Source of the DNA: an uncultured Cohaesibacter sp.
GTDB taxonomy: Bacteria > Pseudomonadota > Alphaproteobacteria > Rhizobiales > Cohaesibacteraceae
Direction: 5' to 3'
Length of the DNA stretch: 64,000 bases
Assembly (NCBI RefSeq): GCF_963667045.1
Contig: NZ_OY762934.1
Coordinates: 1,729,501 to 1,793,500 of the forward strand
The notes under the pieces are model-generated. The model was not told the DNA's origin. It did not search any database and saw only the letters and a list, made by a program, of their open reading frames with translations. Position 1 is the stretch's first letter, and each line of letters begins with the position of its first letter. The position numbers and the translations under genes are program-made. Below, in pieces: positions 1 to 64,000 of the stretch.

Positions 1-2
1 AT

Positions 3-146
3 GGTTCGGACTCCGAGATCGCACTGGCCTTTTCCGATGCCTATCGCATGCTGGATGCCAGGATTTCCATTTTCACTTCCCTTCCCCTTTCCAACATCGA
101 CCGCCTGTCCCTGCAGCACAAACTCGATGAAATCGGAAAGTCCTGA
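3..146 (+). CDS. arsC: ArsC-type arsenate reductase, C-terminal fragment (gene starts before the window)
   Basis: An open frame enters from the left edge and stops at TGA 144-146, giving 47 C-terminal residues that include AYRMLDARISIF and LDEIGKS. This tail resembles the end of low-molecular-weight-phosphatase-type arsenate reductases found beside ACR3 in rhizobia. Such enzymes reduce arsenate to arsenite in the cytoplasm using thiols. The catalytic N-terminal loop lies outside the window, so the call rests on the tail and on the ACR3 gene 30 bases downstream. The close spacing suggests one operon. The family call is inference from a short fragment. Confidence 0.6.
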   Translation, partial: GSDSEIALAFSDAYRMLDARISIFTSLPLSNIDRLSLQHKLDEIGKS

Positions 147-176
147 AAAAGAACCAGTCTGAAAGAAAGACCTCTC

Positions 177-1247
177 ATGTCCGTTGAAGCAAACCTGCCT
201 TCCCATGCCTCCGAGCCCGGTGGCATCGGGTTTTTCGAAAAATGGCTCTCTGTCTGGGTCGCCTTGGCGATTGCAGCGGGCCTTGCGCTTGGAGAGCTGT
301 TTCCCGGGCTGTTCGGCCTTCTGGCCGGTCTCGAATATGCCCATGTCAACCTTGTGGTCGCCCTGCTGATCTGGGCCATGGTCTACCCGATGATGGTGTC
401 GGTGGATTTCTCCTCCATCAGCCATGTCGCCGACGAACCGAAGGGACTGATCATCACCCTGGCAGTCAACTGGCTGATCAAGCCCTTCACCATGGCCGTG
501 CTCGGGGTGGTGTTCTTCAAATATCTGTTCGCGGGCATGATCGGCCCGGCTGATGCGGATTCCTATATCGCGGGCCTCATCCTGCTTGGGGCCGCCCCCT
601 GTACGGCAATGGTGTTCGTCTGGTCGCAGCTAACCCGAGGGGATGCCAACTATACCCTCGTGCAGGTCAGCGTGAATGACCTCATCATGGTATTCGCCTA
701 TGCCCCGATTGTTGCCCTGCTGCTGGGCGTGACCAATATTCCCGTGCCCTGGGACACGCTCATTCTCAGCGTCGTGCTCTATGTCGTGGTGCCGCTGGTT
801 GCGGGCTATTTCACGCGCAAGGCACTGGCGGCTGGCACAAGAACCGACGAGGCGATTGCGGCCTTTACCGGCAAACTCAAGCCGGTGTCCGTGCTTGGCC
901 TTCTGGCCACGGTGGTTTTGCTGTTCGGCTTTCAGGGTGGCGTGATCCTGTCGCAGCCGCTGCTGATCGCACTCATCGCCTTGCCGCTGCTCATGCAATC
1001 CTATGGTATCTTTGCAATTGCCTATCTCGCCGCATGGATCATGAAGGTGCCGTTCCGGATCGCGGCCCCTTGCGCCCTCATCGGCACCTCCAACTTCTTC
1101 GAGCTGGCGGTAGCGGTCGCCATCGGTCTGTTCGGGCTTAATTCTGGCGCTGCGCTGGCAACGGTGGTCGGCGTTCTGGTGGAAGTTCCGGTCATGTTGT
1201 CGCTGGTAGCCTTTGCCAACCGGACACGCCAGCATTTCCCGGCCTAG
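177..1247 (+). CDS. acr3: ACR3-family arsenite efflux permease
   Basis: This 356-residue integral membrane protein has about ten hydrophobic segments. ACR3 carriers expel arsenite, and sometimes antimonite, from the cytoplasm using the proton motive force. The family signature [13 protein letters not shown], with the conserved cysteine of the mid-protein segment, is visible, as is the late [17 protein letters not shown] motif. Length matches the family (about 350). ATG at 177 follows a purine-rich GAAAGAAAG stretch and lies 30 bases after arsC, so reductase and pump are probably co-transcribed. No ArsR repressor is visible here; it may lie upstream of the window. Confidence 0.93.
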
Positions 1248-1291
1248 CCGACGTTGATCTGCACAAGTCCGTATGGGCCTTGAGAATAAAA

Positions 1292-1322
1292 AAGCGGCAT
1301 GCTCCTTGTGGGCATGCCGCTT
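1292..1322. terminator. Hairpin terminator between convergent acr3 and iolB
   Basis: An 11-bp perfect stem (AAGCGGCATGC / GCATGCCGCTT) encloses a 9-base loop between the two convergent stop codons. The left flank is A-rich (AATAAAA), so on the minus strand the hairpin is followed by a T-tract. That makes it a good intrinsic terminator for iolCB and a weaker one for acr3. Confidence 0.75.
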
Positions 1323-1383
1323 CTGCTGCTTGGGTTCCAGCCCCTCCAGGAGGGCAGAGGGGACAGGGACTGCTGCGAGATTG

Positions 1384-2187
1384 TCAGGCGTCTTTCTGGG
1401 CAATCCAGTCATGGTGCGGGTGGTTCTGGAACCGCCATTTGCGCAGCGGGCCAGCCATGACGTTGAGATAATAGAGGTCATAGCCATAGGGCGCGCCGCA
1501 CGGATGGTAGCCTTCCGGCACCAGCACCACTTCGCCATCATGCACCGTGAAGGTTTCATCCATTGAACCGCTGTCATTGTAGACCCGCTGATGGGCATAG
1601 CCCTTGGACGGGTTCAGGCGGTGATAATAGCTCTCTTCCAGATGGGTGATGGTCGGGAAATTGTCCGTGTCATGGCGGTGCGGGGGATAGGATGACCAGT
1701 GCCCCGATGGCGTGATGCATTCGGTGACAAGCAGGCTGTCGGCAACGTCATAGTCTTCCATGGCGATCGGGAAGATGTGGCGGGTGTTGGCGCCCTTGCC
1801 CTTGGTGACCCGCTCAGGCGCCTTGAGGACCTGCGCCTTGTGGCCACCCATGCCGGGAGCCGAGCAGACGGCCACCTTGCAGTCCCTCACGGCAACCAGC
1901 GACCAATTGCTATCGTTCGGAATATAGACCGACTGGGGTGCGATCGGATCGAAAACGCTGTCGCGGCTGCCGATCTTGCCGAAAGCTTCGCCAGCGCCGG
2001 AAATTTCCGCATAGCCTTCAAGCATGACGAGGATAACCTCGCGGTCGCCGGTGGCTTCGGCTGCAGTTTCCCCCGGTTTCAGGTCATAGAGACCGAAGCC
2101 GACATAGGTCCAGCCAGCGCTTTCCGGGGTGATATCGTGAACCTTGCCGCTTTCAGCCTGCGGCTTGCGGTGCAAATTGTAAGACAT
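1384..2187 (-). CDS. iolB: 5-deoxy-glucuronate isomerase IolB
   Basis: This 267-residue bicupin enzyme isomerises 5-deoxy-D-glucuronate to 2-deoxy-5-keto-D-gluconate in myo-inositol degradation. The family motifs PPHRHDTDNFPTITHLEESYYHRL (metal-binding histidines and acidic residues, middle) and EGYHPCGAPYGYDLYYLNVMAG (C-terminal) are visible. The ATG at 2187 is preceded by an AGGAGGAAAGAC ribosome site, so in-frame upstream codons were not used. It lies 10 bases downstream of iolC in the same direction and the two are co-transcribed. The usual partners iolD, iolE and iolG are not in this window. Confidence 0.95.
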   Translation of the reverse strand: MSYNLHRKPQAESGKVHDITPESAGWTYVGFGLYDLKPGETAAEATGDREVILVMLEGYAEISGAGEAFGKIGSRDSVFDPIAPQSVYIPNDSNWSLVAVRDCKVAVCSAPGMGGHKAQVLKAPERVTKGKGANTRHIFPIAMEDYDVADSLLVTECITPSGHWSSYPPHRHDTDNFPTITHLEESYYHRLNPSKGYAHQRVYNDSGSMDETFTVHDGEVVLVPEGYHPCGAPYGYDLYYLNVMAGPLRKWRFQNHPHHDWIAQKDA

Positions 2188-2197
2188 GTCTTTCCTC

Positions 2198-4132
2198 CTA
2201 ATGATTGGCCTCGTCTCTGGCTCCGAGGGCAAACGATCTGGCCTCATCCCAGAGCGAGCACAAAGCTCCATAATTCTTTGTCAGCTGGCGCACTGCGGTT
2301 GCGTCATCCACCTTGCCTGCGAACCACTGAAGCGCCGTGGCGTTCATGATGGTACGGCCGACCGCAAACCCCTTGACCAACGGATGGGCGGCTGCAATCC
2401 GCAATGCAGGCCCCAGAGCCTCCATATCGGCAGCAAGCCCCAGAACCACCACGCCGCGACAGTGCGGATCATGGCTTTCGATCTCGTGGCAGGCATTGCG
2501 CCAGGCAGCGTCGGTCTTCATCGGCTCCAGCTTCCACCAGTCCGGATAGATGCCGATTTCATACAGTCGCCGGATCAACCTGGCTGCCGACATGTCATCG
2601 ACCGGCCCTACCGGCGATGTGATCAGCTCGACCAATAGATCAAGCCGGTTGTTGCGAGCAGCCGCGGCCAGCTTCAGCAGGGTGGCTTCCTGCTGATCCC
2701 GCAAGGCGACATCGTCGTCCGGGTGGCAATAGCACAGCACCTTGACGACGTGGTTCTGAGGCCATTCCCGCAGACCACCACAGTCCGGGCCGAGTTCCTC
2801 TTCAAATGCCAACGGACAGGAGGCGGGGAATTCCACCGGACGACCGATCCATAGCCCCTTGTCAGCGGCAGCATGCAGTGCCTCCTGACCGACCCGGTTA
2901 TCACACAGGATACCGTAACCATCCCGACCGCCGGAAACCTGCATCGTCGCCTCAAGGCACAGCTTCTTGAACGAACCGATGCGGTCCCGCGGCACCTTCA
3001 GTTCATCGCACATGCGCTCTAGCTGGATGCGATGGTCAAAGGCGAAAATCCGGACGCCCGGCCAGGCCTTGTGCCGGTTCGTCGACCAATGGATCTGCTC
3101 CAGCTCCAGATCCTTGCGCAGGGCCGGTGTCTTGACACCGCGTTGCAGGAAGAATTGCAGCTCCTCCCAACTGGGATAAGCCGGTGTGCAGCCGTGGCGG
3201 CTGACTGCGAAGGCACCGCAAGCATTGGCATAGGTCAGGGCCGTGACCCAGTCCTTGCCATCAAGCCAGCCTTTCAGAAGACCGGACATGAAGCCATCCC
3301 CTGCCCCTAGCACGTTGAACACCTCGATCGGGAAGCCGGGGCCGGATTCACCATCATCGAGTGAGCCGGGAATGGTGCCGGTGAAGGCCGTAGCCCCCAT
3401 CGGGCCGCGTTTGCACACGAGCGTCGCACCAGTCACCTTGCGGACAGCCCTGAGCGCTTCAAGCGTATCGGTGGTGCCGCCTGCAATATGGAATTCCTCT
3501 TCGGTACCGACGATCAGGTCGAACAGGGACAGGGTTTCCTGCAGCTGCCGGGTGACCTCGTCGGAAGCGATGAAACGGTTTTCGCCATCGCCATGGCCGG
3601 AAAGCCCCCAGAGATTGGGCCGAAAATCGATATCCAGCGCAGTTCTTGCGCCATTTCCCCTTGCCAGTCGCAGCGCCTTGAGCACCGCCGCCTTGGTGCG
3701 CGGATGGCTCAGGTGAGTGCCGGTGGCCGTAACACAGCGGGCTTCGGCGATGAACGCGGGGTCGATGTCGTCTTCGCATAGCGCCATGTCGGCGCAGTTC
3801 TCGCGATAGAAGATCAGGGGGAAATGTTCCTTGTCGCGAATGCCGAGAATGGCGAGCGCCGTCAGTCTCTGTGGGTCGGTTATCACGCCGCGCGTATCGA
3901 CACCAAGGGCTTCCAGTTCCTCCCGGATAAAGCGGCCCAGATGTTCATCGCCAACGCGCGTGATGACTGCAGACCGAACGCCAAGCTTGGCGGTGCCAGC
4001 GGCCATGTTGGTGGGGCTGCCCCCGATGTATTTCTCAAACGAACGCATGTCCTCCAGTCTGCCGCCGACCTGGCTTCCGTACAGATCGACGGAGCTGCGT
4101 CCGATTGTTATGAGATCAAGTGTCTTCTGCAT
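2198..4132 (-). CDS. iolC: IolC: 5-dehydro-2-deoxygluconokinase fused to DUF2090 aldolase-like domain
   Basis: This 644-residue fusion has an N-terminal PfkB/ribokinase-fold kinase (about residues 1-325) with GGSPTNMAAGTAKLG near the substrate site and the catalytic GAGDGFMSGLL signature. A C-terminal DUF2090 domain (about 335-640, from RIFAFDHRIQL) follows and is related to the phospho-aldolase step. The kinase phosphorylates 2-deoxy-5-keto-D-gluconate; the fused domain is thought to cleave the product to malonate semialdehyde and dihydroxyacetone phosphate. The fusion is common in proteobacterial iol loci. It is the first gene of the leftward iolCB operon, divergent from the RpiR-type regulator, with inverted repeats between them. 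Confidence 0.93.
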   Translation of the reverse strand: MQKTLDLITIGRSSVDLYGSQVGGRLEDMRSFEKYIGGSPTNMAAGTAKLGVRSAVITRVGDEHLGRFIREELEALGVDTRGVITDPQRLTALAILGIRDKEHFPLIFYRENCADMALCEDDIDPAFIAEARCVTATGTHLSHPRTKAAVLKALRLARGNGARTALDIDFRPNLWGLSGHGDGENRFIASDEVTRQLQETLSLFDLIVGTEEEFHIAGGTTDTLEALRAVRKVTGATLVCKRGPMGATAFTGTIPGSLDDGESGPGFPIEVFNVLGAGDGFMSGLLKGWLDGKDWVTALTYANACGAFAVSRHGCTPAYPSWEELQFFLQRGVKTPALRKDLELEQIHWSTNRHKAWPGVRIFAFDHRIQLERMCDELKVPRDRIGSFKKLCLEATMQVSGGRDGYGILCDNRVGQEALHAAADKGLWIGRPVEFPASCPLAFEEELGPDCGGLREWPQNHVVKVLCYCHPDDDVALRDQQEATLLKLAAAARNNRLDLLVELITSPVGPVDDMSAARLIRRLYEIGIYPDWWKLEPMKTDAAWRNACHEIESHDPHCRGVVVLGLAADMEALGPALRIAAAHPLVKGFAVGRTIMNATALQWFAGKVDDATAVRQLTKNYGALCSLWDEARSFALGARDEANH

Positions 4133-4197
4133 CGCTCACCTATTTCTAATCCTCCCGTTGTGGACGAGTTGACGTTAGACTAGCAATGAAATATAAA

Positions 4198-4219
4198 TTC
4201 TAAAAGAGAAATTTTAGAA
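4198..4219. promoter_or_regulatory. Perfect 8-6-8 inverted repeat in the iolC/iolR intergenic region
   Basis: TTCTAAAA and TTTTAGAA are separated by six bases, 66 bases upstream of iolC. The stretch is AT-rich and non-coding. Its position between iolC and an RpiR-family gene makes it a candidate operator for that regulator; binding is inference. Confidence 0.5.
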
Positions 4220-4272
4220 ATTTTTATTCTACACACAAAATGTATCAAACTTTGAACAGGGCGTGTCAAATA

Positions 4273-4289
4273 GAATGAAATTTTCATTC
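4273..4289. promoter_or_regulatory. Perfect 17-bp palindrome upstream of iolR
   Basis: GAATGAAATTTTCATTC reads as an 8-1-8 palindrome about 80 bases before the regulator start. It differs from the neighbouring 8-6-8 repeat, so one or both may be operator sites for divergent control of iolCB and the regulator gene. Confidence 0.45.
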
Positions 4290-4371
4290 CAATTATGAAA
4301 TAGCTCGCGTAAGGTGAGCCAGTTTTACTGGAATACCCCCCACCCACTCCATGATGGAGGTCACTAGCACG

Positions 4372-5211
4372 ATGAATGAAGCATCCGTCCCAACCTCGGT
4401 CACCGAGTTCGAAAAGAAGATATCGCTAATCAAGGATAGCCTGCCCAAGCGGCTGCAGGATTGCGCCAGTTTCGTCTTGCGCAAAGGCGACGCCATGGCC
4501 TTCCTGACCGTGGCACAGGCGTCCCAGGAATCCGGCATCGCCCCCTCCGCCTTCATTCGTTTCGCACAGGCGCTCGGCCTGCAGGGTTACTCGGACATGC
4601 AGCAGCTGTTCCGCCGGCAGGCAACGCAGCAGCGGCCACCCTATCGCTATCGCATCAACACTCTGCGCCAGCGCGGCGAGACGGAAGCAGACCTCCTGTT
4701 CGTTGATTTCTGCGACTCATCCATCGCCTCAATTGAGCGACTGATGACCAAGATGGATCCTCAATTGATTGAAAATGCAACAGAAATTATCTGCAGTAAG
4801 CCCTATCTGCATGTTGTCGGCCAACGCCGGGCCTTCTCTGTTGCCTGCTATCTTGCCTATGTTCTGGGACAATTCGACCATCGCGTTATCCTGCACGCCG
4901 ATGTAGGATCGATCAAGATTCCCAATACCTTCAATCCGGGAGAAGTGGTGCTGCTGATCTCGTTTGAACCCTACACGTCGGAGGTTGTACTGGTAGCCGA
5001 AAAGGCCAAAAGCGATGGGGCACAGGTGGTAGCGATCACCGACACACCGCTCAGCCCCCTATCTGGGCTGGCCGATGTGAGTCTGGAGGTGGTGGAAGAA
5101 GATGTCGGAGGGTTCCGCACCTATTCGGCAACCTTCTGCCTTGCCGCCGCGATGGCCGTCTCAATAGGCACACGCCTCAATTCAACATCGCTTATGAAGG
5201 AGAATGTATAA
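4372..5211 (+). CDS. iolR: MurR/RpiR-family transcriptional regulator, probable IolR
   Basis: This 279-residue protein has an N-terminal RpiR helix-turn-helix (about residues 15-90, with FLTVAQASQESGIAPSAFIRFAQALGLQGYSDMQQ) and a C-terminal SIS sugar-phosphate-binding domain (about 125-255). In rhizobia the IolR repressor of inositol genes belongs to this family and responds to a pathway intermediate. The ATG at 4372 has GGAGG 11 bases upstream; an ATG at 4351 lies in frame but has no ribosome site. It is divergent from iolC, with palindromes between, and runs toward the TRAP operon. The iolR name rests on family plus context. Confidence 0.85.
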   Translation: MNEASVPTSVTEFEKKISLIKDSLPKRLQDCASFVLRKGDAMAFLTVAQASQESGIAPSAFIRFAQALGLQGYSDMQQLFRRQATQQRPPYRYRINTLRQRGETEADLLFVDFCDSSIASIERLMTKMDPQLIENATEIICSKPYLHVVGQRRAFSVACYLAYVLGQFDHRVILHADVGSIKIPNTFNPGEVVLLISFEPYTSEVVLVAEKAKSDGAQVVAITDTPLSPLSGLADVSLEVVEEDVGGFRTYSATFCLAAAMAVSIGTRLNSTSLMKENV

Positions 5212-5252
5212 CTTTAGTCCAAGATCAAAGATTTCATATTGACCCCAATATA

Positions 5253-5265
5253 GAATATATGTTCC
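5253..5265. promoter_or_regulatory. GAA-N6-TTCC motif upstream of dctP
   Basis: The 129-base gap between the RpiR gene and dctP contains GAA, six bases, then TTCC. As I recall, the IolR site described for Sinorhizobium is GGAA-N6-TTCC; this copy matches one half fully and the other partly. It would be consistent with the RpiR regulator also acting on the TRAP operon, but the motif is short and could occur by chance. Confidence 0.3.
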
Positions 5266-5340
5266 ATTTTCTATCGTATTGGAATGCATCATCCTGATGC
5301 AGTTGTGTCTGGCGGGAGGGTCAGGCACTGGGAGGTTTAG

Positions 5341-6387
5341 ATGAAATTGAAAGCTCTGGTAACGGGTACGGCAATTGCTCTTGCCCTTAGCGCAAATGCG
5401 GCTTTTGCCGCTGACTATGTCATGAAAATCGCAAGTGGCACGCCAGCTGATCCGATGGCTCTGCCGGCATCCGCCTCTTTGGCGATTTTCGAACAGAAAG
5501 TGGAACTCTATACAGACGGTCGTGTTGACGTTCAGGTCTTCCCTGATGGTCAGCTCGGCGATCAGCTGTCCGGCCTGCAGCAGGTCAAATCCGGCGAATT
5601 GCAAGGCAGCGAACTGGCAATGGGCGTGATGTCCAACCTGTTCCCGAAAATCACCTTCACCGACCTGCCCTATATCATGCCCGACATGGCTGTCGCCCAG
5701 AAACTCTACACCCGCGAAAACCCGGTCATGAAGAAGATCATTGCCGAGCTTGAGGAAAAGACCGGTGTCGGCATCCTGTTCTTCAGCCCGCAGGCCTATC
5801 GCCAGATTTCAACTGCCAAGAAGCCGGTCCACACCGTGGCCGACCTCAAGGGCGTAAAACTGCGCACCATGCAGGTTCGTCCGCATATCGAAATGTTCAA
5901 CGCAGCTGGTGCCCAGGCAACTCCGGTGCCATGGCTTGAAGTCTATACGTCCCTGCAAACCGGCGTTGTCGATGGTCAGGAAAACCCGCTTGCAACCATC
6001 CGCGCCATGAACTTCCATGAAGTCCAGAAATACATCACCCTTGATGGCCATGTGCACCTGGTTGGCGCTGTTACCTATAACGTCGAATGGTTCAATAGCC
6101 TGCCGCGGGACATTCAGGTTGCCATCATGAAAGCAGGCAACGAAGCCCAGGCTGGTGCTGAAGCCCTTGCCCCACTGAAAGACATCATCGACGGCAAATG
6201 GCTGCAGGACCATGGCGTCGAGATCTATCAGCCGACCGCTGCCGAAATCGCCGAGTTCAAGAAGGCATTCCAGCCGGCAGCCTTTGCATGGTTTGAAAAG
6301 AACGTGGACGGCGGCGCCGAAGTCCTGAAGATGGTTCAGGACGAAATCGACCGCATCCAGAAGAGCTATGAGGATCTAGTCTACTAA
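5341..6387 (+). CDS. dctP: TRAP transporter solute-binding protein, DctP family
   Basis: This 348-residue periplasmic protein carries a clear signal peptide (MKLKALVTGTAIALALSA, cleavage near AFAA-DY). It captures a solute and delivers it to the DctQM membrane pair, driven by sodium or proton gradients. The DctP motif LRTMQV carries the arginine that usually salt-bridges a ligand carboxylate, and VVDGQENP follows, so the ligand is probably an organic or sugar acid. ATG at 5341 has GGGAGG six bases upstream. It heads the dctP-dctQ-dctM order. Being next to iol genes suggests, but does not prove, an inositol- or sugar-acid-related ligand. Confidence 0.92.
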   Translation: MKLKALVTGTAIALALSANAAFAADYVMKIASGTPADPMALPASASLAIFEQKVELYTDGRVDVQVFPDGQLGDQLSGLQQVKSGELQGSELAMGVMSNLFPKITFTDLPYIMPDMAVAQKLYTRENPVMKKIIAELEEKTGVGILFFSPQAYRQISTAKKPVHTVADLKGVKLRTMQVRPHIEMFNAAGAQATPVPWLEVYTSLQTGVVDGQENPLATIRAMNFHEVQKYITLDGHVHLVGAVTYNVEWFNSLPRDIQVAIMKAGNEAQAGAEALAPLKDIIDGKWLQDHGVEIYQPTAAEIAEFKKAFQPAAFAWFEKNVDGGAEVLKMVQDEIDRIQKSYEDLVY

Positions 6388-6460
6388 AATCCTGGAGCCA
6401 AGGCGGGGAGCGGCATTGTCCGCTTCCCGTCCGCTTTTTCCCAAGGTCCGAGGACTGGAA

Positions 6461-7021
6461 ATGCAAACACCGACAAATCCCCCCAACAAGATCGAACGGA
6501 CGCTGGATGCGGTCAATATGATATTGAACGCCTTTCTGGCTGTTCTGGTCTTCAGCATCTTTTCCGTTCTGCTCCTGCAGGTCTGCATGCGATATTTCCT
6601 CGCCATGCCACTTTATTGGGCTGAAGAAGCGGCCAAATATCTGATGATCTATGTCACCAGTGTTGGCGCCGCCACGGCCTACCGCCATTATGCCCACCCG
6701 CGCCTGATGATCGTCATTTCGATGATCCCGCGCAAGCAGGCCATGTGGTACGACTTTGTCCTGCGTCTGCCTGTCGCCGTGTTCTTTGTCTATCTCATTT
6801 ATGTGGGTTGGGGTTATGCCAACGCCAACGAGTGGATGACAACACCGGGGCTGCAAATTTCCTTCTTCTGGCCATTCTTCGCGATCCCGCTCGGAGCATG
6901 CTTCGTGATGCTCTATCTCATATTGGATGCCATCGACATCCTCTTCTACCATCGCAGCTGGATTCTCGAACCGGAATTCCTCGTCAATGCGGATACCCCT
7001 GAATCGGAGACGCAAAAATGA
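6461..7021 (+). CDS. dctQ: TRAP transporter small permease subunit, DctQ family
   Basis: This 186-residue protein has four hydrophobic segments (about residues 22-45, 60-80, 100-125, 140-160). They include MRYFLAMPLYWAEEAAKYLMIY, the usual DctQ core. DctQ is the small membrane subunit that pairs with DctM to form the translocon. ATG 6461 (MQTPTNPPN) was preferred over an in-frame TTG at 6416 that has no ribosome site. Its stop overlaps the dctM start by four bases (ATGA), showing translational coupling. Confidence 0.9.
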   Translation: MQTPTNPPNKIERTLDAVNMILNAFLAVLVFSIFSVLLLQVCMRYFLAMPLYWAEEAAKYLMIYVTSVGAATAYRHYAHPRLMIVISMIPRKQAMWYDFVLRLPVAVFFVYLIYVGWGYANANEWMTTPGLQISFFWPFFAIPLGACFVMLYLILDAIDILFYHRSWILEPEFLVNADTPESETQK

Positions 7022-8313
7022 CCTTCGCCTTTTCGCTCATGCTGGTGGTATTCGGCCTTCTGGCGATACTGGGTGTGCCTTTGAGTTTTACGACCGGCAT
7101 CGCCTCGCTTGTTTATTTTCTGGTTTCCGAACAGTCCATACGAACGATCATCCACCAGTTCTTCACCTCGATTGACAGCTTCGTGCTGCTGGCAGTTCCG
7201 CTGTTCGTCATGGCAGGGCACGTCATGGCCGCCTGCCGCATCACCGACAACATCGTCTCGCTCGCCAACCTGATGGTCGGGCACATGCGGGGCGGGCTCG
7301 CACAGGTGAACGTGGTCGCCTCGATGCTGTTTGGCGGGTGCTCGGGGTCGGCGCTGGCTGACGTCGCCGGTCTTGGCTCGGTGCTTATTCCGGCGATGAA
7401 GAAAAACGGCTATTCGGAGAGCTTCTCGGCTGCGGTCACGGTAGCCTCGTCCGTTCAGGGGCCAATCATTCCACCCTCGATCCCGATGGTCATCTTTGCG
7501 TCGGTTGCCCAGGTCTCGACAGGTGCCCTGCTGGTTGGCGGTGCTCTGCCCGGCGTGATGCTCGGACTTGCACAGATGCTGGTGGTCTGGATCATCGCCA
7601 GCCGCCGGGGTTATCGTTCCTCGCACGGCAAGTATTTGATGGCGGAAGTCATCAAGATCTGCAAATCCTCTGTCCCGGCGCTGTTGATGCCAGTCATCCT
7701 GATGGGTGGCATCCTGTCAGGCATATTCACCCCGACCGAGGCAGCTTCCGTTGCCGTTGGCTATGCGCTGCTGCTGGGCTTCTTCCTCTATCGCAACGTC
7801 GGCTTCAAGGACCTGCTGGTCATCGGTGCCAAGGTTGCCCGGGATTCGGCTGCCATCTTCTTCCTCATCGGCACCGCCGGTATCTTCGGCTGGATCCTGG
7901 CCGTTGCCCACCTGCCGCAAATCGCAGCGGAATGGATCCGCATGAATGCGGTTGATCCGCTGATGGTGCTGCTGGTCATCAACATCTTCCTGTTGATGTG
8001 GGGCATGTTCATGGATGCTGCACCGGCCATCCTCATTCTTGGCCCGATCCTGACGCCAATCGCAACGGCCGTGGGCATCAATCCGATCCACTTTGGTGTC
8101 GTGATGGTGTTCAACCTGATGATCGGCCTGATGACCCCGCCTTACGGGCTGTGCCTGTTCGCCGGGGCGGCGATCACGTCGAACGAGACACGAATAGGGG
8201 CGATTTCAAGAGAGATCATGCCGTTCCTGTTCATCTCTATCGGCGTGTTGGCCCTGATCAGCCTGTTTCCGGATCTGGTGCTCTTTCTGCCTCGTCTGGC
8301 TGGCCTCATGTAA
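7018..8313 (+). CDS. dctM: TRAP transporter large permease subunit, DctM family
   Basis: This 431-residue polytopic protein (about 12 membrane segments) forms the transport channel with DctQ. Family motifs include GGCSGSALADVAGLGSVLIPAM near residues 100-125, PPSIPMVIFA, and the late GLMTPPYGLCLF. Length is typical of stand-alone DctM (about 425-435). The ATG overlaps dctQ. The complete P-Q-M set is intact and in the order expected for a single operon. Confidence 0.93.
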   Translation: MTFAFSLMLVVFGLLAILGVPLSFTTGIASLVYFLVSEQSIRTIIHQFFTSIDSFVLLAVPLFVMAGHVMAACRITDNIVSLANLMVGHMRGGLAQVNVVASMLFGGCSGSALADVAGLGSVLIPAMKKNGYSESFSAAVTVASSVQGPIIPPSIPMVIFASVAQVSTGALLVGGALPGVMLGLAQMLVVWIIASRRGYRSSHGKYLMAEVIKICKSSVPALLMPVILMGGILSGIFTPTEAASVAVGYALLLGFFLYRNVGFKDLLVIGAKVARDSAAIFFLIGTAGIFGWILAVAHLPQIAAEWIRMNAVDPLMVLLVINIFLLMWGMFMDAAPAILILGPILTPIATAVGINPIHFGVVMVFNLMIGLMTPPYGLCLFAGAAITSNETRIGAISREIMPFLFISIGVLALISLFPDLVLFLPRLAGLM

Positions 8314-8458
8314 TCCGGTATCAAAAATCACAATCTCAAGACAATGCTGCCTCTGATCCTTGTGATCGGAGGTGGCAAGAACCGAAATGTTCCGCCACCT
8401 GCAGCGCTCTCATCTACAGGACCGCTGGAACTCGGCCTTCCCTATCATGGAGAAAGAC

Positions 8459-10489
8459 ATGAATACCCCCGTCAAGACCCCGGCCCAAGCCACCGTCGAG
8501 CCCATCGTGCCAACAGACAAGCGCCTGCACGATATGGCCAGCGCCCTGCGTTTCCTGACCGTCGATGCCGTCGAGGTCGCGCAATCCGGTCACCCCGGCA
8601 TGCCCATGGGAATGGCAGATGTTACCGCCGTGCTGTTTGACAAGATCATGAAATACGACGCAGCCAAGCCGGAATGGGCCGACCGCGACCGCTTTGTCCT
8701 GTCTGCCGGGCACGGGTCGATGCTGATGTATGCCCTGCTCTGGCTGACCGGTTCTCCCGACATCTCGCTCGACGATATCAAGAAGTTCCGCAAACTCGGG
8801 GCCAAGACCGCAGGCCACCCGGAATATGAACAGCTGCGCGGCATCGAGGTGACCACCGGCCCTCTCGGACAGGGCATCGCCAACGCGGTTGGCATGGCTC
8901 TGGCGGAACGGACCCTCAACGCAGATTATGGCGATGCGCTTGTGGATCACTACACCTATGTCATGGCTGGCGACGGCTGTCTGATGGAAGGCATTGCGCA
9001 GGAAGCCATCACCTTTGCCGCCCACATGGGGCTTGGCAAGCTGGTGATGCTGTTCGATGACAACAAGGTGACCATCGACGGCAACACCACGCATGCCACA
9101 TCGGAAGATCAGGTTGCCCGCTTCACCGCCGCCGGATGGCATGTCCTGTCCATCGACGGCCATGACACGGATGCCATTGAGCGGGCCATTCTCGCTGCCA
9201 AGACCGACCCGCGCCCGTCGATGATCGCCTGTCGCACCGTCATCGGTCGAGGATCTGTGGCCAAGCAGGGCAAACCTGCCGCTCACTTCGGGGCAATCGG
9301 TGCCGAAGACCGCAAGGCCATGCAGGCGATGCTCGGCTGGCCTTACGAGGCCTTCGAAATCCCGGGGGCTGTATTTGACGACTGGCGCGGTGCCGGTGCT
9401 CGCGGCAAGGCAGACCACAAATTCTGGCAGGACCGCCTTGCCGCGTCTCCGGCAGCCACCAAGGCAGAGTTTGAACGGCGCATGGCCGGAGACCTTCCGG
9501 CAGAAGCCCTCAAGGCGCTGAAAGCCCTGCGCACCGCGGCTCTTGCCGACAAGCCGGTGGCAACGCGCATGGCATCCGGCAAGGTGCTCAACGCCCTGTT
9601 CGACCTGATGCCCGAGCTCGTCGGCGGTTCGGCAGATCTGGCCGGTTCCACCCTCACCTGGCCGCAAAAGGCCCGCCCGATTGCCGCTGGCGACTGGGGC
9701 GGACGCTATGTTCCGTTCGGTATTCGCGAACATGCGATGGCCGCGATGATGAACGGCATGGCCGTGCATGGCGGTCTCATTCCGTTTGGCGGCACCTTCC
9801 TGTGCTTCATCGACTATGCCCGCCCGGCGGTGCGTCTGTCGGCGATGATGGAACAGCGGGTCATCTATGTCATGACCCACGACTGCATCACCGTTGGCGA
9901 GGACGGCCCGACCCATCAGCCGGTGGAACATCTGGCCGGATTGCGCGCCATGCCGAAGCTCAATGTCTTCAGACCTGGCGACATAGTCGAGGCGATGGAA
10001 TGCTGGGAACTGGCGCTCTCCGCCAAACATACCCCATCGGTTCTGTGCCTTTCCCGAAACCCGTTGCCTGTGGTGCGCACCAGTGCCGAGGAAAACATGT
10101 CCGCTCGCGGCGGCTATGTCCTCAAGGAGGCCTCAAGCGCCCGCAAGGCCACGCTGTTTGCTACGGGGTCCGAGCTCCATATCGCCGTTGAGGCGCAGAA
10201 GCAGCTTGAAGAGGCCGGGATTCCGACCGCCGTTGTCTCCCTGCCCAACTGGGCCCTGTTCGACAAGCAGGACAAGGTCTGGAAGGATGCAGTCCTCGGT
10301 CCGATTGACGCCGTACAGTTGGCCATCGAGGCTGGCTCGCCTCTTGGCTGGGAACGCTATGTCGGACGCGATGGCATCATCATGGGTGTCGACCGTTTCG
10401 GTGCCTCCGGCCCTGCGGATCAGGTGACCCAATATTTCGGCTTCACCGCAGATGCCGTCGTCAAACGCGTACAGGACGCACTGGCGTAA
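8459..10489 (+). CDS. tkt: Transketolase
   Basis: This thiamine-diphosphate enzyme of about 676 residues moves two-carbon ketol units between sugar phosphates in the non-oxidative pentose phosphate pathway. Visible motifs are SAGHGSMLMYALLWLTG, TTGPLGQGIANAVGMA, the ThDP motif beginning MAGDGCLMEG and ending DDNKVTIDG, and the pyrimidine-site loop FGIREHAMAAMMNGMA. ATG 8459 has GGAG six bases upstream; earlier in-frame starts (GTG 8372, ATG 8447) lack a good ribosome site. It follows dctM by about 145 bases and may be a separate or extended unit. As it sits beside carbohydrate genes, it may be a pathway-specific isoform. Confidence 0.95.
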   Translation: MNTPVKTPAQATVEPIVPTDKRLHDMASALRFLTVDAVEVAQSGHPGMPMGMADVTAVLFDKIMKYDAAKPEWADRDRFVLSAGHGSMLMYALLWLTGSPDISLDDIKKFRKLGAKTAGHPEYEQLRGIEVTTGPLGQGIANAVGMALAERTLNADYGDALVDHYTYVMAGDGCLMEGIAQEAITFAAHMGLGKLVMLFDDNKVTIDGNTTHATSEDQVARFTAAGWHVLSIDGHDTDAIERAILAAKTDPRPSMIACRTVIGRGSVAKQGKPAAHFGAIGAEDRKAMQAMLGWPYEAFEIPGAVFDDWRGAGARGKADHKFWQDRLAASPAATKAEFERRMAGDLPAEALKALKALRTAALADKPVATRMASGKVLNALFDLMPELVGGSADLAGSTLTWPQKARPIAAGDWGGRYVPFGIREHAMAAMMNGMAVHGGLIPFGGTFLCFIDYARPAVRLSAMMEQRVIYVMTHDCITVGEDGPTHQPVEHLAGLRAMPKLNVFRPGDIVEAMECWELALSAKHTPSVLCLSRNPLPVVRTSAEENMSARGGYVLKEASSARKATLFATGSELHIAVEAQKQLEEAGIPTAVVSLPNWALFDKQDKVWKDAVLGPIDAVQLAIEAGSPLGWERYVGRDGIIMGVDRFGASGPADQVTQYFGFTADAVVKRVQDALA

Positions 10490-10495
10490 CAAAAA

Positions 10496-10523
10496 ACGCT
10501 CCGGTCCAGACGGGCCGGAGCGT
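10496..10523. terminator. Hairpin terminator between convergent tkt and atzF
   Basis: A 9-bp stem (ACGCTCCGG / CCGGAGCGT) with a 10-base loop lies just after the tkt stop. An A6 run precedes it on the plus strand, so on the minus strand the hairpin is followed by a T-run. It can terminate leftward atzF transcription best, and probably also tkt. Confidence 0.7.
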
Positions 10524-10552
10524 CTCGCCTTCCTTTGCCTCAAGGCGCATGG

Positions 10553-12364
10553 TCAGCCCTGTTTGAGGTAGGCCCGCCAGCTGCCAAGGCTGGTTATGTC
10601 TTCTGCCCCTTCCGCGCCAGTGGCCTCGCAGATGAAGCCACAAACCTCTTCCCCGCTTTCCAGTTCGACCTTGCCCAGACCCAATGGCCCCGGAATGCCC
10701 ACGAGAAACGATCCCAGCCCGGCAAGCGGCATGGCCCAGACTTCGACGGCGATGCCGTTCGCCTGCTTTTCCGTTGTCCGGATCATACCCGGACGCTTGA
10801 CGCCCTCCCCGGCCAGTGCATAGAAGCGATAGTAAGGCGCTGATGTCGTCGCTTCGATCAGATAGGCGTTCCTGTCGGTCAGTTGCCAGTTGAGCGGCAA
10901 TCCCTCAAGGTGAGCCCCGCAGACGGCGAACTTGACATAGCCAGCAGGCAGGTCGGCAACCGGCTTTCTTTGTGGGCGCGGCCACGAGGTGGCTCCGAGC
11001 GTCCGCTCCCCGGCGGTTTCAAGACAAGCCGACAGCGAAGCGATCAGCGCATCCTTGCCGGAGCTGGCCAACAGGGTGATGCTGCCGGGGCGGCCGTCCG
11101 ACCGCGCCGGGATCGGCACGGCCAGTCCGCACATGTCAAGCAGGTTGACGAAGTTGGTGTAGGTGCCAAGATTGGAGTTCGGCGTCACCGGATCAGCCTC
11201 GAGATCGGCAACCGTGTAGAAGGTCGGAATGGACGGCACGGCCAGCACATCCAGACGCGCCAGCAGGGGCTCGACCTTGCGGCTGAGCTCCTTGAGGCGA
11301 TAGAAGCCCCTGAAGGCATCGGTTGCCGAGAGATCATTGGCCTTGCCGACAATCTTTCGCGTCACCGGCAGGATCGCGTCAGGATCATCAGCCATCAATT
11401 TGTCGATCACGCTGTTGCGCTCCGCCACCCAAGCACCTTCATAGAGCATTTCAGCGATGGCGTAGAAGGGCGCAAAGTCCAGCGGCTCCACCGTGTGCCC
11501 GGCCGCTTGCAAGAGGGCAACGCCTTCGGCAAAGGAGGCCGCCTGTATGTCATCACCGAAGAATTTGATGCTGTTGCTGTCCGGTATGCCGATGCGCAAG
11601 GGGGCCTTGATGGCGAACAGCCCTGGAGCCTCGATGGCCCGCGCATAGGCATCCTTTTCGTCGAAGCCGCTGGCGACCTGATGCACCCGATAGGCATCCT
11701 CCACCGTCAACGCAAAGGCAGAGATGGTCTCGATGGACCGGCAGGCAGGCACCGAGCCGGAGGCGGACCAGGAGCCCAGCGACGGCTTGAGACCGACAAT
11801 ATTGTTGAGGGCAGCCGGAACGCGACCGGACCCGGCGGTATCGGTTCCCAGAGCAAAGGAAACGATACCATGGGCGACACTGACCCCTGACCCGCCGGAC
11901 GATCCGCCCGGCACGATGGCCGGATCAAGTGCATTCTTCGGCGCACCATAGGGCGTGCGCACACCGACGAGGCCGGTTGCGAACTGGTCTAGGTTGGTCT
12001 TGCCGATGACGATGGCACCGGCCTTGCGCAGTCGGGCAACCACGAAGGCATCCTCGGCGGGCTGATATTGCCACTTGGGGCAGGCCGCCGTCGTCGGCAG
12101 CCCCGCCACGTCGATATTGTCCTTTACGGCAAAGGGAATGCCCCACAAGGGCTTGTCCGGATCAAAGGCCCCCAGCGCCTTTGCTTCTTCGATGACCTCG
12201 GCTTCATCCCGCAACGTGATGAAAATTCCCGGATCGGCAACGTCTGCAATCCGGGCATAGACCGCAGCCATGATCTCTTCTGGCGTGGTACCCGCAGCGT
12301 AGGCCTCGTGGATGTCGGTTATCGTCATTGGATGCATCTGGGGCAGAGTCTGGGGCAAAGTCAT
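10553..12364 (-). CDS. atzF: Allophanate hydrolase AtzF
   Basis: This 603-residue amidase-signature hydrolase splits allophanate to ammonia and CO2, the last step of biuret, cyanurate and urea-carboxylase routes. The catalytic set is visible: Lys81 in FAVKDNIDVAGLP and the serine loop GGSSGGSGVSVAHG. The residues after about 450 match the extra C-terminal domain of AtzF (about 600 residues in all), which sets it apart from plain amidases. It is transcribed divergently from a LysR gene 121 bases away. Biuret hydrolase in the same locus supplies its substrate, so locus and function agree. Confidence 0.93.
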   Translation of the reverse strand: MTLPQTLPQMHPMTITDIHEAYAAGTTPEEIMAAVYARIADVADPGIFITLRDEAEVIEEAKALGAFDPDKPLWGIPFAVKDNIDVAGLPTTAACPKWQYQPAEDAFVVARLRKAGAIVIGKTNLDQFATGLVGVRTPYGAPKNALDPAIVPGGSSGGSGVSVAHGIVSFALGTDTAGSGRVPAALNNIVGLKPSLGSWSASGSVPACRSIETISAFALTVEDAYRVHQVASGFDEKDAYARAIEAPGLFAIKAPLRIGIPDSNSIKFFGDDIQAASFAEGVALLQAAGHTVEPLDFAPFYAIAEMLYEGAWVAERNSVIDKLMADDPDAILPVTRKIVGKANDLSATDAFRGFYRLKELSRKVEPLLARLDVLAVPSIPTFYTVADLEADPVTPNSNLGTYTNFVNLLDMCGLAVPIPARSDGRPGSITLLASSGKDALIASLSACLETAGERTLGATSWPRPQRKPVADLPAGYVKFAVCGAHLEGLPLNWQLTDRNAYLIEATTSAPYYRFYALAGEGVKRPGMIRTTEKQANGIAVEVWAMPLAGLGSFLVGIPGPLGLGKVELESGEEVCGFICEATGAEGAEDITSLGSWRAYLKQG

Positions 12365-12485
12365 GGTATCGCGTCCTTGTTGGTTCTCTAAAAGACATTG
12401 CCCGTTCGGAGCGAAAACTCTATTGCTATTATTTCACAAAACTGGTGCATTTAATGCACCACTTATCTGACCGCAGGGGGAGACC

Positions 12486-13406
12486 ATGAAACATCTCCAG
12501 GATTTTCGCTATATCGAGGCCGTGATGCGCGCCGGGTCGATCCGCAAGGCAGCCGATGACATGAACATCACGGCTTCGGCGCTCAACCGGCGCATCCAGC
12601 GCTTTGAAAGCGAGTTTGGCTACGAGATCTTCGAGCGGCTGCCGCGCGGTGTCCGCCTCAATCCGGCCGGAGAGCTGCTATTACAGCATTTCCGCTCGCA
12701 GCAATCGGACCTCAAGCGGGTGCAGAGCCAGGTGGCGGATCTGGCGGGCGAGCGACGAGGGCACATCTCCATTGCCTGTTCACAGGCCTTGAGCCCCTAT
12801 TTCCTGCCTGCTCATATCGCGGCCTATCGCACCGAACATCCCGGCGTTACCTTCAGCGTCAACATCCGCGACAGGACCGCTGCGGAACGGGACCTGAGCA
12901 CCTTCGAAAGCGATCTGGCGCTGGTGCTGGAACCGGTGCACATGGTCGACTTTGCCGTTCTCTCCGCCATCCCGCAGGTGGTCAATGCCGTCATGCGCAA
13001 GGATCACCCACTGGCGGGACATGCCGAGGTGCGCCTCAGGGAATGCCTCGACTATCCCCATGTGATGCCGTCCTCGGCTTACGCTGTGCGGCACATGATC
13101 GAGCGGGCGCTGGCCGGAACCTCTCGCACCCTACAACCGGTCATCCAGTCCGATTCCTTCGACTTCATGCGCCACTATGTGGAGTTCGAGGATGCGATCA
13201 GCTTCCAGATCTCGATCGGGTTACGGCTCCCTGCAGACTGCGGTCTGGTCAGCCGCCCGATCTCGACCCGCGACATGCCCGCCGGGTCGCTTCTTCTGGG
13301 CCAGATGAAGGGCCGAACGCTGCCGATTGCCTCGGCGCGCTTCGCCGAGACGCTGATCATGGCGATGGAACGGCTGAATACCGACCAAACCGGGCAGGAA
13401 GGCTAA
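12486..13406 (+). CDS. LysR-family regulator of the biuret/allophanate locus
   Basis: This 306-residue protein has an N-terminal winged helix-turn-helix (residues 3-62, with AGSIRKAADDMNITASALNRRIQRFE) and a C-terminal substrate-binding effector domain (about 90-295). ATG 12486 follows AGGGGGAGACC. It lies divergent from atzF and just upstream of the BMP transporter operon, the classic position for a LysR activator of both flanking units. The effector is unknown; biuret, triuret or allophanate would be logical candidates. No exact T-N11-A site was assigned. Confidence 0.85.
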   Translation: MKHLQDFRYIEAVMRAGSIRKAADDMNITASALNRRIQRFESEFGYEIFERLPRGVRLNPAGELLLQHFRSQQSDLKRVQSQVADLAGERRGHISIACSQALSPYFLPAHIAAYRTEHPGVTFSVNIRDRTAAERDLSTFESDLALVLEPVHMVDFAVLSAIPQVVNAVMRKDHPLAGHAEVRLRECLDYPHVMPSSAYAVRHMIERALAGTSRTLQPVIQSDSFDFMRHYVEFEDAISFQISIGLRLPADCGLVSRPISTRDMPAGSLLLGQMKGRTLPIASARFAETLIMAMERLNTDQTGQEG

Positions 13407-13560
13407 GTGCTGCATTTTTTGCACCGGACTTGGGAAAAAATAGCAGAAGCCAGAAGCGCAAGACGTCGCTACTCTCGCCCATACACACCAGTCACCAGCC
13501 CAAGATCGGGACGTCCAAGCGCATTTTCATTGCCAGCCTGTTATTTCGGAGAGAAATCCA

Positions 13561-14688
13561 ATGAAGAAAATTCTCGTTTCCCCTTTTTCTCGTCGTAGCT
13601 TCCTGAAAACAACAGGAGCACTCGTGGCCACCACCGCCATGCCGTTCGGCATGCGCACGGCGCTTGCCGCAGGCAAGCTGACGGTCGGCTTTGTCTATGT
13701 CGGTGCCAAGGACGACTATGGCTACAATCAGGCCCACGCCGAGGGTGCTGCCGCCGTCAAGGCAATGGAAGGCGTGACGGTCATCGAGGAAGAAAACGTT
13801 CCGGAGTCCGTTGATGTGGTCAACACGATGGAATCGATGATCAATTTCGATGGGGCCGCGCTGCTGTTCCCGACCTCCTTCGGCTACTATGATCCTTATG
13901 TGAAGGAAACCGCCCCCAAATATGGCGATGTCCGCTTCCAGCATTGCGGCGGCCTCTGGAAAGAAGGCGACCCGTCCAACGCAGGCTCCTATTTCGGCTA
14001 TATCGGCATGGGCCAGTATCTGAACGGCGTCGTTGCCGGTCACATGACCAAGTCAAAGAAAATCGGGTTTGTCGCTGCCAAGCCGATCCCGCAGGTTCTC
14101 AACAACATCAACTCCTTCCTGCTCGGTGCCCGCTCCGTTGATCCGGAGATCACCTGTCAGGTCATCTTCACCGGCAACTGGTCACTGCCCGTCAAGGAAG
14201 CCGAAGCCACCAATGCCCTCGCCGATCAGGGCGCGGACGTCATCACCTGCCATGTCGACGGCCCGAAGGTGGTTGTTGAAACCGCCGCGGCTCGCGGCTG
14301 CTATGTCTGTGGCTACCACGTCGACCAGAGCACGCTGGCACCTGAGAAATATCTCACCGGTGCCGAATGGAACTGGCCGAGCGTCTACACCGATTTCGTC
14401 AAGAAGACCCTTGCCGGTGAACCGATTGACAACTTTGTCCGCGGTGGCCTGACCGAAGGCTTCATCAAGATGTCGCCGCTCGGCCCGTCTGTCACCGAAG
14501 CTGCCTCCAAGCAGTTCGAGGCCGTCAAGGCCGAGATCATGAAGGGTGGCTTTGCTGCCATCAAGGGTCCGTTGAAAGACAACAAGGGCAACGTGGTCGC
14601 AACCGCTGGCCAGGCATTCCCGGAAACCGATATTGCACTGGAGTCCATGGACTACCTGGTCGAAGGTGTCATTGGCTCGACGAACTGA
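13561..14688 (+). CDS. BMP/PnrA-family ABC transporter substrate-binding lipoprotein-like protein (Tat-exported)
   Basis: This 375-residue periplasmic protein starts with a twin-arginine signal (SRRSFLKTTGALVATTAMP), so it is probably exported folded. The BMP family usually binds nucleosides or purine-like ligands; the motif GAKDDYGYNQAHAEGA is typical. ATG 13561 has GAGAGAAATCC upstream. It begins an operon with two permeases and a double ATPase, interleaved with formamidase and biuret hydrolase. The ligand here is more likely a urea-type nitrogen compound than a nucleoside; that is inference from context. Confidence 0.88.
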   Translation: MKKILVSPFSRRSFLKTTGALVATTAMPFGMRTALAAGKLTVGFVYVGAKDDYGYNQAHAEGAAAVKAMEGVTVIEEENVPESVDVVNTMESMINFDGAALLFPTSFGYYDPYVKETAPKYGDVRFQHCGGLWKEGDPSNAGSYFGYIGMGQYLNGVVAGHMTKSKKIGFVAAKPIPQVLNNINSFLLGARSVDPEITCQVIFTGNWSLPVKEAEATNALADQGADVITCHVDGPKVVVETAAARGCYVCGYHVDQSTLAPEKYLTGAEWNWPSVYTDFVKKTLAGEPIDNFVRGGLTEGFIKMSPLGPSVTEAASKQFEAVKAEIMKGGFAAIKGPLKDNKGNVVATAGQAFPETDIALESMDYLVEGVIGSTN

Positions 14689-14691
14689 TCC

Positions 14692-15810
14692 ATGACCAAC
14701 GCAACCCAAAATGACATGGCGGCCTCTGGCCGCCGCCCTGCTCTTCCGAGCTGGGTCATCGGAAGGATCGAGTCCTTCGGCATTCCCGTCCTCGCCCTGA
14801 TCGCAGGCGCAATGCTGTTCTCGCTCTTCCTGATGACACAGGGAAAATCGCCACTGGAGTTCTTCGCCCTTGTCTGGCGCGCTGCTTTCAGTTCGGCCTT
14901 TTCCTGGAAGAACACCCTGTCTCACGTCAGTCCGCTGCTGATGGCCGCCCTGTGTGTTGCCATTCCGGCACGGCTGGGGCTGATGGTGATCGGCGGAGAA
15001 GGCGCGATCATTCTGGGTGGTCTGGCTGCTGCCGTTGTTGGTGCCAACTGCGGCTCAATTCCAGCATTCTTCGGCTTTGCCGCCATGGTCGTCGCCGCCT
15101 TCGTGGTTGGTGGCGTCTGGATCGGCACAGTCGGAGCGCTGCGCGTCAAGCGCGGCGTCAACGAGACGATTTCCTCGCTTCTGATGGCCTATATCGCAAC
15201 GGCCATCTTCAATCAGCTGGTCGAGAGTGTCTTTCGCGACCCGGCCAGCCTCAACAAACCGGCGACCATGCCCATCCCCGATGCGCTACGGGTCACTGAC
15301 CTGCCGTTCCTGAGCACCCATTGGGGTGTGCCGGTGGGGATCGTCATCTGCATCGCCTGCTATTTCCTGCTTGAGCGCACGACCATCGGCTTTGCCGCCC
15401 GGGTAACAGGCGACAATATCCGCGCAGCCCAAGTTCAGGGCCTACCGGTCTCGCGTCTGGTCATTGGATTTACTGGCCTAGCCGGTGGCCTCGCTGGCGT
15501 TGGCGGCTTCTTTGAAGTGTCGGCCATCTATGGTAATGCCAACGACTCGCTGATTTCCGGTGTTGGCAACACGGGCATTCTGGTTGCCTTTCTGGCGCGG
15601 CACCATCCGCTGGCGATCATTCCCGTCGCCCTGCTGCTGGGCGGATTTGAAGCCTCGAGCGGCCTTGTCCAGCGCCGCATGGACCTGCCTGACGCTACGA
15701 TCCTGGTGTTCGAAGGATGCATCTTCATTCTCGTGCTGCTGAGCGAAACCCTCTATGGCCGCTCTGACAGCTTCATTCGCAAGATCCTGTTTGCCGGGAG
15801 GTCAAAATGA
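14692..15810 (+). CDS. ABC transporter permease, BMP/nucleoside type (first permease)
   Basis: This 372-residue BPD_transp_2-type permease has about ten membrane segments. The GGEGAIILGGLAAAVVGA and RVTGDNIRAAQVQGLPVSRL motifs are typical of the larger permease of BMP-type systems (YufP-like). It starts three bases after the binding-protein stop and overlaps the next permease by four bases. It should form a heterodimeric channel with its neighbour. Confidence 0.9.
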   Translation: MTNATQNDMAASGRRPALPSWVIGRIESFGIPVLALIAGAMLFSLFLMTQGKSPLEFFALVWRAAFSSAFSWKNTLSHVSPLLMAALCVAIPARLGLMVIGGEGAIILGGLAAAVVGANCGSIPAFFGFAAMVVAAFVVGGVWIGTVGALRVKRGVNETISSLLMAYIATAIFNQLVESVFRDPASLNKPATMPIPDALRVTDLPFLSTHWGVPVGIVICIACYFLLERTTIGFAARVTGDNIRAAQVQGLPVSRLVIGFTGLAGGLAGVGGFFEVSAIYGNANDSLISGVGNTGILVAFLARHHPLAIIPVALLLGGFEASSGLVQRRMDLPDATILVFEGCIFILVLLSETLYGRSDSFIRKILFAGRSK

Positions 15811-16748
15811 CAGATGCCTCTGCGCTGGGGTCAGCATTGGGCATGTGGGGCGTTCCCCTTGCCATCCTTGGCGGTGCCATTCGCGTCTCCACGCCCTTCC
15901 TGTTCGTCTCGCTGGGTGAATGCCTCACCGAGCGCTCCGGACGCATCAATCTGGGTCTGGAAGGTACGCTCGTCATTGGCGCGATGACCGGCTACGCCAT
16001 GTCCTATCATTCCGGTTCCCCGTTCATCGGTGTCGCCTCGGCGGCGCTGGCGGGGCTGGTCTTCGGCCTCATTCATGGGTGGCTCTGCAGCTTTCGCCAT
16101 GTCAACGACATTGCCGTTGGCATCTCCATGATGATCGTCGGGCTTGGCCTCGCCTTTTATTTCGGCAAGCCCTACATCCAGCCGACGGCACCGCGCCTGC
16201 CGTCGATTTCCTTCGGCTGGTGGTCGGATATCCCGCAGGGTCAGGCCGCTTTGCAGGTCAATGTGCTGTTCATCGCCGGGGCTGTTCTGGCCTTCATCAT
16301 GGCCTGGATGTTCCGCAACACCCGTATCGGCCTCACCGTGCGTGTGGTCGGCGACAGCACGGATGCCGCACGCACTCTCGGTATTCGTCCCACCCGGGTG
16401 CGCATTCTTGCCACTGCCGTTGGCGGGGCCTTTGCCGGGGTCGGCGGCTCCTATCTGTCGCTCTACTATCCGGGCAGCTGGAGCGAGGGCATTGCCTCCG
16501 GTCAGGGCCTGATGGCCGTGGCGCTGGTGATCTTTGCCCGCTGGAACCCGATCAACTGTTTCTGGGCTGCACTGCTGTTCGGCGGAGCAGGCGCCATCGG
16601 TCCGGCGCTGCAATCCGTCGGCATCACGCAAGGCTATTATCTTTTCTACGCCGCCCCCTACGTCCTGACCCTTGGCATTCTCGTCGCAACCTCGTCGACG
16701 GAACGCGCCATGACGGGCGCTCCGGGCGAGCTGAGCATCACGAAATAA
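15807..16748 (+). CDS. ABC transporter permease, BMP/nucleoside type (second permease)
   Basis: This 313-residue permease (YufQ-like) has about eight membrane segments and the motifs LTERSGRINLGLEGTLVIGA and GVGGSYLSLYYPGSW. The ATGA overlap with the previous gene shows translational coupling. The formamidase gene follows 12 bases downstream, so transporter and hydrolases are made from one transcript. Confidence 0.9.
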   Translation: MTDASALGSALGMWGVPLAILGGAIRVSTPFLFVSLGECLTERSGRINLGLEGTLVIGAMTGYAMSYHSGSPFIGVASAALAGLVFGLIHGWLCSFRHVNDIAVGISMMIVGLGLAFYFGKPYIQPTAPRLPSISFGWWSDIPQGQAALQVNVLFIAGAVLAFIMAWMFRNTRIGLTVRVVGDSTDAARTLGIRPTRVRILATAVGGAFAGVGGSYLSLYYPGSWSEGIASGQGLMAVALVIFARWNPINCFWAALLFGGAGAIGPALQSVGITQGYYLFYAAPYVLTLGILVATSSTERAMTGAPGELSITK

Positions 16749-16760
16749 CGGAGTAGGAGC

Positions 16761-17756
16761 ATGAGCGGATTGAGTGGTTTGAACGTCTCGGAAAAGGGCG
16801 TGGGCATCGGCCTCGTCCAGCTGCAGCTGCCTAATGTCAAGACCAAGGCCGATCTCACGGCCCAGACGGCGCGCGTGGTCGAGCTGGTCGGCAAGGCTCG
16901 GCGCAACCAGACAGGCATGGATCTGGTGGTGTTTCCGGAATATGCCTTGCATGGCCTTTCGATGGACATCAACCCGGAGATCATGTGCACGATGGATGGC
17001 CCGGAAGTGGCTGCCATGCGGCAGGCCTGCATCGACAACAGCATCTGGGGCTGCTTCTCGATCATGGAGCTAAACCCCGGCGGCATGCCCTACAACACCG
17101 GCATCATCTTTGACGACAAGGGCGAACTGAAGCTCTATTACCGCAAGATGCATCCGTGGGTGCCAGTGGAACCATGGGAGCCGGGCGACGGCGGCATTCC
17201 GGTCTGTGATGGACCCAAGGGCTCGAAGATCGCTCTCATCATCTGCCACGACGGAATGTTCCCCGAGATGGCCCGCGAATGCGCCTACAAGGGGGCCGAG
17301 ATCATGATCCGCACCGCGGGCTACACCGCTCCCTTGCGCGAAAGCTGGCGCTTCACCAACCAGTCGAACGCCTTCTGCAACCTGATGGTCACAGCCAGCG
17401 TCTGCATGTGCGGCTCTGACGGCACCTTCGATTCCATGGGTGAAGGCATGATCTGCAATTTTGATGGCACGATCATTTCCCACGGTACCACCGGCCGCGT
17501 GGACGAGATCATCACCGCCGAGGTGCGGCCCGATCTGGTGCGCGAAGCCCGCATCGGCTGGGGCGTCGAGAACAACATCTACCAGTTCGGCCATCGCGGC
17601 TATGTCGCCGTCAAGGGTGGCGCGCAGGATTGCCCCTACAGCTACATGACCGATCTGGCCGCCGGCAAATACCATCTGCCATGGGAAGACGACATCAAGG
17701 TCACTGATGGCACGAGCTGCGGCTTTCCGGTTCCAACCCGCCTCTATGGCGAATAA
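16761..17756 (+). CDS. amiF: Formamidase / aliphatic amidase (nitrilase superfamily)
   Basis: This 331-residue nitrilase-fold amidase has the catalytic set Glu60 ([10 protein letters not shown]), Lys129 (YYRKMHPW) and Cys162 ([12 protein letters not shown]). Formamidases of this type hydrolyse formamide to formate and ammonia; close relatives act on short aliphatic amides. Overall sequence looks closer to formamidase than to acetamide/propionamide AmiE, but substrate cannot be settled by eye. It lies between the permease and biuret hydrolase in one operon, so it may release ammonia from an amide imported or formed in the same pathway. Confidence 0.85.
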
Positions 17757-17773
17757 GAGAAGGATCAATAATC

Positions 17774-18454
17774 ATGGCAACCATCGCTTCTTCTCCCTAT
17801 GCGTGGCCCTATAACGGCGATCTGAGGCCGGACAACACCGCGCTCATCGTCATCGACATGCAGACCGATTTCTGCGGCAAGGGTGGCTATGTCGACAAGA
17901 TGGGCTATGACCTGTCACTGACCCGTGCCCCCATCGAGCCGATCAAGGCCGTGCTCGCTGCGCTACGCGCCAAGGGTTACACCATCATGCACACCCGCGA
18001 GGGCCATCGCCCCGACCTTTCCGATCTGCCCGCCAACAAGCGCTGGCGCTCGCAGCAGATCGGTGCAGGCATCGGCGATCCCGGCCCCTGCGGCAAGATT
18101 CTGGTGCGCGGCGAACCGGGCTGGGAAATCATCGACGAACTGGCCCCCCTACCCGGCGAAGTGATCATCGACAAGCCCGGCAAGGGCAGTTTCTGCGCCA
18201 CCGACCTCGAACTTATCCTGCGCCTCAGAGGCATCGAGAACATCATTCTTGCCGGCATCACCACCGACGTCTGTGTGCACACCACCATGCGCGAGGCCAA
18301 CGATCGCGGCTTTGAATGCGTGCTGCTGGAAGACTGCTGCGGCGCCACCGACAAGGGCAACCACGACGCCGCCATCAGCATGGTCAAGATGCAGGGTGGC
18401 GTGTTCGGCGCCATTTCCGACAGTGCCTCTCTCATCGCGGGGGTGCCCGAATGA
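17774..18454 (+). CDS. biuH: Biuret hydrolase BiuH (isochorismatase-like cysteine hydrolase)
   Basis: This 226-residue enzyme closely resembles rhizobial biuret amidohydrolase, as I recall that sequence ([13 protein letters not shown] start, [22 protein letters not shown]). It hydrolyses biuret to allophanate and ammonia. The family triad is present: Asp28 (VIDMQTDF), Lys134 (IDKPGKGSF) and Cys167 ([16 protein letters not shown]). Its product is the substrate of the AtzF encoded at 10.5-12.4 kb. Its stop overlaps the ABC ATPase start (ATGA), tying import to hydrolysis. Confidence 0.92.
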
Positions 18455-19959
18455 GTGATCGTCGCAAGGCCCCCTCGGTCGAAACCATCAACATGACCAT
18501 GCGCTTTGGCGCGTTCACGGCGCTTGATGCGGTCAGCATCAAGGTCGAGGCAGGCTCGTTTCATGCCCTTCTTGGTGAAAATGGCGCGGGCAAGTCGACG
18601 CTGGTCAAATGCATGATGGGCTTTTACAAGGCGACCGACGGGCAGATGACGGTCAATGACAAGGAAGTGGAGATCGACGACCCCAAGGACGCCTACGACC
18701 TCGGCCTTGGCATGGTCTATCAGCATTTCACGCTGGTTCCCTCGCTGACAGCGGCGGAAAATCTGGTCATTGCCCGGGCAGACACACCTGCGGTGATCGA
18801 CTGGCGCAAGGAGCGGCAACGGCTCGATAGCTTCATGGCCTCGATGCCCTTCTCGGTACCGCTCAACCGACCGGTACACAGTCTGGCGGCTGGTGAGAAA
18901 CAGAAACTGGAGATCCTCAAGCAGCTCTATCTAGGCAACCATTTTCTCATTCTTGACGAGCCGACCTCGGTGTTGACGCCATCGGAAGCCGATGAGGTGC
19001 TCGGCCATGTCCACAAGATGACCAAGGCCCGTGACCTGACGGTTCTGATGATCACCCACAAGTTCCGAGAGGTGCGTGCCTTTGCCGACAGCGTAACCGT
19101 CCTGAGGCGTGGCAAGCGTGTCGGAACCGGTCGCGTCGCCGATCTTTCCAACGACGACATGGCGGCTATGATGATGGGCCAGGCCGAAATGGCAACACCG
19201 CTCGCCCGGTCCGGAGACACTGGCCGGACGGTCCTTTCCCTTGATCGCGCCAAGGCGGCGGATCGCAGCGGTAGCAAGGAAATTTCTATCGATGCCCTCG
19301 ATGTCCGTTCCGGCGAGATTGTCGGACTGGCAGGTATTTCCGGCAACGGTCAGGTCGAGCTGATGGAAATGCTGACCGGCCAGCGCAGCCTTCTTTCCGG
19401 CTCCATCCGCGTCGAAGGCACGGCCTATCATGCCACCCGCAGCGAGGCGCGCCAACACAAGGTCCGCTATCTGCCCGAAGAGCCCCTGCTCAACGCCTCG
19501 GCCCCGCACATGAGCGTTGCCGACAATCTGGCGCTCAGAAGCTTTGACGAGGATGGCCGCCTGTTTCTCGATCGCAAGGGCATCATGCGCCGGGCCAACG
19601 CGCTCATCGACGATTTCGACATCCGCACACAAGGGCCCCGCGCCCCGATCCGGGATCTTTCCGGCGGCAATGTGCAACGGGCGGCGCTCGCCCGTGAGCT
19701 GAGCGGCGATGTCACCTTGCTGATTGTCTCCAACCCCTGCTTCGGGCTCGACTTCTCCGCCGCTCGCGCCATCCGCGACCGCATCATGGAGGCCCGCAAC
19801 AAGGGGGCCGCCGTGCTGCTGATCAGCGAGGATCTTGACGAGATTCTGGAACTCTCCGACCGCGTCGCCGTGATCAGCGAAGGCCGGATCGCCTTTGAAA
19901 CCCCCGTTGCGGACGCCGGCCCCAAGGCGCTCGGACACTTCATGGCAGGGCACGCTTGA
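18451..19959 (+). CDS. ABC transporter ATPase with two nucleotide-binding domains (BMP/sugar type)
   Basis: This 502-residue protein has two ABC modules in tandem. The first has a full Walker A ([14 protein letters not shown], near residue 37); the second has the degenerate P-loop usual in this subfamily ([15 protein letters not shown]) and the signature [16 protein letters not shown]. It powers the two BMP-type permeases. ATG 18451 overlaps the biuH stop; the longer upstream open frame is only biuH read out of frame. The transporter genes are split around two hydrolase genes, which suggests that the catabolic genes evolved together with the importer. Confidence 0.92.
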
Positions 19960-19961
19960 AC

Positions 19962-20642
19962 ATGACCGACAACGACATCAGACATATCGACGCCCGCCCC
20001 TTCGCCTTCCCCTTCTTTAGGGACAGCATTGGCCTTGTGGTCATCGACATGCAGCGTGACTTTCTCGAAGATGGCGGCTTTGGAGCCTCGCTTGGCAACG
20101 ATGTCTCGCGTCTCAGGGCCATCGTGCCAACCGTCGCCCGCCTGATCGATGGTTTCCGTGCCGCCGGGCTGCCGGTAATCCACACGCGCGAATGCCATCG
20201 TCCTGATTTGTCAGACCTGCCGCCCGCCAAACGCGACCGGGGCAACCCGTCCTTGCGCATCGGCGAAAAAGGGCCGATGGGGCGTTTGCTGGTGGCGGGC
20301 GAGCCGGGAACGGAAATTGTGCCCGCCCTTCTGCCCGCCGCCGGAGAAGCGGTGATCGACAAGCCCGGCAAGGGTGCCTTCTACCACACCGATTTTGGTC
20401 CGCTTCTGCAACAGTTGGGGCTCAGGCAACTGGTGTTTGCCGGTGTCACCACCGAGGTCTGTGTCCAGACCACCATGCGCGAGGCCAACGACCGCGGCTA
20501 TGACTGCCTGTTGGCGACCGATGCCACGGAGAGCTATTTCCAGCATTTCAAGGATGCAGCCATCGAGATGATCGTTGCCCAGGGCGGTATCGTCGGCTGG
20601 GCATGTGAAACCGACACCATTCTGGAGGCCATCCATGCCTGA
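19962..20642 (+). CDS. Second BiuH-like cysteine hydrolase, candidate triuret hydrolase
   Basis: This 226-residue isochorismatase-like hydrolase is a clear paralogue of BiuH two genes upstream. It keeps the triad region ([35 protein letters not shown]). The GHRPDL-type loop is [15 protein letters not shown] here. Known BiuH relatives include triuret hydrolase (TrtA), which feeds biuret into the BiuH-AtzF route, and ureidoacrylate and N-carbamoyl hydrolases. Co-operonic placement with biuH and atzF favours the triuret role, but this is inference. The start was set at ATG 19962, two bases after the ATPase stop; an overlapping TTG at 19956 is possible. Confidence 0.7.
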
Positions 20643-20982
20643 ACAGCATACCTTTGACGGCCTCCTTCATGGCGGTTGGAACGAGTTGCCGTTTGAACCT
20701 TTCCGCGATGGCGTCGAGGTGCATTATCTCTGGCGGCAAGATAGCGGCCCTGTCTGGGCTTTCCTGCGCTACGCAGCGGGTGCCCGCGTCCCTCGCCACC
20801 GGCACAGAGGGCTGGAGACGATCCTTGTGGTCGAAGGGTCGCAAAGCGATGAAAACGGCCGCTATGAGGCGGGCTCGGTCATTTGCAACCCAGAAGGAAC
20901 GGCGCACGATGTCTGGTCCGAAGACGGATGCGTGGTCCTCATCCAGTGGGCAGAACCGGTGGAAATGCTCAGCGACGCATAG
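20635..20982 (+). CDS. Cupin-domain protein (ChrR-like cupin) of the biuret locus
   Basis: This 115-residue single cupin barrel has metal-binding residues in [17 protein letters not shown] and [13 protein letters not shown]. It overlaps the preceding hydrolase stop by eight bases, so it is in the same operon. ChrR-type cupins are found as sensors or small metal-dependent enzymes; which applies here cannot be told. It is the last gene on this strand before the convergent flavin reductase. Confidence 0.75.
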
Positions 20983-20989
20983 CCGCCTC

Positions 20990-21538
20990 TCATCCAGGCA
21001 AGACGGAGGTATAGTGGCGCTGGTGCCAGATCAGCGGTGGCAGACTGCTGTCCAGAACCATGCTGCGGATGCGTCCGGCAAACAACCGGTGGCCCGAGAG
21101 GTCAATCTCAGCGCTGACTTCACAATCAAAGGCGACGACGGCATCAAACAAGCAGGGGGTGCCGCTAGGCCATTGTGACCAGTTGCCCTCATCAAAGCGC
21201 GCCTCAGGTGCGACCTTGCCAGCAAAGGCGTCAGCAATGCCTTGCTGTTTATCTGATAGCAGCGCAAACGAGAATTCCTGCTCTTCATGCATGATCGCGA
21301 CAAGCGAGGCGTGGGCGTCGATGGAGACGAGGATGGTCGGCGGATCGATCGCCAGGGAAAAGGCCGCCGTTACCGTGCGTCCCTGTCGTTCCTTGCCCTT
21401 GCCCGCAGTAACAACACAAACTGAGGCCGCAAGCGCAGCCATGGCGCTACGAAATTCGGTGCTGGAGATACCGTCCGGGCACGCGACGTCCGACTGTTGC
21501 TTCAGGGACGGAACTGTCTGGCGAGATTGAAACGTCAT
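20990..21538 (-). CDS. Flavin reductase-like FMN-binding protein
   Basis: This 182-residue protein has the split-barrel flavin reductase domain with EFRSAMAALAASVCVVTAG, VTAAFSLAIDPPTILVSID and a late SGHRLFAGRI. Such proteins supply reduced FMN to two-component monooxygenases. No partner monooxygenase lies nearby. ATG 21538 (MTFQSRQ) was chosen because the 29 upstream residues do not look like the family. It is convergent with the cupin gene, eight bases apart, so it may or may not belong to the nitrogen locus. Confidence 0.82.
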   Translation of the reverse strand: MTFQSRQTVPSLKQQSDVACPDGISSTEFRSAMAALAASVCVVTAGKGKERQGRTVTAAFSLAIDPPTILVSIDAHASLVAIMHEEQEFSFALLSDKQQGIADAFAGKVAPEARFDEGNWSQWPSGTPCLFDAVVAFDCEVSAEIDLSGHRLFAGRIRSMVLDSSLPPLIWHQRHYTSVLPG

Positions 21539-21618
21539 GATTGGTCTGCGCCCTGTCTTGATTGCCCGGAGTCGGGAATCTGGGGTAGAGGAAATCCATG
21601 GCTTTGAGCAGGAAGGAA

Positions 21619-21649
21619 AGACCACGCCGCCAGACGGCTGGCGTGGTCT
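21619..21649. terminator. Hairpin terminator downstream of sodB
   Basis: A stem AGACCACGC / GCGTGGTCT, extended by GCCAG-CTGGC pairing options, lies between sodB and the flavin reductase gene. The left flank GGAAGGAAAG reads T/C-rich on the minus strand. It is a plausible intrinsic terminator for leftward sodB. Confidence 0.55.
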
Positions 21650-21735
21650 GTCATGATCGGGAGAAGCAGGTCAGAGACTTCTCCCTACGCCCTCACGCCC
21701 CTATGTGTGGGACGTGAGCGGGGGCTGCCCCTGTC

Positions 21736-22338
21736 TTAGACAAGGTTTGCTTCGGCAAATTCATAGTTGGCGAGCTTGTCGAGGAAGTTGGTGACATAGT
21801 CAGGGCGACGGTTGCGGAAGTCGACATAATAGCTGTGTTCCCAAACGTCGAGGCTCAGCAGGGCCTTGCCTTCGCCGGTGGCCAGCGGGTTGACACCGTT
21901 CGGGGTCTTGGTAACGGCGAGCGTGCCGTCGGCTTTCTGGATCAGCCATGCCCAACCGGAGCCGAACTGCGTGGTTGCTGCGGTCTTGAAGTCTGCCTTG
22001 AACTGGTCAACGGAGCCGAAGGCTTCGATCAGCTTGGCTTCCAGCTTGCCCGGGACGCCGCCGCCATTCGGGGACAGGGCGTTCCAGAAATGAATGTGGT
22101 TCCAGTGCTGACCAGCCTGGTTGAAGACACCGGCGCGGGCGTCGTTGCCATAGGTCAGAGCGATGATCTCTTCCAGAGACTTGCCTTGAAGATCAGCATT
22201 GGCTTCAACGAAACCGTTGAGGGCCGAGACATAAGCCTGATGATGCTTGCCATGGTGCAGTTCAAGGGTCTCCTGGCTCATGCCAGCGGCTGCGAGTGCG
22301 GAATGGGAATAAGGAAGAGCGGGAAGTTCAAATGCCAT
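21736..22338 (-). CDS. sodB: Superoxide dismutase, Fe/Mn family
   Basis: This 200-residue enzyme converts superoxide to hydrogen peroxide and oxygen. Metal ligands are visible: a histidine in TLELHHGKHHQAYV, a second in NQAGQHWNHIHFWN, and Asp and His in DVWEHSYYVDFRNRRPDYV. The pattern and length suit the alphaproteobacterial Fe-type enzyme. ATG 22338 has AAAGGAGAAAACC upstream; the longer upstream frame has no support. It is divergent from a SufR-like iron-sulfur regulator, suggesting joint control by iron or redox status. Confidence 0.95.
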   Translation of the reverse strand: MAFELPALPYSHSALAAAGMSQETLELHHGKHHQAYVSALNGFVEANADLQGKSLEEIIALTYGNDARAGVFNQAGQHWNHIHFWNALSPNGGGVPGKLEAKLIEAFGSVDQFKADFKTAATTQFGSGWAWLIQKADGTLAVTKTPNGVNPLATGEGKALLSLDVWEHSYYVDFRNRRPDYVTNFLDKLANYEFAEANLV

Positions 22339-22426
22339 TGGTTTTCTCCTTTGATTAGCCCGAACTTGCGTTACCGGGTTTGTTCTGATATTAAAACAAG
22401 TAAATTCTTTGAAAAAGAAATGTACC

Positions 22427-23104
22427 ATGCGGGCGAATATGTCAAGTAAAAACTTGGAAAAAAGAAAGGCCTCCGCCGGATTGGCTGCGGAGCGGGTGTT
22501 GATGGCCCTTAAGACGAATGGCGCCATGACATCTGCCCAGATGGGGACGCGGCTCGAAACCACGGCGGAAGGCGCGCGTCAGCATTTGAGTCGATTGTGC
22601 GAGGAAGGGCTGGTGAGCGAAGAACGGCGGGCAGAAGGGCGTGGGCGTCCCGCTGTTTACTGGTCGCTTACACAGAAGGGGCACGATCACTTTCCTGATG
22701 CACATTCGGACCTTGCTGTCGACTTGCTGGATTCGATCCAGAAGACCCTCGGACCGGAAGCGCTGGACAAGATCATCTCCCTGCGTGGCGCACGTACGCA
22801 GGAGCGATATCGAGGCGAGCTGCAACAGTGCACCTCTTTGGCCGAACGTGTCGAGCGGCTGGCTCAGTTGCGCAGTGCTGAAGGGTACATGTCCGCGATG
22901 GAGGAAGAGGCCGATGGCAGTCTGATCCTGTTTGAGAATCACTGCCCGATCTGTGCCGCTGCCCGGCTGTGTCAGGGGTTTTGCCGGTCCGAGATCGAAA
23001 CTTTCAACGCGTTGCTCGGTCCGGGTGTGGAGATCGAACGCATCGAACATATCCTCAGCGATGCCCGCCGTTGCGCCTATCGGATTCGTGAACAAAAGGC
23101 CTGA
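22427..23104 (+). CDS. SufR-like winged-helix regulator with cysteine cluster
   Basis: This protein of about 225 residues has an N-terminal winged helix (GAMTSAQMGTRLETTAEGARQHLSRLCEEGLV, then the wing RRAEGRGRPAVYWSLT). A C-terminal cysteine-rich segment HCPICAAARLCQGFCRSE resembles the iron-sulfur site of SufR. SufR-type proteins repress iron-sulfur or oxidative-stress genes when the cluster is bound. Possible starts are ATG 22427 and ATG 22439; a TTG at 22409 is less likely. Its divergent placement from sodB suggests it controls sodB. Confidence 0.75.
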   Translation: MRANMSSKNLEKRKASAGLAAERVLMALKTNGAMTSAQMGTRLETTAEGARQHLSRLCEEGLVSEERRAEGRGRPAVYWSLTQKGHDHFPDAHSDLAVDLLDSIQKTLGPEALDKIISLRGARTQERYRGELQQCTSLAERVERLAQLRSAEGYMSAMEEEADGSLILFENHCPICAAARLCQGFCRSEIETFNALLGPGVEIERIEHILSDARRCAYRIREQKA

Positions 23105-23642
23105 GGGAGCCGTTGGCGGGTACGGTCAGTCCGTTGCAGCGTCCATCCGGTACAGGCACGGCGCCCAATTTGGGAAGACGTGGCCGGTCGACTGCAGCCT
23201 CTCCACTTTTGCGAAGCAAGTCCATAGAGGAAGCAAGTCCATAGAGTCTGGGCCCTATCCTCCTGAAGACTTTGCAACGTGGATGGAAGCTTATTTGTAG
23301 GAAAGTTGGTGAGAGAGAAGGATTAGGTTCGGCTTGGCCGCATCATATCGAAGGTTGCCCGTATTTACAGGCCAGAGATCGAAACCCGTCAGGCCGCCTG
23401 CTCATCTCAACCGTGGGAGGGTGGCACTGTCCGAGACTCTCATTGTCCTTGACGAACGTCGAAGTGATGAAGACAAAAAAGCCACAGAGGACCTAAGAAA
23501 AATCAGTACCTTACAGACTGAACCTTGAGAGATCTAACCCGGCTTATAAAAAAGAGAATGGCGTGGTAAAATCTTAGAAAAGAAATCTAGCAGAAAAAGC
23601 GTAATTGAGCTGCCATGTTAGGCCGCTTTTACCAATTGAGAG
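23105..23642. other. Intergenic stretch with a short tandem repeat, no gene recognised
   Basis: Open frames here look random, and no protein family or RNA gene was recognised. Two adjacent 17-base copies of GAAGCAAGTCCATAGAG sit at 23213-23229 and 23230-23246. Base composition falls toward AT at the right end. Confidence 0.5.
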
Positions 23643-23846
23643 CTATTTGTTTTTTTTTGACTGGCGGCGTTTTGGCGCTACGTCCGCACTTTCTTCATCT
23701 GTATTGGCCAAACGTAATGCTTTCAGGCGGGCGATTTTTTCTCTTGTGACAAGAGCCTGATTCTCATACTCGCTGAGGGCTTCCTTTTTGGCTTTCTGCG
23801 TCGCATCAAAGCGATCTTTAGCCAACTTCCTAGAATCTTTGTTCAT
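23643..23846 (-). CDS. Small charged helical protein linked to a cold-shock gene (copy 1)
   Basis: This 67-residue protein is lysine-, arginine- and glutamate-rich with a predicted long helix (ATQKAKKEALSEYENQALVTREKIARLKALRLA) and a basic tail (PKRRQSKKNK). Function is unknown. It lies just downstream of a cold-shock protein gene on the same strand, and a paralogue sits the same way beside the second cold-shock gene. The duplicated arrangement argues that it is real and works with the cold-shock protein, perhaps in RNA binding; that role is inference. Confidence 0.65.
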   Translation of the reverse strand: MNKDSRKLAKDRFDATQKAKKEALSEYENQALVTREKIARLKALRLANTDEESADVAPKRRQSKKNK

Positions 23847-23902
23847 ACACGCACTCCAAAGTGGCGGCCACTCTAGTTGCTAGAGTGGCCTGGCAGTGTC
23901 AG

Positions 23903-24112
23903 TCAGTCCGCCAAGGAGATATTTACGGCAGAAACCTTGCCATCACGGCCGGCTTCCAGCTCGTAAGAAATCTTCTGGCCTTCATTAAGGCTACGAAGTC
24001 CAGCACGCTCCAGAGCGGTAATATGCACGAATGCGTCTTTTCCGCCATCGTCCGGTTCGATGAAGCCAAAACCTTTGTTGGTATTGAAGAATTTTACGGT
24101 TCCAATAGTCAT
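23903..24112 (-). CDS. cspA: Cold-shock protein, CspA family
   Basis: This 69-residue single OB-fold protein has RNP1 KGFGFIEPDD and RNP2 DAFVHITAL, the nucleic-acid-binding faces of CspA proteins, which melt RNA secondary structure. ATG 24112 has AAGGAAATTTC upstream. The long AT-rich leader upstream (24113-24300) is typical of cold-inducible csp mRNAs. A small charged protein gene follows 56 bases downstream. Confidence 0.93.
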   Translation of the reverse strand: MTIGTVKFFNTNKGFGFIEPDDGGKDAFVHITALERAGLRSLNEGQKISYELEAGRDGKVSAVNISLAD

Positions 24113-24523
24113 TGAAATTTCCTTAATTTGGTAAACTGGCGCAAAAGCGCACAGCGATAGATCTCTTGGACAGTATATCCAAAAGTTGAAACGTTCACAA
24201 AATCAGGGAAAATCGACGAATCCAGTGGTCTGGAAAACTATTTGCCAATGATGGCATGAAACGTTAGATGTGCACTATTATCAGAAAATGTGTCAAATTC
24301 AAGGAAAATATCTATTTGTACTTTTTTGACCGCATTTAGATTGTTGAGGATAAATATTTTCCCAATTTTTATTTTTGAGTTCGGCAAATTAATTCTGCGG
24401 CCAGCACCCTCAAATTGCGTGCGCGATCAGTCTAAAAGTTCCTGAGATCCCGCAATCCCGCCTCGCCTCGCAATGCAGATATTATGTTTTGACAGACGGC
24501 ATGCCTGTTGTTAGCCAGACCTA
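24113..24523. other. AT-rich intergenic region carrying the csp leader
   Basis: No gene was recognised. The part next to the cspA start is probably its untranslated leader. The right part lies beyond the stop of the second small-protein gene and should hold that unit's terminator; none was assigned with confidence. Confidence 0.5.
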
Positions 24524-24679
24524 TCAACCGTCCTGTTTCGCCAGTCGAAGGGCTTTAAGCCGCACAATATTCTGCCTGATTTCCAAGGTGCGCTCTTCAT
24601 TCTCTGTCAAATTGCCTTTCTTCGCCTTCTGGAGCGAAGCAAGATGCTCTTCTGCTTTCTTTCTGGAGATGCTGCACAT
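24524..24679 (-). CDS. Small charged helical protein linked to a cold-shock gene (copy 2)
   Basis: This 51-residue protein aligns end-to-start with the 67-residue copy at 23643-23846: MCSISRKKAEEHLASLQKAKKGN against MNKDSRKLAKDRFDATQKAKKEA, and both share IVRLKALRLA or IARLKALRLA near the end. The alignment and the GGGTAGGAAG ribosome site fix the start at 24679 rather than the in-frame ATG 16 codons upstream. It lacks the basic tail of copy 1. Function is unknown. Confidence 0.6.
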   Translation of the reverse strand: MCSISRKKAEEHLASLQKAKKGNLTENEERTLEIRQNIVRLKALRLAKQDG

Positions 24680-24733
24680 CTTCCTACCCTTCTGCTTGAC
24701 CGAGATTGAATGGGGATTGTTGTACATTCGTTG

Positions 24734-24943
24734 TCAGTCGAGAAGTTTGAGATCAGTCGCAGAAACCAGACCGCCGCGATTAGTTTGCAATTTGTAGGAC
24801 AATTTGAGACCGTCGATAAGGCTCGTCATTCCGGCAGTTTGAATATCCATGATATGAACAGGGACATCCGCAGCTCCATCGTGAGGAGAAATGGATCCAC
24901 ACCCCTTTTTGGCATTGAAGAATTTTACTGTTCCAGTTTTCAT
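24734..24943 (-). CDS. Divergent cold-shock protein paralogue with altered RNA-binding motifs
   Basis: These 69 residues match the intact CspA in length and frame (TGTVKFFNAKKG start, LKLLD end). The RNP motifs are changed: KGFGFI is KGCGSI and DAFVHI is DVPVHI, so three stacking aromatics are lost. The ribosome site AAGGAAAAGC precedes ATG 24943, so it can still be translated. It may be decaying or may have a changed ligand. It is followed by copy 2 of the small charged protein, a duplicated two-gene unit. Confidence 0.7.
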   Translation of the reverse strand: MKTGTVKFFNAKKGCGSISPHDGAADVPVHIMDIQTAGMTSLIDGLKLSYKLQTNRGGLVSATDLKLLD

Positions 24944-24959
24944 GCTTTTCCTTTTCAAA

Positions 24960-25348
24960 CTTCCTCTTCATTGAATTTTACCCATTATGCATCAGCGCCC
25001 TTCGCAAAAGGCGGCTGGGATAGGAAGTAATTTTCAACAGAAGAAATGCCGTTTAAACATATGATTTCGAATCATTTATGGCACAATGATATTGTTTATA
25101 TCATGCAGTTAATTTTTATTACAATGTATATTTCAATAAAAATTACTATTAAATATTATTTCGCTATATATTTTATCTCATATTTATTAGTAATTTTATT
25201 TTTCAATAAAATTGAAATTACAAAAATCAACACTATATTATAAACACATTCATTCGATTTAACTATATTTTTAGGAATATATATTTAATAAACACAATGA
25301 AATAAATTAATTTTTCCTGTTTTCAATTACAGAAAACCTTTGATCGGA
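24960..25348. other. Very AT-rich intergenic block with hairpin
   Basis: From about 25040 to 25340 the sequence is strikingly AT-rich compared with its neighbours. A perfect 10-bp inverted repeat (AATTTTTATT 25111-25120 / AATAAAAATT 25135-25144) with a 14-base loop is present. An open frame of 65 codons at 25046-25243 encodes a low-complexity hydrophobic peptide with no ribosome site and is not called. It could be a silenced, foreign promoter region for the repeat protein downstream. Confidence 0.5.
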
Positions 25349-26218
25349 ATGACTAAAATGCATTTTCTAAAAATTTTCTTTTGTACAGCGCTTTGCTCTT
25401 CAGCTTTTTTGCTTGGCCATGACAACCTATTGGCAAATGAAGCAACTCCTGAACACGCAAAGCAGAGGGCTTACAGTGACGGATGGGAATGCGTTGACGG
25501 CTATAGAAAAGCAGGTGACCGGTGCGAACATATTGTTGTTCCGGACAATGCCTTCCTGACGCCATCTTATAGAACAGGTTGGGAATGCACTTATGGTTTT
25601 ACCTCTGTTGGAGAGGGCTGCAGAAAGATCAGTATACCAGACAATGCCTACCTTGAAGCATATGGTGAAAACTGGACGTGCAAAAGAGGATACAGAAAGT
25701 CCGATAAAGCTTGTATCGAGGTGAGAGTGCCGGTGAATGGGTTTCTCTCTGAATATGCTAGCGATCTCGGATGGGACTGCGAATACGGTTTTATCGCTCA
25801 AGGTCAAAAATGCGTGGCAATAAAAGTTCCCGAAAATGGCTATCTAACTGACGTATCATATGGCTCGGGGTGGGATTGCGACCGAGGCTACCGGAAAACC
25901 GAAGAGAGTTGCGTCTTAATATCAATCCCTCAAAATGGTTATGCCGTCGACTCTTCATACGGACGGGGCTGGAAGTGTCGAAGGGGATACTATGTCGATG
26001 GAGACATTTGCGCGCCGATCAATTTGCCAAAATACGCATTTTTGACGGGGGCCTCAACGGAACTCGGCTGGGCATGTGAACGTGGTTTTGAACGACAGGA
26101 TAGCAAATGCATAACTCTGCAAGTTCCAGAAAACGCTCATCTTGATAACAGCGGCAACAATTGGTCTTGCAATCGCCCTTACCAAAAACGTGGAGATACA
26201 TGCGTTTTGGAAAACTGA
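25349..26218 (+). CDS. Secreted cysteine-rich protein of eight CxxGY repeats
   Basis: This protein of about 289 residues has a signal peptide (MTKMHFLKIFFCTALCSSAF, cleavage near LLANEA) followed by eight imperfect 31-34-residue repeats of the form GW-x-C-x2-GY-x6-C-x3-[IV]PxNaxL. The last repeat is cut short. Each repeat has two cysteines, giving 16 in the mature protein, so periplasmic or extracellular disulfide bonding is likely. Similar repeats occur in bacterial surface proteins of unknown role. The start is ATG 25349 or 25358; a TTG at 25340 is also in frame. The AT-rich promoter region suggests acquired DNA. Confidence 0.75.
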   Translation: MTKMHFLKIFFCTALCSSAFLLGHDNLLANEATPEHAKQRAYSDGWECVDGYRKAGDRCEHIVVPDNAFLTPSYRTGWECTYGFTSVGEGCRKISIPDNAYLEAYGENWTCKRGYRKSDKACIEVRVPVNGFLSEYASDLGWDCEYGFIAQGQKCVAIKVPENGYLTDVSYGSGWDCDRGYRKTEESCVLISIPQNGYAVDSSYGRGWKCRRGYYVDGDICAPINLPKYAFLTGASTELGWACERGFERQDSKCITLQVPENAHLDNSGNNWSCNRPYQKRGDTCVLEN

Positions 26219-26261
26219 TCTGACAGTTGCCGTTTTGGCGGTGGCGCTTTTTCAGATCAGA

Positions 26262-26640
26262 TTTGATAGAGCTGGTCCCGCTATTTCGACCATGTCTGAG
26301 CCTGCATAAGGTGGATCGGATTATCGGTTCAGGCTGCCAGCCTCGTTGTTCCATCCGTCATGTCGTAGACCTCATCAGGGGTCAGGATACCGTGGGTGGA
26401 ATGAGGGCGATCTCCCGTTATAGTAGGTAAGCCAGTTTCCGCTTCCCAGCCTTGCCTCTGATCCCGTCTCGAATGCATTGAGATAGATGCACTCATATTG
26501 GGCTCCTGATAGATTGAGACCCGCCTCATCAAACGCATCAGGCGATGCACGAGATCAAGGCATGGAGGGACGATTACAACATCGAGAGGCCCCCTTCTTC
26601 TTTGAGCAACCTCACAGCAAACGAATATGCAGCTCAATCA
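26262..26640 (-). pseudogene. IS3-family transposase remnant with right end
   Basis: Read leftward, the C-terminal end of an IS3-type DDE transposase is visible (RPHSTHGILTPDEVYDM, stop at 26329-26331), with frameshifts in the part above it. The segment 26262-26328 after the stop matches the region after the IS3 fragment at 53.08-53.15 kb, read on the other strand. No intact transposase remains. Confidence 0.65.
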
Positions 26641-26844
26641 GCCTTGAAACTGGCTGATGCATGAAGGCAACTTAAACCCATGGACTCTCCTCGAGACTGA
26701 TAGAGACTTGGGGCGCAGGTCACCGACAGTGTTGAAATGCCACACCATCTGTCCACCTCTGCCAATCTCGTTAGAACAGAATATTAACAATTCCAATATA
26801 CAAGTAAATTAAATACCAGTTTAAATTATCCAAATGGTGATAAC

Positions 26845-28563
26845 ATGGTCCCCCACACACGGTGTTTGGAGCCAGTCGAGTTTCTTAAATCTGGACTGCT
26901 CTGCGGCGAACAAAACACAATTTCATCCAGCGACATTTCATCTGAGTTTCCGGAAGTAATCTCCGAGCTTTTCTCTGCTATGCAAAACAGCAGCATTTCC
27001 GGCTCTTTGCCAGGAGAAGATGAGATAAGGAAAATTGCGTTAAAGCAACAAGCCGATTGGGAGTATCTGTTTCATCACGATTTCGGCGAAGAGTCGGTCA
27101 AGACGGCTATGAGCTCCGGGATTGACCATCAACATAAAGGCATTCCTGCTGCCTGGTATATAGCAGGCGTTGGCCGCGCCATGCTCAGTATGCTGCCCAA
27201 AATCATCAAACGGTATCGGTTCCGCCCTAAAAAACTGAATGCAGTATTATCGACATGTATGTTTCGCGCATTCGCAGAAATGAGCGGGTCTGCTTGTGGT
27301 CAAGAGCAGTCGATCGAAGACCGAGCGATGCAAGAAGTGCAAGATGGAAGAATTGAAGCGCTTGAGAGAATGTCTCGCTCTGTTGTCGAAACAAATGATA
27401 TTTTGTTGCAAGTCTCACTTTTGCGCAAAAATACACAAGATGTGACATCGAACAGCCAGACCATATCTGCGGCGGCGACTGAGATGGTGGCCTCCGTTGA
27501 CGAGCTGTCTCGAAACAGTAACGGCGTGGCAAAGGAAGCCAACCAGACCAACGAAAATGTGGTCAATGGTCGCCAAACCATCCTCAAAATGTCAGAAACC
27601 ATGTCGCACATCTCAACCTCAGTGGAGTCTACCTCCAAGAATGTTGATGAGTTGGCAGCTGCTTCCGAGCAGATTGATCAGATTGTTACCGTGATCGAAA
27701 ATATTGCAGCTCAGACCAATCTTCTGGCCCTGAATGCAACGATCGAGGCGGCAAGAGCCGGAGAAGCAGGCAAAGGATTTGCTGTTGTTGCCGCAGAAGT
27801 GAAGAATCTTGCCAATCAGACCTCTCGTTCAACGGAAGATATTATTCAGAAAGTTTCCATGCTGAGAGAAGGAATGCTCAATATTCAAAAAACCATGGAA
27901 ACATCCACGTCCGCTGTCATGGAAGGTGGAGAAGCCATTCAGGACACATCAAGTTTGATGGAAAAGGTTTCACAGCAGATTGGGTCTGTCTCTGGCGATA
28001 TGATGGAGATTTCCAATATTATCGACAGTCAGAAGGGTGCCAGCCAAGAGGTTGCAGAGAGTATCGGAAGAATAGCAGACATCGCATCAAATAATAACGA
28101 CATGGTTGCGATGGTTGTCGCCAATTTAGCAGAAACAACAGACTTTTATGCGCAGCAGGCAAAGGAATTATTTGACGAGGGCTCAGATGCCTCCCTTTGC
28201 TACGCGGCAAAAGTGGATCATGTCCTGTTTAAGCGCAAGATTTTGGATACTTGTATTGGTGATGGAACATGGAAAAGCTCCGAAGTTCCAGATCACAACC
28301 ATTGCAACCTGGGCAAATGGTATGATCAGATTACAGACAGTGTAATCAAGAACTCACCAACCTTTAAACAGCTGATGGGCCCCCATCAAGAAATCCATGC
28401 CGCAGGTAGACGTGCTCTAGAGGCGCATGCCCGAAAAGATGAAGCGGAAATGCTCAAGGAGCTGCATATAATGGATCAGACGAGCAAGGAGGTTGTTGCT
28501 CTTCTAGATACATTGGCCAAAGAGATCTTGAGTGAAGGAAAACATCAAGAAACAGCCGCATAA
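26845..28563 (+). CDS. Globin-coupled methyl-accepting chemotaxis protein with C-terminal CZB domain
   Basis: This 572-residue soluble chemoreceptor has no membrane segment. Residues about 20-165 form a globin-coupled sensor domain with the proximal histidine region [22 protein letters not shown], expected to bind haem and sense oxygen or redox. Residues about 190-440 are the coiled-coil signalling domain with the hairpin tip [37 protein letters not shown]. Residues about 450-560 are a CZB zinc-binding domain ([27 protein letters not shown]). ATG 26845 follows GGTGATAAC. It should signal through CheA/CheW encoded elsewhere. Confidence 0.9.
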
Positions 28564-28844
28564 TCATGGAGTTCCCCTCAATTTCAACGTCGAGTTGGTG
28601 CGGATTTAGGTAGAAAGATCCTGACCTGTGCCCCAAGGTTTCTAACAGTTTTTGGGAGCGTCTTCGGTTTACTGCAGTGAGCCCCCATTGCTGTTCCAAA
28701 GCCGACAGACATCACCTTAGCTATTGGGCAATTTGGGGGAGTGTCAAAGATTTTTCGCACTTTGGTTTTCAGGTGACGGCTCCCTCGGTTTGATTTTGCT
28801 CTGAAAAGAGCGGTTCCACGCTCATACATTTTCGCGTTGACTAT
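28564..28844. other. Intergenic stretch with IS256-end-like sequence
   Basis: No gene was recognised. Bases about 28748-28790 resemble the sequence just upstream of the IS256-type transposase fragment at 35.77-35.81 kb (shared TTTCGCACTTT, GTTTTCA/ATTTTCA, TGACGG). It may be a solo end left by a lost element. Confidence 0.35.
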
Positions 28845-29681
28845 TTGCTGGCCGCTATATGCCTGAGCCTGGCTGCGGCCTGGTTCAGGCATGACTGCCC
28901 GTCCGGAAACGCACCCGTCAAACCCGTTGCCGCCTATATTGGCGGGAAAGTCAAACTCGCCAAGCATATTGCAAGCCGCACCAACGCCATCCCCCACGCC
29001 AACTATGTGGAGCCCTTTGTTGGCATGGGAGGGATCTTTTTCCGGCGGGCATCCCGCCCCAAATGCGAAGTCATCAACGACATCTCCAGAGATGTCATCA
29101 CCCTGTTCCGCATTCTTCAGCGCCACTATCCGCAGTTTCTGGAAGTCCTGAAATTCCAGCTCACCAGCCGGTCTGAGTTCGAACGCCTCAAGGCCACAGA
29201 TCCGAACACGCTGACGGATCTGGAGCGGGCCGCCCGGTTTCTCTATCTCCAACGCACGTCCTTTGCGGGCAAGGTTCATGGCAGCACCTATGGCGTCTCC
29301 TTGCGGCCTGCACGGTTCGATCTCACCAAGGTGGTGCCCATGCTGGAAGATGTCCATGAGCGCCTCTCTGGCGTCACCATTGAGTGCTTGCCCTATGCTG
29401 ACTGCATCAAGCGCTATGATCGGCCCGACACGCTGTTCTATCTCGATCCGCCGTATTGGCAGTGCGAGGACTATTACGGCAAGGGCATTTTCGGCCCGGA
29501 AGACTTCCAGCAGTTGGCCGATCAGCTCCGCAGCCTCAAGGGTCGTTTCCTCTTCTCCATCAACGACGTTCCCGAGATCCGCGAAATCTTCTCAGGCTTC
29601 GATATCGAAGAGGTGAGTCTTAGCTACTCGGCTAACAGCAAAGGCTCCATGCAGGCTCGTGAGCTGGTGATCGGGAACTAA
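28845..29681 (+). CDS. D12-class N6-adenine DNA methyltransferase (Dam-like), start doubtful
   Basis: This protein of up to 278 residues has the class-D12 motifs VAAYIGGKVKLAKHI (SAM-binding N-terminal loop), YVEPFVGMGGIFF (motif I) and YLDPPYW (catalytic DPPY). It methylates adenine in DNA; such orphan enzymes are common in prophages. No ATG precedes the first motif in frame. Only TTG 28845 is available, while an ATG at 28891 (MTARPET) runs into the domain in the +1 frame. A single-base loss near 28910 would explain this, so the gene may be frameshifted at its start. A small gene follows. Confidence 0.75.
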   Translation: MLAAICLSLAAAWFRHDCPSGNAPVKPVAAYIGGKVKLAKHIASRTNAIPHANYVEPFVGMGGIFFRRASRPKCEVINDISRDVITLFRILQRHYPQFLEVLKFQLTSRSEFERLKATDPNTLTDLERAARFLYLQRTSFAGKVHGSTYGVSLRPARFDLTKVVPMLEDVHERLSGVTIECLPYADCIKRYDRPDTLFYLDPPYWQCEDYYGKGIFGPEDFQQLADQLRSLKGRFLFSINDVPEIREIFSGFDIEEVSLSYSANSKGSMQARELVIGN

Positions 29682-29783
29682 GTGCGCAGCAATGCCATTG
29701 CTGAGAACAGCCCCACAAAGCAATGGCATTCGCTGGCCAAGAGGCTGGTTTGCTCCACATGTGTGGCACCCGAACCAAGGAGC

Positions 29784-30017
29784 ATGATGATGGAAAAGCA
29801 AGTCGCACAAGCCGCCATGAAAGCCCTGCTGGAGACCTTGAAAAAGGAAATCGAGAAGGCCCATGAAGAGGTCGATCTGGCGATAGACTATGTGACCGAC
29901 GGTGAGCTGAATACCGCTGCCGGTGGCATGTATATCACAGAGCAATCACTCGGCAAAGTGCAAGACCTGTTCAACGCCTTCAAGACCATTCATCTGGTAG
30001 CATCCGACGGGGCGTAA
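29784..30017 (+). CDS. Small hypothetical protein downstream of the methylase
   Basis: This small helical protein of 75-77 residues (KQVAQAAMKALLETLKKEIEKAHEEVDLAIDY) has no recognised family. Three consecutive ATGs (29784, 29787, 29790) follow AAGGAGC; the spacing best suits 29790. It lies about 100 bases after the methylase stop on the same strand and probably belongs to the same phage-like fragment. Confidence 0.5.
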   Translation: MMMEKQVAQAAMKALLETLKKEIEKAHEEVDLAIDYVTDGELNTAAGGMYITEQSLGKVQDLFNAFKTIHLVASDGA

Positions 30018-30158
30018 ATCAGGTAATGGCCGCTCGGAGCCCAAGGCTGTCATTGAAAACGTTGAGGTCTTTGGTGCCTGCGAAAGACGTGCTCGGAACT
30101 CGCGGCTGTTACCTGCCCCTCATCTCTCCCGCAGCGGAGGTCAGTTCGCGCTCAAAAG

Positions 30159-30880
30159 CTACTTGGTCGCTTCGTCACTATTCTTTGTTGAATCAAATGT
30201 TCCAATTGTGATCTCGTCCTCTTGGTTTGGCAAAAACTCACCGCTGAGCTCTTGATGAGTTTCTCCAAAGCGAGGATTGTACTGTAGGGCATCAACCAGC
30301 TCTATGACTGGAATCCTATGCTTCGAAGTGTATTGACGGCCATGTGTGTCCCTGAGGCGCACCTTAACCAGTGTGTAGCCAAGTCTAGGACTTGGGAAAC
30401 ACCCGCCCCAGCTTTCTTGCTGCTCAAAATAAACAACCCCATTTGTCGCGTCGCCAATCCTAAGATAGGTTTTCGGCTGCGCGGCTGATAGGCGGTTCAT
30501 CTGCGTTAAAAATGGGAAGACTTTTATGCTGCTTCCAATGGAAACTTGAAAATCAAGCAATGCCAATGATACCCGACTTCCACGGCCGTAATCGCGGTAG
30601 GTGCATTTCCGCAATTGGCTATATGTAGATAAAGAGCTATTCCCGTTCGATGAGCGTCGAAGCCATCATGTTTCTCTCCTGTAGCGAATGTACAGGAAAA
30701 TGTGGGTCCATCGATTAGACCCACCTTCAGTTTTGGTCTATTGCGGAGCGCGGAAAAAATCCCACTAGCCCAGCCAAGTATTATTGTTGTCAAAAATATA
30801 GAGAATGTTAGGACACCTTGGTTCGCGTTCATCCAAGAGAATAACCTTAATAATAGCTCCACTAGTTGGTATTCTTTCAT
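30159..30880 (-). pseudogene. Hypothetical membrane-anchored protein, frameshifted
   Basis: The N-terminal part (ATG 30880) has one membrane segment (GVLTFSIFLTTIILGWASGIF) followed by PKLKVGLIDGPTFSCTFATGEKHDGFDAHRTGIALYLHIANCGNAPTAIT-type sequence. The conserved-looking continuation (SLALLDFQVSIGSSIKVFPFL to the TAA at 30159) is in another frame. The switch falls around 30560-30610. A sequencing error cannot be excluded. No function was recognised. Confidence 0.55.
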
Positions 30881-30892
30881 CACAAAGGCCAC

Positions 30893-31770
30893 CCTCTCTT
30901 GCCTCGACTTTGCTCGAGGCCAAAGTCCTTTTCAGTGGTTGTCACGCCTTCAGTTTTGTTGTCCTCGGTCATATAGCCTCCTCTTTGGTCATTGATTGGG
31001 AAGGCAAAACAATATTGCTAGCCAAAATCTAACCTGTGGCCATTTCAAATGAATAATAAGGGCACACGTAGGAGCCGAGCAATTAATAGAATTGCCCAAG
31101 TAAGCAACCAAGTCCACCGTACGATTCCAGGGCTTATAGGTCGCGCGGAGAAGACATTCGCGAACCAGGCAGCGAAAGTCCACTTCCCACCCAATTTGCC
31201 AGAGATGCCTTAGCTGGACTCTCGATCATTGCAGTGCAGAGGAAGTCCACCTCGTCCGCATTGTTTGAATTCGAGGATAGGATAGTACAGCCCATTCCAG
31301 CCTGCAGACACAGTTGCTTTTTGGGATAGAAAAACAGGGTCAGATCAAGCCATCAAATTGTCCAGGAAAAACAGTGGCGAAAGCGCGAGATGAGTGGGCC
31401 GATTGAAGAGGCGACTTGTGCAAAGAAAAGTGTCGACTTGTGCAGAGTGAAAAGGCGCACCACAATCATTAGCAATATGTTGAAATTATTGATTTAATGG
31501 GGAAGCACCGAAGAGAAATGGTGCCCGGAGGCGGATGTCATTTTCAGAGCCGTAACTGATTGAAATTTTGATATAAAAAATTTGCAACCAAAAATTTTAT
31601 GCCTGTGGATGGCACCGTTTTGGGCACTAGACCTTAGGCTAGGTCAGGCTCGCTTCCAGCTCAACCTAAAAATTTCGGCTCAACGTCTTCCAATCGGTGG
31701 ATTCGAAATGCGAACGTCTTTATCCATTCTATCCGATAGCCCGAGATAGGAACAAATCACTTTTTTCTTC
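30893..31770. other. Long non-coding stretch with a short direct repeat
   Basis: No gene was recognised in about 880 bases. Near-identical 14-base copies CGACTTGTGCAAAG (31412-31425) and CGACTTGTGCAGAG (31434-31447) repeat with a 22-base period; such repeats can mark the end of a transposon of the IS21 type, but no transposase is present. Confidence 0.45.
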
Positions 31771-31774
31771 CATC

Positions 31775-31788
31775 ATCCCGTTCGGGGT
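31775..31788. promoter_or_regulatory. HipB operator-like palindrome, site 1
   Basis: ATCCCGTTCGGGGT is a near-palindrome 112 bases upstream of hipB. The core CCCG-N2-CGGG recurs exactly 50 bases downstream. Confidence 0.55.
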
Positions 31789-31824
31789 GTTTTTAGCCAC
31801 ATCAACACTCCTATGGCACCGTTC

Positions 31825-31838
31825 GTCCCGTTCGGGTC
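31825..31838. promoter_or_regulatory. HipB operator-like palindrome, site 2
   Basis: GTCCCGTTCGGGTC shares the CCCGTTCGGG core with site 1 and begins exactly 50 bases after it. Confidence 0.55.
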
Positions 31839-31874
31839 TTTTTCGTGCATTTTTAACTGAGTTGTGCTAAATTC

Positions 31875-31888
31875 GTCCCGAAAGGGAT
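31875..31888. promoter_or_regulatory. HipB operator-like palindrome, site 3, overlapping the hipB start
   Basis: GTCCCGAAAGGGAT begins 50 bases after site 2 and runs into the ATG of hipB at 31887, so binding there would block the start region. E. coli HipB binds several TATCC-N8-GGATA sites; these have a comparable layout with a different sequence. Confidence 0.5.
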
Positions 31889-32117
31889 GATCATGGCCAA
31901 CATAGATAGTTCTCAAGATCTTGGAGCGCTCATTAGATATGAGCGCAAACGGCAAGCGCTGACACAGGAACAACTGGCAGCCCTATCGGGTGTCGGCGTG
32001 CGCTTTGTGCGTGAACTGGAGCACGGCAAGGAAAGCTGTCGGGTGGGACTGGCTCTCACGGTCATGCAGACCCTTGGCCTTACCTTCACGGTCAACAACC
32101 GGGACAATGATGCATGA
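31887..32117 (+). CDS. hipB: HipB-type XRE antitoxin/repressor
   Basis: This 76-residue protein has an XRE helix-turn-helix (LGALIRYERKRQALTQEQLAALSGVGVRFVRELEHGKES) and a short C-terminal strand, as in HipB. It would neutralise HipA and repress its own operon through the three upstream palindromes. It overlaps the hipA start by four bases. The toxin partner is broken, so the antitoxin is an orphan that may still repress or cross-react. Confidence 0.85.
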   Translation: MIMANIDSSQDLGALIRYERKRQALTQEQLAALSGVGVRFVRELEHGKESCRVGLALTVMQTLGLTFTVNNRDNDA

Positions 32118-33372
32118 GCCGCTCTCTTGATGTCAATTTGCGCGAGAGTTTGGCAGGCTCCCTAATTCAGATGGATGATGGGCAACTATGCTTCTTCTAT
32201 GATCCTGGCTACCTGTCTTCCAACGGAGCCGCCCTTTCAGTCTCAATGCCCCTGCAAGAGGCCCCCTACCCTGATGCGGTAGCCCGGCCTTTCTTTTCCG
32301 GACTGTTGCCGGATGAGCGCGCGCGCAAAAGGCTCGCTGCCGCCCTCGGCGTCTCGCATCAAAATCCCTTTGGGCTTCTGGAAATCATCGGTGGTGAATG
32401 CGCTGGCGCCCTCTCGCTCCTGCCACAGGGATCAGACCCTCCAGACTTCAGCTCTGAGGACATCGAACCACTGGATGAGAATCGCCTGAGCCAGATCCTT
32501 GATCTGTTGCGGGATCGCCCTTTGCTCGGAGGAGAGGAAGGTGTGCGCCTGTCCCTCGCCGGTGCACAGGACAAGCTGGCGGTGTGTGTTACCGACGGTC
32601 AAATCTCGCTCCCAAAAGCCGGCAAGCCGACGACACATATCCTCAAGCCCTTCATTGAAGGGCTGGACGGCACGGTTGAGAATGAACTCTTCTGCATGCG
32701 TCTCGCAAACCGCGTCGGACTTCAGGCTCCACATGTCATCAAATCGTCAGCAGGAGACACCGACTTCATTCTGGTGTAACGCTATGACCGAGTTCAGCAA
32801 GCGGACGGCTCCATTATTAAGCTGCATCAGGAAGACTTCTGTCAGGCTCTCAGTGTACCGCCTGAGATTAAATATGAGGAAGAAGGTGGGCCGGGGATCG
32901 CACAGTCTGAAGGCTTGATCCAGAAACACACGCGTCGCCCTGCCGCTGACAGGCTCGCCTTCCAGCTCATGGTGATGTTTCACTATATGGTCGGCAACGC
33001 AGACGCTCATGCCAAGAATTTCTCTTTGCTCTATCACGCCGGCATTCCGGATCTAGCGCCCATCTATGACGTGGTTTGCACTGCGGCCTATCTGCGTCTC
33101 ACCAAGAAACTGGCCATGCAGATCGGCGGCCGGGCTCTCGCTGACACGATCACGCTTGAACAATGGTACACACTTGCTGCTCCAACCAAGGCCGCCCAAA
33201 GAGTGCTCCGCACCGAGCTGGCCACAATGGCCAACAGGATCGAAGAAGAAGCCGATGCTCTGCTCTCGACGACTTGCAAACCGAAGAGCTGTTTCATCCG
33301 ATCCTGAAGACCGTCAGGACAATCATTGGCACCCGCGTTAAGCTCGTGAGAGACCAACTCGAGAAGGCATGA
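32114..33372 (+). pseudogene. hipA: HipA kinase toxin, broken by an in-frame TAA and a 3' frameshift
   Basis: The reading frame encodes the HipA N-terminal domain and ATP-loop region (VRLSLAGAQDKLAVCV) up to DTDFILV, then meets TAA at 32777-32779. The same frame continues directly with RYDRVQQADGS, so TAA replaces the expected glutamate of LVERYDR. The catalytic region GNADAHAKNFSLL and the metal site APIYDVV follow. Near 33265 the expected C-terminal end (DLQTEELFHPILKTVRTIIG to the stop at 33372) moves to another frame. HipA phosphorylates glutamyl-tRNA synthetase or other targets; this copy is probably inactive. Confidence 0.85.
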
Positions 33373-33407
33373 AGAAGGCTCCGGCGGTTGCCGGAGCCAT
33401 CGCAATG

Positions 33408-33734
33408 TCATTCGCCACGGTGCCCATTGGGACGAGACCAGATCAGGATGTAGCTCTCGCCATCTTCATCGTCGAAGAGGTTGGCATAGATCGGAGCCGT
33501 GAAGCTGGGATCATCCAGTTTGAAGCCAAGATAGTCACGACCTTCGCTGGATCGCTTGGACCAGGCAGCCCCGATTTCTGCACGGCCGACTAGAACACGG
33601 TGGCTGGGAGCGTTTTCGCCAGTAGCGCGAATGTCGGGAATGATGCGGACGCCTTTTGCCTGGACGCTGAGAGTGACGATTTCGCCAGTGTATTCGTTGG
33701 TGCCGTTCTTCTTGAAGGTGCCGATGGTAGCCAT
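33408..33734 (-). CDS. DUF736 family protein
   Basis: This 108-residue DUF736 protein (MATIGTFKKNG start, YTGEIVTLSVQAKGVRIIPD, then GAAWSKRSSEGRDYLGFKLDDPSFTAPIYANLF) has unknown biochemical role. The family is common on plasmids and integrative elements of Alphaproteobacteria. GGAG precedes ATG 33734. It marks the surrounding DNA as mobile-element derived. Confidence 0.88.
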   Translation of the reverse strand: MATIGTFKKNGTNEYTGEIVTLSVQAKGVRIIPDIRATGENAPSHRVLVGRAEIGAAWSKRSSEGRDYLGFKLDDPSFTAPIYANLFDDEDGESYILIWSRPNGHRGE

Positions 33735-34168
33735 TTTAAATCTCCATTTTGTTTCCGATCCCGCACCATGCGGTCTCGATGGCGATCAAAAGGCCGAAGA
33801 CGATTGCCGCTGCATCCTTGCGACCGAAGCACAGCGGAGGATGGAAAGGAGTGGCTTTGTTGTTTCGCGAGGAATGTCGGCTCGCCGAAGGGGAAGAAAG
33901 CCAATCCGAACCATTGCGGCCTAGGCAATCGAGGGACAGCCGATCTTCGGCCAGATCAGGCCAGTTGAAGAGACCTTTTGAGGCGATCAGGAAATGATGG
34001 GGTCTCGAGATAATGCGACGCAGGAACTCAACGAAGACGACCAAGAGGAAGACATTTTTTGGTGTTATCACATCAGCAAGCGCGAGACAGACGACACAAC
34101 CTTCAACAATTGGAAGATCGGGACCTCTTCCCAAGGCGGTGGCGTCTCGGTCGCATCTGAGCGGAATG
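33735..34168. other. Leader/intergenic region of DUF736, no gene recognised
   Basis: Overlapping open frames on both strands (for example 33994-34281) have no family signal and no ribosome site. Part of it is likely the DUF736 leader. Confidence 0.4.
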
Positions 34169-35410
34169 CTATATGGTTAGTGCATATTCCAGATCTTCGT
34201 GTTCAAAGGCCGGAATCATTCTGGCCATTTCCCCCTGTGGAGCGTGCCGTCTTTGGGCATATTGTTTCCAGTTTTTGGTAACCGCAACACATTGACGAAT
34301 AATGTCGTCTGTCGCGCTTTGAGTGCCAAAATACTCGGCAACGTCTCCCAGCAAACGCAATGATGCCGTACCGTCTTCGAAATCAATACGCGTCTTTAAA
34401 ATGCGTGGAGCATCGGGTACGGGGTTGAGATCATAACAAGGGCTGAGCGCCCATCCCCGGCGGCCTTGCCAAAGAAAGCCATGATTGCGCAGATGGTCAT
34501 CGGTATTACTGATCAGAATGCTGAATGCGATACGCCGGAAAAGCTCTATACGATCTTTCTTGGGATCAGCTCCATGGTCGGCGAGAGCATCGAGAATCTC
34601 AAGGTAACTGCCGTCTTCATCTCCATCGTTGTGTTCTGTCATTGCCATTGCGCTGATAAAGGGAATGCGCTGTCCCTCAGTTCGATCAAATCTCCTTGTT
34701 ATGAAAACGGGGCCGTAATCGCTGAGAATAAGATCATAGTCGATAGTGGAGATACCAACATCTCTGGCCATGTCCAATGCAATCGCTTCCCAACGGGAGA
34801 TCGAATAAGCATCCGTCTCCTTAGGGAATTTAGCGATGGAGAGATTGCCATACTGATCAAGAACCGAGGCTTTGGGCCGCGCACCGCCCAATGATGAACC
34901 AGGCGCAAAAATCAGAAGCAGGTCTTCATCTGTTTCATCACCACGCAAGATGCGCTGAGATGCCTGCAAAAGCTTACCCAGAGCAACGATAGTTGGTACT
35001 CCCTGCCCTCTTGGCGCCAGAAACTCCTCTTCACCCTCAAAGCGAAACCGTAGCGCCCCAAGCCTCGTTTCATCAAGGACACCAAGAAGAAAGTCCGTTT
35101 CGTGCAAAGCACGCACCTGTCGCTTCTCCAGCTCTGCAGCACGACGCTCCTTCCGGCGCATGAGCTCACGCCCCCATGTGTCTGGAGCACTGTCACCAAG
35201 CGTTCCGAACATTTCCCTTCTTCCTGGAGGGGTGTGGATACCTCTTGTCAGTGGCAAAGACGGATCGAACTGGAATGCTTCGGGCATTTCGAGCCATTTC
35301 TCATCATGTTCATAAGTAACGCGCTCTCGGCCCGCTCCCGCATGTCTGCGTAACAGCCCCACACGGCGCAGATTGCCATAGGCATCGAGAAAGACTTCGA
35401 TGTTGCTCAT
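34169..35410 (-). CDS. hipA: HipA-family serine/threonine kinase toxin, intact
   Basis: This 413-residue HipA-type kinase keeps its motifs: the phosphate-binding loop SSLGGARPKASV (about residue 175), the catalytic segment SNTDDHLRNHGFL (about residue 310) and the metal-binding LSPCYDLNP. These kinases arrest growth by phosphorylating aminoacyl-tRNA synthetases or other targets. The start overlaps the antitoxin stop by four bases. It is a different subfamily from the broken hipA at 32.1-33.4 kb, as shown by different motif wording and antitoxin length. Confidence 0.9.
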   Translation of the reverse strand: MSNIEVFLDAYGNLRRVGLLRRHAGAGRERVTYEHDEKWLEMPEAFQFDPSLPLTRGIHTPPGRREMFGTLGDSAPDTWGRELMRRKERRAAELEKRQVRALHETDFLLGVLDETRLGALRFRFEGEEEFLAPRGQGVPTIVALGKLLQASQRILRGDETDEDLLLIFAPGSSLGGARPKASVLDQYGNLSIAKFPKETDAYSISRWEAIALDMARDVGISTIDYDLILSDYGPVFITRRFDRTEGQRIPFISAMAMTEHNDGDEDGSYLEILDALADHGADPKKDRIELFRRIAFSILISNTDDHLRNHGFLWQGRRGWALSPCYDLNPVPDAPRILKTRIDFEDGTASLRLLGDVAEYFGTQSATDDIIRQCVAVTKNWKQYAQRRHAPQGEMARMIPAFEHEDLEYALTI

Positions 35411-35700
35411 GTCCGTCGTATCCTGCTCGGCAATTGCTCGTTCGAAAGCTCAGCATCAAGAGGATCTTCCAGGCTAAATTCGTCAAGAAGGCCCAGAGCC
35501 TGCATAACCATAAGATAGGTGCTAATTCGAACGTTGGGATCACCGGCCTCAACTCGTTGCAAGGTAGGTCGCGAAGTTCTTGCCCGTTCAGCAACCAGAT
35601 CCATTGGCAGACGTCTCAAAAGCCTTGCTCGCTTGAGTTTGCCCCCAATAGTCCGAAGTTGCCTTTTGGTCGCAGGAGATATCTTGGCTGGCTCCGCCAT
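35407..35700 (-). CDS. hipB: XRE-family HipB antitoxin of the intact hipBA pair
   Basis: This 97-residue protein has a helix-turn-helix at about residues 18-70 (LKRARLLRRLPMDLVAERARTSRPTLQRVEAGD). It should bind HipA and repress the operon. Two inverted repeats built on GTAAA/TTTAC lie directly upstream. It overlaps the hipA start (ATGA). Confidence 0.87.
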   Translation of the reverse strand: MAEPAKISPATKRQLRTIGGKLKRARLLRRLPMDLVAERARTSRPTLQRVEAGDPNVRISTYLMVMQALGLLDEFSLEDPLDAELSNEQLPSRIRRT

Positions 35701-35702
35701 TT

Positions 35703-35717
35703 GTAAAGCCCTTTTAC
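35703..35717. promoter_or_regulatory. Inverted repeat GTAAA-N5-TTTAC next to the hipB start
   Basis: Three bases upstream of the hipB ATG, a 5-5-5 inverted repeat shares half-site sequence with the repeat at 35733-35750; candidate operator for autoregulation. Confidence 0.45.
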
Positions 35718-35732
35718 CGTTATCTCAAATTA

Positions 35733-35750
35733 TGTAACATAGACTTTACA
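35733..35750. promoter_or_regulatory. Inverted repeat TGTAA-N8-TTACA in the hipBA promoter
   Basis: TGTAACATAGACTTTACA has 5-bp arms and an 8-base spacer and lies about 35 bases before hipB. Together with the neighbouring GTAAA-N5-TTTAC repeat it could be a two-site operator. Confidence 0.45.
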
Positions 35751-35835
35751 AAACAGCAAATTCAACAGTACAAATTCTTTCGCACTTTTGATTTTCATGA
35801 CGGTTCCTTCAAGATGCATGAAGGGAGACTTAAGG

Positions 35836-36455
35836 ATGGCAGAAGATAGGGACGACCGAGTGATGGACAACGTCATTCAAATAGATGAAGGCCGTATCCG
35901 GGATCATCTGGGCGAGATGGTTCGCGGAACCGTCGAGGAAGCGCTGAATGCTATGCTCGATGCAGAAGCTAACCGTCTGTGCGGAGCCAGCCGATACGAG
36001 CGCAATGAAGGCCGCTAGGATACACGTACCGGCAGTTATGAGCGTTCACTTCACACCAAGGCGGGCGAAGAGGCCTTGATTGAGATGTATCTGGCGGGCG
36101 TTTCTGTTCGCAGGGTTGAAGATATCACCGAGGCCCTGTGGGGCACCCGGGTATCGTCAGGCACGGTTTCGAACCTGAACAAGAAGAATCTACGCCAAGA
36201 TCGAAAAATGGCGCCAGCGGCCCATTGAGGGAGAACATCCCTATCTTCACCTGGATGGGATCGTGATGAAGCGGACATGGGCAGGCGAGGTTCGCAATGT
36301 TTCGCTGCTGGTGGCCAGTGCGGTCAACAGGGACGGCTATCGGGCGATATTGAGCATCTGTGAGGGTGCCAAGGAAGACAAGTCCGGCTGGTCCTCATTC
36401 CTGCGGCATCTGGTCGACCGTGGTCTGAAGGGTGTTCATCTGGTCATTGCGGACA
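35836..36455 (+). pseudogene. IS256 (Mutator)-family transposase, degenerate and 3'-truncated
   Basis: The N-terminal part is recognisable (RIRDHLGEMVRGTVEEALNAMLDAEANRLCGA), then TAG at 36016-36018, an internal deletion joining TKAG to EEALIEMYLAGVSVRRVEDITEALWG, and a one-base shift near 36185. The frame resumes with YLHLDGIVMKRTWAGEVRNVSLLVASAVN (first catalytic aspartate) and ends at about HLVIADT. There it abuts the last codons of sspH on the other strand. The rest of the transposase is missing, so this is one edge of the defence island. Confidence 0.85.
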
Positions 36456-36460
36456 CGCTT

Positions 36461-39400
36461 TCAGCAATTTTGATAATCAGCCTGCAATACCTCGACCATC
36501 TCGGTGATAAACAATTCAGAAGCAAATGGAACCTGCGCATAAACGAGCCCTTGCTCACCTTCTGCGCGAACGATCATGTGCCCTTTGCCTAGAAGTCTTT
36601 CTGCCCCGCGTTCTCCAAGGGCAATCTCGGACGTGCCTTCAGAATCCACCCGCAGGATGAGCCGATTGCCGAGTTGAGACCGCAATTGCATCGGCATAAC
36701 GTTTGCCTCAGGTCGTTGCGCTGCAAAAATTAGGTGGATTCCGGCCGCTCTTGCCTTCACGCCTAATCTGCCAACAGTAGAAGTTATGGCCGTCCGGTAC
36801 TCGTCTGTGAGCATCCACTCTGCAAATTCATCATGAATAATCCAATATGTTGGTAACACATCTGCGACATCAACCTTTGCATTATAGGCCGCGATGTTGG
36901 AGGCGCGAGCTTCTTTGAACAGCCGATATCGATTGTCCATTTCCTGGACCAAACGCTCAAGCCGATCGACGGCAGTCTCCTGCTGGTCGATGATCCCTCC
37001 GTCGAGATGGGGCAGGCCATCAAAGGCGAAATAGTCCACGCCCTGCTTCGGATCGATAAGCACAATTCTTGCGTGATGCGGATCGTTCGTCGCAGCGATG
37101 CTCAAGATGATTGACTGCATCAGCACTGACTTCCCGGAACCGGTGCTTCCGGCAATCAAGGTATGCGGCGCGTGCTTTTGGCTGGGGGACAAGAAGAAGA
37201 GTTCGTTGTCGTCTTCGCGGACGCCAATCAAAATCTCCTGCGCGCCCGTAGGCGAAATTGAAGGGTTCCAACGCTGCCAGAGGCTTTGGATATCCACGAC
37301 CTGTCTTTCGGCCCGCGCAACGTAGATCGCGATCGCTCCTGGCTCCGGGCGGACGGAAATGATGTCAAGTTTGTGCGTCGTCAATAGCTCCGAACGCCGC
37401 CGTAATACCTGCTCTACGGTGAGATTGGCAGTACCACTGAAGCGTAGAATGGCAGCATTCGGCGTAAGTTTTTGATCGATAAGCTTTGCCTGAAGACCCA
37501 ATTGCTGCAACGCGCTTCGTGTCATGAGAGCAGTATTTGCCAACCATCTTTCATCCGGCTCCGTTTTAAGGGGGCCGCTGTTTGCGTGTCGATCGATGAC
37601 CGACTTGATTGTTCGGTCGACATTGCCAGCAAATGGAGCCGAGGAGTGCTCGTCCTTCGCAACCACTGTGGAGATGTCTGGGTCTAAAGGTTGGGCCTCT
37701 CTGGAGATATTTGGCTCAGGTGTCTTCGTTTGGATAGACTTCGACTTGACCACCATTGCGCCGTCAACTCCGTGCGGAGTTGGCATTTTACCGTAGATCG
37801 GATCAATCGATCTGAACAGCTCTTCAGGACTTCCTCCGGCGGCATAGATGCCCAGCAGAGCCTTCAATTCGGTTCGGCCAAATACCATCTGACGGCTTGC
37901 GGGTATCCCGCTAACTTCGCTGAAGTCGGTTATCGACCCTGTGTCGAGGGCGGTGGGAACAAAAACATGGCTGAACCCCACGATTTCGATTTTGGCGACA
38001 CCGTCGCGCACGAGCCGGCGCCACTTGGTGAGCGGTACGCTGCTTGACGCTGGCACCTGAATTCCGTCGAGCAGAAGGTCTCCCAACCGGGATAGCCAGG
38101 AATCTCGATCCAGACGGCTAGGCTCTGCCGTCGCATCAACAATGCGTCGGACGGTGTCCCGAAGCTGTTTCTCCGATTCCTTGCGTTTGGGGGAATAAGA
38201 AACAGCATCAACATACTTGGCTTCAGTTACAAGAATTCGAAGTACAAGTTGGTCAACTTCATCGAGTGCAGGCGAGAGGGCGAGGATATCGGCTTGTGTC
38301 TCCTCGCGTGCGCCGAGCCAGCTCGCATAGTCGTCCAGAAAGTACCATCCTACAAGGCGGTCGGGTTCAAGCGACTGGCGCGCCAGGAACCGGCTCAGAA
38401 CGACGCCGATGAGCTCGCCCGCAGCCTCACCACGTTTTGCCGCGCGAAGAACAATGTCGCCCGAAATGTCATTGGCATCTGCAATGAACTGCTCTGCAAG
38501 CGCGTTTAGCTCTTCAGCCGTCATGGATAGCTGAAGCTCTTCGAGGCGGCGGCGCACCATTGCATGAAGCAAGTTAAGCGGTGCACGAGAGGAAATGACG
38601 ACGTTGCGGCCTTGGGTCGATGATTGTTTGTAGCGAATTACCCGGACGCTTTGGTTCTGTAGTTGTCGCCGATCGAGAAGTTCGTCGAAATTGACAACCC
38701 AGGCACCCAGATCGTGGGTCTCCTCGAAGATTCGAGCCGTTCGTGCATCGCGAAAATCCAATTGCCGCACTGGCAAGAGCCGCTTTCCATCATGGTCTCC
38801 TTCGTCGCTCCTTAAGAATGACGTTAGTGCTGAGAGATGGGCCCAACCTTCACGGCTTTGGACGGGCGAGCACAGGTAGACGCAGGATTTTAGATCATCC
38901 ATGGCTCCTGGTCTTCGCCGGGACCATCGCGCAGGCAGCAGTGAGGCAATATCGGCTGGATCAGCCGACTCCCGATACCATTCTACCGAAGCATGTCTCG
39001 AGATTACATCCTGGCTAAACACGATGTCGTAAGGACGACCATCTCTGGCATCGGGTGGCGGTGCCTGATCGGCAATTACGCTGATGCGCAGCCGAGCCAT
39101 GAAGTCCTGGGTCACCTCAGAGGCCGCCAACACCTCTGGCGAGTTGTTCGCACTCGTAAGGATGGACCTGTAGATATCCCGCAAACGCTCTCCGTCGGTG
39201 TGCCGCAGCATGACTTGGCAACGCATATCTTCGTCGTCATTTAGGTCTCCTAGACCTTCGACGATCTGTTGCGGAAGACGGGCCGAGTCGCAATTGTAGA
39301 GCACAAGCGACATGTTCGCGCGTTCGTGCGGGTGGAGGTTGAGGTAGCGCTGGGTCAAGTCCAGGAGGCAGTTGCTGCCAGCGGTTGCGTCATCGTTTGT

Positions 39401-41710
39401 TTCGCCGCTGCCATCTCCCTCAAGAACCGGCCTTTCGTGAAGAGAATAGTCACCCTGGGAATCGACAAGCGTAAGAAGTTCGGGCTTGCGTCCCGTCCAG
39501 GAGACCACCACTTCAGGATAGAATACGTGCCGCATATCTTCCGCCAAGTCACGAAAGAATAACTTCGTGTCTCCTTCTAGACCACCCGGCAGGTCGATGA
39601 TGCTTCGCACCACTTCCTTCAACAGGTGCGCCTTTCGCCACATGGCCGCCAAGCGCAATGGGTGCCAGGGTGCGACGATGGCCGCCGCAGCGCCATCACC
39701 GACCGGGGCTTGCCCCAATTCCAGAAGGGGACGAAGCAACAGCTCCTTGTTTCGATCCCCTGGGGCGAACTTTCGAACCGCGTCGAGTAAGTCGGCGTAG
39801 GCGCTTGCCTGTTCGCGGCACGCCGAGTTCGGCGCTCCCTCTTGTCGGAAGTCTATAATTGCCTCTTCGTAACGCTTACTGAACGTCTCAAAAGACGCTT
39901 TCAGCTGTGCAGCGGCGTCCTCGCTTACAAGATCCTGTTCGTCAGCGGTCTTGAGATTTGCTTTCCACTTCAGCCGGAGATCGCGTTCCCGTCGGTAGGT
40001 GGGGACAAGCGAGCCTCGATCCCGATCATATCCCGGAACAAGCGTTCTCACGTCGGAGAGGTCGATGGATCCGGGTCGACGTCCCGAAGTTCCGGGCTCT
40101 CGTCCGCATCGGAGAGCAACGAATGGGTGCTGGCTCAGGCGTTCCCAATCGTCGGGCAACTGCGAGGAAATCACGTCGGGCCGGTACTTCCAGATGAGCT
40201 GGGCGGATGCCGTTGACGTTCCTCCGTCAAAGTCGGTGGTCTCCAATTCAAGCTGGAACCGCAACTGAAGTGCAGCCTTTGCGACAGACCTGTTGACCGC
40301 TGACTTGTCCTTGCTCTCTCGCCAACTCTGTAGCACGGCCGGATAACCCATCAGGGCGCCAAATTCAAACGTCACTCCTGATCCGAGCAGTTTCTGAAGG
40401 CCGGCATATCGCAACGAAAAGAAGAGGCCCGCTTCGGTGTTCAGATTGCGAAGGTCCCGCTTCGTGACGCTATCGCATCTAATTGTCAGGTGCCGGCGTA
40501 CGCCGGGGTTCGAGCGGGCGTTGAGAGTTTCCATCATGAGAGCCAGCCCTGAGAGGAACTCGTCAGTTTCCAAGGGACGACCGAAAATGAACTTATCCCA
40601 AGAGGACTTGAGCTTTCGGTCTTCTCTGATCTCGTCGCGGTGACGTTCGTAGAACGCTATATCTTCCTCTTCGGGTGCGCTCGTTGTCTTTCGTTTGACC
40701 AGGAGTTCCAGGTACTCCTCATCGTCTTCGGACAGCAGATCAGGAGGACCCTCTGAGTAGAACCGTTGTGTATCCTGTCCAAGGTTTGCTTTCTCTCGTG
40801 CAAGCCCCTCGAACAATGGTTTGACGTGTTCCCATTGACAATTGGCCAAGGCCTCTGAACTCGAATTCCAACCCGGCCGACTTTCTATGAACAGTTCGAC
40901 TACCGGATGCACCAGCACGGGGATCACGTCGCGCGCCTTCTGGTACGCATCTCGAAGCTCGACTTCGGATATGACAATCTGATTTGGATTTTGCTTGAGG
41001 AGATAGGGTTGACGCTTGCGCCGCAACCCAACGAACTCCCGCCGCCACGCAGAAGGATGGCGGCGGGAGCGATCCTTGATCCCAGCAAAAGCGGCGGGGT
41101 CACGAGGCAACTGAAGTGCTGGAAGCGCGTAGCCCAGGGCCTCCACGATGGGGTATCCTTCGTCGATTACAGCCTCGCGCGTCGACACAACATAGCGCGC
41201 GAACCGCTCAAGCGCGGTGGAACCTACCTGAACAAGACCAGCCAGAGATTTTTCCCAATAAAGCCTTGCGTCATCGGTCAGGGCCAGCCCGGCGCTTGCC
41301 ACAGAAACCCATGCAGGCAACCGTTCCATCAATTGTGCCGAACCAACGGGTGTCACTTCGTGAAGTGACATGTCTTCTGCCTGCCCCTCTTCGGAGGTCG
41401 CATTTGTGATCAGAAACGCCAACTTGTCGCAATCAGCGCTGCGATAGAAGGTGGCATTGCGTTCAGTAAGTATATCGTCAGGAAGGGCCTGCCCCTCGAA
41501 TAGTGCTTTTGGCAGCTTGATTTCGACGCGTTCGGTCAAGAAAAGGTCGGCCAGTACTGCTCTGGTGACCGCCACAGTTTGCGCGATGCTCAGTCCGTCG
41601 AGCAGAAAACGTGCCGTCCCAGCTTCGGCAGTGTGATCACTGAGCTCCTCCTTGAGGATCGAGCATGCAACCTTCCCAATCAGTTCGTAGATATTCATCT
41701 TTGCTGTCAC
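36461..41710 (-). CDS. sspH: SspH: large FtsK/HerA-like ATPase of the phosphorothioation-dependent restriction module (DptH-like)
   Basis: This 1749-residue protein has a large unassigned N-terminal part and a C-terminal FtsK-type motor. The motor has Walker A IAGSTGSGKSVLM near residue 1515, IVLIDPKQGVDYF, and Walker B YWIIHDEFAEW, then LIFAAQRPEANVMP. In described SspABCD-SspFGH systems the FGH module damages DNA lacking phosphorothioate and blocks phage replication. The likely start is GTG 41710, overlapping the sspG stop; ATG 41698 is an alternative. It is the last gene of the operon, and its stop lies at the junction with the truncated IS256 gene. The dptH-like identity rests on domain order and neighbours. 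Confidence 0.85.
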   Translation of the reverse strand: MTAKMNIYELIGKVACSILKEELSDHTAEAGTARFLLDGLSIAQTVAVTRAVLADLFLTERVEIKLPKALFEGQALPDDILTERNATFYRSADCDKLAFLITNATSEEGQAEDMSLHEVTPVGSAQLMERLPAWVSVASAGLALTDDARLYWEKSLAGLVQVGSTALERFARYVVSTREAVIDEGYPIVEALGYALPALQLPRDPAAFAGIKDRSRRHPSAWRREFVGLRRKRQPYLLKQNPNQIVISEVELRDAYQKARDVIPVLVHPVVELFIESRPGWNSSSEALANCQWEHVKPLFEGLAREKANLGQDTQRFYSEGPPDLLSEDDEEYLELLVKRKTTSAPEEEDIAFYERHRDEIREDRKLKSSWDKFIFGRPLETDEFLSGLALMMETLNARSNPGVRRHLTIRCDSVTKRDLRNLNTEAGLFFSLRYAGLQKLLGSGVTFEFGALMGYPAVLQSWRESKDKSAVNRSVAKAALQLRFQLELETTDFDGGTSTASAQLIWKYRPDVISSQLPDDWERLSQHPFVALRCGREPGTSGRRPGSIDLSDVRTLVPGYDRDRGSLVPTYRRERDLRLKWKANLKTADEQDLVSEDAAAQLKASFETFSKRYEEAIIDFRQEGAPNSACREQASAYADLLDAVRKFAPGDRNKELLLRPLLELGQAPVGDGAAAAIVAPWHPLRLAAMWRKAHLLKEVVRSIIDLPGGLEGDTKLFFRDLAEDMRHVFYPEVVVSWTGRKPELLTLVDSQGDYSLHERPVLEGDGSGETNDDATAGSNCLLDLTQRYLNLHPHERANMSLVLYNCDSARLPQQIVEGLGDLNDDEDMRCQVMLRHTDGERLRDIYRSILTSANNSPEVLAASEVTQDFMARLRISVIADQAPPPDARDGRPYDIVFSQDVISRHASVEWYRESADPADIASLLPARWSRRRPGAMDDLKSCVYLCSPVQSREGWAHLSALTSFLRSDEGDHDGKRLLPVRQLDFRDARTARIFEETHDLGAWVVNFDELLDRRQLQNQSVRVIRYKQSSTQGRNVVISSRAPLNLLHAMVRRRLEELQLSMTAEELNALAEQFIADANDISGDIVLRAAKRGEAAGELIGVVLSRFLARQSLEPDRLVGWYFLDDYASWLGAREETQADILALSPALDEVDQLVLRILVTEAKYVDAVSYSPKRKESEKQLRDTVRRIVDATAEPSRLDRDSWLSRLGDLLLDGIQVPASSSVPLTKWRRLVRDGVAKIEIVGFSHVFVPTALDTGSITDFSEVSGIPASRQMVFGRTELKALLGIYAAGGSPEELFRSIDPIYGKMPTPHGVDGAMVVKSKSIQTKTPEPNISREAQPLDPDISTVVAKDEHSSAPFAGNVDRTIKSVIDRHANSGPLKTEPDERWLANTALMTRSALQQLGLQAKLIDQKLTPNAAILRFSGTANLTVEQVLRRRSELLTTHKLDIISVRPEPGAIAIYVARAERQVVDIQSLWQRWNPSISPTGAQEILIGVREDDNELFFLSPSQKHAPHTLIAGSTGSGKSVLMQSIILSIAATNDPHHARIVLIDPKQGVDYFAFDGLPHLDGGIIDQQETAVDRLERLVQEMDNRYRLFKEARASNIAAYNAKVDVADVLPTYWIIHDEFAEWMLTDEYRTAITSTVGRLGVKARAAGIHLIFAAQRPEANVMPMQLRSQLGNRLILRVDSEGTSEIALGERGAERLLGKGHMIVRAEGEQGLVYAQVPFASELFITEMVEVLQADYQNC

Positions 41711-43236
41711 ATTCCGAGGGAAAGAGGGTTTTCAACATATGCGCAGGCGTCCGAAAGCCGTCGCAGCATTCCAAGTGTTCGCAGCCTCCGTTCCAAACGC
41801 GCCGAATTCAACTGAAACGATTTGCGGTCGAATTCATCATCTGAAAGTACCTGAACAGCTTCTCGTTCGCCGATGACGAGACCGTAGCGTCGGTACAGCA
41901 GATCGAGAAATTCGCTGTAATCCATTCGGATTGGGACGTTGGCGAGGATCAAAGATTTCAACAAGGCATCCGTGGGAGCGTACCGCAATTGGTTGGTGCC
42001 GCGCCTGGACACCAAGCCGCAACCTGCCCCATACGACCGGTGTACGGCCGCAACGTGCTGTCGGTGCCTTGCCTGTGCTGCACGTTTCAGATCCAGAAAC
42101 AGTGCATTTTCGTCAGGCGGTCCGTTGTAGTCGTCCTCACCGGGCCAGCGCACCGTGTCGACAAGAATCCTTCTGCAATCGGCAAAGGGAGTTTCGCCGC
42201 TTTGACGACGTTGCCATTCCTCACTGCGGCCGATCGCGTCGATATAGGCGTCTACCGCCCGCGACGGCAATGTGTCGTTCATCTGGAAGTTGGAAATCGA
42301 GAGCTCTCGGACGGGCGTGCGTCGCGGTGCCAGCACCTCGCAAATAAAGTGCGGTTTGTCTACGAAGCAATATTCAGCGGCTACGAGCAACAGATAGCGA
42401 AGCAGATGGAGGCAGGTCAGTGCCGCCAAATGAGGATAGGTATCGAATCGGGGAAGAGGTCCTCGCATAAGAGCCAGCCAATCGTTCGCCAGGTCCTCGA
42501 ACGTCTCATGTCTGGCATAGGGCAGATAGCTGTTACCGCGAGTGGATTTGTCTTCCTCATACTCCGGTTCCAGCAGACGCAACAGCTGATCGCAAGGATC
42601 ACCATCCAGCATCTTCGCGATTTCAGGTGCCAATTCGCCAGCTCGCCCGGAACGGCAAAGCATCTGATAGGCCAGTTCGCCTGGCAGACCGAAATTGATG
42701 TATTCGCGTGAGGCGGAATTGTTCTTGACGTTGAGGTCCTCATAAAGAGCGTGACGGCCGAACGGGAACACGAAGCGCGACGACCACCGTTTGTTCGAAC
42801 CATTCTCAATCGTTGTGCCGCGGAGCATCGAAACCATGGCGACGAAGTCGGAGAACGAGCTGAAGCGCTTCCGCAGGTATGAGAAATCCCGCACTGGCAC
42901 AGCTTGCGCACGCTCCGCCATGGCTGTCAGCCACTTCTCCCAGGCGGCGCCATCAGCCAACCTCTCGTCAGCGATCCGCAGCAGCGGCTCGTTATTGTAA
43001 AGAATGTTGCGTGCATACATGCGCTGTGATGGCTTGAAGCGAAGTGGATACGGTTGGCCACCGTCATCGAACAATGCTAGATCGCGCTCCTTGGCCTCAG
43101 CGACCCCCAGCAGCTCAAGGAAAATCAGCCAGGGATTGGTCGTGTCCCAAAGCCGATGGCCCCAGATTTGCTCGTCGATCCACATGTCGTTGTTAGGATG
43201 ATCGTTTCTCGGTGGTGGGGGTAGAGTCTCAAGCAC
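41707..43236 (-). CDS. sspG: SspG: DptG-like component of the restriction module
   Basis: This 509-residue protein has no motif I can name; it has a helical, soluble character. Its position between the DptF-like ATPase and the FtsK-like protein is that of SspG/DptG. GTG 43236 is preceded by GAGGTGATCT and overlaps the sspF stop by eight bases, and its own stop overlaps sspH, so F, G and H are translationally coupled. It is expected to form a complex with SspF and SspH that acts on unmodified DNA. Identity is mostly from gene order. Confidence 0.72.
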   Translation of the reverse strand: MLETLPPPPRNDHPNNDMWIDEQIWGHRLWDTTNPWLIFLELLGVAEAKERDLALFDDGGQPYPLRFKPSQRMYARNILYNNEPLLRIADERLADGAAWEKWLTAMAERAQAVPVRDFSYLRKRFSSFSDFVAMVSMLRGTTIENGSNKRWSSRFVFPFGRHALYEDLNVKNNSASREYINFGLPGELAYQMLCRSGRAGELAPEIAKMLDGDPCDQLLRLLEPEYEEDKSTRGNSYLPYARHETFEDLANDWLALMRGPLPRFDTYPHLAALTCLHLLRYLLLVAAEYCFVDKPHFICEVLAPRRTPVRELSISNFQMNDTLPSRAVDAYIDAIGRSEEWQRRQSGETPFADCRRILVDTVRWPGEDDYNGPPDENALFLDLKRAAQARHRQHVAAVHRSYGAGCGLVSRRGTNQLRYAPTDALLKSLILANVPIRMDYSEFLDLLYRRYGLVIGEREAVQVLSDDEFDRKSFQLNSARLERRLRTLGMLRRLSDACAYVENPLSLGM

Positions 43237-45073
43237 AGATCACCTCAATCACATCATCGACCGGCTCTCCCGTGCTGTTGAGGCTAAGAATTCTAAAGCT
43301 GAGATCCGTTGTTTCCTCTGCCGGGCGGAACCGCGCGAGCGCGGCCAGTATCGTGCTTTTGAAAGCAAGAATGTCTTCTTGGCATTCTTTGGAGAAACTG
43401 CCCGGAAGAGCACCACCTGCCACCCTCATGAGGAATTCATACCGCACCAAGTTAAGTTCAAGGCGCACCTCAACTCCGCTATCTATCTCCACCATAAGCA
43501 TCGGCAATGTGCCTGACCTAAGTTCTACCCTTTCGTGACGACGCGGCGTCACGCTAATGCGTTCGACCAGAATTTGACTCAGCCCTGATGTTGAACCTGA
43601 CAAACCGGCTGCTATGAGCAGTTCCCGGTCTGTGGTCACCAGCATTCCGGTAAAGATGCGATTAAGGCCGTTGACCAAGCGGCCGAGGATGGCGCGGCTG
43701 ATGCGCCCATTGTTTTGCAGAGGAGCGACGACATCCCGCAAAAACTCCCCCGCGTGGCGGAAAACGGTCAGGTCCCAAAGATGCAGCTCATCGCACTGGT
43801 CGTCAGGGATCTGGAAGAAAATTGCTCGCCGTTGTGCCTGTAGGCTGGCCAGGAAGGGATGCTCGCCCTCTTGCGTAGCGTCGGGCCGCTCAAGATAGTC
43901 ATTTCGCAGAGCAGACAATTCGTCGAGTGCCTGTGCGGAATACGCACTTTCGACGAGATTGACGTAATATCTTCTTAGCGTTTCGTCAGAAGGTCCGAAG
44001 ACAAGAACATTGTCGATCCTGTTGGTCGTCTCGTCTCCTATGCCGAAACGATTAAGGAACTCGAAGATCTCCAGGCTCTCGCGGCGGGCCTGAGACAAGT
44101 TCGCCCCAAACAGGTTTTGAAAAATATCTCCGGCATGGGCCTTTCCTGATCGCAACAAAGGCCTGACATCGGCCGGTGACATCAACCTATCTTTGGTGAG
44201 AGGGTGTCCCAAAAGAATGTTCGAAATCAGCAACAGCACGCGCCGGATCGGTGTGTGAAGCTCGTTGAGATCCATTAGCTCAAAGAGCTGCCGCAACCGG
44301 CCCTTGAACTGTGGGGAGGAAAGAATCTCAAAATTTCGGCGGATAGGACAAGACGGCGAGAAAAAGCCATCGGATTCGGCCTCGGCATAAGCGGCCTGCC
44401 ATCCGGGATGGGAGATGATGGCGTCAAGTGTCAGATCCAGAATTGTCGCGCATGAAACTGTGCTGAGGTTGAAGAACGCCACCTCACCCTGGTTCGCTGG
44501 TCTGGCGTCGACCAGACGCGCCTCCAGCAACGCGTGTCCTTCGCTTGAGAGGGGCACGTCAACGGCACGTCGCCACGTATCCAGCAGCTGTCCATCATTG
44601 GCCGCGATAACGAAAATGTTGTCCGGGTCAGGTTCGAAGAAGCTGCGGTTTATGGCCGCAAGCAGTTCGGGTTTGCCGACCCAGCGGCCGTAAGTTCCCG
44701 TAGTCGGCAATGCTGTCAGGTCACGAATAATTCCGACAGTACGGGTGCGACCGCCAACCTCCGCAACGATCTCCTGATAGATTTCGTTTGCAGTCCATTC
44801 GCCGGCGTCTCCGCCCAGCTCGGTCCAGAGCCTTCCGCAGAGCCGGCTCTTGCCGTCGCCCGCCGTTCCGGTGAGGATTACGGTTCGCGCCTTATCTATA
44901 CCTCTTGAGACCGATGCGAACAGTTCAGCTTCGAGCGGATGGACAAAGTCCAAGGGCTCAACCTCGTAACGGCGAGCAGAGCGGCGGATCTGCTCATCGT
45001 ACATATTATCGTTTCTCGAGATTGGACCATATTGTTTGATGAACTTGGCCCATCGGCTCCCCAGCCCCTCCAT
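43229..45073 (-). CDS. sspF: SspF: DptF-like P-loop ATPase of the restriction module
   Basis: This 614-residue P-loop NTPase has Walker A GTAGDGKSRLCG at about residues 69-80 and NIFVIAANDGQLLD further on, as in DptF-type proteins. GGGGAG stands six bases before ATG 45073. In Dnd and Ssp systems the F protein works with G and H in restricting DNA without phosphorothioate. A 65-base gap from sspD separates the modification and restriction parts; a separate promoter there is possible but none was identified. Confidence 0.82.
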   Translation of the reverse strand: MEGLGSRWAKFIKQYGPISRNDNMYDEQIRRSARRYEVEPLDFVHPLEAELFASVSRGIDKARTVILTGTAGDGKSRLCGRLWTELGGDAGEWTANEIYQEIVAEVGGRTRTVGIIRDLTALPTTGTYGRWVGKPELLAAINRSFFEPDPDNIFVIAANDGQLLDTWRRAVDVPLSSEGHALLEARLVDARPANQGEVAFFNLSTVSCATILDLTLDAIISHPGWQAAYAEAESDGFFSPSCPIRRNFEILSSPQFKGRLRQLFELMDLNELHTPIRRVLLLISNILLGHPLTKDRLMSPADVRPLLRSGKAHAGDIFQNLFGANLSQARRESLEIFEFLNRFGIGDETTNRIDNVLVFGPSDETLRRYYVNLVESAYSAQALDELSALRNDYLERPDATQEGEHPFLASLQAQRRAIFFQIPDDQCDELHLWDLTVFRHAGEFLRDVVAPLQNNGRISRAILGRLVNGLNRIFTGMLVTTDRELLIAAGLSGSTSGLSQILVERISVTPRRHERVELRSGTLPMLMVEIDSGVEVRLELNLVRYEFLMRVAGGALPGSFSKECQEDILAFKSTILAALARFRPAEETTDLSFRILSLNSTGEPVDDVIEVICA

Positions 45074-45138
45074 ACACTTCTCCCCCTCTTTACTTGCAAC
45101 CCACTATCGCTTCCAACTTTCGCTTCGTTTGTTTCTCT

Positions 45139-45993
45139 CTATAGCGAGCATACAAGGCAGCCGTCGCGGAGATGGCTGTCATCTTCGACCTCAAGACCTC
45201 CCAGCGTTTCGACGAGTGCCAAAGACTTGCGATTGGCCCTTTTTCGCGCTTGGGCTTTTTCCCAATCAGCTTTGATTTTCGCTACGCGTTCCGGTTTTGC
45301 CAGCTCGCGCAGGGGTTCGTTCTGGCACCAGAAGAACTGCTCGCCGAATTGAACAGCCTTTTCTTCATACGCCTGAGCGAGTTCGAAATAGCTGGGATGG
45401 GTTTCCAGAAGCCGCACCCACTCGATCTTTTGCTGATAGAAGCAAAAGTAACATCCCGATCGTGAGCGACCCCAGTCCATGTACGGTGGCAGGCCCAGGC
45501 CTGAATCCGCGAGAATGCGCATGATGTCCGCTCGAACCAGCCCGTCATCCTGAAACGGATAGACCGCCAGGATATTCGGCTTGGTGCTAATATATCCCGT
45601 CCGGTTTTCATCCGCTCGAAGGCCCACGTAGTTGATGACCGGGCCATCTCCGACATAGGCCTCGAACGGCTTTAGCTTGAGCATCTTGGTGCACCAACGG
45701 CGATGGTTCGACGGCAGCATGCCTCTATAGACCGTCAGCCAATGGTCGAAACTGTCGACCGGAGTAGTTCGGACAATCGGTTTGCCCAGGATCGCTTCGA
45801 GTCGGCCGATATAGTCATAGGTCTCGGGCAGCTCCTTATCCGTGTCGTGGAAGATGTACTCGATCTCTGGAACGCGGTCTCGCAAGTAGATGGCGAGTGC
45901 GGCGCTATCCTTTCCCCCAGATAGGCTTAAAATGTGCCGTGGCGTTTCCGTGTCGAAGGCATTTGATCGCTGCTGCGCATCGTTAGTGGTCAT
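45139..45993 (-). CDS. sspD: SspD: PP-loop ATP pyrophosphatase of DNA phosphorothioation (DndC-like)
   Basis: This 284-residue member of the PAPS-reductase/PP-loop family has ATP loop SGGKDS at residues 25-30 and HDTDKELPETYDYI. Cysteines in RRWCTKMLKLKPFE and RSGCYFCFYQQKIEW match the iron-sulfur-binding cysteines of DndC-type proteins. It is expected to activate the DNA backbone phosphate with ATP so that sulfur from SspA can be inserted. It overlaps sspC by 11 bases. With SspA, SspB and SspC it makes the complete modification set. Confidence 0.88.
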   Translation of the reverse strand: MTTNDAQQRSNAFDTETPRHILSLSGGKDSAALAIYLRDRVPEIEYIFHDTDKELPETYDYIGRLEAILGKPIVRTTPVDSFDHWLTVYRGMLPSNHRRWCTKMLKLKPFEAYVGDGPVINYVGLRADENRTGYISTKPNILAVYPFQDDGLVRADIMRILADSGLGLPPYMDWGRSRSGCYFCFYQQKIEWVRLLETHPSYFELAQAYEEKAVQFGEQFFWCQNEPLRELAKPERVAKIKADWEKAQARKRANRKSLALVETLGGLEVEDDSHLRDGCLVCSL

Positions 45994-48900
45994 GGGTAAG
46001 CCTCACGTCGGTAGCCTCAACTGCTCCGGTTTCTTCGGACGAGAGCTGTCGGACACGTTCCAGTTCCTGCCACAGGAGATTTGCCAGGATCTGGATACGT
46101 TGCGTCTCTCCTAGCGGTAGCCGCTTTGCCAGGGCTTGCATTGCCTCCTGGTCACCTTCATCGAGCGAGACCGGGTGTAGGACGCGGACGAGGTCACGGC
46201 CGTCGCCTCTGGTAAGATTCAAACGTATGGCGTCTACGTCGGGGAGTTCCTCGGATGACGAGAATATGGTGCTTTCTACCCTGGCAAAAACTTCGGCCAG
46301 CGCCCCGATTTCCTCGGTGAAGCGAACCTCGTCACCTGGCAGCCAGCGGCTGGGCGGCTTTGCCACCACGAAGCTTGCTAGAGATTCGGCCCATGCCTCA
46401 TCATGAAGGGCCGGATCTCGCAATCGCAATGCGAAGGCCCTCAGACGAGGCTCACGCGCAGCGAGAGTGACTCGAGCGGCACGCGATGCCAGGCCGACGC
46501 GATCGAATTGCTGAGGATCCTGGCCGATCGCTTCGCTGGTGGCCTTCACGATCCGCTTAATCAACTCCCCATATGTGTTCTGCAGTTCCAACACTGAATC
46601 GGTGAAACGGCTAATGAAGTTGTCAATGGAGCTGTTATCGACCTGGTCTATTCCGAAACTCGGTAGACCGCAGGCCTGCGGTAGTTCGGCGAAGAGTAGG
46701 CTTGCGGGCTCTCGGGCTGACAATAGCGCATCACGCACCGCGACCGTGGTCGGAGAAAGAGCTTTCGCCTTGCGAGTATATTCGGGAAGCTTAGCTACAA
46801 ACTGGCAAAGCTGCGTCACCACGTCAAGCAGCACTGGCTGCCGGCCTTCGATGCCCTTGGCAAAAAGACCTGCCAGTCTGACAAAAACGTCAGACCGAAC
46901 GCCCTCCACGCTGCAATGTTGTATATCGAAAGTCTGCGGAGCCTTCGTGAGGCGCAGGAATTCCATCGAGCCGAATTTGGGAAGGAAGGTCCCATTTTCG
47001 TAGAGTGCAAGTTCGTGTCCGTGCTCTTTGATAACCAGAGCCAGAAGGATCGGAGCTAATCCATTTCGAACGCCGAATGGTCTGCCCGCCAGTCGGGCCA
47101 AGATTTCGGATATGGGGACGCGGCAACCTCGGCCTTCGCGCACAAGTTTTAGAACTTCGAGAAGGCTTGGGCGCAGATGAAGCCGATCCAGTGATGCCGG
47201 GGGGGTTTGAAGGACAAAGCTGTCGTCTTGCTGGACATGCAAAGCGCCCCTTTGCAGCACGGAGAGGTACATTGACTTCTCGGGCGGCGCTTTGTGCTCG
47301 TTTATCCCCAGAAAGACTATGTCCGATGACTCGAACATGCCCTCGATGAGGCGCATCCGCGCTGACGCAGCCGCACTGCTCAGCACATTTCGATTGATCA
47401 GTTCATTGGCGACGCGCGGTGCAAGAGGATAAAGCTCCGAACAAAGTTCGGAGACGATCTTGGGCAAGTTACTACCAGCGTCAAAACGCTGGCCGCGATG
47501 TATCCACTCGACGGCCGCAACCCCATCGATCTTTGTCAAAGCATCGAACTGTGCACGCAGCGCCTGTCGCGAACGCGTTATCTGGCGCTGCACTTCCGAA
47601 GCGGCAAAATCGTCATTGGCAAGATCTGGAGTATTGTTCTCAACCCATTGCCATAGAATTACATCGCGCAGATAGGCCGCAAGATGCCAAACGGGAGGCA
47701 ATAACCCAATCAGGACCGCAGGATCGTCAGCGACTTGAGGCGAAACGGCTGCATCTCTAGCGTTCTTCTGCTGCTCCTTTTGGTCTGACAAAGACATTAT
47801 GATGAGCCCGTCCGCGTCCGTTGGGCCTGCTGTGGCAGCAATGACGTCCTCGGCGGCAGTGTAGCGCACTTCGAAGTAGCGCATGGTTCCAGTTTCGAGA
47901 TAGTGCCTTCTAGCCAGAACCATTTCGCTATCAAGAAAATCGCACAGCGCAGGGGCAACAGCTTCTATATCGCCCACCGCACGATTTGCGGCTTCAACAG
48001 ATGTTTGCAGGTTGATACTCGAATTCGGCCAAAGTCGATATGAGCCCATACCGCCCCTCTCAAACAGCAACCCCGCGCGGCCCAAGCTCTCGATTGCTCG
48101 GCTAACGTCGTCTGCCCCGTGCATTGACAGGCAGACCATGATGTTATTGCGCGTCGGCAAGAGATCTTCCGCATCAAGCAGGTTCAGCAAGCCAACGGTT
48201 TTGAGAACTTTTAGCTCAACCGGATTCGCATCGACGGAGCCGTCAATCGTCGCCACAATCCTCAACCACTGGCTTTGATAATTTGTGGTTGAAAGACGGT
48301 GTCCAAAGGTGCCGCGCACATAATCGTAGAACTTGGAAATGTCGAACCAGCCACTTCCAAGTTGGGTCGCGGTGGCAAAAGCCTGCAAGGCCATTGGCTC
48401 GCTGGAAAGGAGAAATCCAAACAGCGATCTCTCGCTCTGGCCGAACTGGGAGAAAAACCGCACCATTGCTGGCAGCAGGGTCGGGTGCAAAGGGTAAAAC
48501 CCGATAGGTTCGACAGAAAAGCCTCGCACTCCCAACCAGCCGATGCCAATCGTAGCTTCTAATGCAGTTCCGGCCTGTATCCTCACCGCATTGGAGAGCT
48601 TTGTGGCGTCAACTCCGAGCGCGCCGGCAACCAGCGCTGCAGTGTGAACCAAAGGTTGATCGAAGACGATCTCCTCAAATCTGCCTGCAACCTTGTCCCA
48701 TTCATGGCGAAGTGCCAAAGGCAAGCGTTCAGCATATGCCTGGAAACCTTGATGCAAGATCCCGACGAGAAGGAACGGCTTATTGCCGCTGCGCGCGGCG
48801 AGCTCACCCAGGCGCTGGAGTGCGAAGACATCTTCGTGGTCCGGGTTCATTGCCGCATGCTCAAGCAATTTGCCGAGTTCGTCGACGACGAGCAGAACGC

Positions 48901-49423
48901 CAAGGTCCCGGTCGGCGGCCAGCTTCATCAAGCAAGAGATAAGCTGCTCCAGAGCTCGGACGGAGCCTTGTGCTTCGCATGCGGCAATGCTTGCCTCAAG
49001 ACGCGCGCTTATGAGCTCGCCGAAACCGTGTTCCGTTATGCTTTCCCGGATGCCTCGGGCGACCACCGTGGGAATGCTTTCCCGACTTCCTGTCACAAGG
49101 ATCGGCAAATAGCGCTTACTGCAGCGATCTGCGCTCCAGCCGATAGTTGCAGCGACGCGTTGAGCGTCGCTCGCCAATGGGTCGCTGAGCAGCCGCGCTA
49201 GGACGAGCGCCATGCTTGATTTGCCGACGCCATAGTCTCCGGTAATACGCCATGCGCGGCGCTTCGAGCCACCTTCTGTGCTTTCAAGAATACGACGCAA
49301 GGCCTCCGCCATAGGAGGCGTGACGATGTAATTTTCCAGAGCCGCAGCGTCCGAAAAGTCTTTTTCCAGTTGAACTGACCGCAAGAAGTGGACAGGAGCA
49401 GCGAAGATATCGGAAATGTTCAT
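45983..49423 (-). CDS. sspC: SspC: P-loop ATPase of the phosphorothioation module
   Basis: This 1146-residue ATPase has Walker A GDYGVGKSSMAL at about residues 62-73 and Walker B VLLVVDELGKLLEHAA near residue 190. It is needed for DNA sulfur modification in Ssp systems, probably as the motor that opens or moves DNA. The start at ATG 49423 (MNISDIF) was chosen for its GAGGGGG ribosome site; in-frame ATGs at 49441 and 49456 would overlap sspB. BREX-type ATPases have a similar fold, but the neighbours decide for Ssp. Confidence 0.84.
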   Translation of the reverse strand: MNISDIFAAPVHFLRSVQLEKDFSDAAALENYIVTPPMAEALRRILESTEGGSKRRAWRITGDYGVGKSSMALVLARLLSDPLASDAQRVAATIGWSADRCSKRYLPILVTGSRESIPTVVARGIRESITEHGFGELISARLEASIAACEAQGSVRALEQLISCLMKLAADRDLGVLLVVDELGKLLEHAAMNPDHEDVFALQRLGELAARSGNKPFLLVGILHQGFQAYAERLPLALRHEWDKVAGRFEEIVFDQPLVHTAALVAGALGVDATKLSNAVRIQAGTALEATIGIGWLGVRGFSVEPIGFYPLHPTLLPAMVRFFSQFGQSERSLFGFLLSSEPMALQAFATATQLGSGWFDISKFYDYVRGTFGHRLSTTNYQSQWLRIVATIDGSVDANPVELKVLKTVGLLNLLDAEDLLPTRNNIMVCLSMHGADDVSRAIESLGRAGLLFERGGMGSYRLWPNSSINLQTSVEAANRAVGDIEAVAPALCDFLDSEMVLARRHYLETGTMRYFEVRYTAAEDVIAATAGPTDADGLIIMSLSDQKEQQKNARDAAVSPQVADDPAVLIGLLPPVWHLAAYLRDVILWQWVENNTPDLANDDFAASEVQRQITRSRQALRAQFDALTKIDGVAAVEWIHRGQRFDAGSNLPKIVSELCSELYPLAPRVANELINRNVLSSAAASARMRLIEGMFESSDIVFLGINEHKAPPEKSMYLSVLQRGALHVQQDDSFVLQTPPASLDRLHLRPSLLEVLKLVREGRGCRVPISEILARLAGRPFGVRNGLAPILLALVIKEHGHELALYENGTFLPKFGSMEFLRLTKAPQTFDIQHCSVEGVRSDVFVRLAGLFAKGIEGRQPVLLDVVTQLCQFVAKLPEYTRKAKALSPTTVAVRDALLSAREPASLLFAELPQACGLPSFGIDQVDNSSIDNFISRFTDSVLELQNTYGELIKRIVKATSEAIGQDPQQFDRVGLASRAARVTLAAREPRLRAFALRLRDPALHDEAWAESLASFVVAKPPSRWLPGDEVRFTEEIGALAEVFARVESTIFSSSEELPDVDAIRLNLTRGDGRDLVRVLHPVSLDEGDQEAMQALAKRLPLGETQRIQILANLLWQELERVRQLSSEETGAVEATDVRLTHDH

Positions 49424-49433
49424 CAATGCCCCC

Positions 49434-50384
49434 TCAGCCATGGATGATCGCCTCATTTTTGTAGATGCTTTCAGCGTCCGCCGTCACCACATTGTCGCGG
49501 GCCAGCAGGCCCTGAATGGCGGACGGGCGGTAGCTAATACCAAATCGCCCATCACGCACGAGAGCTTCAAGACGTGAACGAACGTCGTCCTCGGGTAGCT
49601 TGAAGACCTGGCCCGGTGCGCCCGGAGATGACATGACGTTCCGCACGAGCAAGGTTTTTTCCGCAGGTGCAACGCGGTCCCAATAGTCTAGGAGGCTATA
49701 AGCGAAGAGTTCGTTTGATATTTCCGACTTCGGTTCACGGCGAAACGCATAGACAGGCTCCCACCGTCCGTTATCTCCGCGACGCTCACCAGTTTGCTGA
49801 AGGAGACGCAATTCGACGAACGGGCCATCAAGCGAGTCCTCCACCCCGACCCGTGCGCCTCTGGCAGAGAGGTAGGTGTGCAGGAAGACGTCTAAATGTT
49901 GGCTCAATGTCACGCTGGAATGAGAATAGCCCAGACGTTGTGACTGTCTCACAAATCCTGCGAGTGCTTCCGAACGAGAAAATTCCGGGTACGGCCAGGC
50001 CCCCAAGAGATAATTCCACGCAAACAGCGCCGGAGTTGCGGCAGATGACAGGGTCCAGTGCAGGAGCCACAATGTCTTGGCTTCTTCTAGGAATGGATCA
50101 CAGCCCGCCTGCCCGAAGATGGTATGCCCCAGATTCGTGATTGCATGGGTGCGCTCTCCTGTGGGTCGCGCTATGCCCATGGCGTCGACCCAAAAGCGCA
50201 GCGCGCGGACCATATTCTTACCAATGCCCAGCTCGACCATGGCGGCGTCTTCATTGAAGAAAATTCCTGGATCTTCCTCAATCGCGCGGTAGGCTTTTGG
50301 CAACCACGCGTATCGGCAAGCGAATGTTTCGTGGCCGGAAAACCGGAAGCTCGGATGCTCTTGGTCAAGGTTGAGGTCAAACAT
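49434..50384 (-). CDS. sspB: SspB: DUF4007 DNA nickase of the phosphorothioation module
   Basis: This 316-residue DUF4007 protein (FRFSGHETFACRYAWLPKAYRAI start, AMVELGIGKNMVRALRFWVDAMGI) matches the family that includes SspB, which nicks DNA to allow single-strand sulfur insertion. The C-terminal winged-helix-like half (SYRPSAIQGLLARDNVVTADAESIYKNEAIIHG end) may bind DNA. GGAG precedes ATG 50384, three bases after the sspA stop. It is the marker that separates Ssp (single-strand) from Dnd (double-strand) systems, as no DndD or DndE gene is present. Confidence 0.88.
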   Translation of the reverse strand: MFDLNLDQEHPSFRFSGHETFACRYAWLPKAYRAIEEDPGIFFNEDAAMVELGIGKNMVRALRFWVDAMGIARPTGERTHAITNLGHTIFGQAGCDPFLEEAKTLWLLHWTLSSAATPALFAWNYLLGAWPYPEFSRSEALAGFVRQSQRLGYSHSSVTLSQHLDVFLHTYLSARGARVGVEDSLDGPFVELRLLQQTGERRGDNGRWEPVYAFRREPKSEISNELFAYSLLDYWDRVAPAEKTLLVRNVMSSPGAPGQVFKLPEDDVRSRLEALVRDGRFGISYRPSAIQGLLARDNVVTADAESIYKNEAIIHG

Positions 50385-50386
50385 CG

Positions 50387-51571
50387 TTAGCTCCGCATAA
50401 ATCTTGTACGAACGTCATGGATTGCATCAGCAATCAGTATCGCAGCAACCTCGATATCGTCGGACTGCGTGGCTCGCCCCAGGCCGATGCGGATACAACT
50501 GTCCAGCAGCGTCTCAGGCACACCCATCGCTCGTAGAACATGGGAAGGTTCTTGCGCCCCGGCGTTGCAAGCGGAACCACTCGATGCCGAGAGTTTCCCA
50601 CGCAACCGGCCCAACACAATGTCGTTGGGCGCCCCTGGAGCGGAAAAATTCAAATTGTGAGGCAGGCGATTGTCCAAGTCGCCGTTGATCGCTAGGTTCG
50701 GCACCAATGCAAGCAGACGATCTTGCAGGTGATTGCGTAAGCGCTCTAGACGCTCGCATTCGGCAGGCCCTTCCATCTCCATTATTTCGCAAGCTCGCCC
50801 CATCGCTGCAATGCCTGCGACATTTGGCGTTGGACTGTGGGCACCTTGCAGGCCATAGATTACCGTGCGATCAAACTTCGGGGCGACCAAGGCACCTACC
50901 CCTTTCGGCCCAAAAATCTTGTGTCCGCTGAGGGCCACGTAGTCGAGTGTTTCGTCGACTTCAGCTATCGCCATCCGCCCGACGGCCTGGGTGGCATCGA
51001 CAAGCACGGCGGCTCCATACTCGTGAGATGCCTCGGCAATCTTCTGGACCGGGTAGATTGTACCAACTTCGTTGTTGGCTGCCATGATGCATACGAGATC
51101 GACCCCTTGGACTAGAGCCTGCTCCAGGCTCGTCCAACCCAGGCGGGCCTTGTTGTCAACGTCGATCCAGTGCTTTTGAACCAGACCCATTTGTTCCGCT
51201 CGCAAAACAGTATCGATCACGGCTTTGTGCTCGACCCGTGACATCGCGACGCGCAAGGGATTTGGACGCATAGCGATAGCATGCGCGATGGCAAGCTGGA
51301 TGGCCTCCGTTGATCCAGATGTGAAATGAACATCCTCCGGCTCGGCGGCCAAGACTCGGGCGACAGCGGCCCTGGCTTCAGAAACCGAATTTGCCGCGTG
51401 TTCGCCGTGGATATTTTCCACGCCGTTGGCATTCCCGAAGCTCTCAACCATCATATGGACTGCAACGTCCAGAACCCGAGGGTCAACCGGGGTGGTTGCG
51501 TGGTGGTCCATGTAGATCGGCAGACGCTCGGCTGTGCCAGAAATCGCTGGATGGAATAGGTGTTCATTCAT
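50387..51571 (-). CDS. sspA: SspA: cysteine desulfurase for DNA phosphorothioation
   Basis: This 394-residue PLP enzyme takes sulfur from L-cysteine as a persulfide. The PLP lysine lies in LSGHKIFGPKGVGALV and the active-site cysteine in ASSGSACNAGAQEPSHVL, and the start YMDHHATTPVDPRV is typical. It provides sulfur to SspD. Its ATG overlaps the XRE regulator stop by eight bases, so regulator and modification genes are co-translated. General IscS enzymes look alike; placement with sspBCD supports the sspA name. Confidence 0.9.
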   Translation of the reverse strand: MNEHLFHPAISGTAERLPIYMDHHATTPVDPRVLDVAVHMMVESFGNANGVENIHGEHAANSVSEARAAVARVLAAEPEDVHFTSGSTEAIQLAIAHAIAMRPNPLRVAMSRVEHKAVIDTVLRAEQMGLVQKHWIDVDNKARLGWTSLEQALVQGVDLVCIMAANNEVGTIYPVQKIAEASHEYGAAVLVDATQAVGRMAIAEVDETLDYVALSGHKIFGPKGVGALVAPKFDRTVIYGLQGAHSPTPNVAGIAAMGRACEIMEMEGPAECERLERLRNHLQDRLLALVPNLAINGDLDNRLPHNLNFSAPGAPNDIVLGRLRGKLSASSGSACNAGAQEPSHVLRAMGVPETLLDSCIRIGLGRATQSDDIEVAAILIADAIHDVRTRFMRS

Positions 51572-51872
51572 GGAGTGATGCCTTTATTGCACCAGGCGCC
51601 AGATCGTTCGGAGGCCGCACGTTGATTTCCACGTTGCAGCCAAGTTGCACGAGCCACCGCAGTAATTGGTCGGTGCTGACGCTGTCACTTCGGCCCGATA
51701 AGACCTTTGACACTGTTGGCTGATCGGTTATGCAAACCTTGGCGGCTTGAGTCTGGCTAAGCCCTGCGTCGGCAACAACGCGTCTGAATATGAAACGTAA
51801 ATTGGAGCGCACCACATGGGTAACATCTGGAGGATCATTTGCAATCGTTGATCGCAAGTCTGAATGTCCCAT
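51564..51872 (-). CDS. XRE-family regulator heading the ssp operon
   Basis: This 102-residue helix-turn-helix protein (VVADAGLSQTQAAKVCITDQPTVSKVLSGRSD) resembles HigA-like or HTH_37 regulators. ATG 51872 has a GAGG site six bases upstream; the longer upstream frame lacks support. It overlaps sspA by eight bases and is the first gene of the operon. Two inverted repeats lie 30-70 bases upstream. DndB-type repressors control many dnd loci; none is present, so this XRE protein is a candidate substitute. That role is inference. Confidence 0.8.
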   Translation of the reverse strand: MGHSDLRSTIANDPPDVTHVVRSNLRFIFRRVVADAGLSQTQAAKVCITDQPTVSKVLSGRSDSVSTDQLLRWLVQLGCNVEINVRPPNDLAPGAIKASLHE

Positions 51873-51905
51873 ATATACCTCATTGTAGTGATTCGCCCTT
51901 ACAAC

Positions 51906-51938
51906 TATGGGAAATTTTCCATATTCCCAGCAAGGGAA
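51906..51938. promoter_or_regulatory. Two adjacent inverted repeats upstream of the ssp operon
   Basis: TATGGGAAATTTTCCATA (51906-51923) is a palindrome with one mismatched pair. It is directly followed by TTCCC-AGCAA-GGGAA (51924-51938). Shared GGGAA half-sites suggest a cooperative operator for the XRE protein 34 bases downstream. Confidence 0.5.
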
Positions 51939-52117
51939 ATCTGCGAGTATTCGGCCGATAACCACATAATATTGTGTTAGAATTCAATGCCTGTTTCTTA
52001 CCGAATACTTCTAAAATATCGTTTGGTCACCAAATGCCGTGCTGAAGTGGAAACAGGCCTAGCGAGGTTACACGACGAGGCGCGCCAGGTTTTCGATCGC
52101 ACAGAATGCTCTAAACC

Positions 52118-52993
52118 CTCGATCTCAACCTGCTCAAAGCGCTGGATGCCCTTATCAGCGAACGAAGCGTGACCATGGCTGCTGACAGCCTCGGCTTCAC
52201 GCAACCCGCTGTAAGCGGCATGCTGACGCGCTTGCGCGAGAGTTTCGATCGGCTCAATCTCGACCCTATCATTTTGTGCCAGGGCATGCTGACGCGCTTG
52301 CGCGAGAGTTTCGATGATCCGCTCTTTGTCCGCACGCAACATGGCATCGTGCCCACCCTGCGCGCGCTGGAGCTGGCCGCCCCCGTCAAACAGATCCTCA
52401 CAGAGGTGGAGGCCCTATTGCAGCCTGCGGATTTCGATCCGGTCACGGCGGACTTTACGCTTTCCATCGCCGCAACGGGCTATGCGCTTCAGGCTGTGGT
52501 GGTTCCGTTTATTGCCAAATTGCGGCGGCGCGCTCCGGGCACACGCATTACCATCCGCCCGGTCGAGAGGGGCCACACGAAGGAAAATTTCTTGCGAGGA
52601 GACCTTGATCTGGCTCTGACAACACCCGACGCTGTCTATCCGGAACTGCGCTCACGGCGGCTGTTTGATGAGAGCTATATCTGCGCGATGCGACAGGACC
52701 TCCCGGACGCGGTGGCCAGCGAGCTATCGCTGGAGCGTTTCTGCGCGCTTGATCAGGTTCTGGTATCCTATGCGGGCAACCGCTTCTGGGGCGTAACGGA
52801 TGATGCCCTTGCAAAGACCGGGCACGCGCGGCGTTTTGCGATGACGGTGACGAGCTTTATGGTTCTCACGGAAATATTACGCCAGATAGATCTGATCGCC
52901 GTTGTTCCGCGTCGGTTGGTCGCCGAGGCTCCCGGCCTGAAACTATGCATGCCTCCCCTTGAAGTGCCCGGCTTTACCAAGATTGCTCTCTAG
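52118..52993 (+). pseudogene. LysR-family regulator, broken at both ends and carrying an internal duplication
   Basis: The usual LysR start (LDLNLLKALDALISERSVTMAADSLGFTQPAVSGMLTRLRESF) is readable from 52118, but an in-frame TAA lies just before it and no start codon precedes the LDLN motif. A 66-base in-frame duplication repeats GMLTRLRESFD inside the DNA-binding domain. The effector domain continues to PGFTKIAL and ends at TAG 52993, where an IS3 fragment begins. It is likely non-functional and marks the right edge of the ssp island. Confidence 0.8.
52217..52315 (+). repeat. In-frame direct duplication inside the LysR pseudogene
   Basis: A 33-base unit occurs at 52217-52249 and again at 52283-52315, exactly 66 bases apart. 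It adds 22 residues to the helix-turn-helix region. Confidence 0.85.
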
Positions 52994-53148
52994 CACGAAC
53001 GCCCCCATTCCACCCACGGCAGCCTGCCCCCGAATGAGGCCTACAACACGAAAAATAGAACAGCGAGACTGACCGCCTGAACCCATAATCAGATCCACCT
53101 TATTCAGCCTGAGACATGGTCGAAAAAGCAGGACCACCTCTCTGGACC
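52994..53148 (+). pseudogene. IS3-family transposase C-terminal fragment with right end
   Basis: HERPHSTHGSLPPNEAYNTKNRTARLTA followed by TGA at 53078-53080 is the end of an IS3-type transposase. The following 65 bases match, on the opposite strand, the sequence beside the IS3 remnant at 26.26-26.33 kb. Only the tail of the element remains. Confidence 0.75.
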
Positions 53149-53312
53149 AGCGATCTTGCATCGAGGGAGATGTCAGCAAACCGCGCCTTTTTTGACAAAG
53201 CATATTATTGGTCAGCCAGCGAGGCTTCACCATTCGCGGCTTGAACACTCCAGCACTCTTTCATTTGAAATTTTTCTATGCTATATTTTCTATGGAAATC
53301 ATGGAGAAGAGC

Positions 53313-53696
53313 ATGCGACAGGTTCTGAACACGGCAAAAGCGGATGCATCACGTGGGCAAGTGGCGACCAAGGCCGTACTTGGTGCTGCTGAACGGCTTG
53401 GGCTAACTGCTGGCCAGTTGGCTGGTGTGATTGGCCTCTCGCCTCCAACTGTTTCGCGGATGAAGAAGGGCGGCTACGTGCTTGATGAGGGTTCCAAGGA
53501 ATTCGAGTTGGCCTTGCATCTTGTGCGGGTTTTCCGTTCGTTGGATGCGATCACGGGCGGTGACGAAGTGGTTGCCCGTCAATGGATGAAGAACGGAAAC
53601 AAGGCGCTGGAGGCCACGCCTCTTGATGCCATCATGAGTGTTGCAGGGCTTTTGAATGTCTCAAACTATCTGGATAGTCGGCGCGCTATCATCTGA
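53313..53696 (+). CDS. Xre/MbcA/ParS-type antitoxin (DUF2384)
   Basis: This 127-residue protein has an N-terminal Xre-like domain (GLTAGQLAGVIGLSPPTVSRMKKGG) and the C-terminal toxin-binding domain (ALHLVRVFRSLDAITGGDEVVARQWMKNGNKALEATPLDAI). It neutralises the RES toxin encoded next. The start at ATG 53313 has GGAGAAGAGC upstream; ATG 53292 and 53301 are alternatives. It overlaps the toxin gene by 41 bases. Confidence 0.85.
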   Translation: MRQVLNTAKADASRGQVATKAVLGAAERLGLTAGQLAGVIGLSPPTVSRMKKGGYVLDEGSKEFELALHLVRVFRSLDAITGGDEVVARQWMKNGNKALEATPLDAIMSVAGLLNVSNYLDSRRAII

Positions 53697-54399
53697 GCTT
53701 GCTCCGTATGATGGCACCGGCTGGCGGGTGGTAGAGGCACAACACCAGATATCTACTCAAAAGCTGGTCGATACGCTTGATGAGCAGCAGCTATTGGAAG
53801 AAATGCTCGACGAGGTAAAGCCGCCAGTACCTGAGGCTTTTGCGAATCTTCATTTTCTGCTGTTCACGCCATTTCGCTATAAGCCCTATCCGCATGCATC
53901 CCGCTTTCGGCGAGCAGGCATGGCACCCGGCGTTTTCTATGCGTCGGAACAGGTCGAGACGGCGATGGCTGAGACTGTTTTCTATCGCTATCTCTTTTTC
54001 GCGGAATCGCCAGACACGCCCTTCCCCACCAATGCCTTGGTCCACACAGCCTTTGCTGTGGCTCTTAAAACAGCGAAAATGCTTGATCTGATGTCTGATC
54101 CTTTGGCACAGCATGCTGACCTCTGGACGAACAAGCAGGACTACAATGCCTGTCTTGATCTTTCAGACAAGGCAAGAGAAGCGCAAGCGGAGATCATTCG
54201 CTACCAATCGGTTCGAGATCCGCGAGCCGGTGCCAATCTGGCGGTGCTGGAACCTGTTGCTTTTGCGTCTCCAGAGCCGATAGCCCATCAGACGTGGCAC
54301 ATTCATATCCGCCCGGATATAGCGCAGGCAATTTGCGCTTTCCCTGCATTCAGCCTTGAGTTTCTCAAGAGCGACTTTGCCGATGATCGTTTGAAGTAA
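53656..54399 (+). CDS. RES-domain toxin
   Basis: This 247-residue RES-domain protein has FRYKPYPHASRFRRAGMAPGVFYASEQVETAMAETVFYR, carrying the conserved arginine and glutamate. RES toxins such as MbcT and ParT consume or transfer NAD+ and halt growth. The start at 53656 lies inside the antitoxin gene in another frame, a strong coupling signal. The open frame is intact, so the pair is likely functional. Confidence 0.87.
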   Translation: MSQTIWIVGALSSELAPYDGTGWRVVEAQHQISTQKLVDTLDEQQLLEEMLDEVKPPVPEAFANLHFLLFTPFRYKPYPHASRFRRAGMAPGVFYASEQVETAMAETVFYRYLFFAESPDTPFPTNALVHTAFAVALKTAKMLDLMSDPLAQHADLWTNKQDYNACLDLSDKAREAQAEIIRYQSVRDPRAGANLAVLEPVAFASPEPIAHQTWHIHIRPDIAQAICAFPAFSLEFLKSDFADDRLK

Positions 54400-54410
54400 G
54401 AAGATGGCGC

Positions 54411-55337
54411 TTACGCGCCACCTTGGTTGATGCGATAAACGGGAATGCCAAGCTTGCGGGCCTTATCTGAGAGATTTTCCTGAATACCAGTACCCGGAAA
54501 GAGGATTACCCCGATAGGCAATAGCCTCAAGCATCAGGTCATTGCGTTTGAAGGGGGCGGCTTTGCCATGCGCCGACCAATCAGGTTTGAAGGCGATCTG
54601 TGGCACTTTGCGTTGAGTGGCCCAGAGAGCGGCTATCTTTCGGCTCCTTTGGGTGAGCCGCCGTGCAACAGCACCATGTCGGGATGCTTGGCAAGAACCT
54701 GATCAAGCCTGTCCCAGATCAGGCGATGCTCGGAGTTGTCGCCTCCTGAGAAGGCTATTTTCACGCCAGGTGGAAAAAGGGTTTCATGCTCGGAGCGGCG
54801 CTTGGCGGCAATGAAATCCCGACTGTCGATCATGGCAGCCGTCAGATGGCGACGGTCAACACGCGAGCCGGACCTCGGTGTCCAGGGCGTTCCGGTGATG
54901 TTGGCAAAGTGGTCTGCTGCGGCTTCGCGAAAATGCTCCATGCTGTTGCGGCGGTCCAACAGCCCCTGCCCCATAGCGATCAGGGTTTCGAGCTGGACGG
55001 ATTTCACCTCGGAACCATCCTGTTCGCGCTGAAGGCGCTTTTGCGCTTGCTCGTTATCGTCGAGCTTACGCTCGATCCTGTCTAACGCTCGATGGAAGAT
55101 ATTGACCATGGACCAGAGGATTTCAGGGAGGTCGGGATCAAGGCTGGTGTCTGACATGGTGGCGACAAGGGCAACAAAGACATCAGCGACAGCAACTTCG
55201 ATGCTGAGGTCCTCCGGTGGGTCACGCGGATCAAGCTCTCCCGCAGCAGGGTGATAACCGTAGAGCTGAAGTTGTTGGACGATATGATCGGTTGGCGACG
55301 AGATGGATTCTGAGGTGATGTCATCGGAAGCATTCAT
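54411..55337 (-). pseudogene. DUF2493 (SLOG-type) protein with two frameshifts
   Basis: The N-terminal part from ATG 55337 (MNASDDITSES) runs to KIAFSGGDNSEHRLIWDRLDQVLAKHPDMVLLHGGSPKGAER, then hits TAG. The expected continuation IAALWATQRKVPQIAFKPDWSAHGKAAPFKRND is in another frame, and LPIGVILFPGTGIQENLSDKARKLGIPVYRI, to TAA at 54411-54413, in a third. DUF2493 proteins are common on alphaproteobacterial plasmids; the SLOG fold may bind nucleotides. Two separate shifts argue for real decay rather than one read error. Confidence 0.8.
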
Positions 55338-55497
55338 GGGGCTCTCCATCGATTGGACCGCAACCATCGCGGCCTTCATGGCGACGAATGCCCACGGGAC
55401 CACCGGTCTGGCAGCCCAAGCCTCTTGCGAGGGCCTTGATGGCCAAGCCCGACTAATTTGCTTCGCGCTGTAAAGGCGGGTCCCCCGCCGACGGATA

Positions 55498-56448
55498 TTA
55501 GTTGTTTGGTCCCGGGATTTGATGGATCGGATTTATTTTGAATTTTTCCGGTTCCTCTGTCCACTTTTTGCAGATGAATTCGTATGGGGTCAGGCCCCTT
55601 AGCGTCTTCAATCGTCTAGCGAAGTTGTAGGCGTCGATGAAAACAGCCAGATGCTTCTGGAGTTGCTCGTGACCGCCGTAATGGAACCGTTTGACGGTGG
55701 CATCCTTAATCGTCCGGTTCATCCTCTCGACCTGACCGTTGGTCCATGGGTGCTTCACCTTTGTCAGGCGGTGTTCAATGCCGTTTCCAGTGCAGACCCG
55801 GTCAAAGATGTGCTTGACCTCATGGAGATCGCGCGCCCGGTTAGTGAACTGGATGCCATTGTCGGTCAGAACGGTATGGATGGTATAGGGCACAGTTGCG
55901 ACCAGATTACGCAGGAACTGTGCAGCATTCATCTTTCCTGCCTTGGTATAGAGTTCGACGAAGGCATACTTGGATGTCCGGTCAATAGCCACAAAGAGAT
56001 AGATCTTGCCTTCAGCTGTCTGCACCTCAGCAATATCGATATGGAAATAGCCGATCGGATAGCTCTTGAAACGCTTCTTTGGCTGCTTGTCGCCTTCGAC
56101 ATTTGGTAGCCGTGAAACTCCATGTCTTTGCAGGCATCTGTGTAGTGAGGAGCGCGTCAGATGTGGGATTGTCGGCTGGAGTGCATAAAGGCAGTCGTCG
56201 AGAGGCAGCAAGGTGTGCCTGCGGAAGGCGACAATGGTCGCTTCTTCTTGCCGCGACAGCACCGTCGAACGTGGTTCCTTCGGCCCGGTTCTCAAGTCCG
56301 TTTGTGAAGCACGCTTCTTCCACTTCACGACCGTTTTCTGATTGATGCCATATCGCTTCGAAAGCGCTCTCAGGCTCTCTTGACTATTTTGTATTGCTCG
56401 ACGGACTGTCTTTGTCGTCGTGGCGCTGCCGTGTAGAACTTGGCCCAT
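55498..56448 (-). CDS. IS481-family transposase
   Basis: This 316-residue DDE transposase has a helix-turn-helix (LRALSKRYGINQKTVVKWKKRAS) and an rve integrase core: FHIDIAEVQT (first Asp), LTDNGIQFTNRA (second Asp), and WTNGQVERMNRTIKDA (Glu). ATG 56448 (MGQVLHG) follows GGAGGGAAGCACT. The open frame is complete, so the element may be active. Confidence 0.93.
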   Translation of the reverse strand: MGQVLHGSATTTKTVRRAIQNSQESLRALSKRYGINQKTVVKWKKRASQTDLRTGPKEPRSTVLSRQEEATIVAFRRHTLLPLDDCLYALQPTIPHLTRSSLHRCLQRHGVSRLPNVEGDKQPKKRFKSYPIGYFHIDIAEVQTAEGKIYLFVAIDRTSKYAFVELYTKAGKMNAAQFLRNLVATVPYTIHTVLTDNGIQFTNRARDLHEVKHIFDRVCTGNGIEHRLTKVKHPWTNGQVERMNRTIKDATVKRFHYGGHEQLQKHLAVFIDAYNFARRLKTLRGLTPYEFICKKWTEEPEKFKINPIHQIPGPNN

Positions 56449-56508
56449 AGTGCTTCCCTCCATTCAAATGAGAAAGGTGCACCATCAAAGCCTGGGATCA
56501 AACAACTA
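55499..56508 (-). mobile_element. IS481-family insertion sequence, complete copy
   Basis: A 1010-bp element is bounded by inverted ends of about 27 bases (24 matches) beginning TAGTTGTTTG. It is flanked by ATAT on each side (55495-55498 and 56509-56512), an apparent target duplication. The internal gene fills nearly all of it. A second copy starts at 63719 in the opposite orientation. Confidence 0.88.
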
Positions 56509-56751
56509 ATATTGTAGTGCTAGCTCTAGTGGCGGGTCTGGTGAAGCTGCATCGCAGCACTAGGCGTAACGGCCAAGGTCTGTAAATGGGATGTTGCGAC
56601 GCAAGATCAATCAGTTCTTGAGTTGCCGCTTTGGGCCGTTTCAACCAAACGCTAGCTGTTCAGCCAACCAAACGATGACTCTGTTTCTATTGGTTTCGAT
56701 ACCGCTGAAATCTCCAATGACATCCCGCCAAATCCACGGTAATTTCCCGTT

Positions 56752-57582
56752 ATGAGTTCAGAGAATTGGTCAAACACCGAAAACGACATCACGGTGGCAT
56801 CCTATTTCATGATGCTTAGTGATGAACTATCGGGGCGCAACTACAACAAGGCGGCAATGAACAGGGCATTGCAGGAACAGATTGGTCGCAGCCGCGGTTC
56901 AATCGAGTTCAAATTGTGCAATGTGTCTGCTGCTTGCATCGGCCTTGGGCTGCCGACCATTCAGGGCTATAAGCCTCGGTTTAATTTTCAGATGGCACTT
57001 GCAGAGGCCATTTCCAGATGGCTTGCTCACCATCCGGAATGGGAAGTCTCTCTGCATCAAACAGAAAGTTTCCAACTGGCCGAAGCGGGAGCCCTTTACA
57101 TCGGCGTGGCCCCAACCATGCGCAATGCACCTCCCTCTGATGAAGTGGAACAGATGCAGCGTGTCGCTCGGCGCTTCGATGTTGCCGGACGGGATGAGCG
57201 CAATCGCGCTTTGGGATATGCAGGCGAGGAGCGCGTATTTCACCATGAACGCATGACGCTTCGGCAAAGCGGCAGGGATGATCTCGCACGACGCGTTCGT
57301 TGGGTTTCAAAGGAAGACGGAGATGGGGCTGGATATGATATCGCCAGTTTCACCCCCGAAGGCAAGGATCGCCTGATCGAGGTTAAGACCACAAACGGGT
57401 GGGAGCGGACACCGTTCCATATCTCCCGCAACGAGCTTGAGGTTGCTGACGAGAGACGAGAGGATTGGTATCTGTTCCGGCTCTACGAATTTGCACGTGG
57501 ACCAAAGGCATTCGAGTTGCGCCCACCTCTAGACGCCCACGTTTCTCTCACAGCCACAGACTTTCAGGCGAGTTTCCAATGA
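56752..57582 (+). CDS. DUF3883-like predicted nuclease-fold protein
   Basis: This 276-residue protein has an N-terminal helical part (SYFMMLSDELSGRNYNKAAMNRALQEQIGRSRGSIEFKLCNVSA, reminiscent of domains in restriction-linked proteins). A C-terminal DUF3883 region contains GYAGEERVFHHER, then GAGYDIASF and LIEVKTT. The last two fit a PD-(D/E)xK-like D...ExK site. DUF3883 domains often lie in defence-related proteins. It overlaps the next gene by four bases (ATGA), so the two are a unit. Activity is inference. Confidence 0.7.
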   Translation: MSSENWSNTENDITVASYFMMLSDELSGRNYNKAAMNRALQEQIGRSRGSIEFKLCNVSAACIGLGLPTIQGYKPRFNFQMALAEAISRWLAHHPEWEVSLHQTESFQLAEAGALYIGVAPTMRNAPPSDEVEQMQRVARRFDVAGRDERNRALGYAGEERVFHHERMTLRQSGRDDLARRVRWVSKEDGDGAGYDIASFTPEGKDRLIEVKTTNGWERTPFHISRNELEVADERREDWYLFRLYEFARGPKAFELRPPLDAHVSLTATDFQASFQ

Positions 57583-58646
57583 CAAGTCCAGCACGCAGGT
57601 TCAAAAGAACCATTGGCATCGATTACTCTGGAGCAGAAACAGCTGAGGCAAGTCTCAAGGGACTGCGGGTTTATCAAACCATTGACAGCAGCGAGGCAGA
57701 GGAAGTTCTCCCTCCCCCCGGTCCCAAGAAATACTGGACCCGGCGAGGTCTTGCGGAATGGCTGACTGAAGAGCTGGACAGCAGCATTCCAACAATTGTC
57801 GGAATTGATCACGCTTTCTCTTTTCCCATGCGCTATTTCGAGCGGCACAGGCTAGAGCCGGATTGGCAGGTCTTCCTTGAAGACTTTTGCGCCCACTGGC
57901 CAACCGACGAGCTTCACACCTATGTCGATTTTGTTCGAAACGGCAGTGTCGGCAATGGAGCAGCAAGAACGGGCGAAAGGCGTTGGCGACGCCTGACCGA
58001 AGAGGCAACCGGATCAGCAAAATCGGTGTTTCATTTCGATGTGCAGGGATCAGTCGCAAAATCCACCCATTCGGGCATTCCCTGGCTAAGGCGTATACGA
58101 GAAGCGCGACCCCAATTGCATTTCTGGCCCTTCGATGGATGGACACCGCCAGAAGGTTCTTCAGTCATCGCCGAGGCCTATCCACGCCTCTGGAGTTTCT
58201 CCTATCCTCGAAAAGACCGCACCCCGGATCAACACGACGCCTATTCTGTCGCCCGATGGCTACAGGAAGCAGACAAATCAGGAGAACTGGAAACTGCCTT
58301 TACTGCCCCGGAACCAGAACCGATTGCAGCAACAGGTTTGGTTGAGGGATGGATCCTCGGAGCACCCTGGCCACCCAAAGAGCAGTTGAGACGGGGAACG
58401 AGCAAGAAAGTTCGCAATACGGCGAGCAGAGCGTCTAATTCACTGACGACATGTCCCGGGTTGACTAACCGCAACAATCAAACGGTTATTCGGAAGACCG
58501 ATCTAGCTGGAAACGACCATAATCAGGTGATCTATATCATCGAGTGCCAGAATTGTGGCAAACGATATGGATCAAATGGCTCAGGCATTTTTCAGAGACG
58601 TTGCCCTGAATGTGACAATGGCCAACCTGGACTACCAATCAAATAG
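57579..58646 (+). CDS. RNase H-like fold protein with C-terminal zinc ribbon
   Basis: This 355-residue protein begins RTIGIDYSGAETAE and has VGIDHAFSFP, FHFDVQGSVAKSTHSGIPWLRRIR, VIAEAYPRLW and DQHDAYSVARWL. The spaced acidic residues look like the RNase H-like (DUF429-type) nuclease pattern. The last 40 residues form a zinc ribbon (IECQNCGKRYGSNGSGIFQRRCPECDNG), known as small stand-alone bacterial proteins. ATG 57579 overlaps the DUF3883 gene. I know of no named system with this pair; a nucleic-acid function is inferred. Confidence 0.6.
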   Translation: MTSPARRFKRTIGIDYSGAETAEASLKGLRVYQTIDSSEAEEVLPPPGPKKYWTRRGLAEWLTEELDSSIPTIVGIDHAFSFPMRYFERHRLEPDWQVFLEDFCAHWPTDELHTYVDFVRNGSVGNGAARTGERRWRRLTEEATGSAKSVFHFDVQGSVAKSTHSGIPWLRRIREARPQLHFWPFDGWTPPEGSSVIAEAYPRLWSFSYPRKDRTPDQHDAYSVARWLQEADKSGELETAFTAPEPEPIAATGLVEGWILGAPWPPKEQLRRGTSKKVRNTASRASNSLTTCPGLTNRNNQTVIRKTDLAGNDHNQVIYIIECQNCGKRYGSNGSGIFQRRCPECDNGQPGLPIK

Positions 58647-58786
58647 AACTCAATTACAGCAACCGCTACTCAGCTTTTATGCGCTTTTCAGACACATTGT
58701 GTCCCTTATCTTCCAGTTTCTGTCCTGCCTCGGCTGACCTCTCGGCCCGCAATCCTGTTAAAATCACGAGCCACCCCAACAAATAT

Positions 58787-58799
58787 GAGTATAATACTC
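58787..58799. promoter_or_regulatory. 13-bp palindrome containing a TATAAT box, upstream of the iron-complex ABC operon
   Basis: GAGTATAATACTC is a perfect 6-1-6 palindrome 71 bases upstream of the binding protein start. It includes TATAAT, so it may be the -10 region with an overlapping operator, as for iron-responsive repression. No good -35 was seen. Confidence 0.4.
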
Positions 58800-58870
58800 T
58801 AGTTTTTTCTCTCCAGCTGGGCTAACAGGAATTTCAGGATCAATCGTAACCAGGAGAGGCGACCCACCCC

Positions 58871-59884
58871 ATGGTCACCAAAACACTTTGCACCCTTGTC
58901 GGAACGGCTGCGCTGTTTGCAGCACATGCAGCATCCGCTGCTCAGACCAGCTATCCTCTGACAATCGAGAATTGCGGTCAGATGGTGACCTTTGCCCAAG
59001 CGCCCAAGAAGGCGGTGGCACTGGGGCAGAACAGCGCCGAGATCCTGCTGCTTCTGGGGCTGGAAGACAGGCTGGCGGCATCGGCCTTCTGGCCTACCAA
59101 GGTCTTGCCCGAGCTTGAAAAGGCCAATGAAAAGGTCACTTTGCTGACCGTAGAAATGCCAACGCTCGAGGCGATCCTCGCCCAGAAGCCAGATTTCGTA
59201 ACCGCCGCGCTGCCCAGCCTTATGGGGGCCAACAGCAAGGTTTCCAAACGCGAGGATTTTGCCGCGCTCGACATCCCCAACTATATCTCGCCCAGCGCCT
59301 GTGTTACGAAGAAGGACACCGGTGAGGCCTATGGCAGCCGCGATGCCCTGTGGAACATGGAGCTTCTCTATCAAGAGATAGACGAACTGGCGCAGATCTT
59401 CGATGTCGAGGAGCGCGGCCAGACCCTGATCAGCAGCTTGCGCAGCCGAGAGGCCGCATTGCGGAACAGATTCACCAACAGGCCCGATCTCAGCTTCCTG
59501 TTCTGGTTCTCCAGCCCCTCGGTCGACGACAACGCCTATCTGGGAGGCGGATTTGGCCCTTCGGCCTATATCGCCGATCTTCTTGGCGGGCACAATGCGA
59601 TCAAGACCAAGGCCGATTGGCCAACGGTAGGCTGGGAAGGCATCATCGCGGCCAATCCGACCGTGTTTGTGGTCGCCGAGCTGGACCGGAACCGCTGGGA
59701 GCTGGACCAGGCCGCGGCCAAGATCAAGTATCTCACCACAGACCCCACTGTCAGCAAGATGCCTGCGGTTGAGGGTGGGCGCATCGTGACGATGAATGGG
59801 GCCGCAATGAATCCGAGCATCCGGACGATCTACGGGGCCGAGGAAGTCGCAAGACAGCTCGAAACCATAAGGCTGCCCGAATAG
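58871..59884 (+). CDS. Periplasmic binding protein of an iron-complex/cobalamin-type ABC transporter
   Basis: This 337-residue protein has a signal peptide (TLCTLVGTAALFAAHAASAA) and the type-III (TroA/FhuD-like) fold signature: YPLTIENCGQMVTFAQAPKKAVALGQNSAEILLLLGLEDRLAASAF. It captures a metal chelate such as a siderophore, haem or cobalamin for the permease encoded next. The ligand cannot be told from sequence; no cobalamin riboswitch was seen. The next gene starts two bases after its stop. Confidence 0.88.
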   Translation: MVTKTLCTLVGTAALFAAHAASAAQTSYPLTIENCGQMVTFAQAPKKAVALGQNSAEILLLLGLEDRLAASAFWPTKVLPELEKANEKVTLLTVEMPTLEAILAQKPDFVTAALPSLMGANSKVSKREDFAALDIPNYISPSACVTKKDTGEAYGSRDALWNMELLYQEIDELAQIFDVEERGQTLISSLRSREAALRNRFTNRPDLSFLFWFSSPSVDDNAYLGGGFGPSAYIADLLGGHNAIKTKADWPTVGWEGIIAANPTVFVVAELDRNRWELDQAAAKIKYLTTDPTVSKMPAVEGGRIVTMNGAAMNPSIRTIYGAEEVARQLETIRLPE

Positions 59885-59885
59885 G

Positions 59886-60920
59886 ATGAAGGTGCGCATA
59901 GCGAACAGTCCCCTTTGGCTCGCCCTCTTCGCCCTGCTCACGGGCGCAGCACTGCTGCTTGCCATTGCTGCGGCCGCAGGCATCGGAGACTTCCGGGTTC
60001 CGCTTGGTCATGTCTTTCTGGCGGTCACCAACGGGCTCGGGCTGACCGATGCGGAGCTCGACCGGATCGAGGAAAGCGTCGTCTGGAATCTGCGCCTCAG
60101 CCGTGCTCTGGTCGCGGCGCTCTGTGGCGCGGGCCTCGCCATCAGCGGTGCCATTCTGCAATCACTGCTGCGCAATCCGCTCGCCGAGCCTTTCGTGCTC
60201 GGCGTTTCGGCGGGAGCCTCGACGGGTGCGGTCAGTGTCATCGTGCTTGGCCTTGGTGCGGGAAGCATTTCGCTCTCACTCGGAGCCTTTGGCGGTGCCT
60301 TTGCCGCCTTCGGCTTCGTGGCGCTGCTGACCAGAGGGGGCACCAGCGGGGCGGGGCAGACAATCCTTGCGGGCGTTGCCGCCTCGCAGCTGTTCAATGC
60401 GCTTACCTCCTATATCGTTGCCACTTCGGCAAGCGCCCAGCAGGCACGGGACGTCATGTTTTGGCTGCTGGGCAGCTTTGGCGGCGTGCGCTGGCCGGAC
60501 TTCTATCTGCTGCTTGTCGTCATCATTGTCAGCCTTGTCCTTTGCCTGCGCCATGCCCGCACGCTTGACGCCTTTGTCTTCGGCGACGAAGACGCGGCCG
60601 CCCTCGGCATCAACACAGCAAAAGTGCGGCTGGTGCTGTTTGGCGTCACCGCCCTGATGACGGCGACAATTGTCAGCATGGTCGGGGCAATCGGCTTTGT
60701 CGGGCTGGTCGTCCCCCACTCCGTGCGCTTTCTTGTCGGCCCGATGCATATGCGGCTGCTACCTGCAACCGCCATCAGCGGTGCCCTGTTCATGGTGCTG
60801 GCCGATATCGTATCGCGGGTGATCGTGCCGCAACAGACCCTGCCGATTGGCGTTGTCACGGCACTGGTCGGTGTTCCCTTCTTCTCCTTCCTTCTTTATC
60901 GAGGGCGCTATCGGACATGA
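59886..60920 (+). CDS. FecCD/BtuC-type ABC permease
   Basis: This 344-residue FecCD-family permease has about ten membrane segments and the motifs LRLSRALVAALCGAGLAISGAILQSLLRNPLAEPFVLGVSAGAS and GFVGLVVPHSVRF. It forms a homodimeric channel for iron complexes or cobalamin. Its end overlaps the ATPase start by four bases. Length is standard. Confidence 0.93.
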   Translation: MKVRIANSPLWLALFALLTGAALLLAIAAAAGIGDFRVPLGHVFLAVTNGLGLTDAELDRIEESVVWNLRLSRALVAALCGAGLAISGAILQSLLRNPLAEPFVLGVSAGASTGAVSVIVLGLGAGSISLSLGAFGGAFAAFGFVALLTRGGTSGAGQTILAGVAASQLFNALTSYIVATSASAQQARDVMFWLLGSFGGVRWPDFYLLLVVIIVSLVLCLRHARTLDAFVFGDEDAAALGINTAKVRLVLFGVTALMTATIVSMVGAIGFVGLVVPHSVRFLVGPMHMRLLPATAISGALFMVLADIVSRVIVPQQTLPIGVVTALVGVPFFSFLLYRGRYRT

Positions 60921-61693
60921 GTGTAACAGCGGATAATCTGATCTGGAGCGCTGGCAGCAGGCGCATCATCAATACCATTTCCCTCTCAGTGGCGACGGGC
61001 GAGACCATCGGTCTCATTGGTCCGAACGGATCGGGAAAATCCTCGCTGCTGCGGCTTCTGGCCGGCATCCGGCAGCCCGAGCAAGGCGAGGTGCGGATCG
61101 GGGACAGGAACATCCGGAACATTGAGCGTCGAGATCTTGCGCAACAGGTGGCGCTGGTCCAGCAGCATGCGGCAACCGACCTGCAGATCTCTGTCCATGA
61201 GGTGGTCCGTCTTGGGCGCACCCCCTACCGGGCAGCCTTTGCCGGCTGGAGCAGACAGGACGAAGATGCGGTCAGCGAGGCACTTGAGCGGACCGGCATG
61301 CAGGCGTTCCGGGATCACTTGTGGCAGCAGCTTTCAGGCGGCGAGCGGCAACGGGTTCATATTGCCAAGGCACTGGCCCAGCAGCCTTCGATCCTGTTTC
61401 TGGACGAGCCGACCAACCATCTGGATATCGAGCATCAGCTCGGCATCCTCCAGCTGGTACGCCAGCAAGGGCTGACCTGCGTGATCGCTCTGCACGACCT
61501 CAATCATGCCGCGATGTTCTGTGACCGCCTCTTGGTGCTAAAGGGAGGGAAACTGGTCAACAGTGGCAGACCACATGAGGTACTGAGCCCGGAGACCTTG
61601 CGATCGATCTTCCATGTCGAGGGCGTCATCGAGACATCGGACTATCACGGCAAACCTCACATCCAGTTTCTGGGTGGCCTGATCTCGCAATAA
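60917..61693 (+). CDS. ABC transporter ATPase, FepC/BtuD type
   Basis: This 258-residue ATPase has Walker A LIGPNGSGKSSLLR (about residue 34), the signature QQLSGGERQRVHIAKALAQ and Walker B ILFLDEPTNHLD. It drives the iron-complex importer. It ends the three-gene operon (binding protein, permease, ATPase), which is complete and intact. Confidence 0.94.
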   Translation: MSVTADNLIWSAGSRRIINTISLSVATGETIGLIGPNGSGKSSLLRLLAGIRQPEQGEVRIGDRNIRNIERRDLAQQVALVQQHAATDLQISVHEVVRLGRTPYRAAFAGWSRQDEDAVSEALERTGMQAFRDHLWQQLSGGERQRVHIAKALAQQPSILFLDEPTNHLDIEHQLGILQLVRQQGLTCVIALHDLNHAAMFCDRLLVLKGGKLVNSGRPHEVLSPETLRSIFHVEGVIETSDYHGKPHIQFLGGLISQ

Positions 61694-61847
61694 GGCTCAT
61701 TTTGGGTTTGCTCCCAATATGGCGAATATTTGCGGCTAAATGCCATGGCTGGATACGAATCGATACAATTAAGGTACTGCCAAGTTCCTTTAAACTCGAT
61801 ATTGAGTTCCCAACTATGTGGCAACATTGTAACCCAAGGAGACTAAC

Positions 61848-62870
61848 GTGAATTGCCTTTCCCGACGCACAGTTCTTGTCAATGGCCTTGCATGTCTGGG
61901 AGCCTCGTGTCTTCCCAAAGTGACACTAGCCGCCAGTATGCCATCTCCTATCGAGGCGACAGCGATAACCGAAGTGTTTGGACATAGTGAAAGGCTGGTC
62001 GGAATTGCTATTCAATATGCCGAGGATCTCCGCTCCCGTCTTTGTCTCTGACTGACTTTCTTGTCGAAGGGCGAACCGTGACCAATGTCATAACCTCCGC
62101 AAGCGCAGATCCGTCCGCAGCTGCTCCAACAGGAAACTATGTGTTGGTCATGTTGGATCCAGAAGACAATGGAGCCTCACTTTATTCGACAAGCGGTCGC
62201 GATGTGAAAATTACCCCGGCAGAGGCAACCGTCACTGCCAACGGGATCGAAATCGCAACATCAAAGGTAAATCGTCATGTCGTTGACGACTTCAAACAGC
62301 TCACATTTGTTGACGACCAGAATAACATCAGCCTGATGTATAATTTGTTTGTGCCGCGCGACTATGATCCCTCCCGATCCTATCCCCTGATCAATTTCAT
62401 GCACGATGCGTCGGTCACGTCATCCGATCATGATCGCACCCTTATCCAGGGGCTTGGCGCAGTTGTCTGGGCTCGCCCTGAGGAACAGGCGAAGCGCCCA
62501 TGCATTATTCTTGCTCCCCAGTTTGATGTGAAGGTGGTCAATGATGGCAATCAGGCAACCGGCCATGTTGATACGGTAAAGCGTCTGATTGAGAAACTCG
62601 CTACACAATACAACATTGACATGGATCGCCTCTATACAACAGGCCTGTCTGGTGCGGCATGCTCTCGATCGCAATGAATATCAAATATCCCGAATTCTTT
62701 GCAGCTTCCTTCCTCGTTGCCTGCCAATGGGGTGCTGAACTTGTTGAGCCAATGAAAGATGACAGGCTGTTTATCGTGGTATCGGCCGAAGACCAAAAGG
62801 CATATCCCGGTCAGAATGCGATAACACAAGCCCTCGAAGGATTTGGCGCGACCGTGAATCGCGCAATTTA
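61848..62870 (+). pseudogene. Alpha/beta-hydrolase esterase (PHB-depolymerase-like), frameshifted and truncated by insertion sequences
   Basis: GTG 61848 has AAGGAG seven bases upstream and starts a Tat-like signal region (SRRTVLVNGLACLGASCL). The frame breaks near 62040, resumes as SLSLTDFLVEGRTVTNV, and runs through YNLFVPRDYDPSRSYPLINFMHD to YTTGLSG, just where the catalytic GxSxG is expected. There it breaks again, continuing as SIAMNIKYPEFFAASFLVACQWG. It ends after VNRAI at the IS5 left end. The family hydrolyses polyesters or peptidyl esters outside the cell; this copy cannot be active. Confidence 0.8.
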
Positions 62871-63718
62871 GGTCGTAAACTCATAAAAATTGTTTGATTT
62901 CAGCCGAGATTGTGATTCAAGGATTCCAGACTAAGGAGCCTTGCATGACACGCCGCCGTTATGAATTGACCGACTTCGAATGGTCCATCATCGAACCTTT
63001 GTTACCGAACAAATCTCGAGGAGTTGCCCGTGTTGATGATCGCCGGGTGCTGAATGGTATCCTTTGGCGCTTTCGCACTGGTTCACCCTGGGCCGATATC
63101 CCCGAACGATATGGTCCCTATACGACCTGCTACAATCGGTTTGTCCGTTGGCGCAAAGCCTGTATCTGGGATCGACTTCTTCAAGCGGTTTCCGAGGCTT
63201 ATGACGGTGACATCGTCATGATCGATAGTTCTTGTGTTCGGGTCCATCAACATGGTGCCACGGCAAAAAGGGGGATCAGGATGATGGTTGCATGGGACGT
63301 TCCCGGGGCGGCTTGACCACCAAGATCCACGCTTTGGTTGATGCAGAAGGCCGACCAATTGACCTGCGCCTGAGTGCCGGACAAGTCCATGACAGCCGCC
63401 CCGCTGATGATATGCTCGACATCATGAGAGCCGATACAATCATCCTTGCGGATAAGGCTTATGACAGTAACGCCATCCGGACAAAAGCCAAAGAACGGGG
63501 TGCTTGGGCGAACATCCCGCCCAAACGAAATCGCAAGGCATCCGTGACCTTTTCAAAATGGGTTTATAAACAGCGCAATGCAGTGGAACGCTTCTTCAAC
63601 AAAATCAAACAGTTCCGCGCAATCGCCACCAGATATGATAAGAACCCGCTGAACTTTCTGGCAGCCATCAAACTCGTCGCAGCACTGGTCTGGATCAGAA
63701 GTTTATGAGTCTACGGCC
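62871..63718 (+). mobile_element. IS5-family (IS427-like) insertion sequence
   Basis: An 848-bp element has 17-bp ends GGTCGTAAACTCATAAA and GGCCGTAGACTCATAAA (15 matches, inverted). TA flanks both sides (62869-62870 and 63719-63720), as expected for this group. Its right TA is also the first two bases of the IS481 copy. Confidence 0.85.
62945..63708 (+). CDS. IS5-family transposase in two overlapping frames
   Basis: The first frame (62945-63316; MTRRRYELTDFEWSIIEPLLP, then VMIDSSCVRVHQHGATAK) carries the first catalytic Asp. The second frame (entered near 63265, ending at 63708) carries GRSRGGLTTKIHALVDAEGRPIDLRLSAGQVHDS, ADKAYDSNAIR (second Asp) and QRNAVERFFNKIKQFR (Glu). A run GCAAAAAGGGGG at the overlap is a likely slippery site, so a full product of about 254 residues could be made by frameshifting, as known for IS427-type elements. 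Confidence 0.85.
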
Positions 63719-64000
63719 TAGTTGTTTGATCCCAGGCTTTGATGGTGCACCTTTCTCATTTGAATGGAGGGAAGCACTATGGGCCAAGTTCTACACGGCA
63801 GCGCCACGACGACAAAGACAGTCCGTCGAGCAATACAAAATAGTCAAGAGAGCCTGAGAGCGCTTTCGAAGCGATATGGCATCAATCAGAAAACGGTCGT
63901 GAAGTGGAAGAAGCGTGCTTCACAAACGGACTTGAGAACCGGGCCGAAGGAACCACGTTCGACGGTGCTGTCGCGGCAAGAAGAAGCGACCATTGTCGCC
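63719..64000 (+). mobile_element. IS481-family insertion sequence, second copy (cut by the window end)
   Basis: The first 282 bases appear identical, by eye, to the left end of the copy at 55499-56508, in opposite orientation. It begins directly after the IS5 right end. Confidence 0.88.
63779..64000 (+). CDS. IS481-family transposase, N-terminal part (continues beyond the window)
   Basis: ATG 63779 follows GGAGGGAAGCACT. The visible 74 codons match the start of the transposase at 55498-56448 (MGQVLHGSATTTKTVRRAIQ). The catalytic core lies outside the window. Confidence 0.92.
   Translation, partial: MGQVLHGSATTTKTVRRAIQNSQESLRALSKRYGINQKTVVKWKKRASQTDLRTGPKEPRSTVLSRQEEATIVA

Follow-up and report, generated by a model that had tools for sequence, protein, structure and literature searches.

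A predicted dedicated autorepressor and its palindromic operator at the head of an SspABCD-SspFGH phosphorothioate defence operon in Cohaesibacter

Introduction

The SspABCD-SspFGH class of phosphorothioate (PT) defence was published in 2021 (PMC8092258). The parts of that study consulted here count 2,678 sspBCD loci, 196 with sspFGH and 199 with sspE, and 36 additional genomes that carry both sspFGH and sspE; the Rhizobiales are richest in sspFGH, with 40 of the 196 sspBCD-sspFGH strains. Homologues were shown to place PT at CpsCA, and the mark was found on only 10-15% of target sites in the strains studied. SspFGH homologues elsewhere damage unmarked DNA and are toxic without PT (same parts of PMC8092258).

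The IscS-SspBCD-SspFGH system of Vibrio anguillarum FF-93 has the same modification and effector modules as the locus described here, and in the genome of our organism, too, no SspE-type gene was found. In contrast to the FF-93 system, sspA sits in the operon of our locus, and a helix-turn-helix (HTH) gene and an operator stand at its head. We found no regulator of the FF-93 system described in the consulted parts of PMC8092258, and none for any Ssp system in the open-access literature searched.

Dedicated regulators have been described for other defence systems. The nearest precedent is DndB of the Salmonella dnd system, which binds TACGN10CGTA and controls dndCDE as well as its own gene (PMC4507180, in part). 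The HTH gene of our locus resembles dndB in being encoded with a PT system, in having a palindrome at its own promoter and in its predicted control of its own gene. However, DndB has a DGQHR motif and not an HTH_37 domain, has two sites where the window has one, and belongs to Dnd and not to Ssp (PMC4507180, same parts). BrxR and CapW are also dedicated transcription factors of defence systems, but are members of the WYL-domain family and control other systems (PMC9122589, PMC9122588, as far as consulted).

Here we analyse a stretch of 64,000 nucleotides from an uncultured Cohaesibacter sp., called the window below. With a probability of roughly 0.7, we read it as carrying an intact, horizontally acquired SspABCD-SspFGH operon with its own dedicated repressor.

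Results

Gene content of the locus

Seven long minus-strand ORFs occupy positions 36461-51571 in the order sspA-B-C-D-F-G-H, and the best PADLOC match of every one is its own Ssp model (Table 1). The initial annotation, made from the letters alone, had proposed these seven same-strand genes, an Ssp-type assignment, DUF4007 in the 316-residue protein and intact Walker and cysteine motifs. All of this was borne out: the profile search found DUF4007, the gene content, order and models fit SspABCD-SspFGH, and the motifs are present in SspA, SspC, SspD, SspF and SspH. Its placing of the system in a class already described also agrees with the literature cited above. Its labels DptF-like and DptG-like did not hold, since the two proteins match the SspF and SspG models; DptFGH/DndFGH naming was rejected, with DndF reaching 0.0064, DndH 0.00035 over a short FtsK stretch and DndG giving no match in PADLOC. 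It had also counted seven genes in 36461..51872; the seven ssp genes are there, but the span really holds eight, the HTH gene having been left unnamed. The predicted operator, sited just outside that span, was likewise missing from the annotation.

Table 1. Features of the ssp locus (window coordinates), followed by loci of relatives that carry the kinase-receiver module (L numbers are our locus handles).
Feature	Coordinates	Strand	Evidence
sspA, cysteine desulfurase, 394 aa	50387..51571	-	PADLOC SspA 1.4e-100; catalytic motifs SGHK at 215 and SGSAC at 331 (catalytic Cys and PLP Lys present)
sspB, DUF4007 nickase homologue, 316 aa	49434..50384	-	PF13182 4e-66; PADLOC SspB 9.9e-113; aligns with solved SspB structures 6juf/6lb9, 1.2e-35
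sspC, ATPase, 1157 aa	45983..49456	-	PADLOC SspC E 0; Walker A GDYGVGKS at 73
sspD, PP-loop sulfur transfer enzyme, 284 aa	45139..45993	-	PADLOC SspD 8e-116; SGGKDS at 25; CxxC at 181 and 279
sspF, 614 aa	43229..45073	-	PADLOC SspF 1.1e-204; Walker A GTAGDGKS at 69
sspG, 509 aa	41707..43236	-	PADLOC SspG 5.2e-192
sspH, FtsK/SpoIIIE domain at C terminus, 1749 aa	36461..41710	-	PADLOC SspH E 0; FtsK 3.1e-35; Walker A GSTGSGKS at 1521
HTH_37 (XRE-like) protein, 102 aa, predicted autorepressor of ssp operon	51564..51872	-	PF13744 1.6e-11, obtained on a longer 133-aa ORF
Palindromic operator (predicted HTH binding site), TATGGAAAATTTCCCATA on minus strand	51906..51923	.	Conserved in 19/19 HTH loci
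GAATC (GANTC, putative CcrM-type methylation site)	51890..51894	.	GANTC ≤40 nt downstream of operator in 16/19 loci
Truncated Mutator-type transposase fragment, abuts sspH stop	36263..36463	+	Transposase_mut 2.4e-15, residues 7-67 of ORF 36263-36592
Kinase-receiver module in relatives	L080 30076-32948; L081 21284-25659; L082 30164-32948; L096 7593-11849		
Kinase-module loci in relatives	L038, L039, L044, L045, L046, L048, L049, L050, L058, L060, L061, L065, L074		

From the HTH gene to sspH, five of the seven gene junctions overlap by their coordinates; the sspA-sspB gap is 2 nt and the sspD-sspF gap 65 nt. The locus holds a modification module, with the SspC ATPase and the PP-loop SspD beside the DUF4007 SspB and a cysteine desulfurase, and an effector module made of SspF with its Walker A motif, SspG, and SspH with an FtsK-like C terminus. 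SspH is full length, two plasmid relatives having 1750 and 1751 residues and differing in the last residues only. SspA reaches almost the same score with its own model and with that of DndA (335.2 vs 334.3 bits, PADLOC), and its label therefore rests on the neighbouring genes. A search of the whole genome gave no match to GmrSD_N, which we take to be the SspE-type domain; the control search was positive in 8 of 14 genomes. The absence of SspE noted by the initial annotation thus stands; its view that an alphaproteobacterial copy without SspE is noteworthy is weak, the Rhizobiales being the largest group in the count given above (PMC8092258, parts consulted). Judged by its sequence, the locus is an intact SspABCD-SspFGH operon of known class and ordinary in itself.

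We give next to no credence to the locus being a type 4 BREX or MADS-like system. SspC does match the BrxC-PglY model (8.9e-128), SspH matches mad8 (2.2e-24) and SspG matches MAD7 (3.7e-11, under its cut-off). However, the Ssp models score far above the BREX and MADS models in PADLOC, and no PglZ, BrxL or methyltransferase was found among 20 flanking ORFs scanned, a subset of the ORFs of the window. MAD7 and MAD8 of MADS, a system that is methylation-associated by model name, unlike Ssp, thus show a weak sequence relation to SspG and SspH, with scores under the curated cut-off. The MAD7 model matched SspG in all of 11 homologues (best 1.1e-14, under cut-off) and mad8 matched SspH; the SspFGH and MADS effectors may share ancestry.

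Genomic context

The GC content is 0.54-0.57 over 36-52 kb of the window vs 0.59-0.63 over 8-22 kb. One congener (G149) has 16.5-23.2 kb of the window in common (91%); another (G316) matches the window over 17.6-21.0 kb, 31.5-34.1 kb and some short segments, and ssp is absent from the stretch compared. DUF4007 was found in two of 18 genomes of the genus, our own included, and the other (G355) has 33% identity to the SspB of the window. Over the class, the SspB search matched five of 385 genomes, again including our own, with the other four 33-38% identical. No close plasmid copy of the locus was found at the DNA level. We consider acquisition of the ssp locus by transfer likely.

In G355 the locus belongs to a remote type, and its neighbouring genes resemble sspA and sspC. 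Compared with the Rhizobiaceae contig L032, identity steps from 66-82% (HTH, SspA, SspB and SspC) to 91-94% (SspD, SspF, SspG and part of SspH), as if the two halves of the operon had had different histories. For all eight genes, the identity values of L033, a contig assigned to Candidatus Contendobacter, to the window equal those of L032; this contig was probably misbinned.

Several other features flank the operon. HipA-type genes lie to its left at 32114-32779 and 34169-35410, on both strands, and 31518-34060 of the window is common to G316. An Xre/MbcA/ParS-type antitoxin and RES-domain toxin pair (53208-54399) adjoins the ssp operon. Identical inverted arms of 282 nt stand at 56227-56508 and 63719-64000; the left one takes in the end of an integrase-core gene (55498-56463) whose DNA matches IS481 transposases on plasmids.

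The HTH gene at the operon head

The eighth gene opens the operon from an ATG at 51872, and its end overlaps the sspA start. The nearest solved structure to its product is 2a6c (1.1e-6). A longer GTG start at 51965 was rejected; with it, the palindrome described below would fall inside the gene.

A search with the HTH protein gave 66 relatives among 71 candidates, 65 of them at E≤3.5e-24. In one scan of a genome collection, 13 of 43 SspB loci had a member of the family immediately before sspA, among them all eight whose SspB is at least 72% identical. The other 30 loci, some of them on short contigs, had no match to the family, so the regulator belongs to a subset of ssp loci. When plasmids were searched by tblastn and the best six matches examined, the four best and number six, from Rhizorhabdus wittichii RW1 (43% identity), were directly before sspA; the fifth, from Skermanella, was an HTH relative away from ssp. 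The homologue in S. terangae is missing from the distributed gene table. Across the order, 34 of 397 genomes matched, our own included; when 30 of these loci, each with flanks of about 1.5 kb, were searched by tblastn, the window's own gene was the only one with ssp next to it.

A conserved palindrome upstream of the HTH gene

Alignment of the upstream DNA of the window and ten further loci revealed one strongly conserved block, TATGGAAAATTTCCCATA, followed by a short CGAATCA; the rest was poorly alignable. The pattern TATGGN8CCATA is found upstream of the HTH gene beside ssp in all 19 loci, 15 times exactly and four times with one mismatch (L039, L067, L081 and L082). These loci are related and the counts hence non-independent; after clustering at 80% HTH identity, 11 of 13 clusters had the exact site. 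Two loci fetched after the motif had been defined (L095 and L096) both fit exactly. Among shuffled upstream regions, 6 of 9500 had an exact site, and among random windows, 24 of 4000, drawn from a locus pool that includes the operators themselves. The full pattern TATGGRAAWWTTYCCATA has a single perfect site in the 5,241,083-bp genome of the organism, the one in Table 1, and occurs with two mismatches at three other places. In distant loci the arms alone persist and the spacer is wholly changed (3-4 mismatches to the full pattern).

In 14 of 17 loci, the first in-frame start comes 24-36 nt after the end of the palindrome; in L032 and L033 an in-frame ATG follows it directly, and L067 has a spacing of 74. 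No palindrome was found in nine ssp loci that have no member of the HTH family, where the best sites had 2-4 mismatches; this control comprised those 9 of the 30 loci that have sspA and readable upstream DNA. The palindrome was also absent at the non-ssp HTH relative of Skermanella. In 94 loci, the exact arms gave one match elsewhere, at 19697 of L050, an ssp locus without the HTH gene, where it lies far from the ssp start. The consensus scan called no sigma-70 promoter at 51800-52200; in several relatives we read CTTGC ... CATAAT as putative promoter boxes.

HTH_37 domains are common in antitoxins, and the gene might be a leftover of that type with no role in ssp control, the more so as HTH_37 genes elsewhere in the order are not neighbours of ssp. 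We regard this as very unlikely, given the conserved overlap with sspA and a palindrome that keeps step with the gene down to about 31% HTH identity; in addition, two ORFs scanned upstream (51998-52342 and 52111-52467) had no Pfam match. The protein has a DNA-binding domain, and a conserved palindrome stands at its own promoter region. The HTH gene with its predicted operator is a new part of an otherwise known system, and our best reading, from sequence conservation, is that its product would be the Ssp counterpart of DndB and an autorepressor of the whole ssp operon.

Instead of simply repressing, the HTH protein could act as an activator or dual controller, much as the C proteins do in some restriction-modification systems, and hold back SspFGH for a time once the operon has reached a new host. 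A small XRE-like protein heading an operon for modification plus restriction fits this idea, as does the toxicity of SspFGH without PT (PMC8092258, in part). We nevertheless think it unlikely: no second operator was found before sspF or elsewhere in the window at up to three mismatches, and the single one lies where the promoter core appears in relatives, which favours repression.

A GANTC site beside the operator

In 16 of 19 loci, GANTC lies in the 40 nt that follow the operator, compared with 7.3% in random 40-mers from the same loci. It is missing there in L052 and L067, which carry the labels Acidobacteria and Bryobacterales, and in the alphaproteobacterium RW1. The genome of our organism encodes a RAMA-domain protein (PF18755 search; control positive in Caulobacter alone), which we presume to be CcrM. 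It is a speculative possibility that a CcrM-type GANTC beside the operator adds a second input to control.

The operator core, ATGGN8CCAT, is present in 18 of 19 loci and puts 5'-CCA-3' in both half-sites, on opposite strands. This trinucleotide is the motif of the Ssp enzymes studied, and that of the window's own enzyme may differ. If SspABCD sulfurated its own operator, there would be direct feedback on PT density. The operator might then be a PT sensor through which the repressor reads genome marking and adjusts the operon, and the GANTC next to it could contribute a signal of replication or entry. We hold this to be improbable. PT is reported to alter the binding of a phage repressor, yet mutated PT motifs changed nothing there (PMC8569181, in part), and by our estimate CCA or TGG would occur by chance in about 9% of 5-bp half-sites, which speaks against a sensor.

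A kinase-receiver gene pair in related loci

Outside the window, many relatives have a two-gene module beside ssp. One gene encodes a predicted kinase of about 780-820 aa (one ORF has 916) with an N-terminal HATPase_c_3 (Hsp90-like) and a C-terminal HATPase_c domain. At least 14 of 15 sequences retain H564-E565-L566, N673, N677 and D711 with the following glycines, as in histidine kinases. Its partner evolves fast (614-769 aa) and has a receiver signature, with D21, D154, S208 and K235 invariant over 39 aligned sequences and D22 in at least 90%. Within the flanking DNA examined, the kinase was found in 13 of 43 SspB loci (Table 1), placed after sspD where it replaces sspFGH, between sspC and sspD, or nearby. 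Nineteen plasmid records match the kinase, 15 of them near full length, and SspB was within 18 kb in all 12 compared, two of which look like one plasmid; three Acinetobacter and four weaker records were left out.

The pair is convergent and just beyond sspH in Agrobacterium sp. T29 and S. terangae, at the place that the transposase fragment takes in the window. No remnant of the pair was found in the window (best E 0.47), and none of the 13 matches to the kinase query in our organism's genome reached beyond the final 300 or so residues of that query. The pair is a candidate third Ssp module, which may serve as an effector or as a sensor. It is also a candidate for part of the 2,000-odd sspBCD loci that are without sspE or sspFGH in the counts consulted (PMC8092258).

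Discussion

We propose that SspA and SspD would mobilize sulfur, SspB would nick the DNA and SspC would serve as ATPase, and that the resulting single-strand phosphorothioates would mark self DNA; by analogy with homologues, SspFGH would damage DNA that lacks the mark. The XRE-like repressor, probably a dimer, is expected from the conservation to bind TATGGN8CCATA at the promoter and hold down its own gene and the whole operon, presumably from one promoter. The marking genes would come first in the transcript. Given the toxicity of SspFGH to DNA that lacks the mark, repression would keep the system low and let these genes rise ahead of those of the effector or together with them.

SspFGH harms unmarked DNA and only a small part of the sites is marked in the strains studied (PMC8092258, parts consulted), and therefore the safety and level-setting of the system matter. 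With a small predicted regulator and one defined operator, Ssp control becomes experimentally tractable, and the kinase-receiver pair of the relatives is a lead that deserves separate study.
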